From Candidatus Desulfobacula maris (GTDB lineage: Bacteria; Desulfobacterota; Desulfobacteria; Desulfobacterales; Desulfobacteraceae), in contig JACNHV010000208.1 in the NCBI GenBank assembly GCA_014383445.1, positions 1 to 37,671 of the forward strand: a stretch of 37,671 bases of DNA, read 5' to 3'. Each line of letters begins with the position of its first letter. Position 1 is the stretch's first letter. Below the pieces are notes generated by a model. It was not told the DNA's origin, ran no database searches, and saw only the letters and a list, made by a program, of their open reading frames with translations. Of the stretch, positions 1 to 37,671 are shown one piece after another. The translations under genes were made by a program, and so were the position numbers.

Positions 1-153
1 GATGGTAAGATCCTGAAGATCTTTTATGAAAGGAAGAGTCTGTTCGTGAAACAGATCGCTGTCCAAGCGCGTTTTCTTAAAAATCTTGCCATTAAAGCGC
101 CTCCTCTATTATCAACTATGTTATTTTATGGTGCACTTTGCCGTTTTAAATAA
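1..153 (+). other. Possible 3' end of an unidentified gene
   Basis: The first frame is open from the window edge to a TAA at 151-153, giving about 50 residues rich in Lys, Phe and Leu. I recognise no motif. It could be the C-terminus of a gene that starts outside the window or simply chance open frame. After the stop the same frame stays open to about 268, which suggests a decayed coding region rather than designed non-coding DNA. Low confidence. Confidence 0.2.
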
Positions 154-244
154 CTTCTAATTGTTAAATTCCAGGACCTGGATGTAATCATAGTCAGCTC
201 TCTTGATAGAATCCTGGGATCAACTTTGTCAAAGATTATCAGTC

Positions 245-583
245 ATGGAGGCCATTTAAGCAACCATTGAAATTATTGATGTGGAAATGGGCAAAGAGCC
301 TGAGTATTTGACGGTAGGCAAAACACCCCTTAAAAGGGCGCATAAATTGCTGTCAAAGATAGATTCCATAAGGCGGAGCAAGGAACGGGGGTCTGTTGTT
401 TTAGAGTCTGAAAATGACCTGTCCAACAAATATGTTGGACAGGTAGAGTCAATTTTCAAAAACCTGCCTAAGCCATTGAAATGGCAGTCTTTTCTGATGC
501 ATGATCTGATTTTATTAACCGACATTCTCTTAAATGTTCAAAAAGCCTCTGTAAAACACAGCTTACACAAGGCGAAGATATAA
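245..583 (+). pseudogene. Small hypothetical ORF, probably a decayed gene remnant
   Basis: An open frame of about 100 residues runs from GTG 281 (or ATG 287) to TAA 581-583. The same frame extends upstream to ATG 245 if a single TAA stop at 257-259 is ignored, so one nonsense mutation may have split an older gene. The product is mixed, Lys- and Leu-rich, with no transmembrane segment or recognised motif. There is no good ribosome-binding site before 281. It converges on the CBS-domain gene. I cannot assign a family, and it could equally be a non-coding open frame. Confidence 0.3.
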
Positions 584-599
584 AAAACATATCTCATGA

Positions 600-1163
600 T
601 TATTCTTTTACAATCAAATCACAAATAAGTTTAAAAACATCTGAAAGTCTTAATATACCAACAACCTTGTCCTGTCTAAGTACGAGCAAAGACTGGTGGT
701 GGCCCAGGATAAACTGGTGTATAGCCTCTGGTATGGGAAGGTCTTCGTTGACATATTCGCCCTCCTGGGGAGAATACATTATTTCCGTTACTTTTCTGTT
801 TTTTGCTTTTTTTACAAGGGATTCACAGCTTTCATCCCAGAGATTGTAATTTTCAATAAGAGAATTAAGAAAATCATTGCTAAGCCCGAATCGTGATAAT
901 CCCATCTTGGCTAGGTGGTCTGCGTGTCCAAACTGGCTGTACTTGGGCTCAAGCGCTCTTAAAACATCCAATGCGCTGACTTTTCCGGTAATATTCCCGG
1001 TTTCATCATAAACAAGAATGGCCCTGTGTTTGTAGATATCTGTGGGTAATGTTTTTAGCGAGTTATAAAGGGTTCTGATTGCCTTTTCAAGAGTATCATT
1101 CTCATTTACAGTGGCATATTCTGATAAAGGAATCATGATCTCTTTAACTTTTTTAGTATTCAT
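600..1163 (-). CDS. CBS-domain pair protein, probable partner of the anion transporter
   Basis: This 187-residue soluble protein is essentially two CBS domains. The first spans roughly residues 8-70 (ends ITGKVSALDVLRAL) and the second roughly 120-187 (starts KVTEIM, ends with VVGILRLSDVFKLI). CBS pairs (Bateman modules) commonly bind adenosyl ligands and regulate transporters or enzymes. It starts 18 bp after the stop of the DASS transporter gene with AAGGAT as ribosome-binding site, so the two are almost certainly co-transcribed. Inference: it senses energy or adenylate state and tunes the transporter. The ligand cannot be read from sequence. Confidence 0.85.
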   Translation of the reverse strand: MNTKKVKEIMIPLSEYATVNENDTLEKAIRTLYNSLKTLPTDIYKHRAILVYDETGNITGKVSALDVLRALEPKYSQFGHADHLAKMGLSRFGLSNDFLNSLIENYNLWDESCESLVKKAKNRKVTEIMYSPQEGEYVNEDLPIPEAIHQFILGHHQSLLVLRQDKVVGILRLSDVFKLICDLIVKE

Positions 1164-1181
1164 TTTTAGTATCCTTAAATA

Positions 1182-2654
1182 TTATTTTATCAGTATTGGC
1201 ATCCCCATAACAGGCCAGATAACTAAAACAGCAAATGCAATTACGATCATTAATATGATGCTGGCCGGGATTCCATATAAGAAAAATTCTCCCGTGGTAA
1301 ACTGTTTTGAGTCATAGGCAATGGCATTGGGAGCAGCACCCACCAGAAGCAGGAAGGGCATGCCGGCGGTTACAAGTGCGGCAAACAAAATGACTTCAGG
1401 TGCCACTCCAAGATAGGGCGCAATAACCAGTGCAACGGGCAGAGAAATAGCAATGGCTGCCACATTCATGATAAAATTGGTCATCATCATGACAAAAAAA
1501 GCAATACTCATGACAAACACAAACCAGTGTGATTCCTGGAACATGGTCAGCCAGTTGATGGCCAGCCATTCTGCAGCTCCGGTTTGCCACAGACAAAAAC
1601 CAATGCTCATGGCACCGCCAAATAGCAGGATAATGTTCCATGGAATTGATTCAAGGTCCTTTATATCCAGAATACGCAATACAAAAAACAGAATCGTTGA
1701 AACAAGAATGATGGCTGTTTTACCGACAGTCTTTAAAATGGGTACAAACTGTTCGGCAGCCATGACAGATATGCAGCCAAAAATGATTATCAGGGCAATG
1801 ATTTCATTTTTAGTCATGCCTCCCATAGCATCATTCAATTTTTTTGCTTTTTCTCTGAGTCCTGGGATGGTTTTTCTTTCAGGTTTGAAAAAAACCATAA
1901 AAAATCCCCATAAGATGAATGTCATTATCCATCCAATGGGGAACATATAAAAGGTGAGTTCAAAAAAACTGACATCTCTTCCAATAATGTCTTTGAAAAA
2001 ACCAAGTGCAACTGCTCCCCTTGCCGCACCCAGCAATGTGACAATACTGCCGGCACCGGCAACAAAGGCCATTCCGATGAACAAGCCCTTCCCAAATTTT
2101 GTAGGGGTATCATCATCTGAATACATGGCATAGATGGTCATCAGAAGGGGGTACATGGTCGCGGCTACAGCCGTATGGGCCATGATGTGGGTCAGGGCTG
2201 CTGTTACAACAAAACAGCCAAGATAGATCATGCTGGTCTTCTCACCTACAATCATAAGCATTTTGTATGCAAGCCGCCTTGTAAGACCTGTTTTTGTAAA
2301 AACTATTCCAATAACCAGAGAACCAAAAATAAAAAGAACGGAAGGTGTCATGAAATCTGTAAATGCTTTTTGTGCAGGCCGGACTAAAAAAAGAACCTGT
2401 AAAACCCCTATGGTTAAACTTGTGACACCAATGGGAACGACCTCAAAAACCCACCAGGTCCCTCCCAGAAGAAATACTGCCAGAGCTCCCTTGGCTTCTT
2501 TGCTCAGGACAAAATGTTTCCCTGAGGGATCGATGGCATCAGGCCATGGCGGGGCAAAATTAACAACAAAAAATAGAATAAGACCAATTAATAGAAAAAG
2601 TATCCGTTTCCAGTCAACATTAGAGTCGGGTAAGGCTGCTGTATTATAGCTCAT
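1182..2654 (-). CDS. DASS/SLC13-family anion transporter
   Basis: A 490-residue polytopic membrane protein with about 12 hydrophobic segments, of a length usual for the divalent anion:Na+ symporter family (CitT, SdcS, NaDC relatives). The C-terminal half has a TNF-MNVAA segment and the VGAAPNAIAY signature that fits the family's second SNT/PPN region. In the first half the usual SNT motif is replaced by AHTAVAA near residue 160, and the TLLGAARG loop lacks the usual TPPN. Substrate cannot be proven. In a sulfate reducer, sulfate or a C4-dicarboxylate are the leading options, since DASS proteins are among known sulfate importers of such bacteria. It shares an operon with the CBS protein. Confidence 0.85.
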   Translation of the reverse strand: MSYNTAALPDSNVDWKRILFLLIGLILFFVVNFAPPWPDAIDPSGKHFVLSKEAKGALAVFLLGGTWWVFEVVPIGVTSLTIGVLQVLFLVRPAQKAFTDFMTPSVLFIFGSLVIGIVFTKTGLTRRLAYKMLMIVGEKTSMIYLGCFVVTAALTHIMAHTAVAATMYPLLMTIYAMYSDDDTPTKFGKGLFIGMAFVAGAGSIVTLLGAARGAVALGFFKDIIGRDVSFFELTFYMFPIGWIMTFILWGFFMVFFKPERKTIPGLREKAKKLNDAMGGMTKNEIIALIIIFGCISVMAAEQFVPILKTVGKTAIILVSTILFFVLRILDIKDLESIPWNIILLFGGAMSIGFCLWQTGAAEWLAINWLTMFQESHWFVFVMSIAFFVMMMTNFIMNVAAIAISLPVALVIAPYLGVAPEVILFAALVTAGMPFLLLVGAAPNAIAYDSKQFTTGEFFLYGIPASIILMIVIAFAVLVIWPVMGMPILIK

Positions 2655-2730
2655 GTTAATATTTATCTCCTAATAGTTTATATAAATCACCTAAGGGTCA
2701 TATCCGCCCTTTAATTTTAAAATTTGTTCT

Positions 2731-2759
2731 AAATAAGATAGGAAATTGCTTCTTGTCAA
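2731..2759 (-). promoter_or_regulatory. Candidate sigma-70-type promoter of the transporter-CBS operon
   Basis: Read on the minus strand, a perfect TTGACA (2759-2754) is followed after 17 bp by TTATTT (2736-2731), a weak -10. It lies about 75 bp upstream of the transporter start. An AGGAG ribosome-binding site precedes that ATG by 12 nt. This suggests the transporter can be transcribed independently of the upstream two-component genes. Confidence 0.4.
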
Positions 2760-2786
2760 GAAAATCTGAGAAAATGATAGTTTTTT

Positions 2787-3215
2787 TTATCCGCCATATC
2801 GCTGAAGAATTTCTTTGATTTTTTCCTCTGTTTGTTTTTCAACGATGAGCATTTTTTCTGCTTTTGCTTCTTTGATTTTTTTTGCAAGGGCTTCAAGGTC
2901 AGCCGGCTTTTCAAGGAAATCTGTGGCACCGATTTTCATGGCTTCAACTGTTTTTTCAATAGTGGCATAACCTGTAAGTAAAATGATCTGCAGTTCAGGT
3001 TTTTTATTTTTTATGGCCTTTAATGCTTCCATACCATCCATTCCCGGCATCTGAAAATCCATGACAATGGCATCAAATGACTCTTTTCCTATAATGGAAA
3101 GCGCTTGATCAGCAGATTCAGCAGTTGTCACCACCATACCCCGGGCTTGCATCCGTTCGGACATGATCTCCAGAAATTCTTTTTCATCATCTACAAGCAA
3201 TACTTTTTCCGACAT
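2787..3215 (-). CDS. Receiver-only response regulator (second of two)
   Basis: A 142-residue CheY-like protein. The acidic pair D9-D10, phospho-acceptor D53 (in IVMDFQMPG), T81 and K103-P104 are all present, so it should be phosphorylatable. The receiver occupies about residues 1-120. The remaining 20 residues are a charged, probably helical tail with no DNA-binding domain. AAGGAGA sits at ideal spacing before ATG. It is the last gene of the signalling cassette that starts at 5850, and the transporter operon follows 132 bp downstream. The output is unknown: it may act through protein contact or as the terminal receiver of a phosphorelay. Confidence 0.9.
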   Translation of the reverse strand: MSEKVLLVDDEKEFLEIMSERMQARGMVVTTAESADQALSIIGKESFDAIVMDFQMPGMDGMEALKAIKNKKPELQIILLTGYATIEKTVEAMKIGATDFLEKPADLEALAKKIKEAKAEKMLIVEKQTEEKIKEILQRYGG

Positions 3216-3269
3216 TCTCTTTCTCCTTATACTATTAATATGTCAGCCATATCAAATTGGCTTAAATAG

Positions 3270-3932
3270 TTAAATACATTTTGGCCACAAAAGACCAAAA
3301 CCTGTATTTTTGTTGTTTTTTTCAATGGATATATTTAGATACGAAATCAGGGCCAGATCTTCTTTTGACCTGAATATATCATCCATTATCTCTTTTTTAA
3401 CCCTGTTCATTGTAAACCAGATCAAAGGTTCTGATACATTTGTTCCAAATGAAATTTTCACCCCTTTTTCATTATCTGCCGCGCAACAGGCTGTTTCAAT
3501 GGCTCTCCAGATCATGTTCTCCAGGAAAAACAGGTTTGTTGAAACCAGCATGGGTGCTACCGGAGAAATGATTTCCAGTACTGCCCCCTGTCTTTCAACA
3601 AGCCGGGATGCCAGGTCCAGAACAAAAATGATTGTTTTTTCAAGGTCTGTAATTTCCATTGCCTGATCAACACTGTGGGAAAACCTGCTCATTTTTTTTA
3701 ATACAAGATCTGCTCTTTGTACCTGTCTTATCATCCGTTCCGAGATATCATTGATGCGTTCAAGTGAAAGGGGATGACCTTTTTTTTCGGCCATTAAGGA
3801 AAGATCTTTGAGCAGGCCCGCACTTTCATTGATAATGGCAAGGTTATTTTTAATTTCATGGGTTGCCGAGGCAGAAATGCTGCCAAAAAACCGAATACCT
3901 GCATGTGCAATTATATTTTCATTTTGTGCCAT
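3270..3932 (-). CDS. Histidine-kinase-like protein with degenerate ATPase domain, possible histidine phosphotransferase
   Basis: A 220-residue soluble protein from ATG 3932, chosen because GAGG lies 6 nt upstream; a GTG at 3944 is also in frame. An H-box (ATHEIKNNLAIINE, H25) and a two-helix dimerisation region fill residues 10-90. The following ATPase-like part is broken: the N-box Asn is replaced (ENMIWRAIETA), no DxGxG G1 box exists, and only a trace of the G2 region (TGFGL) remains at the extreme C-terminus. Known parallels are Spo0B and ChpT, which keep the DHp helices but lost ATP binding and act as phosphotransferases. Its start overlaps the end of the upstream kinase gene, implying coupled translation. 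Confidence 0.75.
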   Translation of the reverse strand: MAQNENIIAHAGIRFFGSISASATHEIKNNLAIINESAGLLKDLSLMAEKKGHPLSLERINDISERMIRQVQRADLVLKKMSRFSHSVDQAMEITDLEKTIIFVLDLASRLVERQGAVLEIISPVAPMLVSTNLFFLENMIWRAIETACCAADNEKGVKISFGTNVSEPLIWFTMNRVKKEIMDDIFRSKEDLALISYLNISIEKNNKNTGFGLLWPKCI

Positions 3933-5334
3933 CACTGGCCTCACTATTCTTTAAGGGCAGGATTACAGTGAAACAAGACCCCTTACCCAGCCGGCTTTTT
4001 ACCGTGATATCACCGCCAATTTCTTTTATCAGTCCGTAAATAATTGACAGACCAAGTCCTGAACCCCAATGATCGTTTTTCGATGAATAAAAAGGTTCAA
4101 AAATTTTATCGATATCCTCATCAGCAATACCTCTTCCATTATCGGAAACCATTATGGATATTTGGTCTCTTTTTTTTAATCTGATGGAGATAGAAAGTTG
4201 TCCGCCATCTTCCATTGCAGTAAAAGCATTTTCAATCAGGTTCAGAAAAATCTGCTGCAGGCTTCCTTTGTCACATTCAAAATTCGGAATTGTGTCCTTG
4301 TTATCAATTGATATGGTTATGCGCCTGCGATCGGCTTCCTTTTCAAGAAAGGCAAGCACCTGTTTTACGACTTCCCAAATATCCACGGGTTCGATACTGG
4401 GCTCCATGTGCCGGGCAAAGTCCAGCAGCCGCTGAGTGATGGTGCTGCACCGCTTTACCGTATCAAGAACGTCTTTTGCAAGGGAAATCAGCCGCTTATC
4501 CGAAGAAAAATCTTCCCTCAGTGTAAACAGATCCATAATCAACCCTGTTTTCTGGTTGATTATGGCCAGGGGGTTATTTATTTCATGGGCAACCCCTGAA
4601 GCCAGACGGCCGATGGAGGCCAGTTTTTTTTCATGTTCTGCATGGTGCAGGGCCTCGCTTCTTTTGCGATCTGCAGAATGAATACGCCCCACAAGATAGG
4701 TTGCCATGCCCATGATGGACAATAAAATCAACACAATACTGACAGCCAGGTATCCTATCAGCTTGAACCTGGGTTTGAACCACAGGTCTATTAGCCCTTT
4801 TTCACTTTTGGCCAGCACAAAAAATAAAGAGGAATCAGGTATCCTTGCATATCCTGCCATGACTGGTTTTTTATCTGGTGTAAGATCCTTCTCAATTCCG
4901 GCTTTTTCTTTGAATAGACTTGTATTGACAGCATTGGGTGTGCCCGTATTGCCGTAGTAAAAGGAGGTGGTTAGCAAAGTGCCGTCTTCATTGACAACAA
5001 ATATATCGTTGTCCTCTCCAGAATTTATAAGGGTAATATAATCCATGGCAGTTTTTCCAGGGTCTTTGGAAAAAGAAATGGAAACGATAGCAGCATTCAA
5101 CAGTTTTGATATGCTGCTTTTCACCTCATCTTCAATGGTCCGATGCGTGAGGCCAAACTCCACAAGGCTCATCACAAAAAGAGGCAAAAGGGCCATAAAA
5201 GAAGTAAATAGCACAATGAGCTTCCACTTGCGCGCAAAATTAAAACCAGTGTTCAGATGGTTGCTGGCACTATCCCGATGGTCCCAGGATGCGGGTTTAA
5301 GTTTTTGCAATTGCTTCATGATTTTGTCTGTCAA
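3919..5334 (-). CDS. Membrane-bound sensor histidine kinase
   Basis: A 471-residue kinase: cytoplasmic N-terminus, TM1 about 37-58, a periplasmic sensor of about 130 residues (Cache-like by size and position), TM2 about 192-215, a HisKA domain with H250 (SGVAHEINNPLAII), then a complete HATPase domain with N-box near 365-369, DNGRG at 398-402, an F-box (IFEPFYSS) and the SGLGLS G2 box. No HAMP or PAS domain is obvious. The start shown is TTG; an ATG five codons in is also possible and neither has a strong ribosome-binding site. It lies between a receiver-only regulator and the kinase-like protein, overlapping the latter. The ligand is unknown. Confidence 0.9.
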   Translation of the reverse strand: MTDKIMKQLQKLKPASWDHRDSASNHLNTGFNFARKWKLIVLFTSFMALLPLFVMSLVEFGLTHRTIEDEVKSSISKLLNAAIVSISFSKDPGKTAMDYITLINSGEDNDIFVVNEDGTLLTTSFYYGNTGTPNAVNTSLFKEKAGIEKDLTPDKKPVMAGYARIPDSSLFFVLAKSEKGLIDLWFKPRFKLIGYLAVSIVLILLSIMGMATYLVGRIHSADRKRSEALHHAEHEKKLASIGRLASGVAHEINNPLAIINQKTGLIMDLFTLREDFSSDKRLISLAKDVLDTVKRCSTITQRLLDFARHMEPSIEPVDIWEVVKQVLAFLEKEADRRRITISIDNKDTIPNFECDKGSLQQIFLNLIENAFTAMEDGGQLSISIRLKKRDQISIMVSDNGRGIADEDIDKIFEPFYSSKNDHWGSGLGLSIIYGLIKEIGGDITVKSRLGKGSCFTVILPLKNSEASDGTK

Positions 5335-5361
5335 TTTTAAAAATACGTCCCATACAGCAGT

Positions 5362-5850
5362 TTATTCAACTGCCTTAATTTTTTTATATGCCTTTTTCAG
5401 GCTTTCACTTAATAAGTTGATATCAACTGGTTTTTGCATATATGAAAAGGCACCCAGGTCCATGCATTTTTTTTTGTCCTGTTCAGATCCATGACCGGTC
5501 ATTACAATCACCTGGATTCGAGGGCAGGTCTGTTTTACCTGTTTTAGAAGTTCCATCCCATCAATCCCGGGCATTTTTAGATCAATTATCATCACCTCAG
5601 GCTCATCGCGTTGAATCTGAGCCAGCGCTGAGTTTCCATCGTAGACAACGGCAGTGCCCATATCCCTCATTCGAAGACGTTCTGACAGAGTTTGTACAAA
5701 CTCTTTTTCATCGTCCACCAGAAGGATTTTTGAAGGTACTTCGACATTGCATTTTTCAGACATATTTAGCTGGTGGTACACCTGGGTTTCCATGGCATCA
5801 TTTTTTGAGGGCTTGATAGCTGCTGTAAGTATTGCATTCTGCTTTTGCAT
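5362..5850 (-). CDS. Receiver-only response regulator (first of two)
   Basis: A 162-residue protein whose receiver domain starts near residue 40. D46-D47, phospho-acceptor D90 (VMIIDLKMPG), T118 and K140-P141 are present. The first 38 residues precede the domain and look unstructured. AGGT lies just upstream of ATG 5850, while an internal Met at residue 30 has no ribosome-binding site. There is no output domain. It heads the minus-strand cassette regulator-kinase-kinase-like-regulator, 28 bp before the kinase. It is the natural first receiver for that kinase. Confidence 0.88.
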   Translation of the reverse strand: MQKQNAILTAAIKPSKNDAMETQVYHQLNMSEKCNVEVPSKILLVDDEKEFVQTLSERLRMRDMGTAVVYDGNSALAQIQRDEPEVMIIDLKMPGIDGMELLKQVKQTCPRIQVIVMTGHGSEQDKKKCMDLGAFSYMQKPVDINLLSESLKKAYKKIKAVE

Positions 5851-5874
5851 ATGTTACCTAAAATGAGTTTGCAA

Positions 5875-5894
5875 CCAACCGAAATGTTCGGTGG
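5875..5894. promoter_or_regulatory. Inverted repeat in the divergent intergenic region
   Basis: The 20-bp sequence CCAACCGAA-ATG-TTCGGTGG forms a 6-bp perfect stem (ACCGAA/TTCGGT) extended by CC/GG with one bulged A. It lies in the 81-bp gap between the divergently transcribed response regulator and PEP-binding-protein genes, just upstream of the plus-strand promoter candidate. It could be an operator shared by both genes, or the 5' hairpin of a minus-strand leader. Confidence 0.4.
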
Positions 5895-5898
5895 ATTT

Positions 5899-5926
5899 TT
5901 GTCAAATTATTGAAATCTGCTATAAA
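5899..5926 (+). promoter_or_regulatory. Candidate promoter of the PEP-binding-domain gene
   Basis: TTGTCA (5899-5904), 16 bp, then TATAAA (5921-5926). The ATG at 5932 is only 5 bp beyond the -10 hexamer, so a transcript starting at the usual distance would begin at or after this ATG and be leaderless, or translation would begin at the second in-frame ATG (5941). Confidence 0.4.
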
Positions 5927-5931
5927 AGTCA

Positions 5932-7176
5932 ATGTCAAACATGAAAAACAAGATACCTGAAAAAGCAAGACTGCTTGAAAAACTTAGAAAAAATGGATTT
6001 ATGGTCCCGGATTTTATTTATGTGTCAGCTGATAAATTCATCAACGAAGATTTCAGCCTTCTTGATTTATTTTTAGACAAACACCGTGAAAGTTATAAGG
6101 TCATTGCAAGAAGTGCTCATCCCCTGGAATCTGAGTATAATGGCGGTACCTTTGATTCCATTGAAACATATGCGGATATTGGCGGAATAAAATATGCGCG
6201 AAACCGTATGATTAAAATAGCCGAAACTTCGAAACAACTATCCATCCAGCGACAGCAGAAGTTCAACAACGCACCTGAAATTGATATTAATGAAATGGGC
6301 ATTGTTGCCATGCCTTTTGTTAATGGCTCCAGTGTCATGGCAAAAATGATTTTTAATAACTGGGAATTCGGTTATTGCAGAAACCGCACGCATAAGGTCC
6401 AAAGCGAACCCTTCATCACCAAGGTACCCCATGATCAAAGGCTGTTGAAACTTTCAGAAGACATACAAAAGGCTTTGGGGTTTAAATGCGAGATCGAATA
6501 TATTATTTCCGCTGAAGGAGAGATTTATGTGGTGCAGGCCAAGGATATCTCAAATATAGATACTTTGGAAGAAAAAGAGAATGAGTGTTTCATAAAGCTT
6601 GATGGCATCAGGCGCATGCGAAAGCGGAGAAATTACAGGGAAAGGCCGGTTTATGTAATGGACAACAAGGCCTTTTATATCAATATCATCAGCCAGTGCG
6701 AGGATTTCGTCCAGGAAGGCAAAGAGCCAAAGCCTGATATCAATGACGTCATATCCAGCATAAAGGCGTATGAAAAGGAACTTGAATCTTTTGCTCTGAG
6801 GCACCAGCGGTTTGCTGTGCTGGGGTTTTCCATACAGGACTCAAGCGAGCTTTACCAGATCGCCACCCATTACCTGGAAGAGTCTCCTGAACTTCAGAAA
6901 ATTCTGTCAAAAGCCCTGCACAAAAATCTTTACAAAATTGATATTTTTCTGGCTGAAGCAGACACATTGATTGCAAAGGACAAATTCAGAATCAACCTGT
7001 GCAGCCATGATGCATATGGTATTGACACAGTACGAAATCCCCTCTGGTCAGCCTATTGGAGTGTCGACCGGCATGATGAGGTAATCAAAGAATTTTTACG
7101 TCTTGGGTTTAAGACCGGTGACACCATTGGAATTGATATTGATGCTGAAGGCAGGCCCATAATTTCTCGTCACTAA
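5932..7176 (+). CDS. PEP synthase/PPDK N-terminal-like ATP-binding protein
   Basis: A 414-residue soluble protein. Residues about 55-215 resemble the pyruvate/ATP-binding (PPDK_N, ATP-grasp) domain of PEP synthase: RSAHPLESEYNGGTFDSIET corresponds to the RSSA...SFAGQ..T loop, and EIEYIISAEGEIYVVQAKDI to the E-x-GE-Y-VQAR strand. The swivelling phospho-His domain and the PEP-binding barrel of full-length enzymes are missing. The C-terminal 200 residues are charged and helical with no recognised fold. Full PEP synthase chemistry is therefore unlikely; an ATP-dependent ligase or phosphotransfer role is possible. It is divergent from the two-component cassette and 126 bp before the Ehr operon. 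The start is uncertain between ATG 5932 and ATG 5941. Confidence 0.75.
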   Translation: MSNMKNKIPEKARLLEKLRKNGFMVPDFIYVSADKFINEDFSLLDLFLDKHRESYKVIARSAHPLESEYNGGTFDSIETYADIGGIKYARNRMIKIAETSKQLSIQRQQKFNNAPEIDINEMGIVAMPFVNGSSVMAKMIFNNWEFGYCRNRTHKVQSEPFITKVPHDQRLLKLSEDIQKALGFKCEIEYIISAEGEIYVVQAKDISNIDTLEEKENECFIKLDGIRRMRKRRNYRERPVYVMDNKAFYINIISQCEDFVQEGKEPKPDINDVISSIKAYEKELESFALRHQRFAVLGFSIQDSSELYQIATHYLEESPELQKILSKALHKNLYKIDIFLAEADTLIAKDKFRINLCSHDAYGIDTVRNPLWSAYWSVDRHDEVIKEFLRLGFKTGDTIGIDIDAEGRPIISRH

Positions 7177-7199
7177 CCCCTGGCTATAAGAATATTCTC

Positions 7200-7228
7200 T
7201 TGACAAAAAATAAGTTCCTTAATAGTAG
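7200..7228 (+). promoter_or_regulatory. Candidate promoter of the Ehr operon
   Basis: A perfect TTGACA at 7200-7205 is followed after 17 bp by TAGTAG (7223-7228), a poor -10. It lies 75 bp before the first Ehr gene. Only the -35 half is convincing. Confidence 0.3.
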
Positions 7229-7302
7229 TGGTTGTTATTTGCAAGGATAGGGGGAAAATATACAATGGAAATAATAATTAATTTCTAGAAAATGGGGAAT
7301 TT

Positions 7303-9261
7303 ATGGGTCATTTTTTTCTATCAATACTGATAATTCTATTTGGCGGCTTTTTATCCCTTGTTTTAGCACGGCAAGTTAAATTAATGAGATTTACAGCTGT
7401 TTTTTTCTTAAGCATTGGTTGTTTTTTGGGGTTAATGGATGCTGTTTTAAAACTCATACAGCCAGGTATTGCCGGCGCATCCTTTAGATATTTGAATGTT
7501 TTTTCTCTTGCATTTAAAATGGATGAACTTTCTGGTTTTTTTCTTGTGATCATTTTTGCTATTTGTCTTATTGCCGCGATTTACAGCTTTCATTATATGG
7601 AGAATTCAAGAAACTCTTTGAGAACAGCGGTTAACTATTTTTTCTTCAGTATTCTAATTGCCTCCATGGCATTGGTAGTAACCGCAGCAAATATGATCAC
7701 CTTCATGCTGTCCTGGGAAATCATGTCCCTGTCATCTTTTTTCCTGGTTATTTACAAACACCATTCAGCTGAAAGTCGAAAGGCCGGGTATCTTTATTTT
7801 ATTTTTTCACATGTTGGGGCCATGTTCATATTTGCTGCATTTGGAATCGTTTATGGCTATACGGGTAGTTTTGGTTTTGAAGATATGGGTTCTCTTCCCG
7901 AAACAGCAAAAATTCTGGTATTTATTTTTTCATTTATTGGTTTTGGTTCAAAAGCAGGTGTATTTCCCTTTCATGTCTGGTTACCACATGCCCATCCTGC
8001 CGCTCCAAGTCATATTTCTGCGGTCATGTCCGGTGTCATGATTAAAACAGGTATTTACGGCATTATAAAAATGTATATTCTTTTGAATTTGCACACTGCT
8101 CTTTTTGGGAATATTGTTCTTTTTGCCGGAGTTATTTCGGGTATTCTGGGTATCGTATATGCCCTTGGCCAGCAGGATCTTAAACGGTTACTGGCCTATT
8201 CCAGTGTTGAAAACATAGGCATTATTTTAATTGGGTTGGGTGTCGGAATGATTGGCGTTTCATCGAAAAATCCTTTGATGGCCGTTCTTGGATTTACAGG
8301 AGGATTTCTTCACATTCTCAATCATTCCATTTTTAAATCCCTTTTGTTTATGGGTGCAGGAATGGTTCTTCATAAAACAGGAACCCGTTCCATTGATGCT
8401 CTGGGCGGATTATTAAAAAATATGAAAATTACCGGACTTTCAGTTATAATTGGCTCTCTGGCTATCTGTGGGCTACCGCCCTTTAACGGATTTGTGGGGG
8501 AATTTTTTATATATATCGGTGGATTTAAAGGTGTTGCTCTTGATAAATCAGCCTTTGTCATGAGTTGTTTTGCAATTATCAGCCTTGCTGTTATTGGTGG
8601 GTTGGCACTGGCCTGTTTTACAAAGGTAATCGGTATTGCCTTTCAAGGAGAACCAAGGACTGACGCTGCAGTTAATATAGATGAAAAAGGGCCGAGCATG
8701 CTTTTTGCCATGTCGATTCTTGCCTGTGCCTGTGTAATCATCGGTATATTCCCAAAGCTAATTCTTTGGATGCCTGTTAAAGCCGTATCAGCTTTGGGAC
8801 TTGGAATTGGCCGTGTTCCTCCTGAACCATTTGGGCAGATGGCTGGAAATATTACACTTGCAGCAACTATTTTTCTTGTCTCTGTATTGTTGGTGACAGC
8901 AATCCGATGGTTTTTTTACAGAAATAAAACGATTACAAGATCAGGCACATGGGGATGTGGTTTTACTCAGCCAACGGTTAAAATGCAGTATACAGGGTCT
9001 TCATATGCATCGTTTATTCTTGATTTTTTCCGACCTGCCGCACCTTTAGACGAAGATCATCCAAAAATCACAGGACGATTCCCTTTAAATACATACTATA
9101 CGAGTCATGTGAATGATATTGCAGAACTTCACATGAAAAGGGTAATCGTTAATCCAATTCTGTTTTTATTTGATAAATTAAGATGGATACAACATGGTGA
9201 TATTCATCTTTATATTGGTTATATTTTACTGGCTATAATTTTGTTGCTGTTTTTTATATAA
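7303..9261 (+). CDS. Ehr complex antiporter-like membrane subunit (HyfB/NuoL-like)
   Basis: A 652-residue polytopic protein of the complex I/Mrp antiporter family (proton_antipo_M). Family landmarks include GSKAGVFPFHVWLPHAHPAA around residues 210-230, the YSSVENIGII helix, and LNHSIFKSLLFMGAGMV. It carries a C-terminal extension with a final transmembrane helix, as in HyfB. It should form one ion-translocating channel of the membrane arm. GGGGA precedes the ATG. It is the first gene of a six-gene operon ending at 14630. The substrate ion (H+ or Na+) is not deducible by eye. Confidence 0.9.
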   Translation: MGHFFLSILIILFGGFLSLVLARQVKLMRFTAVFFLSIGCFLGLMDAVLKLIQPGIAGASFRYLNVFSLAFKMDELSGFFLVIIFAICLIAAIYSFHYMENSRNSLRTAVNYFFFSILIASMALVVTAANMITFMLSWEIMSLSSFFLVIYKHHSAESRKAGYLYFIFSHVGAMFIFAAFGIVYGYTGSFGFEDMGSLPETAKILVFIFSFIGFGSKAGVFPFHVWLPHAHPAAPSHISAVMSGVMIKTGIYGIIKMYILLNLHTALFGNIVLFAGVISGILGIVYALGQQDLKRLLAYSSVENIGIILIGLGVGMIGVSSKNPLMAVLGFTGGFLHILNHSIFKSLLFMGAGMVLHKTGTRSIDALGGLLKNMKITGLSVIIGSLAICGLPPFNGFVGEFFIYIGGFKGVALDKSAFVMSCFAIISLAVIGGLALACFTKVIGIAFQGEPRTDAAVNIDEKGPSMLFAMSILACACVIIGIFPKLILWMPVKAVSALGLGIGRVPPEPFGQMAGNITLAATIFLVSVLLVTAIRWFFYRNKTITRSGTWGCGFTQPTVKMQYTGSSYASFILDFFRPAAPLDEDHPKITGRFPLNTYYTSHVNDIAELHMKRVIVNPILFLFDKLRWIQHGDIHLYIGYILLAIILLLFFI

Positions 9262-9275
9262 AATAAGGATCTTAA

Positions 9276-9350
9276 ATGAAATTATTTGAGCGCAATTTTT
9301 TTTTCAATTTTAATGATTTTCGATTTTGCATAAATGGGAAGACTTTATGA
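9276..9350 (+). CDS. Possible 24-codon upstream ORF coupled to the HyfC-like gene
   Basis: ATG 9276 has AAGGAT ending 5 nt upstream and opens a 24-codon frame that ends at TGA 9348-9350. That stop overlaps the ATG (9347-9349) of the HyfC-like gene in an ATGA arrangement. The peptide is Phe- and Asn-rich with no motif. It may be a translational-coupling leader peptide rather than a functional product. Chance occurrence in AT-rich DNA is possible. Confidence 0.35.
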   Translation: MKLFERNFFFNFNDFRFCINGKTL

Positions 9351-10267
9351 TTGAATCCATTATTCTTTGGCTTCTTGCAGTTTTGGTGGCACCTTTTTTC
9401 TCAGGGGTTATACTTAAAGTAAAGGCTTTTTTCGGGGGAAAAAAAGGGCCACCCCTTCTGATTAATTACTATACCTTGATCAAGCTTTTTAAAAAAGGAT
9501 CGGTTTATAGTACCAGTACCACAGTCATGTTTAAGCTGGGACCCATCATTTCATTGGGAACTGCATTAGTCGTACTTATGTTTCTGCCCATAGCCGGACA
9601 GGACCCGATTTTTTCTTTTAAAGGAGATATTCTTTTTATTTTATATCTCATGGGTCTTGGCCGATTTTTTGTAATTGCCGCTGCCATGGACACTGCGTCT
9701 CCATTTGAAGGTATGGGTGCTGCAAGGGAAGCCTATTTCCCGATTATCTGTGAAGCCACAACCTTTATGATTTTGATCTTTTTTTATAGATTAACAGGTG
9801 AGCTCCAGCTATCGGCTTATTTTACAGAAGGGAACACCATCGAGTTGTGGAATTTGACGGGTGCGCCATTATTATTTGTAGTGATTGCATTTTTTATTAT
9901 TCTTCTGACGGAAAATTCAAGGGTTCCTGTTGATGACCCTGCAACACACCTGGAGCTGACCATGATTCATGAAGTCATGGTTTTAGATCACAGCGGACCT
10001 GATTTTGGACTCATTGAACTGGGATCATTTTGTAAGCTTTTTTTCTATTCAACAATAGTTTCAAGGCTGATTTTCCCTTTTGATTTCGGGTCTTCAGCTA
10101 TTGGTTTTTTTGTCTTTATCGCAGGACTTATCATAGTATATGTGGCAGTGGGTGTGACTGAATCGGTCATTGCCCGCTATAGAATGGACAAAGTTCCACA
10201 ATTTGTCCTGACATCATTTGCTTTGGCCTTTTTTGCAACCATTATCACTTTGGAGTTTATCAAATGA
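9347..10267 (+). CDS. Ehr complex membrane subunit (HyfC/NuoH-like)
   Basis: A 306-residue membrane protein of the NuoH/HycD/HyfC family, which links the redox arm to the ion-pumping arm. The conserved loop RVPVDDPATHLELTMIHEVM near residues 205-225, followed by LDHSG, is diagnostic of the hydrogenase-type branch of this family. A TTG at 9326 would add seven residues, but ATG 9347 has GGGAAG six nt upstream and is preferred. Its stop overlaps the ATG of the next gene (10264), so translation is coupled. About eight transmembrane helices are expected. Confidence 0.9.
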   Translation: MIESIILWLLAVLVAPFFSGVILKVKAFFGGKKGPPLLINYYTLIKLFKKGSVYSTSTTVMFKLGPIISLGTALVVLMFLPIAGQDPIFSFKGDILFILYLMGLGRFFVIAAAMDTASPFEGMGAAREAYFPIICEATTFMILIFFYRLTGELQLSAYFTEGNTIELWNLTGAPLLFVVIAFFIILLTENSRVPVDDPATHLELTMIHEVMVLDHSGPDFGLIELGSFCKLFFYSTIVSRLIFPFDFGSSAIGFFVFIAGLIIVYVAVGVTESVIARYRMDKVPQFVLTSFALAFFATIITLEFIK

Positions 10268-10908
10268 TACTACATCCGGTTGATACAATTTTATCACTTG
10301 TACTACTGTCTGTTTTATTTGCCTTTGGTGCAAGCCGGCTCCCCGTATTGATAAAGGTGATCGCTTTCCAGGGAATTGTAGTTTCCATGGTTCCTTTTTT
10401 TATTGGTCACGATATGAATGCCGGTGGAATGGTCTTCACCTTTGCAACTTTAATAATCAGAGGAATTATAATTCCCATGAGTATTTATGTGGCCATAAAA
10501 AAGGTGGACATAAAAAGAGAGGTGGAACCCATTATAGGTTTTCACGCCTCCATACTATGCGGTCTTGGATTAATCGTTGCAGCAACATATATCAGCAAAC
10601 AATTGAATATTCCTTCCATCAGTGACTATAAACTTTTGTTTCCCGTCGCCATAGCGCTTCTGGTAACGGGAATGTTCCTTTTGATTGCCAGAAGAAATGC
10701 CATAGCCATGGTATTGGGTTATATAATGATGGAAAATGGTATTTATCTTGTTGGAACAACAATTTCAATTCGTGCCCGACATATTGTTGAATTCGGAATT
10801 TTACTGGATATACTTGCCGGCGTTATGATAATGGCCATTATACTTCAAAATATCAAACGAACCTTTGATGACGTTGATACAGCTAACTTAAGAACTTTAA
10901 AGGAATAG
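10264..10908 (+). CDS. Ehr complex membrane subunit (HyfE-like)
   Basis: A 214-residue protein with six or seven hydrophobic helices, of the HyfE type, whose C-terminal half is related to NuoK/MrpC. The segment GYIMMENGIYLVGTTI near residues 155-170 keeps the membrane-embedded Glu seen in NuoK-like subunits, which is thought to take part in proton transfer. It overlaps the preceding gene by 4 bp and is followed 10 bp later by the second antiporter-like gene. Size and position match the hydrogenase-4 operon order. Confidence 0.88.
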   Translation: MILHPVDTILSLVLLSVLFAFGASRLPVLIKVIAFQGIVVSMVPFFIGHDMNAGGMVFTFATLIIRGIIIPMSIYVAIKKVDIKREVEPIIGFHASILCGLGLIVAATYISKQLNIPSISDYKLLFPVAIALLVTGMFLLIARRNAIAMVLGYIMMENGIYLVGTTISIRARHIVEFGILLDILAGVMIMAIILQNIKRTFDDVDTANLRTLKE

Positions 10909-10918
10909 GTATTATTTC

Positions 10919-12349
10919 ATGGTAGAGATCGTCTTTCTGGCTCCTTTCATAACAGGCATTATTGCTTTTTTTATTCCAAAAGCGATGGGCCGCAGGCTTT
11001 TAGTAGGTACTGGAGCGGTTCATCTTTTTCTTTCACTACTTCTTTGGAAAAATAGACCTGAAGCAATTTTTAATGATTATTTTGCAGTGACACCTGAAGG
11101 TCTGTTATCTCTTTTAGTTATTTCACTTTTATTCTTTCTGATTTCCATCTATACGATTGCGTATCTTAAAGAAAGTGAAATCCAAAATGAAAATATATTT
11201 ACAGGGTTTATGCTCTTGTTTTTATCAACCATGACAATGGTAACCTTATCAGATCATATCATGGTAATGTGGATAGCTATTGAAGCCACAACACTTGCCA
11301 GTGCGCCCCTTATTTATACCCATAGATCTGCTGCATCCCTTGAAGCAACATGGAAATATATACTGATATGTTCCGTTGGTATTGCCATGGCGCTTCTGGG
11401 GTCGGTTTTTATTACACTTGCCATGGACATAGGTAAGGTAGATGCGCCCCTGTCTTTTTCAGCACTTACATTGGTGGCAAAACAACTGGATCCCATGTGG
11501 TTAAAAGCAGGATTTGTCTTCATATTGGTTGGATATGGGACAAAAATGGGTCTTGCACCCATGCACACCTGGCTTCCCGACGCCCATAGCGAAGCGCCCA
11601 GCCCAGCTTCCGCACTATTATCCGGTGTGCTTTTAAATTGCGCATACCTGGGTATATTTAAAACCAATAAAATTATGCATGCAGCAGGGTTAAATGATTT
11701 TTCAGGTACGATTCTCATTGCTTTTGGTTTGATTTCTATCCTGGCAGCAGCAACATTTATCCTGAAACAAAACGAATACAAAAGAATGCTTGCCTATTCC
11801 AGTATCGAGAACATGGGTATCATAGCAGTTGGAACAGGTATCGGCGGTATTGCAGCATATGGGGCGATGATCTGCATGATCCACCATAGCTTGATCAAAT
11901 CCTCCCTGTTTTTGTCATCGGGGAATATTTTACTGGGGTATGGTGACAGATTCATTAAAAATACAGGAAATATGGTCAGCCGCATGCCCAAAACCTTTGT
12001 GGCTTTTTTCGCCGGGTTTGCAGGCATTTCAGGATTTCCACCCTTTGGTATTTTTATCGGTGAAATGTTTATTATTATCGGTGCATTCAAAACCGGCCAC
12101 TATATAGCCGCAGGTATTTTTATTTTAAGCCTTTGTGTCATTTTTGCAGGATTTGCCAATCAGGTCATGAAAATTTCCTTTAATGATTCAGATTCTACAA
12201 AAACAATTGGCCTGAAAGAAAAGGCAAGCCTGGTTTGGCCTCAATATATATTACTTTTAACATCCCTGGTATTATGTTTCTATATGCCGGATACATTATA
12301 TCAAACAATAATTGATGCAGTGACTGCCATTGGCGGAGGACTTAAATGA
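10919..12349 (+). CDS. Ehr complex second antiporter-like subunit (HyfF/NuoN-like)
   Basis: A 476-residue polytopic protein of the NuoL/M/N-MrpD family. It has a family-typical helix with GYGTKMGLAPMHTWLPDAH around residues 200-220, then YSSIENMGIIAVG and IHHSLIKSSLFLSSGNI. It carries the conserved Lys and His residues used for ion conduction in these subunits. It is shorter than the HyfB-like partner and lacks the C-terminal extension. Its stop overlaps the start of the large-subunit gene (ATGA at 12346-12349). Confidence 0.9.
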   Translation: MVEIVFLAPFITGIIAFFIPKAMGRRLLVGTGAVHLFLSLLLWKNRPEAIFNDYFAVTPEGLLSLLVISLLFFLISIYTIAYLKESEIQNENIFTGFMLLFLSTMTMVTLSDHIMVMWIAIEATTLASAPLIYTHRSAASLEATWKYILICSVGIAMALLGSVFITLAMDIGKVDAPLSFSALTLVAKQLDPMWLKAGFVFILVGYGTKMGLAPMHTWLPDAHSEAPSPASALLSGVLLNCAYLGIFKTNKIMHAAGLNDFSGTILIAFGLISILAAATFILKQNEYKRMLAYSSIENMGIIAVGTGIGGIAAYGAMICMIHHSLIKSSLFLSSGNILLGYGDRFIKNTGNMVSRMPKTFVAFFAGFAGISGFPPFGIFIGEMFIIIGAFKTGHYIAAGIFILSLCVIFAGFANQVMKISFNDSDSTKTIGLKEKASLVWPQYILLLTSLVLCFYMPDTLYQTIIDAVTAIGGGLK

Positions 12350-13857
12350 CAACTGCTTTTATAGAAATTTCAAATGGTGAAAAGCTGGCAAGAGAACAGA
12401 TCCCTCATCTTGTTTTTGATGAATTTCAAAAAAATGCCATGGAGATTGTAAAAGAAGGTGGAAAAGTTGTTCAGTATTTCGGCTATCAGGATGGTTCATC
12501 CATTAAACTTTTGGCTGTATTGAGAACTGACAAGCTTTTTATAGCGGGCTGTGATGCGCCGGACACATATCCTTGTTTTAGTCAAACCTGTGAGCCATTT
12601 CATATGTTTGAAAGAGAGATTGCAGAACAATTTGGTATAAAGCCTGAAGGTCACCCCTGGTTGAAAATGGTCAGGTATCATCCAAACTATAGAGAAAAAA
12701 TGCCTGATGTTTTTGGCAATGATTATAAAGAAGATATCCCGGGCAATTATAACTATTACCAGGTTAAAGGTGATGAAATCCATGAGGTTGCAGTAGGGCC
12801 GGTTCATGCAGGTGTAATAGAGCCTGGCCATTTCCGGTTTAACTGCATTGGTGAAAGGGTACTCCATCTGGAAATACAGCTGGGCTACCAGCACAGGGCA
12901 GTGGAAAATCTGCTCTATAATGTCCTGGCAAAAAGATTGCCTATCCTTGCTGAAAGTATTGCCGGTGATACAGCTATTGGTCACAGCCTCTGCATGGCAC
13001 AGGCTGTTGAAGCTCTGACAAAGGTTAAACCGGATAAAGGCGCTCAAATTATTCGAAGCATTGCTCTGGAACTGGAACGACTTGCAAATCATATAGGTGA
13101 TCTTGGGGCTTTAAGCGGTGATGTTGCATTTTTACCGCCAGCCAATTATTTTGGACGTATGCGAGGAGATTTTTTAAATCTGTCTCTTCTGATTTGCGGG
13201 AACAGGTTTGGAAAAGGATTGGTGCGACCCGGCGGGGTTCGTTTTTCACTTTCCGATGATCTTCGAAAAACCATGGATGAGCGGCTCAAAGAATTAAAAC
13301 CGCAGGTGGAACATGTTCTGGACCTTCTTTTTGCAGCTTCAACAGTGCGGGCACGTTTTGAAGACTGCGGTATTGTTAGCAATAATGATGCAGAACACTT
13401 AGGCCTTGTGGGACCGGCAGGCAGAGCCAGCGGTATCTCCTATGATGCTAGACGCTGTTTTCCCACGGAACATTATGGGCAAATAGATATTCCTGAAAAT
13501 AAAAAACCATCAGGAGATGTATATGCCCGTGCAAGAGTTAGATATGATGAAGTATTGCAATCGATTAAAATCATTCAATCTTTAATTGATACACCTGTTG
13601 AAACAAATATTGTGGAGGATGTTAATTATAACCTGCCTTCCTCTTCTTTTGTGGTAACAATAAATGAAGCATGGCGGGGTGAAGTATCCCATGCGTTGTT
13701 GACGGATCAAAACGGGAAAATACTTCGATACAAAGTTAAGGATCCTTCTTTTCATAACTGGAACGGTCTTGCCATGTCTCTGCGGGATACGGGGATATCG
13801 GATTTTCCCTTAAATAATAAAAGTTTTAACCTTTCTTATTGTGGATTTGATCTTTGA
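12346..13857 (+). CDS. Ehr complex large subunit (NuoC-NuoD/HyfG-like) lacking Ni-binding cysteines
   Basis: A 503-residue fusion of a NuoC-like domain (residues about 1-130, with FHMFEREIAEQFGI) and a NuoD/hydrogenase-large-subunit-like domain (about 150-503, with HLEIQLGYQHRAVENLL). In [NiFe] hydrogenases the catalytic site is held by RxCGxC and a C-terminal DPCxxC. Here the aligned stretches read ESIAGDTAIGH (residues 203-213) and DFPLNNKSFNLSYCGFDL (486-503), so the four cysteine ligands are gone. The C-terminus is therefore also unlikely to undergo maturation cleavage. These changes define the Ehr class, related to both group 4 hydrogenases and complex I. The redox substrate is unknown. 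Confidence 0.9.
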   Translation: MTTAFIEISNGEKLAREQIPHLVFDEFQKNAMEIVKEGGKVVQYFGYQDGSSIKLLAVLRTDKLFIAGCDAPDTYPCFSQTCEPFHMFEREIAEQFGIKPEGHPWLKMVRYHPNYREKMPDVFGNDYKEDIPGNYNYYQVKGDEIHEVAVGPVHAGVIEPGHFRFNCIGERVLHLEIQLGYQHRAVENLLYNVLAKRLPILAESIAGDTAIGHSLCMAQAVEALTKVKPDKGAQIIRSIALELERLANHIGDLGALSGDVAFLPPANYFGRMRGDFLNLSLLICGNRFGKGLVRPGGVRFSLSDDLRKTMDERLKELKPQVEHVLDLLFAASTVRARFEDCGIVSNNDAEHLGLVGPAGRASGISYDARRCFPTEHYGQIDIPENKKPSGDVYARARVRYDEVLQSIKIIQSLIDTPVETNIVEDVNYNLPSSSFVVTINEAWRGEVSHALLTDQNGKILRYKVKDPSFHNWNGLAMSLRDTGISDFPLNNKSFNLSYCGFDL

Positions 13858-13886
13858 CAATAAGAAAAATAAAAAGAGAGTCTTAA

Positions 13887-14630
13887 ATGCTCAATACACT
13901 TAAAAATAGATTTGAACAGGGTTATAGAACATGCAGCTATCCTAAAGAAAAACCTGCTGTATTTGAACGGTATCGTGGAAGACCCTTAATACAAAAAGAT
14001 GTTTCTCAAAAGATAGTTGAAATGTGTGCAAATGCATGCCCCCAGGATGCCATTGATATTGGTTTAAAAAAAATTGATATGGGAAGATGTGTATTCTGCG
14101 GTACATGTGAACGCATCTCCAAAGGGGCCTTTGTTAAGTTCACTGGGGATTTTGAAATTTCCACTTCCAAAAAAGAACATCTGCTGACTGATGGAGATCT
14201 TCCAGCTCTTGCAGAACACTCAAAACAGCATTTCAAAAAATTATTTGGCCGGTCTTTACAACTGAGACAGGTGTCAGCCGCAGGCTGTAATGCATGTGAA
14301 GCAGATCTGAACGTATTGGCAACCCCGTTTTTTGATCTGGCCCGTTTTGGTATAAACTTTGTGGCATCCCCCCGCCATGCAGATGGCATTGTCGTGACGG
14401 GACCTGTATCCAGAAATATGAAAACGGCATTATTAACGACATATGAAGCGATTGCAGATCCAAAGGTTGTCATTGCCGTGGGAAGCTGCGCCCTGACAGG
14501 CGGCCCTTTTTTGGGAAGTCCTGAAATAACTGAGGGTCTTGACACTATTTTGCCTGTAGATCTTTTTATACCAGGCTGCCCTCCGCACCCTCTGACCAAC
14601 CTTCACGCCCTGTTGACATTTTTTAAATAA
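13887..14630 (+). CDS. Ehr complex small subunit with N-terminal ferredoxin domain (NuoB/HyfI-like)
   Basis: A 247-residue protein. The N-terminal ferredoxin-like part has C47 and C51-Pro, then C68-x2-C71-x2-C74; the first two Cys of motif 1 and the last Cys of motif 2 (position 78 is Ser) are missing. It therefore probably binds one [4Fe-4S] cluster rather than two. The C-terminal NuoB/hydrogenase-small-subunit part (about 125-247) keeps all ligands of the proximal cluster: C134-x2-C137, C201 (GSCALTGG) and C231 (PGCPPHP). It is the last gene of the operon. No separate HyfH/NuoI-type ferredoxin gene is present, so this fused domain probably supplies the electron entry path. Confidence 0.9.
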   Translation: MLNTLKNRFEQGYRTCSYPKEKPAVFERYRGRPLIQKDVSQKIVEMCANACPQDAIDIGLKKIDMGRCVFCGTCERISKGAFVKFTGDFEISTSKKEHLLTDGDLPALAEHSKQHFKKLFGRSLQLRQVSAAGCNACEADLNVLATPFFDLARFGINFVASPRHADGIVVTGPVSRNMKTALLTTYEAIADPKVVIAVGSCALTGGPFLGSPEITEGLDTILPVDLFIPGCPPHPLTNLHALLTFFK

Positions 14631-14669
14631 AAACAAAGATTAATCTCTTTAATGAAACTTGTCAGTGAA

Positions 14670-15008
14670 TTAGAAGTCATCGTACACTGTTTTGGAGTTC
14701 TTGCGAACAGATTTTGGCAGGAGCGCCAGCTTTTCCCTGGTTTGAGACAGGTATTTTGTCAGAGCGCTTTCATCTGCCTCAAACAGCTTGATGCCGACAA
14801 TGGTTGCCACTTCGAAAACGACTCCGAGTTCACATTTGAGATTGCATTTTTCAATGCGTTGCAGCAGACTCCTGGAAATACCAGCTCGATCAGCCAATTC
14901 CTGAGCAGTAAGCTTGCGCTCATTACGCGCTTCTCGGATCAACGCGCCGAGCAAGGCAGCCGCATCACGGCTATAACGTGAGTAAATACGTGTGATAGAT
15001 TTTGCCAT
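14670..15008 (-). CDS. HipB-like XRE-family transcriptional regulator (orphan antitoxin-type)
   Basis: A 112-residue DNA-binding protein. A Cro/C1-type helix-turn-helix covers about residues 20-75, with TAQELADRAGISRSLLQRIE as the HTH. The start at the second of two tandem ATGs is preferred because GGGAAG immediately precedes them; an upstream ATG at 15038 also exists. This type is usually the antitoxin gene of a hipBA-like pair, but no HipA gene follows: the gene converges on the Ehr operon 39 bp away. Its base composition is visibly more GC-rich than its neighbours, suggesting transfer. Three candidate operators lie upstream, consistent with autoregulation. Confidence 0.8.
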   Translation of the reverse strand: MAKSITRIYSRYSRDAAALLGALIREARNERKLTAQELADRAGISRSLLQRIEKCNLKCELGVVFEVATIVGIKLFEADESALTKYLSQTREKLALLPKSVRKNSKTVYDDF

Positions 15009-15020
15009 CATCTTCCCTTT

Positions 15021-15040
15021 GGTTCTCATATAGATCATAA
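15021..15040. promoter_or_regulatory. Candidate operator A of the HipB-like regulator
   Basis: GGTTCTCATATAGATC begins at 15021 and matches operator B at 13 of 16 positions. It overlaps the candidate -10 element (15042-15037) of the regulator gene and ends 13 bp before its ATG, a classic repressor position. Confidence 0.5.
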
Positions 15041-15065
15041 GATAGCTTAATGATCTTTATGTAAA
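15037..15065 (-). promoter_or_regulatory. Candidate promoter of the HipB-like regulator
   Basis: On the minus strand TTTACA (15065-15060), 17 bp, TCTTAT (15042-15037). The spacing is ideal and each hexamer is a fair match. The -10 overlaps operator A. Confidence 0.4.
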
Positions 15066-15107
15066 CCAGAGGTGCTATATTTAAATTCACTTGTCAAATA
15101 AAATTTT

Positions 15108-15147
15108 GGTTCATATATAGACCTTATGGTTCTATTATGATCCATAT
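15108..15147. promoter_or_regulatory. Candidate operators B and C of the HipB-like regulator
   Basis: Two adjacent copies of the GGTTC-type motif start exactly 20 bp apart, at 15108 (GGTTCATATATAGACC, nearly palindromic) and 15128 (GGTTCTATTATGATCC). They lie about 70-100 bp upstream of the regulator promoter and just downstream of the U32 stop codon, suggesting cooperative or looped binding with operator A. Confidence 0.45.
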
Positions 15148-15172
15148 AAATAGCATTTGCTATAATCTGGCT

Positions 15173-17122
15173 TTATAAAAGTTTCAGGTTCCAGTTCCAG
15201 AGGCCGGGCCGGTCCTTCATTTTAATTCCATGAGGTATGGTTTCATGGATATTGACAAATAAAGAAAATCCAGCCTTTGTAAGTATTTCTTTTTTGGAAG
15301 TTAAATCCAGATACCAATTGGGAAAAACAAGATAATTATTGTTGTATTTTGATATCCACGCTGTTTCACCCATAGGGCTTGTAAATGCCTGGTCTGTTTT
15401 AAGATCCTTTGAAATAATTCTTGATATGCCCAAAGGCCAGTTGCCATAAATAACAACTCCCAAAGGCAGGTCACAGGCCCCGGGCAAAGAACAGAATGTC
15501 TCCTGGTCAAGCTCTGGGCTGACAATGGCACCGGAGAATCCATATTGTTTTAAAAGATTCATAGTCATGCTGTTGGTGATATTACAAAAAGGCCCGGCCC
15601 AGATATTTAATTTTTTTGGATTTTCAAAAAGAGACAATTGCCAGAAGGCATTTAAGACAAAGTTTTTTGCTCCTTTTTTGATGGCTTTGGCAATATACTC
15701 AGAACATATCCTTTCTTCACCCGGAAATAAAAGGGGATCCAGCCACAACCAGTTTTTGCCTGAAGCAGGGATTGAATATCCCTGGGTTGAAATCCATACA
15801 CCTGTTTCTGAATGGTCATGCCCTTGTACAAGTTTGCCCCTTGAAAGAGTGAGTTCTTTGATTTTGTTCTTTGATTTTCTTTGGCTTTGAGAAGAAAAAA
15901 TTTTAATTGTGTCCTCAACTGGTCGGATAGATATTTTTTCTATATCGTTCAATTCAGCATCAAGGCTTTTAATAACATTTGCAAGCTCTGATCCTCTCCG
16001 GTCTATGATATAAACCGGGGTTCCTTTTTTAATTTTAAATTTAGATTTTTTGGATAGAAAAAATTTTCCTTTTTTAGGTACAGCCCTGGTGACCTTTTGA
16101 ATATCATGGAATAGATCATCTTCAAACCCGATTCTTAGAAGATCTGAAGGCATAAGAGCCTCTCTTGTGATAAAAAAGGGGGCAACAGGATTTTGTATTC
16201 TTCCTGCAAAAAGTCCTGAACCTGTTTCTGAAGAGTGATCCAAAGGATTCATTATTCTCTGGGATAAAAGATTATAATGGGAAAATTCTCTTCCCATGGC
16301 ATAATCAAGGTAAGACAGTGCTTGTTTTTTATTTTTTGGATCATCTCTTAAGAGTTTATAGGCTTTAACCGTGTAATAAACATAATGGGGGCTTTTTTTC
16401 CGGCCCTCTATTTTCCAGGTCGTTATTTGCGGGATTTGTTTTAATATTTTTACCAGCACATCTGCGGAAAAATCCATACAGGAAAAATGTCTTTGTTTCT
16501 GACCTTTTTGTTCATACATTCTTCTGCAGGGCTGGACACATCTTCCCCGAAGAGAACTTTTCCCGCCAAACCATGAACTCCAATAGCACCGTCCGGAAAT
16601 GGAATAACAAAGCGCCCCATGTATAAAGACTTCAAGGTCAATATCTTTAGGAGTATTTTCAGCCATAAGCTTGATTTCATCAATGGTAAATTCCCTGGGC
16701 AGAACAACTTTTTTGAATCCCACTTGTTGTGCTGTTTCCAAAGCAGAAGGAAAGGTGCAATTGCCCAAAGTAGAAAGATGAAATTCTTTTTTAAATCCAG
16801 CTTTTCTGGCAAGGGATACCATGGCAAGATCCTGAACAATCAGGGCATCAAAATCAACGAATTTACAGAGCTTGCTTAGAATTTTGCTAACTTTTTCCTG
16901 CTCAGATTCTTTGATTATTGAATTAAATGCGATGTACACATCGATGTCTCTGGATTTGGCAAGCCTGGTTAATCTTGAAAGTTCTTCAATGCTGAAGTTG
17001 TCTGCTTCCATGCGTGCAGAAAATATTTTCAACCCGCAGTAAATGGCGTCTGCACCTGCAGCAACAGCAGCCAAAAATGAATTTTTATCCCCAGCAGGTG
17101 CAAGGATTTTGGGTGTTTTCAA
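15173..17122 (-). CDS. U32-family peptidase-like protein (RlhA/TrhP-type RNA hydroxylation family)
   Basis: A 649-residue protein beginning with the U32 hallmark ILAPAGDKNSFLAAVAAGADAIYCG. The family signature EVFIHGALC (164-172) is followed by C179, C195 and C199 (RGRCVQPCR), the four-Cys set typical of this group. The overall size is close to E. coli RlhA (23S rRNA C2501 hydroxylation), which makes RNA modification a better guess than peptidase activity, although the RlhA, TrhP and UbiU branches cannot be separated by eye. It stands alone on the minus strand, divergent from the cupin gene, with no obvious operon partner. Confidence 0.85.
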   Translation of the reverse strand: MKTPKILAPAGDKNSFLAAVAAGADAIYCGLKIFSARMEADNFSIEELSRLTRLAKSRDIDVYIAFNSIIKESEQEKVSKILSKLCKFVDFDALIVQDLAMVSLARKAGFKKEFHLSTLGNCTFPSALETAQQVGFKKVVLPREFTIDEIKLMAENTPKDIDLEVFIHGALCYSISGRCYWSSWFGGKSSLRGRCVQPCRRMYEQKGQKQRHFSCMDFSADVLVKILKQIPQITTWKIEGRKKSPHYVYYTVKAYKLLRDDPKNKKQALSYLDYAMGREFSHYNLLSQRIMNPLDHSSETGSGLFAGRIQNPVAPFFITREALMPSDLLRIGFEDDLFHDIQKVTRAVPKKGKFFLSKKSKFKIKKGTPVYIIDRRGSELANVIKSLDAELNDIEKISIRPVEDTIKIFSSQSQRKSKNKIKELTLSRGKLVQGHDHSETGVWISTQGYSIPASGKNWLWLDPLLFPGEERICSEYIAKAIKKGAKNFVLNAFWQLSLFENPKKLNIWAGPFCNITNSMTMNLLKQYGFSGAIVSPELDQETFCSLPGACDLPLGVVIYGNWPLGISRIISKDLKTDQAFTSPMGETAWISKYNNNYLVFPNWYLDLTSKKEILTKAGFSLFVNIHETIPHGIKMKDRPGLWNWNLKLL

Positions 17123-17339
17123 GTTTATTTATACCTTCCTTCATTAAGGTCGTATATTTTATCAAAAAAATTATGATGAAAAACATTAAGGACGCCAAGA
17201 TTGCTTTTTTATACACTTCTTGTCTTTCATTGTTTAAAAGTTTAAAGCTAATTTAAAAAACCAGTATTGCAATTTTTGAAAAATTTGTCAAAATAATGAA
17301 AATATTAATAAACACAAAAACAAGAAAAGGAGAAAAATA

Positions 17340-17666
17340 ATGTTTGCAAAATGTAATCTGGAAGGTTTTTTAAATCCCTTTGATGGGGTAGAATTAAAAA
17401 CCCTTGTATATGGTGAGAATAGTTCATTAATACGTTTCCATTTAAAAAAGGGAAAAGAGTTACCCAGTCACTCCCATCCCCATGAACAGACAGGTTTTCT
17501 TGTTTCCGGGAAAATCAAATTATTTATTGAAGGAGAAGGTTTCATGTCAGAACCGGGAGACTCATGGTCCATTAAAGGCGATATTGAGCACAGAGCTGAA
17601 ATCATAGAAGATTCAGTGATAATTGAAGTGTTTTCCCCCTTAAGGGAAGAATATCTGCCCAAATAA
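17340..17666 (+). CDS. Small single-domain cupin protein
   Basis: A 108-residue protein that is essentially one cupin barrel. Motif 1 is PSHSHPHEQTGFLVSGKI (H44, H46, H48, E49; the Gly-rich end is conserved) and motif 2 is EPGDSWSIKGDIEHR with H84, so a metal site is plausible. AAAGGAG precedes the ATG. Small cupins of this kind include sugar isomerases, dioxygenase-like enzymes and sensor proteins, and no substrate can be assigned. It is monocistronic, flanked downstream by inverted-repeat structures. Confidence 0.8.
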   Translation: MFAKCNLEGFLNPFDGVELKTLVYGENSSLIRFHLKKGKELPSHSHPHEQTGFLVSGKIKLFIEGEGFMSEPGDSWSIKGDIEHRAEIIEDSVIIEVFSPLREEYLPK

Positions 17667-17700
17667 AATTAATTCCCGTCGATACGGTAAATATACTAAA

Positions 17701-17773
17701 TAGTGTCTGACTGAAAATTTGAAAATTTAAAAAACCTATTATCCGCTGCAAATTGAGTACAAACCGGACACTA
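17701..17773. repeat. 73-bp segment with terminal inverted repeats, possible MITE or IS-end remnant
   Basis: The segment starts TAGTGTCTGACTG and ends AAACCGGACACTA; the outer TAGTGTC/GACACTA ends are perfect 7-bp inverted repeats and 8 of the first 9 positions agree. It is too short to encode anything and sits between the cupin gene and a strong hairpin. It may be a miniature or decayed transposable element end, although no target-site duplication is obvious. Confidence 0.35.
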
Positions 17774-17779
17774 AATGCA

Positions 17780-17816
17780 ATATGGGCTTTCAGATAATAT
17801 ATCTGAAAGCCCATAT
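17780..17816. terminator. Perfect 17-bp inverted repeat, probable terminator hairpin
   Basis: ATATGGGCTTTCAGATA, a 3-nt ATA loop, then the exact reverse complement. It lies 114 bp past the cupin stop and 100 bp before the next gene. No run of T follows directly (ACTCTTGTCTC), so intrinsic termination is less certain than the stem would suggest; RNA 3'-end protection or an element-borne hairpin are alternatives. Confidence 0.5.
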
Positions 17817-17916
17817 ACTCTTGTCTCTTATATATTTCTATGGTATGAATTTTTTAATTTTTTCTATGATATTTATAAGCGGTATTTATAAATAATTAAA
17901 TAAAAGGATTATACCT

Positions 17917-19329
17917 ATGGATCAGCTAAAGCAACTGAATGAAAGAATCATCAGGCGTGTTAATGTCAATTTAGAGGAATTTGATTTTAATACTGAAGAT
18001 TTTGTTAGAAATTCTCTTGAATATGATAAAATGCTGGAGTTTTACGCATTTTATGGGATCACATCCCAACATCCTATTTATTTTCATTTCAAAAATTCCA
18101 ATATTGCCGGCAGTTATTTTCTTGGAAAATGTTATGTTGGAAGATCAGCCATTTATAAAAGTGATGTGAGAGGAGATGAACTAAAAAGGATGGGTGACAC
18201 TATCCGGTATAAAAAGGATGTTCCTCTTGTTGAAGATGAAATGATCACGATAAGGGACAGTCTTCTTTATAAGACACTTGTTCACAGCAACTCTCACAAT
18301 CTTGAGAGTCCTGAACAATTTGGTATCCACAATACCATTGCTGCTCATTATGTAAATATTCATGGGACAACCCTTGAGGGATGTTTTTTAGGTCCTTTTG
18401 CAACCGTGGATCTTATGAATCTGCATTCCTGCATTGTGGGTGAGTTTTCATATGTTCAGGCAGGAGAACTTTTCCATAGGAAAATTGATCCTGGAACAGT
18501 GTGGATACGGAGTAAGAATTTTGAGTTTAAATATAAGTTTAATAAAGAGGTTTTGGACAATTTTGTAGGGGTAAATTCTTCATACCAGCCCCGCGGAATA
18601 ATCTATGATTTTGTTAAAGAACGCGAGCAGGATTATGAAAAGTTATTTGATGTAGTGAACCTTGAGCCTATAAAAGCCCCAAATAGCTCTGCCGTCAACA
18701 GATATGCCTTGATTCAAGGCAAAACACAAATTGGTGAAAATGTTCTTATATCTCAAAGGGCTTTTTTAGATAATGCTGTAATGGGCAATGGTTCCAATGC
18801 ACAGGAAAATACTTATATTATTCATTCAAATCTTGCCGGTTTGTGTATCACAGCTCATGGCGGAAAGATAATACATGCAGATATCGGTCTTGAAACCTTT
18901 GTTGGATTTAATTGCTTTCTAAACGGAAAACCAAATGCACGAATTGAGATCGGCGAAGGATGTATTATTATGCCACACACCATTATAGATCCTCATACTC
19001 CGCTCAAAATACCTGATGAACATCTGGTGTGGGGATTTATCGGGTCTGAAGAAGATGTTGAAAATAATACCCTTTCTCTTGATGCGCTTGCTGAAATAAG
19101 GGATACCCTGAGAATGGGGAAAATGGTTTTTACCGGTAATGGTTCTGTTTTTATTGATGCCTTCCGCAGGAGGATCAGTCAGATTTTACTGGCAAATGGT
19201 GCGTTGTTTAATAACGGTGAAAACCGAGGCCACGCTCAAGATGATCAAAATATATCCTTTAATACTATTCAGCCCTATAGAACAGGAGAGCGTAAGGGCT
19301 TGTATCCTTCCATCAGGATTAACCCGTAA
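17917..19329 (+). CDS. Left-handed beta-helix (hexapeptide-repeat) transferase-like protein
   Basis: A 470-residue protein with two stretches of imperfect hexapeptide repeats (about 60-200 and 260-370; for example IGENVLISQRAFLDNAVMG and IEIGEGCIIMPHTIID), the pattern of LbetaH acyl- or sugar-transferase-like folds. There is no nucleotidyltransferase domain, so this is not GlmU. The C-terminal 100 residues are helical and charged. AAAAGGAT precedes the ATG. It lies 11 bp upstream of the LD-carboxypeptidase gene, so the two are probably co-transcribed. I cannot name the substrate. Confidence 0.75.
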   Translation: MDQLKQLNERIIRRVNVNLEEFDFNTEDFVRNSLEYDKMLEFYAFYGITSQHPIYFHFKNSNIAGSYFLGKCYVGRSAIYKSDVRGDELKRMGDTIRYKKDVPLVEDEMITIRDSLLYKTLVHSNSHNLESPEQFGIHNTIAAHYVNIHGTTLEGCFLGPFATVDLMNLHSCIVGEFSYVQAGELFHRKIDPGTVWIRSKNFEFKYKFNKEVLDNFVGVNSSYQPRGIIYDFVKEREQDYEKLFDVVNLEPIKAPNSSAVNRYALIQGKTQIGENVLISQRAFLDNAVMGNGSNAQENTYIIHSNLAGLCITAHGGKIIHADIGLETFVGFNCFLNGKPNARIEIGEGCIIMPHTIIDPHTPLKIPDEHLVWGFIGSEEDVENNTLSLDALAEIRDTLRMGKMVFTGNGSVFIDAFRRRISQILLANGALFNNGENRGHAQDDQNISFNTIQPYRTGERKGLYPSIRINP

Positions 19330-19340
19330 TTAAACAAGAA

Positions 19341-20240
19341 ATGATGAAGATAAAAATTCCTATTAAAAGATCCATGACTTTAAAACCTGGAAGCATGTTA
19401 GGTGTGTGTGCTCCATCTGCACGCTTTGATACTGAAAAATTAAATCTGGGAATTGGGGTATTAAAAGAATTAGGATTCAGGGTTAAAGTACCTGTGGAAA
19501 TCTTTAAAAAGAAACGTTATCTTGCAGGTGATGACATGGTTCGGGCAAATGTTATTAACAGGCTTTTTGCAGATCCTGCCATAGATGGAATTATTTGTGC
19601 CCGGGGTGGTTTTGGATCGATCCGAATTCTGGATCACCTAAACTGGAACATTATCAAGCAAAATCCCAAGCCGTTTATTGGATTTTCTGACAATACGGCA
19701 ATATTACTGGCTATCATTGATGAAACAGGAAATTCAGTTATCCATGGCCCAAATGTTGTTTCACTTGCCCAGGCCCAGGAAGAGACCATTGATGCGTTTT
19801 ATAAAACTGTGAATGGTAGTTTTGACAAAATTGATATGATAAACGGCCAAATCCTAAAATCCGGCAAGTGTACAGGTGTCTTAAAGGGAGGGAATATGGC
19901 TACCATGTGCCACCTTGTAGGCACACGGTTTCAACCGGATTTTAATAATACTGTTTTATTTCTGGAAGATATTGGTGAACCAGCTTATAAAATTGATCGG
20001 ATGCTGACACAGATGAAAATGGCAGGTCTGTTTAAAGGGATTCAAGGTGTGATTGCCGGAACCTTTGAAAATTGTGATAATGATGAGTATGTAAAAGAAA
20101 TATTGCTGGAAATATTTGAGGAATACAATATCCCGATTTTTTCAGGGCTTGATGCCGGCCATGGAAAGGTTAATCTGCCTTTATGCATGGGAACCCATAT
20201 TAAGATGGATACAAAATTAGCAAAAATCCAATGGGTTTAA
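19341..20240 (+). CDS. ldcA: LD-carboxypeptidase, S66 family (LdcA-like)
   Basis: A 299-residue cytoplasmic serine peptidase of the LdcA type, which removes the terminal D-Ala from murein tetrapeptides during peptidoglycan recycling. The catalytic triad fits the family: S116 in GFSDNTA, E209 in LFLEDIGEPAYKIDRML, H274 in GLDAGHGKVNLPLCMG. The length is typical. There is no signal peptide. Its 3' end overlaps the next gene by 10 bp. The location before a beta-lactamase-like hydrolase and the mre/mrd cluster supports a cell-wall role. Confidence 0.88.
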   Translation: MMKIKIPIKRSMTLKPGSMLGVCAPSARFDTEKLNLGIGVLKELGFRVKVPVEIFKKKRYLAGDDMVRANVINRLFADPAIDGIICARGGFGSIRILDHLNWNIIKQNPKPFIGFSDNTAILLAIIDETGNSVIHGPNVVSLAQAQEETIDAFYKTVNGSFDKIDMINGQILKSGKCTGVLKGGNMATMCHLVGTRFQPDFNNTVLFLEDIGEPAYKIDRMLTQMKMAGLFKGIQGVIAGTFENCDNDEYVKEILLEIFEEYNIPIFSGLDAGHGKVNLPLCMGTHIKMDTKLAKIQWV

Positions 20241-21328
20241 TTTATATGGGCAAGGACAGAATTTCCAGGAAAATAGAAAATGCAATCTCCCAAGGTATTT
20301 TCCCCGGGGCAGTCCTATTGTGTGCGAAAAATCAGAAAATACTTATCCATGAATCTTATGGCATGGCTGATATTTTTGAAAAAAGAAAAATGAGAAAAGA
20401 CAGTGTTTTTGATCTTGCTTCTTTGACTAAACCTTTGGCAACAACCCTGGCCTTATCCAAGCTCATTGAGAGAGATCAGGTCTTTTTGGATCAGAAAATA
20501 GGATCAATTCTTGCAGAATTTAAAACAACCCTAAAAGCAGACATTACAATTGACATGCTGCTCAGGCACACTTCAGGGTTCCCGGCTCATCGTGAATATT
20601 TTAAAAAAATCATAAAGACAAATGAAAATCCCAGACAATATCTAAGATATCTTCTGGTCCATGAGGTCCTTGAAAATAAAATTGATGAAAAACAGGTCTA
20701 CAGTGATCTGGGATTTATGGTCCTGTCATGGATTATAGAAGAAATTAGCTGTCAAAGACTGGATCGATTCGTTTCAAAGCAAATATATTCTCCCCTTGAA
20801 ATTGATGATCTGTTTTTTCTGGAAACAGGCTTAAAGAGTAAAAAATTTATACAATACCGCCAAAAAATTGTGGCTACCCAGCAATGTCCCTGGAGAAAAA
20901 AAGTGATTGTGGGAGAAGTGGATGATGATAATGCCTGGGCTGCTGGAGGAATAGAAGGGCATGCAGGGCTTTTTGGAAATGCCGGTTCAATCCATAAATT
21001 GTGCTTTGAAATATTAAAGGCATTGCAGAATAAACCCACCAGGGTTTTAAGGCCTGATATTATACAAAATTTTGTATCAAGAAAAAATAAGCATGACATG
21101 GTAGCAGGATTTGATACCCCTTCAAAAGAGGGTTCCTCTTCAGGTAAATATTTTTCAACGTCATCCATAGGGCATCTTGGATTTACAGGCACCTCTTTCT
21201 GGATTGATCCGGAAACCGGCTTGATAATTATTTTTTTAACCAACAGGGTACACCCTTTAAGATCAAATGAGGGTATAAAAAAATTCCGCCCGCAAATGCA
21301 TGATTTGATATTTTCTGAATTAATATAA
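20231..21328 (+). CDS. Serine beta-lactamase-fold hydrolase (class C/EstB-like)
   Basis: A 365-residue protein of the beta-lactamase/esterase/DD-peptidase-like family. SxxK is S64-LTK67, the YxN equivalent is Y157-S-D159, and the third motif is H315-LG in GHLGFTGTS, as in class C and EstB-type enzymes. No signal peptide is seen, so a cytoplasmic role in muropeptide or ester hydrolysis is more likely than antibiotic resistance. It overlaps ldcA by 10 bp, indicating a two-gene unit. An alternative start at ATG 20246 is possible. Confidence 0.82.
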   Translation: MGLIYMGKDRISRKIENAISQGIFPGAVLLCAKNQKILIHESYGMADIFEKRKMRKDSVFDLASLTKPLATTLALSKLIERDQVFLDQKIGSILAEFKTTLKADITIDMLLRHTSGFPAHREYFKKIIKTNENPRQYLRYLLVHEVLENKIDEKQVYSDLGFMVLSWIIEEISCQRLDRFVSKQIYSPLEIDDLFFLETGLKSKKFIQYRQKIVATQQCPWRKKVIVGEVDDDNAWAAGGIEGHAGLFGNAGSIHKLCFEILKALQNKPTRVLRPDIIQNFVSRKNKHDMVAGFDTPSKEGSSSGKYFSTSSIGHLGFTGTSFWIDPETGLIIIFLTNRVHPLRSNEGIKKFRPQMHDLIFSELI

Positions 21329-21399
21329 AATATTACGGTGTTAAGGCGTTTTGGACTTGTAAAAAATAGTTAAGTTTGTTAGCAAATACTGTTTAATAA

Positions 21400-22497
<1,098 letters not shown>

Positions 22498-22501
22498 TTT
22501 A

Positions 22502-23314
22502 ATGTTTTCGCAAAAACTGATTATTTTTGTTGGGCTTGCTCTCTTTATTGCCATTAATTTTACCGCAATGACCATGAGCAACAAAGAATTCTTGCCGACC
22601 AACGGCATTGAAAGATTATTTATTACCATTACCTCTCCTTTTCAGATGGCCGTTACTAAAACCATACATTTTATTCAAAATATCTGGAACACTTATTTTA
22701 TGTCGGTCCTTGCAGTTAAAGAAAATATTGAATTAAAAAAACAACTTGGGAAAACAATAGAAATAAATAATCGGTATGTGGAACTGGAACTCGAAAATAC
22801 CCGGCTTAAGAAATTTCTTAATTTTACAAGCACAATGCCGGACACATATGTTGCAGCTCAAATCATTGCAAGGGACCCATCCCCCTGGTTTAAAACCATT
22901 ATGATCGATAAGGGCACACAAGATGGCCTGGTCAAAGGAAGCCCTGTGCTGGTTCCCGAAGGAATTGTCGGTCAAATAATCAAAGTTGCAAAAAATTATT
23001 CCAGAGTTCTTTTGATTACGGATAGAAACTCTGCTGTTGATTCCTTTGTACAGAACTCCCGTGTCCGTGGAATTGTAAAAGGGAACAATGAGGACAATTG
23101 TTCTTTTGTATATACATTAAGAAAGGATGAGGTAAAAGAGGGCGAAATGATTATTTCATCTGGTTTGGATCAAGTGTTTCCCAAGGGTATGAAAATCGGC
23201 AGAATTTTAAAAGTGACAAAGGTTCATTCTCAACTTTTCCAGGATATTACCCTGGAGACCAGCGTTGATTTTAATAAAATAGAAGAAGTTCTTGTATTTA
23301 AAAATAACAGATAA
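22502..23314 (+). CDS. mreC: Rod shape-determining protein MreC
   Basis: A 270-residue bitopic protein: an N-terminal transmembrane helix (about residues 5-22), a short coiled coil with ELELENTRLKKFLNF near 95-110, then the beta-rich periplasmic MreC core (for example GSPVLVPEGIVGQIIKVAKN and SRVLLITDRNSAVDSFVQ). It links MreB to PBP2 and activates it. It starts 4 bp after mreB. The length is normal. Confidence 0.95.
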   Translation: MFSQKLIIFVGLALFIAINFTAMTMSNKEFLPTNGIERLFITITSPFQMAVTKTIHFIQNIWNTYFMSVLAVKENIELKKQLGKTIEINNRYVELELENTRLKKFLNFTSTMPDTYVAAQIIARDPSPWFKTIMIDKGTQDGLVKGSPVLVPEGIVGQIIKVAKNYSRVLLITDRNSAVDSFVQNSRVRGIVKGNNEDNCSFVYTLRKDEVKEGEMIISSGLDQVFPKGMKIGRILKVTKVHSQLFQDITLETSVDFNKIEEVLVFKNNR

Positions 23315-23336
23315 ATCGTTTTGAAACGGGTCAATA

Positions 23337-23882
23337 ATGAATGTAGTTTTTTTCTTGGTTTTCACTTTATTTTTAATCGTTCTCCAAACGATTATCCTTC
23401 CATCATTTTCCTGGTTTGATCAGTGTTTTGACCTGCTGATTATTGATGTTCTTTTTTTAAGTTTTATTTCATCTCACTATTCAATGGTTTTGGCCATCAT
23501 TATTATCGGATGCGTGATGGACAGTATTTCTGGTGTTCCGTTCTGCTATCATACTTTTTCGTATGTGTGGATGTATATTATTGTGCAAATAGTCAAACAA
23601 TTATTTTTTCAAAGAAACATTATTTTTATTTTTATCATCAGTATCGTTTCCATACCCATTCAGCATGGATTTTTATTGTTTTCAGTTTTTGTCCATCAAG
23701 GTGTCGATTCCATCTGGGAATTTAATTTTAATCTTTTGATAAGGCAGGTGTTTTGGGGCGTTGTTTTTATCCCGCCTGGTATCTGGCTGGTAAATGCCTT
23801 GTGGCAGAACTGGATACTTAAAATAAAATTTTTGCGAAACAACGTGTTTAAAAATACTGAGGATAGAATTGACCGAATTTAG
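23337..23882 (+). CDS. mreD: Rod shape-determining membrane protein MreD
   Basis: A 181-residue, very hydrophobic protein with about five transmembrane helices. MreD is poorly conserved, and the assignment rests on size, topology and its place between mreC and the PBP2 gene. Its last 14 bases overlap the start of mrdA. Confidence 0.88.
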   Translation: MNVVFFLVFTLFLIVLQTIILPSFSWFDQCFDLLIIDVLFLSFISSHYSMVLAIIIIGCVMDSISGVPFCYHTFSYVWMYIIVQIVKQLFFQRNIIFIFIISIVSIPIQHGFLLFSVFVHQGVDSIWEFNFNLLIRQVFWGVVFIPPGIWLVNALWQNWILKIKFLRNNVFKNTEDRIDRI

Positions 23883-25704
23883 TCAAAATCAGGACAGGGA
23901 CTGGATAAAGCAAAGATTTATCATTGTAAGTGTATGTATCTTGTTTGTGTTTGCACTCTTGTTTCTCAGGCTGGTATATCTTCAAATTATTAAGGGTAAA
24001 GAATACAGGCTTTTATCTGAAAAAAATGCGGTACGTCTTAAAAGTATTAAATCACCTCGTGGTCTGGTCTTTGACAGAAATAAAAAATTATTGGTGGATA
24101 ACAGGCCTTCTTTTAATCTCAAAATAGTGCTTGAGGATGCAGGCGAGGTTCAAGAAACTGTGAAAAAACTTGCCGAATTAATTGCTATGCCTTTTCAAGA
24201 ACTTATGGATTATATTGCTCGGGAAGGAAAGGGTTCGGTTTACAAACCAATAACGTTAAAAAATGATATCTCAAGGGATCAGCTTGCCATTGTTGAAGCG
24301 CATAAATTTGATCTTCCGGGGATTCATATCGATATAGAGCCCACAAGATATTATATTTATAAAAAAACAGCTGCTCATCTTTTAGGTTATCTCGGACAAA
24401 TAAACACCAAAGAACTGAAAACTGGCAAATATCCCAATGTCAAGTCAGGAGACTCAATAGGCAGATATGGTATTGAAAAAAGTTTTGAAAACTATCTGCA
24501 GGGGAAACAGGGCGGAAGACAAGTAGAAGTCGATGCCAGTGGCAGAACAATTAAAATTTTGAGAACTATTGAACCTGTTGCAGGGCTAGATTTGTATCTT
24601 ACATTGGATCTTGATTTACAACAGACAGCAGAAAAATCGCTTGAAAATAAAGCCGGAGCCGTAGTTGCCATTGATCCTGATAATGGAGATATTCTAGCGC
24701 TGGCAAGTAATCCCAGTTTTGATCAAAACGATTTCATTGGTGGTATAAGCAGCAAAAAGTGGAATGCATTGATGTCAGATCCGGGTAAACCAATGGTAAA
24801 TAAGGCGATTCAGGCAGAATATCCCCCGGCTTCCACCTATAAAATTATTACCTCCATTGCCGCTCTTGAAGAAAACCATATCACTATGAATACCACTGCA
24901 TACTGCCCGGGATTTTTAAAATATGGCAATAGAACGTATCGGTGTTGGAATAAGAATGGACATGGTGAGCTAAGTATTATTAACGCTCTTGCACAATCCT
25001 GCGATGTTTTTTATTATCAGGCAGGTATTAAAGTCGGTGTGGACAAGTTGGGACAGTATGCAATGGGGAGTGGGCTGGGTAAAAAGACAGGTATTTTGCT
25101 GGGAAATGAAAAAAAAGGACTTGTTCCAACTTCGGCCTGGAAAAAGAAACTATACAAAGAATCATGGCAAGGGGGTGAAACACTTTCTGTGGCAATAGGA
25201 CAGAGCTACAATCTGGTCACACCTCTGCAGATGGCTGTTTTAACTGCTGCTATTGGTAATGGTGGCACCTTGTACAGACCCAGACTTGTTAAAACAATTA
25301 AAGACGGTCATGGGCTTGTGATAAAAAAAAATGAACCTGAAATTACGGGTGGCCTGCCGGCAAGCAAAGAGACATTGGATATAGTAAGAAATGGACTTTT
25401 GAAAGTTGTTCAGGGTGAGCGTGGGACGGCAGGAAGAATTAGACTGAAAGATATTGAAATAGCTGGTAAGACAGGGACTGCTCAAGTTTATAGTATGAAA
25501 ACAAATGACAAAAGAAAAGCAGAAGATTTAAAATATTCTTTGCGGGATCATGCCTGGTTTGTCTGCTATGCCCCTGCAAAGAACCCTGTCATTGCAGTAG
25601 CTGTACTGGTTGAACACGGAGAGCATGGATCAAGTACTGCTGCCCCCATAGCCAGCGCTTTGATAGAACAATATATTCAAGGACCATTTAAAGAAAAAAT
25701 ATAA
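23869..25704 (+). CDS. mrdA: Penicillin-binding protein 2 (elongasome transpeptidase)
   Basis: A 611-residue class B PBP. It has a short cytoplasmic N-terminus, a transmembrane helix at about 18-40, a pedestal/dimerisation domain with RGLVFDRN near 64-71, then the transpeptidase domain with S322-TYK325, S377-CD in place of SxN, and KTGTAQ near 533. SCD in place of SxN is common in PBP2. Translation begins with TTG inside mreD. It cross-links peptidoglycan during lateral growth together with RodA, encoded next. Confidence 0.95.
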   Translation: MTEFSQNQDRDWIKQRFIIVSVCILFVFALLFLRLVYLQIIKGKEYRLLSEKNAVRLKSIKSPRGLVFDRNKKLLVDNRPSFNLKIVLEDAGEVQETVKKLAELIAMPFQELMDYIAREGKGSVYKPITLKNDISRDQLAIVEAHKFDLPGIHIDIEPTRYYIYKKTAAHLLGYLGQINTKELKTGKYPNVKSGDSIGRYGIEKSFENYLQGKQGGRQVEVDASGRTIKILRTIEPVAGLDLYLTLDLDLQQTAEKSLENKAGAVVAIDPDNGDILALASNPSFDQNDFIGGISSKKWNALMSDPGKPMVNKAIQAEYPPASTYKIITSIAALEENHITMNTTAYCPGFLKYGNRTYRCWNKNGHGELSIINALAQSCDVFYYQAGIKVGVDKLGQYAMGSGLGKKTGILLGNEKKGLVPTSAWKKKLYKESWQGGETLSVAIGQSYNLVTPLQMAVLTAAIGNGGTLYRPRLVKTIKDGHGLVIKKNEPEITGGLPASKETLDIVRNGLLKVVQGERGTAGRIRLKDIEIAGKTGTAQVYSMKTNDKRKAEDLKYSLRDHAWFVCYAPAKNPVIAVAVLVEHGEHGSSTAAPIASALIEQYIQGPFKEKI

Positions 25705-25716
25705 CTGGAGTAGCCC

Positions 25717-26823
25717 ATGTTTGACAGGCGGTTAATAAAGAATTTTGACTGGGGCCTTATGGCTTTAATTCTTTTAATCGGTATGGTGGGTCTTGGTATT
25801 TTATACAGTGCCCTGACCGCCGGAAATGAGACAGACCCCATCCACATTCTTTTTAAAAAACAGATGATCTGGATGGGTACCGGGTTTATAGTAATGATGA
25901 TCATACTGGTGATTGATTTTAGAGACCTGGACAAAATGAATTTATTTATTTATACACTCTGCGTTGGACTTTTGATCAGTGTTATTCTTTTCGGGCAGCT
26001 TGGCGGTGGGTCCAGACGATGGCTTCTTATTGGGTTTGTCAGGATTCAGCCCTCTGAATTGATGAAAATTGCCTTGATTATAAGTCTGGCATCTGTCTAT
26101 GCAACTTCGATTTCCAATACTGGATTTAATTTTAGAAAATTGATTAAACCGGCAGTATTATGTGTAATTCCATTTGTTTTAATAGTAAATCAGCCAGATC
26201 TTGGGACAGGCCTGCTCCTGCTTTTAATTGCCGGCTCAATCACCCTGTTCGTCAAGGTAGAGCGAAAAGTATTGTATACAGTGTCCGGTATTTGTATTGC
26301 TGCTGCTCCTTTGCTCTGGTATGGATTAAAAACTTATCAAAAATCAAGGATATTGACCTTTTTAAATCCTGACCGGGATCCCCTTGGTGCAGGATATCAT
26401 ATTATCCAATCAAAAATAGCCATTGGGTCAGGGATGTTGACAGGCAAGGGTTTTTTAAAAGGAACCCAGAATGCACTATCCTTTTTGCCGGAACATCATA
26501 CGGATTTTATTGTATCCGTTCTTGCGGAAGAATGGGGGCTTATGGGGTGCAGCATTCTTTTATTGCTTTATTTAATTTTCTTATTCTGGGGATTAAATAT
26601 TGCCTATAATTGTCGTAATATGTTTGGTTCCATTCTTGCGTTCGGTATCACAACAATGATTTTCTGGCAGATATTTATTAATATCGGAATGGTCATGGGC
26701 CTCATGCCTGTTGTTGGTGTGCCTTTGCCCCTGGTATCCTATGGCGGATCTTCAGTGATCACCAATATGGTGGGTTTTGGAATTCTTTTAAATATCAGTA
26801 TGCGTAATTTTTCATCCAATTAA
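25717..26823 (+). CDS. mrdB: RodA peptidoglycan glycosyltransferase
   Basis: A 368-residue SEDS-family membrane protein with about ten helices. Signatures include GGGSRRWLLIGFVRIQPSE, NQPDLGTG, the catalytic-region loop with HHTDFIVSVLAEEWGL, and the C-terminal GVPLPLVSYGGSS. It polymerises lipid II glycan strands with PBP2. It starts 12 bp after mrdA and is the last gene of the rod cluster. No hairpin terminator follows in the 250 bp before the ATPase operon. Confidence 0.95.
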   Translation: MFDRRLIKNFDWGLMALILLIGMVGLGILYSALTAGNETDPIHILFKKQMIWMGTGFIVMMIILVIDFRDLDKMNLFIYTLCVGLLISVILFGQLGGGSRRWLLIGFVRIQPSELMKIALIISLASVYATSISNTGFNFRKLIKPAVLCVIPFVLIVNQPDLGTGLLLLLIAGSITLFVKVERKVLYTVSGICIAAAPLLWYGLKTYQKSRILTFLNPDRDPLGAGYHIIQSKIAIGSGMLTGKGFLKGTQNALSFLPEHHTDFIVSVLAEEWGLMGCSILLLLYLIFLFWGLNIAYNCRNMFGSILAFGITTMIFWQIFINIGMVMGLMPVVGVPLPLVSYGGSSVITNMVGFGILLNISMRNFSSN

Positions 26824-26977
26824 AAATTAAACTATCCCCCTAAAAATTCTTTACCAAGACCTGAAATATTTTGTTTTTCAATGTTGACAAATGATTGCCT
26901 GGATGTTACTCAATTCTCGATTTGATAGGAATTTAGACTTTTTTTGTGTAAAAATAGTCAGTTGTACATAAGTAGTT

Positions 26978-27060
26978 GATTTTTTTATAATTATTAACTG
27001 GTAGTGTGGATTTTTTATAATTATTAACTGGTAGAGTGGATTTTTTTTATAATTATTAAC
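26978..27060 (+). repeat. Three-copy tandem repeat (about 30 bp) upstream of the ATP synthase operon
   Basis: Units begin at 26978, 27009 and 27039, each GA, a T run, ATAATTATTAACT; the first two continue GGTAGnGTG and the third is truncated at the ribosome-binding region. The T run is 7, 6 and 8 long. Each unit contains a TATAAT-like hexamer. The array ends directly before the GGAGGGG ribosome-binding site of the first ATPase gene. Confidence 0.85.
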
Positions 27061-27076
27061 TCACGGAGGGGATTTT

Positions 27077-27508
27077 ATGATAACTGTGATTCCTGATATA
27101 TCTTTGGTATATCAGATGATCAATTTCCTAGTCCTGCTTTTTGTACTCAATCTGGTTCTGTACAAACCAATCCGTAATGTTCTTCTTGAAAGAAAAGCAA
27201 AAATTGAAGGGATGCAAGAGGGGGCTCAAAAAGCCTCAAAGGACCTTGTTGCTGGAGAAGATGCATACAAAGATGGGTTGAAACAAGCCAGATCTAAAGG
27301 ATTGAAAGAAAAAGAAACCTTTATAGAAGCAGCATCTCAAGAAGAAAAGGAAATAATTGACAAGATTAACAAAAAAGCTCAGGCCAACCTTGTCGAGATC
27401 AAAAAACAGGTTGCTGATGAAACCGAGCAGGCCCGCAAAACGCTTGAAACAGAGGTGGAGGCATATGCCAAAGCTATAGGTGAAAAGATTCTGGGGAGGG
27501 CTTGTTAA
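27077..27508 (+). CDS. atpF': ATP synthase Fo subunit b'
   Basis: A 143-residue peripheral-stalk protein. One N-terminal transmembrane helix (about 8-28, MINFLVLLFVLNLVLY) is followed by KPIRNVLLERKAKIEGM and a long Ala/Glu/Lys coiled coil. The second b-type gene next door shows that this organism uses a b-b' heterodimer, as in many Desulfobacterota. A strong GGAGGGG ribosome-binding site lies 6 nt before ATG. First gene of the operon. Confidence 0.93.
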   Translation: MITVIPDISLVYQMINFLVLLFVLNLVLYKPIRNVLLERKAKIEGMQEGAQKASKDLVAGEDAYKDGLKQARSKGLKEKETFIEAASQEEKEIIDKINKKAQANLVEIKKQVADETEQARKTLETEVEAYAKAIGEKILGRAC

Positions 27509-28098
27509 TGAAAAAGGATAGAGTGAATAATAAATTAATACAGGTTGTTTTTTCTGTTTCAACACTTGTGGTTGCAATCAGCGGTATTGCTTTCGCAGCT
27601 TCCCCAGGCGGAGAAGTGCACAACAATTGGCTTAAAGTCGATACCTGGAAATTTTTGAATTTTGGAATTCTTGCTATTGGCGTGTTTCTTATTGTGAGAA
27701 AGCCGGTTGCTCAATTTTTCTCATCCCGTGCAAAAAAGATAGAAGATGAGATTAAAGAGCTTGAACTAAAAAAAGAAGAGGCCCAAAAGAAACTTGTCGA
27801 ATACCAAGCCAAGTTTAAAAATCTTGATCAGGAATCTAAACAGATTGTTGAAGATTACGTCAAACAGGGTGAAGAAGCTAAAACAAGAATTATTGCTGAA
27901 GCTTCCGCACAGGCTGAAAAACTTGAAGATATGGCCAAACGTAATATCCAACAGGAATTCAAGTCTGCAAAAGCAAAACTTCAACAGGAAATTGTTGAAA
28001 AAGCCATGGCAAAAGCTGAGGAAGTTATAAAAGCCTCCATTTCATCCGAGGATCAGGATAAACTTGTTGATGAATATTTGAAAAAGGTGGTGGCATAA
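27508..28098 (+). CDS. atpF: ATP synthase Fo subunit b
   Basis: A 196-residue stalk subunit from ATG 27508, which overlaps the TAA of b' by one base and has GGGGAGG upstream; a TTG two codons earlier is less likely. An N-terminal hydrophobic segment ending SGIAFAA looks like a cleavable signal or extra helix, then a transmembrane helix (about 48-66) and a long charged coiled coil. The extra N-terminal segment is common in delta-proteobacterial b subunits. The stop overlaps the start of atpH. Confidence 0.92.
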   Translation: MKKDRVNNKLIQVVFSVSTLVVAISGIAFAASPGGEVHNNWLKVDTWKFLNFGILAIGVFLIVRKPVAQFFSSRAKKIEDEIKELELKKEEAQKKLVEYQAKFKNLDQESKQIVEDYVKQGEEAKTRIIAEASAQAEKLEDMAKRNIQQEFKSAKAKLQQEIVEKAMAKAEEVIKASISSEDQDKLVDEYLKKVVA

Positions 28099-28649
28099 TG
28101 AAAAATTTAGCAGTTTCCAGACGTTATGCAAAGGCATTGATTCTTATCGGCCAGGAAGATGGACTGGCTGAACATTACAATTCTGAACTTGGTTCTGTTG
28201 TCGGGCTTTTTGATACACAGGAAGATTTTGAAAAGACATTGACAAATCCTTTGTTCAATAAAAATGACAGGAAAAAGGTTCTGCAGGCAGTTTTAGCTGC
28301 TACGGACTTGTCAGCCATCATGAAGTCATTTTTGATTCTTTTGTTTGATAAAGGCAGAATCGGGTTTTTACGAGAAATCGCTTCATACTATAACGATCTG
28401 GCAGATGAGCTTAAAGGTGTTGTCAAGGCCAGTATTGTTTCTGCAACTGAACTATCATCAGAAGCAATTTATAAGATTAAAGCAGCATTATCAAAAAAGA
28501 CCGGAAAAAATATTGTTCTGAATGTTGAGCAAGATCCAAATCTCATAGGCGGCGTAGTTACTAAATTGGGTGATCTTGTTCTGGATGGCAGCGTGAAAAC
28601 TCAGCTGATTAATATGAGAGAAACATTAAAAAAAGGTGAGAGTGTCTAA
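28098..28649 (+). CDS. atpH: ATP synthase F1 subunit delta
   Basis: A 183-residue subunit joining the b/b' stalk to the top of F1. It has the typical N-terminal start [18 protein letters not shown] and C-terminal [24 protein letters not shown]. Single-base overlaps with atpF (28098) and atpA (28649) show tight coupling. Confidence 0.95.
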
Positions 28650-30163
28650 TGGAAATTAAAGCAGAAGAAATAAGCCAAATAATAAAAGACCAGATCAAAG
28701 GGTTTGATAAAGAGGTCGACCTGAGTGAAACAGGTGTAGTCCTTTCAGCGGGTGATGGTATTGCCCGCGTATATGGTTTAGAAAAAGTTAAAGCCATGGA
28801 ACTGGTTGAATTCCCCGGCGGAATACTGGGGCTTGCATTGAACCTTGAATCCGATAACGTTGGTGTCGCAATCCTTGGTGATGATAAAAAAATCAAAGAA
28901 GGTGATGTTGTAAAACGGACGGATCGGATTGCTTCGGTTCCAGTTGGTGAAGAACTATTGGGTCGTGTTGTTACCACAACGGGAGAGCCAGTTGATGGTA
29001 AAGGCCCTATTAATGCAAAAACTTACATGAATATGGAATTGGTTGCCCCGGGTGTTATTGCCAGGATGTCTGTTCATGAGCCCTGCTACACAGGTTCAAA
29101 AGCCGTTGATGGCATGACCCCCGTTGGAAGAGGGCAGCGTGAACTTATCATTGGCGATCGTCAGATTGGTAAAACAGCTGTTGCTGTAGATGCCATCATT
29201 GCTCAAAAAGATAGCGATATCAAATGCATCTATGTAGCCTGCGGTCAGAAAAAATCAACGGTTGCCCAGGTGGTTGCAGCTCTTGAAGAGCATGGTGCAA
29301 TGGAATACACAACTGTTGTTATTGCATCGGCTTCAGAACCTGCTGCCATGCAATATCTGGCTCCCTATGCAGGATGTGCAATGGGTGAATATTTCAGGGA
29401 TAAGGGTGAGCATGCCCTGATTATTTATGATGACCTTTCAAAACAGGCAGCAGCGTATCGTCAGGTATCTTTGCTTTTAAGACGTCCTCCAGGGCGAGAG
29501 GCCTTCCCTGGTGATATTTTCTACAACCATTCCCGTCTGCTTGAAAGATCTGCAAAATTAAGTATTGCAGAAGGTGCCGGTTCTTTGACAGCACTTCCGA
29601 TTATTGAAACCCAGGAAGGTGATGTGTCTGCATTTATTCCGACTAACGTTATTTCCATCACAGACGGTCAGATTTTCCTTGATAAAGACCTTTTCTTTGC
29701 CGGTATCAGACCTGCCATCGACGTTGGCTTGTCAGTATCACGAGTTGGTGGCGCAGCCCAGGTAAAGGCAATGAAACAGGTCGCAGGTACGCTTCGTCTG
29801 GATCTTGCCCAGTTCCGCGAGCTGGAAGCATTTGCTGCATTTGGTTCAGATCTTGATGCTGCCACACAAAAACAGCTAACCCGTGGTGAGAGACTGGTTG
29901 AGCTTTTGAAACAACCTCAGTTCAAACCGCTTCCCATGCACAAAATGGTAACTGCTCTATATGCTGGAACCAAAGGATATATTGATAAGTACCCAAAAGA
30001 AGCTGTTTCAAAATATGAAGAAGGTCTTTATTCATTTGTTGAAAATCGTTTCCCTGAAATATTCTCTGGTTTAATTGAAAAACAAGAGATTACAGCAGAG
30101 ATTGAAGGCAAACTGAAACAATGCCTTGAAGCCTATGACGATGAATTCAAGGATACTGTATAG
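28649..30163 (+). CDS. atpA: ATP synthase F1 subunit alpha
   Basis: A 504-residue non-catalytic nucleotide-binding subunit. The P-loop is [13 protein letters not shown], Walker B is [12 protein letters not shown], and the alpha signature [17 protein letters not shown] is intact. The length is normal. It overlaps atpH by one base, and a 58-bp gap precedes atpG. Confidence 0.98.
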
Positions 30164-30221
30164 GTGCTTGGAAATATTTCGTGATATTATTCACTAACTT
30201 ATAGGCAAAAAGGTAAATATA

Positions 30222-31124
30222 ATGGCAACTTTAAAAGAAGTAAAATCAAAGATAGTCAGCGTAAAAAAGACTAGACAGATTACCTCTGCCATGAAAATGG
30301 TTGCCACTTCAAGATTGCGCGGTGCTCAAAACAGCATGGAGGCATTTAAACCCTATGCAAGCAAATTTGCTGAGGTTTTGGGAAGCATTGCCGGTAAATC
30401 CGGCGAGGATGCAAGTCCATTGCTTGTTCCCCGTGATGAGGTAAAAAAAGTGGCGCTCATCCTCTGTACATCTGACAGGGGGCTTTGTGGAGGTTTTAAT
30501 ACAAATTTAATTTCAAAAGCTGATAAATTAATTAAATCAGAGCTTGATGGTAAACAGATTTCCTTTATTTGTTTTGGTAAAAAAGGAAGAGACTGGGCAA
30601 AAAAACAATCCCAGCCCATTGAAGATGAATTCATTGGTGTTGTGGGAGGAAATTTTGAGTTCAGTGTGGCATCATCTTCAGGACAGAAACTGATAGACAA
30701 TTTCCTTGCAGGAACTGTTGATGAAGTATATCTGGTTTATTCTGAGTTCATTAATATGGCAAAACATATTCCAACAATAAAACAGATTCTTCCCATTCCT
30801 TCTCTTGACGGTGTGTCCGAGGGATCAGCAGAAAAAGAAAAGGACAAAGATGGCCAGTTTTTACCGGAACATATCTGCGAACCTTCTTCTGATGCATTGC
30901 TTGGTGAAATGCTGCCAAAAAATATTTTTATTCAGATATATGATGCACTGCTCCAGACGTCAACCAGTGAACATGCCGCTCGAATGAGTTCCATGGAAAA
31001 TGCAACCAAGGCATGTGGAGATATCATTGAAGAACTTCAGACAATATACAATAAAACAAGGCAAGCTGGCATTACAGCTGATCTTATGGATATTGTTGGT
31101 GGCGCAGAAGCACTTAAGGGATAA
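30222..31124 (+). CDS. atpG: ATP synthase F1 subunit gamma
   Basis: A 300-residue central-shaft subunit. The N-terminal helix (IVSVKKTRQITSAMKMVATS) and C-terminal helix (MSSMENATKACGDIIEEL) that form the rotating coiled coil are conserved. ILCTSDRGLCGGFN marks the Rossmann-like domain. It is slightly longer than E. coli gamma because of a charged insert near residues 200-215. Confidence 0.97.
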   Translation: MATLKEVKSKIVSVKKTRQITSAMKMVATSRLRGAQNSMEAFKPYASKFAEVLGSIAGKSGEDASPLLVPRDEVKKVALILCTSDRGLCGGFNTNLISKADKLIKSELDGKQISFICFGKKGRDWAKKQSQPIEDEFIGVVGGNFEFSVASSSGQKLIDNFLAGTVDEVYLVYSEFINMAKHIPTIKQILPIPSLDGVSEGSAEKEKDKDGQFLPEHICEPSSDALLGEMLPKNIFIQIYDALLQTSTSEHAARMSSMENATKACGDIIEELQTIYNKTRQAGITADLMDIVGGAEALKG

Positions 31125-31160
31125 ATTGTTAAGATAGTTAATATAAAAACAGCTTTATAG

Positions 31161-32576
<1,416 letters not shown>

Positions 32577-32593
32577 GTATCCGGAGGGATATC

Positions 32594-32992
32594 ATGGCTG
32601 AGAAATTATTTCTTGAAGTGGTTACACCGCAGAAGGCAATTGTCAGTGAAGAAGTAGAAAGCGTAGTGGCACCCGGTTCAGAAGGTGAATTTGGTGTACT
32701 GAAAGGGCATACTACATTCCTTACATCTTTGAAGATTGGAACCCTTCAGTATAAAGATGCCAAAGGAAAGGAAAGATATCTTTTCATAAACGGTGGATTT
32801 GCAGAAGTTTTGCCGGATAAGGTGACCATTTTGGCTGAGTCTGCTGAGCGGAGACAGGATATTGATGTTGGAAGAGCAACAAAGGCTAAAGAAAGGGCTG
32901 AAAAGCGCCTTGCTGAAAAGCGTGAAGATACCGATCTGGTGAGAGCTGAAGCCGCTTTGAGGCGAGCTGTACATAGGCTTAAGATTAAATAG
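32594..32992 (+). CDS. atpC: ATP synthase F1 subunit epsilon
   Basis: A 132-residue subunit: N-terminal beta sandwich ([30 protein letters not shown]) and C-terminal helical hairpin rich in Ala, Arg, Lys and Glu, which can inhibit ATP hydrolysis. It has a GGAGGG ribosome-binding site. Last gene of the operon, followed by a terminator. The a and c subunit genes are not in this window. Confidence 0.96.
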
Positions 32993-33061
32993 ATACTTTG
33001 GAAAAATTTAGTTTGAGCTTAACAATATTACAATAGAAAAATCAAAGTGAAAAATAAAAAT

Positions 33062-33097
33062 GGGGGTGCTTTAGTCGGTTTGAAGCATCCCCTTTTT
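33062..33097 (+). terminator. Rho-independent terminator of the ATP synthase operon
   Basis: GGGGGTGCTT pairs with AAGCATCCCC (10 bp with one G-T pair) across an 11-nt loop, followed directly by TTTTT. It lies 70 bp after the atpC stop and is the clearest intrinsic terminator in the window. Confidence 0.88.
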
Positions 33098-33150
33098 GCA
33101 TTGACGATCCAATGTTTTTTAGAAAACAGGATGTGCTAAAGGGGAGAAAG

Positions 33151-33900
33151 ATGGGGTATAATGATGTTGGTGTTGTTATTCTTGCGGCTGGTAAGGGAAC
33201 CCGGATGAAGTCAGATATTGCCAAAGTGCTTCACAAGGTTGGTGGTCAATGTATGGTTGTCCATGTAATTGAATGTGCAAGAAAAATTTCCCCGGACAAT
33301 GTGCATGTTGTTGTGGGGCATCAGGCCCACAAAGTTAAAAGGGAAATCAATAAGTTTTTTAAAGTAAAATTTGCCATGCAAGAACAGCTTTTGGGAACAG
33401 GTGATGCGGTTAAGGCTGCCATCCCGGGTTTGAAATCTGATATTAAATATGTTGTTGTATTATGCGGAGATGTGCCTTTGATCCAGGAGAACACATTAAT
33501 AAACATGGTGGAGGAGCATAAAAAAAAACAAGCTAAATTATCTGTTCTTGCAATTGATTTAGAGGATCCCACAGGTTATGGACGTATTGTACAAGATGAA
33601 CTAAACCATATGATTTGCATTAAAGAAGAGGCAGATGCCAATGAAACAGAAAAGAAAATTAAAAAAATAAACACGGGGATCTATTGTTTTGATAAAAAAT
33701 TTCTCATATCCGTTGTAGATGAAATAAGACCAGAGAACAGCCAGGCCGAATATTATTTAACGGATGCTGTTGAGATAGCACAAAAGAGACATGAAAAAAT
33801 AGTGGTTATAACTATGGATGACCCCGGGCAAGTTATTGGTGTGAATACCCTTGAAGAGCTTGAAAAAGCTGAATATCTTATCCAACAGCATGGCAAATGA
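33151..33900 (+). CDS. GlmU-like UDP-N-acetylglucosamine pyrophosphorylase domain protein, no acetyltransferase half
   Basis: A 249-residue nucleotidyltransferase from ATG 33151, which has AAAGGGGAG upstream; the frame extends 13 codons further to 33112. GlmU-type motifs are complete: VILAAGKGTRMKS, VLHKVGG, GTGDAVKAA, CGDVPL, GYGRIV, the INTGIYCFD strand, NSQAEYYLTD and GVNTLEELEKAE. Full-length GlmU has about 200 further residues of beta-helix acetyltransferase. The frame stops cleanly here, and the next gene is zapB. The neighbourhood (downstream of atpC) matches classical atp-glmU synteny. GlcN-1-P acetylation must be done by another protein. Confidence 0.85.
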   Translation: MGYNDVGVVILAAGKGTRMKSDIAKVLHKVGGQCMVVHVIECARKISPDNVHVVVGHQAHKVKREINKFFKVKFAMQEQLLGTGDAVKAAIPGLKSDIKYVVVLCGDVPLIQENTLINMVEEHKKKQAKLSVLAIDLEDPTGYGRIVQDELNHMICIKEEADANETEKKIKKINTGIYCFDKKFLISVVDEIRPENSQAEYYLTDAVEIAQKRHEKIVVITMDDPGQVIGVNTLEELEKAEYLIQQHGK

Positions 33901-33906
33901 ATTGCC

Positions 33907-33936
33907 TTGACTTTATGAAATATTTTGAATTATACT
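33907..33936 (+). promoter_or_regulatory. Promoter of the zapB-zapA unit
   Basis: TTGACT (33907-33912), 18 bp, TATACT (33931-33936), a good sigma-70 match 26 bp upstream of the zapB ATG. Confidence 0.6.
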
Positions 33937-33961
33937 GAACACCAATAAACTTTGTGAGATT

Positions 33962-34234
33962 ATGGAAATGGGTAACAAAGGTATTAAACAAAAGTTTGAT
34001 GATATCAATGATAAAATCGATTTTATGATTGAATTTTGTCATGAACTCCAGCAGGAAAATAAGGAGTTGGTGTTAAAAATCAGAGGTCTTGAATCAGAAC
34101 TTGATACAAAAGATAAGACTGAAAAACAATTTTCAGAACAAGATGAATTGATTCAATCTAAAATTGACGGGCTTTTGAAAAAACTGAATTATTTTTCAAA
34201 TAGTGCACCAGGTGAGTATTCATCAAACCTATGA
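33962..34234 (+). CDS. zapB: Small coiled-coil protein, ZapB-like
   Basis: A 90-residue, almost fully helical coiled coil (heptad-like Leu/Ile pattern through residues 10-75, with LQQENKELVLKIRGLESEL) resembling cell-division protein ZapB. The name rests on size, coiled-coil character and the position directly before zapA. ZapB bridges ZapA-bound FtsZ to other division factors. An internal ATG at codon 3 is an alternative start. Confidence 0.65.
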   Translation: MEMGNKGIKQKFDDINDKIDFMIEFCHELQQENKELVLKIRGLESELDTKDKTEKQFSEQDELIQSKIDGLLKKLNYFSNSAPGEYSSNL

Positions 34235-34262
34235 CCGAAATTATGTCGGAAAAGGGATTTCA

Positions 34263-34556
34263 TTGGATGAAATTGTTGTAATTGATCTTTTTGGAGAAGA
34301 GTTTAGATTTAAACCTGATAATCAGGTTGAAAATCCGGAACGGGTTGCACAATATTTAAAGAAATATATAAAAGAAGCTGAAGGAGCTTTTCAAAATAAA
34401 ACCTTAGGAAAAAATAAAATTGCAATATTACTATTAGCAGCCATGAATTTGTCTAAGGATTTTCATGAACTTAAGGTGCAACACACTGAACTTGAAAAAG
34501 AGATGGATAAAAAAATTACATTCTTGATAAAAAAAATTGATAAAGGAATTGAATGA
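34263..34556 (+). CDS. zapA: Cell division protein ZapA
   Basis: A 97-residue protein if translation starts at TTG 34263, which has AAAGGGA 5 nt upstream and gives the family-typical beginning DEIVVIDLFGEEFRFK. The frame is open back to GTG 34203, which would overlap zapB by 32 bp and add 20 unusual residues. The ZapA head (about 1-45) is followed by a long C-terminal helix (NLSKDFHELKVQHTELEKEM). It cross-links FtsZ filaments. It lies directly before 6S RNA, a conserved bacterial neighbourhood. Confidence 0.82.
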   Translation: MDEIVVIDLFGEEFRFKPDNQVENPERVAQYLKKYIKEAEGAFQNKTLGKNKIAILLLAAMNLSKDFHELKVQHTELEKEMDKKITFLIKKIDKGIE

Positions 34557-34581
34557 CCAAGGAAATATCCATTGTTATAAA
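34553..34581 (+). promoter_or_regulatory. Candidate promoter of 6S RNA
   Basis: ATGACC (34553-34558), 17 bp, TATAAA (34576-34581). It overlaps the end of zapA and would start transcription near 34588, at the predicted 5' end of 6S RNA. Confidence 0.4.
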
Positions 34582-34582
34582 T

Positions 34583-34778
34583 TTTTACCCCTGCAATGTG
34601 CGTGATTGTGAGACGGTCTTTGTCCTAACGCATAGTAAAAAGGGAGTCCACACTTTTACTGGTGTGCTAAGTTCCGGAAAGTCACGGAAAAGCCTAAAGG
34701 TATAATTGGACACCCACCTTTTGAACCACTGGTTCAAAGCCTTAACAAGCAACACGGCAGTTTGTGGGGGTAATTGTA
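34583..34778 (+). ncRNA. ssrS: 6S RNA
   Basis: About 195 nt. The ends pair (TTACCCC at 34585-34591 with GGGGGTAA at 34766-34773) to close the terminal stem. The 3' half contains CACCTTTTGAACC-ACT-GGTTCAAAGCC, closely matching the E. coli 6S segment CACCTTGAACCAAGGGTTCAAGGG, and an AAGCCTAAAGGT segment matching AAGCCTTAAAACTG. Its position just downstream of zapA is the conserved location of ssrS. 6S RNA mimics an open promoter and sequesters sigma-70 RNA polymerase in stationary phase. The exact ends are estimates. Confidence 0.88.
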
Positions 34779-34842
34779 ACAATTAATAAGTCTTTTAATT
34801 CTATCCTTCCCAACATTTCATCCCATTTCATATTTTTACAAT

Positions 34843-34880
34843 CATAATTTTTATAAAATTAGACCTTTATAAAAATTATG
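34843..34880. repeat. Perfect 15-bp inverted repeat upstream of rny
   Basis: CATAATTTTTATAAA, an 8-nt spacer (ATTAGACC), then the exact reverse complement. The flank also repeats TTATAAAATTrGAC directly (34851-34864 and 34881-34893). The stem is almost entirely A-T, so as RNA it would be weak; an operator or a bend is as likely as a terminator for 6S RNA. The remaining 6S-rny gap holds nothing else recognisable. Confidence 0.5.
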
Positions 34881-34943
34881 TTATAAAATTGGACAATTAC
34901 AGCATGTTGTGTTGAGGTTAATATAATTTAGGAGAATTTTTTA

Positions 34944-36509
34944 ATGGAATATACTGTTGTACTCTCATCTATTGCCGTGGTTTTGTTGGGGTTGGGAGTC
35001 GTTGCCTTCTTGGTTTTTAGAAAAAAAACGATTCAGGAGAACCTGAATATTGAAGAAGAGCAAAAACATATAATTGAAGAGGCCAAAAGAAAAGCGGAAA
35101 CCCTGTTAAAAGAAGCCAGACTGGAAGCTAAGTCAAGGCTTTTGGAAATGAAGAGTAATTTTGATTCGGAAACGGAGGAAACCCGTGCTGAATTAAAAAA
35201 AGAAGAACGCAGGCTTTCCAAAAAAATTGAGAAGATAGATAAACAGGAAGAGCTCTTATCAAAACGGGAATTAAGTTTTCAAAACAATGAAATTGCACTT
35301 GAGGAAAAACTTGCATCGGTTACTAAAACAGAGAGCCAATATAAAGCGGTATTAGAACAGACCAAGAAAGAACTTGAAAAGGTATCAGGGCTTACCCTTG
35401 AAGAGGCAAAGGATCTTTTGCTTAAGGCCATGGAAGAAGAGGCAAGGCACGAAGGTGCCAAACTGATTAAAAAGATTACCAGTGAAGCAAGAGAGAATGC
35501 AGATAAAGAAGCCAAAAAGATCATCTCAACCGCCATTCAACGGTATGCCGGGGATTATGTGGCAGAGCGAACCGTTTCAGTTGTTCATCTTCCAGGAGAT
35601 GAAATGAAAGGCAGAATTATTGGCCGTGAAGGAAGAAATATAAGGGCACTTGAGGCGGCTACAGGGATTGATCTGATTATTGATGATACACCTGAGGCGG
35701 TCATATTATCAGGGTTTAACCCGGTTCGAAGAGAAGTCGCCAGGATTGCTCTTGAAAAATTGATAGCAGACGGAAGAATTCATCCTGCAAGGATTGAAGA
35801 TGTTGTTGCCCGGGCAACGGAAGAAGTGGATCTTGTTATTAAGGAAGCCGGGGAACAGGCAGCTTTTGATCTGGGTGTCCATGGCATTGATCCTGAATTG
35901 ATCAAAGTGATTGGCAAGCTCAAGTTCAGAACCAGTTATGCCCAGAATGTATTACAGCATTCTATTGAAGTTGCCTTTTTGTCAGGCGCCATTGCAGCCG
36001 AGCTGGGGTTGGATATTAAATTGTCCAAACGTATGGGATTGTTACATGATATTGGAAAAGCCGTTGACCATGAAGTGGATGGTGCCCATGCCATCATCGG
36101 TGCAAACCTTGCTAAAAAATATGGTGAAAGCGAGCGTGTGGTCAATGCAATTGGAGCCCATCATGAAGATCAGATGCCGGAATCAGTGTATGATTACATT
36201 GTTCAGGCAGCTGACGCCTTGTCCGGTGCAAGACCAGGGGCTAGAAAAGAAAGCCTGGAGAATTATGTCAAACGGCTGGAAGACCTTGAGAATATTGCTA
36301 ACTCCTTTGACGGGGTTATCAATACATATGCGATTCAGGCAGGTCGTGAAATACGGGTCATTACTGAGAGTGAAAAGATTAGTGATGAAAGTGCAGTGCT
36401 TCTTTCCCGGGATATTGCCCGCCAAATTGAAGAAAATCTCACATTCCCGGGTCAGGTTAAGGTTGTTGTGATTAGAGAAACAAGGGCAGTAGAATATACC
36501 AAGAAATAA
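34944..36509 (+). CDS. rny: Ribonuclease Y
   Basis: A 521-residue membrane-anchored endoribonuclease that initiates mRNA decay. N-terminal transmembrane helix (about 4-25), long charged coiled coil (about 30-200), KH domain with [19 protein letters not shown] near 225-243, then an HD domain with [13 protein letters not shown] near 367-379 holding the metal-binding His-Asp pair. TTAGGAG precedes ATG. Full length. Next to tyrS, 13 bp away. Confidence 0.96.
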
Positions 36510-36522
36510 AGGGTAAAAAAAT

Positions 36523-37671
36523 ATGAGTGTTTTATCAGTACTAAAGGAACGTGGATTTGTTGAAGACCTCACCCACAAGGAAGAGCTAGAAGATTATTTA
36601 GCCAATAACAAGGCAACCTGCTATATTGGATTTGACCCGACGGCTGCAAGTCTTCATGTTGGAAGTCTTGTCTGTATAATGGCTTTGGCTCATATGCAAA
36701 GACATGGGCACAGACCCATAGCTCTGGTTGGCGGTGGGACCGGCTTAATTGGAGATCCGTCCGGGAAAACTGAACTTCGTAAAATTATTACCCAGGAAGA
36801 GATTGATGAAAATAAAACCGGACTTCGGAATCAATTGTCCAGGTTTCTTGATTTTTCAGAGGATAAAGCTTTGTTGTTGGATAATGCTTCCTGGTTGACA
36901 AAACTTGAATATATTCCATTTTTAAGAGATATTGGCAGGCATTTCAGTGTCAACCGAATGGTAAAAGCAGAAAGCTATAAAGCTCGGATGGAATCTGAAG
37001 ACGGGCTTACCTTTATTGAATTTAATTATATGCTGCTTCAGGCGTATGATTTTATGCAGCTTGCCAAGTCATATGATTGTTTTTTGCAGATGGGCGGGTC
37101 AGATCAATGGGGAAATATTGTTGCCGGAATTGAATTAACTCGTAGAACAATAGGAAAACAAGCCTTTGGGATTACCTTTCCTTTGATTACCACGGCAAGC
37201 GGTATAAAAATGGGGAAAACGCATAAAGGAGCTGTATGGCTTGATGCCCAAAGATTCTCTCCCTATGAATATTACCAGTTCTGGGTAAATGCTGATGATG
37301 CAGATGTTGTAAGATTCCTTGCTTTGTTTACCTTTTTGCCAATGGAAGAAATTGATCAGGTAAGCCATCTTAAAGGAGCTGATCTGAATAAAGCCAAAGC
37401 AATTTTAGCCTATGAAGCCACCAGAATTTGTCATGGAGAAGATGAAGCGAACAAAGCCTTAGAGGCATCAGTATCCATGTTTGGGAACATAGAGATACCC
37501 ATGGATCTTTTAACCTCCAGCAGTATTCCAAGAGGTAGTCATTTGGTTACAAATGAGAAATCCGTGCCATTTTCATCCTATAATAAAGATGATGTTTTAG
37601 GGAAGATTCCCATAATTGACTTATTCATGGATGCAGGCTTGTGTAAATCCAAATCAGATGCCAGAAGGCTT
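36523..37671 (+). CDS. tyrS: Tyrosyl-tRNA synthetase, 3' end cut by the window
   Basis: 383 codons are visible from ATG 36523 to the window edge without a stop. Class I signatures: HVGS in FDPTAASLHVGSLV (HIGH motif) and KMGKT (KMSKS motif) in ASGIKMGKTHKGAVWLD; the tyrosine-site segments GDPSGKTELR and GGSDQWGNI are present. The last residues (GLCKSKSDARRL) enter the C-terminal S4-like tRNA-binding domain, so roughly 40 residues are missing. It charges tRNA-Tyr. It is probably co-transcribed with rny. No T-box is seen upstream. Confidence 0.96.
   Translation, partial: MSVLSVLKERGFVEDLTHKEELEDYLANNKATCYIGFDPTAASLHVGSLVCIMALAHMQRHGHRPIALVGGGTGLIGDPSGKTELRKIITQEEIDENKTGLRNQLSRFLDFSEDKALLLDNASWLTKLEYIPFLRDIGRHFSVNRMVKAESYKARMESEDGLTFIEFNYMLLQAYDFMQLAKSYDCFLQMGGSDQWGNIVAGIELTRRTIGKQAFGITFPLITTASGIKMGKTHKGAVWLDAQRFSPYEYYQFWVNADDADVVRFLALFTFLPMEEIDQVSHLKGADLNKAKAILAYEATRICHGEDEANKALEASVSMFGNIEIPMDLLTSSSIPRGSHLVTNEKSVPFSSYNKDDVLGKIPIIDLFMDAGLCKSKSDARRL

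Follow-up and report, generated by a model that had tools for sequence, protein, structure and literature searches.

Does an operon with the gene order and subunit homology of a group 4 [NiFe] hydrogenase still encode an energy-converting machine when its large subunit has lost the nickel ligands? The question is posed by positions 7303-14630 of contig JACNHV010000208.1 from Candidatus Desulfobacula maris, of which 37,671 nt were analyzed (the window); the operon and all features named below lie on the forward strand. The host is a sulfate reducer, as had been surmised from the DNA alone, with DsrA above cut-off in its own genome and Desulfobacula as its closest relatives. Open reading frames and a profile scan agree with the sequence-only reading that the operon has exactly six subunits: a HyfB-like antiporter subunit of 652 aa (7303-9261; NF005086 at 569 bits, below the cut-off of 667, and Proton_antipo_M), a HyfC/NuoH-like subunit (9347-10267; PF00146), a HyfE-like subunit of 214 aa (10264-10908; NF008556 at 97 bits, below the cut-off of 136, and PF00420), a HyfF-like antiporter subunit of 476 aa (10919-12349; NF005044 at 345 bits, below the cut-off of 610, and PF00361), the HycE-like large subunit EhrL of 503 aa (12346-13857; identified by ORF, alignment, tree, and Foldseek), and the small subunit EhrS of 247 aa, a fusion of HyfH (ferredoxin) and HyfI (NuoB) according to profile matches (13887-14630). 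The listed TTG start of the HyfC-like gene at 9326 is probably seven codons early; in the nearest relative (L011), the ORF begins with MIESIILW. With antiporter, NuoH-like, large, and small subunits, this group-4-like operon has the composition of an Ehr complex, a family whose founding paper is said to be that of Marreiros in 2013.

A Pfam scan of the 29 window ORFs found no hydrogenase maturation gene, as claimed before, and no HycB or formate dehydrogenase gene, i.e., no formate hydrogenlyase-type linkage. In the genome of the host, which is 94% complete, HypF is encoded outside the window and a search for HypD gave no match. No electron-donor gene is linked to the operon, and an NADH module is absent from it. 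The gene at 5932-7176 had given the impression of a PEP-binding protein, a family that it did not match even at E <= 10.

Among solved structures, EhrL is closest to Escherichia coli HycE (7z0s_E; phmmer E 5.8e-41; Foldseek TMq 0.79). The central claim of the sequence-only reading, that all four Ni-binding cysteines are gone, is borne out by alignment, in which HycE C241, C244, C531, and C534 pair with A206, T209, S497, and G500 of EhrL. Both stretches that had been pointed out, SIAGDT at residues 204-209 and FPLNNKSFNLSYC at residues 487-499, read as described. The former (L1 motif; 12955-12972) replaces RxCGxC, while NLSYCGFDL at the C-terminus (L2 motif; residues 495-503; 13828-13854) replaces DPCxxC; EhrL thus has neither of the ligand motifs of [NiFe] group 4. 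Among window EhrL and its top 80 relatives out of 503 (63-96% identity), cysteine occurs at a Ni position in none of the 81 rows at L1 and in none of the 80 that extend to L2. When the comparison was widened to 149 Ehr-type rows, two had one cysteine at a Ni position, L163 (at A206) and Mycobacterium branderi L097 (at S497), and no row had more than one. Neither alignment holds a displaced set of the four cysteines. The sole cysteine in the L2 region of EhrL, C499, precedes the second ligand position by one residue; it is invariant in the window clade and shared by nearly all type A and A' rows. It was ruled out as a displaced Ni ligand or persulfide ligand because type B and two A' rows have Ser or Ala instead. 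A genetically processed C-terminus was also discarded as an Ehr hallmark, since several of the sampled true hydrogenases likewise end at CTER.

Phylogeny separates EhrL from hydrogenases even after removal of the L1 and L2 motif columns. The tree, which sampled NuoD and 12 hydrogenases (two of them, L197 and L200, as C-terminal parts alone) and did not include published Ehr reference sequences, gathered the 40 Ehr-type rows by one 100/100 branch apart from NuoD and from all 12 sampled hydrogenases, so that EhrL is not placed inside the true [NiFe] group 4 hydrogenases sampled. With NuoD as outgroup, the Ehr clade branches off near HycE, within the radiation of group 4 hydrogenases, consistent with descent from a hydrogenase. 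The separate clade and the lack of displaced cysteines support the earlier identification as an Ehr complex. The special standing once given to this copy did not hold up: of 394 Desulfobacterota genomes, 12 hold type A relatives and at least 77 hold relatives of type A or A'. Ehr complexes occur on plasmids of aerobic bacteria as well. Judged by its sequence, the window complex is a member of the already known, uncharacterised Ehr family. In print, Ehr is a suspected oxidoreductase coupled to ion translocation, and no measured activity was found in the literature searched. That its donor, acceptor, and ion are unsettled, as the sequence-only reading had stated, matches passages of PMC10284858, in which the function of Ehr complexes 'remains unknown', and of PMC7894505, in which the role of the Geobacter sulfurreducens Ehr has 'never been investigated'.

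Most residues expected of a redox-driven proton machine persist next to these losses. Using the HycE, HycD, and HycC proton-path landmarks from PMC9474812, we found E159 of EhrL (12820-12822), the counterpart of the proton-donor glutamate E193 in the beta1-beta2 loop of HycE, together with H249, R360, E402, and R444 (HycE H284, R395, E437, and R478) in 81/81 rows (best 80 of 503 relatives and the window); E159 is also present in 149/149 rows of the wider Ehr-type set. The HyfC-like subunit has seven of nine HycD E-channel landmarks (E135, E196, R113, E143, Y107, E210, and E216) in 67/67 rows; HycD E199 and E201 correspond to A206 and H208 in a loop that aligns poorly. E139, K217, K248, K345, and E400 of the HyfB-like subunit are present in 56/56 rows, and E122, K209, and K327 of the HyfF-like subunit in 73/73 rows, with E382 in 71/73. 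In the latter subunit the middle Lys is replaced by N240 and H328 is not retained, and the window complex does not retain HycC D354. K217 of the HyfB-like and K209 of the HyfF-like subunit occupy the position of Leu208 in formate hydrogenlyase HycC.

The small subunit carries cysteine ligands for two clusters, N6b and N2. C47, C51, C68, C71, and C74 (14025-14108; 76/76 rows) are predicted to bind one [4Fe-4S] cluster at the N6b position, and C134, C137, C201, and C231 (14286-14579; 76/76 rows) the proximal N2 [4Fe-4S] cluster with hydrogenase-type CxxC spacing. Three of the four N6a ligands are missing and N6a is lost. Among the small subunits found, none of the 84 untruncated type A and none of the 26 type A' sequences lacks any of the N2 or N6b cysteines. 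On this residue evidence, neither EhrL nor the complex is a relic, because retention extends to the hydrogenase proton residues, to most landmarks of the E-channel and the antiporters, and to the N6b and N2 cysteines.

The vacated site itself has been rebuilt. Fifteen of 19 Ehr-specific near-invariant residues sit in four active-site segments that comprise 51 of the 503 residues (hypergeometric p 4e-13) and line the former NiFe site; the emptied pocket is therefore under selection. The complex I quinone-headgroup residues, Nqo4 H38 and Y87 (PMC7684303), have no counterparts in EhrL, which has I158/E159 and G207 instead, and the position of the canopy Asp, reported as important for quinone reduction (PMC9474812), is N495. 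In the predicted EhrL model, residues 151-161 and 486-503 have pLDDT < 50, i.e., the active-site loops are of low confidence.

Published Ehr complexes of G. sulfurreducens (GSU0739-0745), Nitrospira, and Margulisbacteria are likewise group-4-like according to the descriptions in the sources consulted, and passages of PMC10284858 and PMC6349859 report large subunits without NiFe-centre binding residues for the latter two; compared by description, the window differs in its HyfH-HyfI fusion without N6a. E. coli formate hydrogenlyase and hydrogenases 3 and 4 (HycE, HyfG) are the top fold and sequence match and share the proton-path Glu, His, and Arg and most E-channel landmarks, whereas the window complex lacks Ni ligands, has no HycB or FdhF found near the operon, and has antiporter lysines at HycC Leu208. 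Complex I (NuoD/NuoB/NuoH) shares the fold, the N2 position, the E-channel, and antiporter subunits; in contrast, the window complex has no H38/Y87 counterparts, tandem-Cys N2, or NADH module, and EhrL falls into a separate clade from NuoD and scores 181 bits against the NuoD model (cut-off 360). EhrL N248 at the canopy position equals NDUFS2 N185 (formate hydrogenlyase paper), with Asn in only one sampled NuoD row. Pyrococcus MBS/Mbx is also a Ni-free group 4 hydrogenase relative with antiporter subunits, but MBS, unlike the window complex, retains neither the Glu of the catalytic loop nor four N2 cysteines.

We propose, with a probability of roughly 0.55, that the window Ehr derives from a HycE/Hyf-type hydrogenase, is free of nickel, and would still act as a redox-driven ion pump. 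In the scheme that we infer for redox turnover, donor, direction, and ion, a low-potential soluble donor, most likely ferredoxin, would deliver electrons to the single [4Fe-4S] cluster at the N6b position of EhrS, from where they would pass via N2 to an acceptor sitting in the vacated, rebuilt NiFe pocket of EhrL. The acceptor would be protonated via E159, and turnover would be relayed by the HyfC-like E-channel to the two antiporter-type subunits, which would move H+ or Na+. A menaquinone-type quinone would be the most likely acceptor; provided that redox turnover holds, menaquinone is a guess at slightly less than even odds. A menaquinone-synthesis marker is present in all 77 genomes with type A or A' (the MqnA/D family PF02621 in 73, MenD above cut-off in the other four), a co-occurrence that, counted in Ehr-bearing genomes alone, is weak support for a quinone. 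Against the proposed pump speak the missing headgroup residues, the canopy Asn, the HycD, HycC, and HyfF-like positions not retained, the lack of a linked donor gene, and Ehr-bearing Riflemargulisbacteria, for which a passage of PMC6349859 reports that the full quinone pathway is missing. Ehr is no simple stand-in for complex I, because 64 of the 77 genomes hold a true NuoD, and replacement is thus not the rule; the host genome itself has a single Complex1_49kDa gene, EhrL. The residue map, which sets the losses (Ni ligands, N6a, quinone His/Tyr) against what is retained (pump, proton path, N2, N6b), yields predictions open to test: the complex should contain two [4Fe-4S] clusters but no Ni, form no H2, and bind an acceptor in the new pocket.

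Gene order and subunit homology would fit a true hydrogenase 4 with displaced ligands, or one decaying into a relic. Such a reading is already contradicted and scarcely credible: the sole cysteine near L1, C216, is not retained in the type A' rows compared, and the invariance of the replacement residues across 81 rows (best 80 of 503 relatives and the window) argues against decay. Loss of the Ni ligands within a common superfamily and the nearness to the pocket of C499, a residue that few type A and A' rows lack, could also point to a sulfane-sulfur reductase of the MBS/Mbx type, attractive given the sulfur-metabolising host. Yet MBS catalysis depends on a three-Cys proximal cluster and MBS has no counterpart of glutamate E21 of MbhL (PMC7684303), whereas the window complex has four N2 cysteines in CxxC spacing and the loop Glu. 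Since, in addition, type B and two A' rows carry Ser or Ala at the position of C499, this reading is very improbable. The donor might be a formate dehydrogenase encoded elsewhere that docks on EhrS as feeder, an unlikely variant that concerns the donor only and is compatible with a redox-driven ion pump. It was put forward for Margulisbacteria and Saganbacteria in a passage of PMC6349859, and a passage of PMC7894505 reports every G. sulfurreducens Ehr subunit as more abundant on formate than under hydrogen-containing conditions; however, HycB and formate dehydrogenase genes were as absent from ten neighbour-family representatives scanned as from the window ORFs. The same source suggests that the Geobacter Ehr helps to produce H2 from formate. 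H2 formation is not expected of a complex devoid of Ni ligands, which bears on this suggestion if the Geobacter subunit likewise lacks them.

The redox-driven pump also has to be weighed against an ion-homeostasis machine without catalysis, in which ligand binding or redox sensing by a cluster would gate the pump and the old active site would serve as a binding or mechanical site. We consider this rather unlikely for the window complex, in whose clade each of 84 untruncated rows keeps the full set of eight cysteines for N2 and N6b; if no electrons were transferred, this would be difficult to account for. Elsewhere, the small subunits of Allomeiothermus and M. branderi have lost all four N2 cysteines and retained the N6b set, so that electron transfer to the pocket is dispensable in part of the family. 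Alicyclobacillus L212, a type C large subunit, has no pump genes within the 15.4 kb fetched. Type A loci (n = 89) have a DASS anion transporter nearby in 26 cases, a CBS gene in 27, and a ClC gene in six, and an HTH-PTS_EIIA_2 regulator is near 20 of 33 type A' loci, although these frequencies were counted at Ehr loci only, without genomic control. Part of the Ehr family may be ion-stress machinery and not respiratory enzymes. Extended to the whole Ni-less Hyf family, an ion-stress pump radiation can be envisaged, a speculative and fairly doubtful scenario in which one loss of NiFe would have been followed by redox-competent types A, A', and B, whose new pocket would be metal-free and proton-coupled, and by a fluoride-switched type C, while M. 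branderi and Allomeiothermus, with the electron path to the pocket cut, may operate theirs as ligand-gated antiporters. A fluoride link was rejected for the window operon, as no fluoride riboswitch was found in the window or the host genome, and the sole lead in the fluoride-Ehr literature searched was a 2010 remark on 'formate hydrogen lyase' genes in a passage of PMC2864571. In the sister branch, type C, a fluoride riboswitch heads the operons at 7/7 loci, compared with 0/17 stretches of other types, and this branch offers an independent physiological handle on the Ehr architecture.

Alignment of the HycE-like large subunit EhrL with E. coli HycE (L098, from a plasmid-collection record) and the best 80 of 503 relatives bears out the sequence-only reading that this protein has lost all four nickel-binding cysteines. 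C241, C244, C531 and C534 of HycE correspond to A206, T209, S497 and G500 of EhrL, in 81/81 rows at the RxCGxC site (L1) and in all 80 rows that reach the DPCxxC site (L2). The replacements are invariant in the aligned rows, which speaks against decay. The same loss extends to a larger collection of 149 Ehr-type rows, sorted by profile score into type A (the window clade, 700 bits or more; 89 rows), A' (400-700; 32), B (about 265-320; 20) and C (about 160-215; 8, one of which is a truncated type B). None of the 149 has more than one cysteine over the four nickel-ligand positions, and a single one occurs in two (L163, type A', and Mycobacterium branderi L097, type C). C499, which adjoins the second L2 ligand position, is a cysteine in 88/88 type A rows reaching the position and in 30/32 A' rows, and is replaced by Ser or Ala in 20/20 type B rows.

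The phylogeny of 59 rows (40 Ehr-type, 12 hydrogenases, with L197 and L200 represented only by their C-terminal parts, and seven NuoD) was computed with all columns and without the L1 and L2 columns. In the latter tree the 40 Ehr-type proteins lie on one side of a 100/100 branch, apart from the 12 hydrogenases and seven NuoD; together with the loss of the nickel ligands, this supports the earlier assignment to the Ehr complexes. The window complex is of a known, uncharacterised kind. The NuoD rows form a separate branch (100/99). When the tree is rooted on NuoD, which is an assumption, the 12 sampled hydrogenases form a paraphyletic series around the Ehr clade and those of HycE type lie close to it, a pattern that fits descent from a hydrogenase that lost its NiFe site once. 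Type A and type C each form one group in the tree without the L1 and L2 columns (100/97 and 99/98), the latter with the caveat that L096 and L097 are long branches that meet in the all-column tree. The type B label is not clean, as Allomeiothermus L094 sits beside A/A' and L177 alone in the all-column tree. Type A occurs in at least 12 and type A or A' in at least 77 of 394 Desulfobacterota genomes, both lower bounds with at most three candidates scored per genome; in one more genome, G331, the whole ORF scores as A'. Pairs of A' and B complexes share one cluster in four Desulfobacterota genomes (L150, L166, L167, L168) and on a Variovorax plasmid (L091/L216), with an HTH-PTS_EIIA_2 gene between the paired complexes in L150 and L168.

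The vacated site appears to have been rebuilt. Comparison of 35 A/A'/B rows with the 12 hydrogenases and seven NuoD rows gave 19 positions at which Ehr has a near-invariant residue that the other two groups seldom share. Of these, 15 belong to one of four segments, namely beta1-beta2 loop, L1, canopy helix and L2 (jointly 51/503 residues; hypergeometric p 4e-13, for segments based on published landmarks whose limits were drawn after the position list was known). Judged from these sequence patterns, selection acts on the EhrL pocket for a property other than nickel binding. An AlphaFold2 model of EhrL (pLDDT 76.6), in which the active-site loops are unreliable, has HycE as its best structural match. 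The window complex also departs from the recipe for an MBS-type site, a three-Cys proximal cluster with no loop Glu (PMC7684303).

Landmarks of the hydrogenase, E-channel and antiporter were taken from the E. coli formate hydrogenlyase structure paper (PMC9474812), and residue counts cover rows of 0.9 to 1.3 times the window protein length. Within these limits, the loop glutamate E159, the path residues H249, E402 and R360 and the canopy arginine R444 of EhrL are kept in 81/81 rows; the canopy Ser position is N248, and the canopy Asp position is N495 in 79/81 rows. The HyfC-like subunit keeps seven of nine E-channel landmarks in 67/67 rows, HycD E199 and E201 being represented by A206 and H208 inside a poorly aligning loop. 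Antiporter Lys/Glu residues are kept in 56/56 rows of the HyfB-like and 73/73 of the HyfF-like subunit, except E382 in 71/73 of the latter. In the HyfF-like subunit Asn replaces the middle Lys, and Cys stands at the counterpart of H328; neither antiporter subunit keeps HycC D354.

In the small subunit EhrS (13887-14630), the N2 cysteines C134, C137, C201 and C231 and C51, C68, C71 and C74, which we take to be the N6b set, are kept in 76/76 rows, and three of the four presumed N6a ligands are missing from at least 75/76. In a wider set, 131 of 146 large subunits could be matched with a small subunit, two of the 131 belonging to true hydrogenases (L098, L131). Both N2 and N6b are intact in every untruncated type A small subunit (84) and in every type A' one (26). 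Type B has no ferredoxin domain and keeps N2 in the nine untruncated rows other than Allomeiothermus, whose small subunit has a ferredoxin domain and has lost N2.

The most probable working of the window complex is that of a redox-driven ion pump, in which an acceptor, perhaps menaquinone, would be bound in the rebuilt nickel-free pocket. A menaquinone-synthesis marker is present in 77/77 A/A' genomes (a count covering Ehr-bearing genomes only), as the MqnA/D family PF02621 in 73 and as MenD over cut-off in the other four; NuoD over cut-off is also found in 64 of the 77. The alternative, that Ehr is non-catalytic and serves under ion stress, is kept alive by two observations that form the strongest evidence against a redox pump. 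The complex I quinone residues H38 and Y87 are absent, their places in EhrL being taken by I158/E159 and G207. Moreover, the NuoB-like subunits of Mycobacterium branderi (L097:11312-12106) and Allomeiothermus silvanus (L094:11278-12150, L211:8263-9135) have lost all four N2 cysteines and kept the N6b set, so that electrons could not reach the pocket via N2 in these relatives.

Type C operons are headed by a fluoride riboswitch (RF01734) in 7/7 loci (L096, L097, L129, L130, L133, and L209 and L212, the last two assigned from score and motif alone and outside the tree). The distance from riboswitch to first Ehr-type ORF is 141 to 503 bases in six loci and 1.6 kb in L129; a NUDIX gene intervenes in L097. 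No such riboswitch was found in the 17 other-type stretches searched (the window, L091-L095, L139, L150, L177-L179, L210, L211 and L213-L216, among which L091/L216 and L094/L211 each derive from one plasmid). As early as 2010 the motif had been recorded ahead of 'formate hydrogen lyase' genes (PMC2864571); new here is that the riboswitch-led genes are missing the set of nickel ligands and, for the five rows included in the tree, belong to a single clade. The loci L096, L097 and L212, which are annotated, have DUF190 and crcB or enolase/pyrophosphatase genes in their vicinity. The Alicyclobacillus locus L212 carries a lone type C large subunit (6938-8434) with its own fluoride riboswitch, with no pump or small-subunit ORFs nearby in the 15.4 kb fetched.

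Neighbour counts refer to Ehr loci only, many on truncated contigs. Near the 89 type A loci we found DASS-type anion transporters (26), CBS-domain proteins (27) and ClC channels (6); the order and orientation of these and of hexapeptide-repeat genes differ between loci. None of 33 type A' loci has DASS or CBS nearby. An HTH_17-PTS_EIIA_2 regulator, its domains confirmed by Pfam in three of the proteins, is nearby in 20/33 type A', 8/89 type A and 4/14 type B loci, three of these four (L150, L167, L168) having it in common with an A' complex. Of the 20 A' loci with this regulator, 16 have it upstream and in the same orientation, at 5.4 to 7.9 kb from the large-subunit gene. This same-strand upstream arrangement is seen in L138, L139, L150-L154, L159, L160, L162, L163 and L170 (L139 type B, the rest A').

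The window operon (7303-14630) has six genes, for HyfB-, HyfC-, HyfE- and HyfF-like subunits, the HycE-like large subunit (12346-13857) and the fused HyfH-HyfI small subunit. For the HyfC-like gene, 9347 is a more probable start than the TTG codon at position 9326, since L011, the nearest relative, has an ORF that opens with the identical MIESIILW. Immediately upstream on the same strand lies a 414-aa gene (5932-7176) whose product gave no significant match in a Pfam search and whose homologues are near Ehr in 8/89 type A loci. The minus-strand block at 600-5850 encodes a CBS protein, a DASS anion transporter, response regulators and a histidine kinase, and parts of it reappear near type A Ehr in varying order. 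Homologues of a hexapeptide-repeat protein gene (17917-19329) are near Ehr in 46/89 type A loci. Convergent with the operon end is a minus-strand HTH regulator gene (14670-15038) with a weak HipB-type antitoxin resemblance, below the model's cut-off; no partner was recognised among the scanned neighbours.

The source genome (4.85 Mb, 400 contigs, 94% complete) has DsrA over cut-off, two RnfD/NqrB genes and an RnfC-like match below cut-off; a second NuoD-type gene was not found in it. The nearest relatives are Desulfobacula and other Desulfobacteraceae. Elsewhere in this genome, a NiFe-type hydrogenase large subunit (L003, G000:C246:8669-9727) has one in-frame TGA, possibly selenocysteine. Group-4-like large-subunit matches in three other genomes (G008:C27:8794-9846, G158:C26:15642-16703, G045:C15:22659-23705) have two each, for which recoding as selenocysteine or frame damage are possible explanations. 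The window also carries a 6S RNA at 34585-34774 (RF00013, 94.2 bits).
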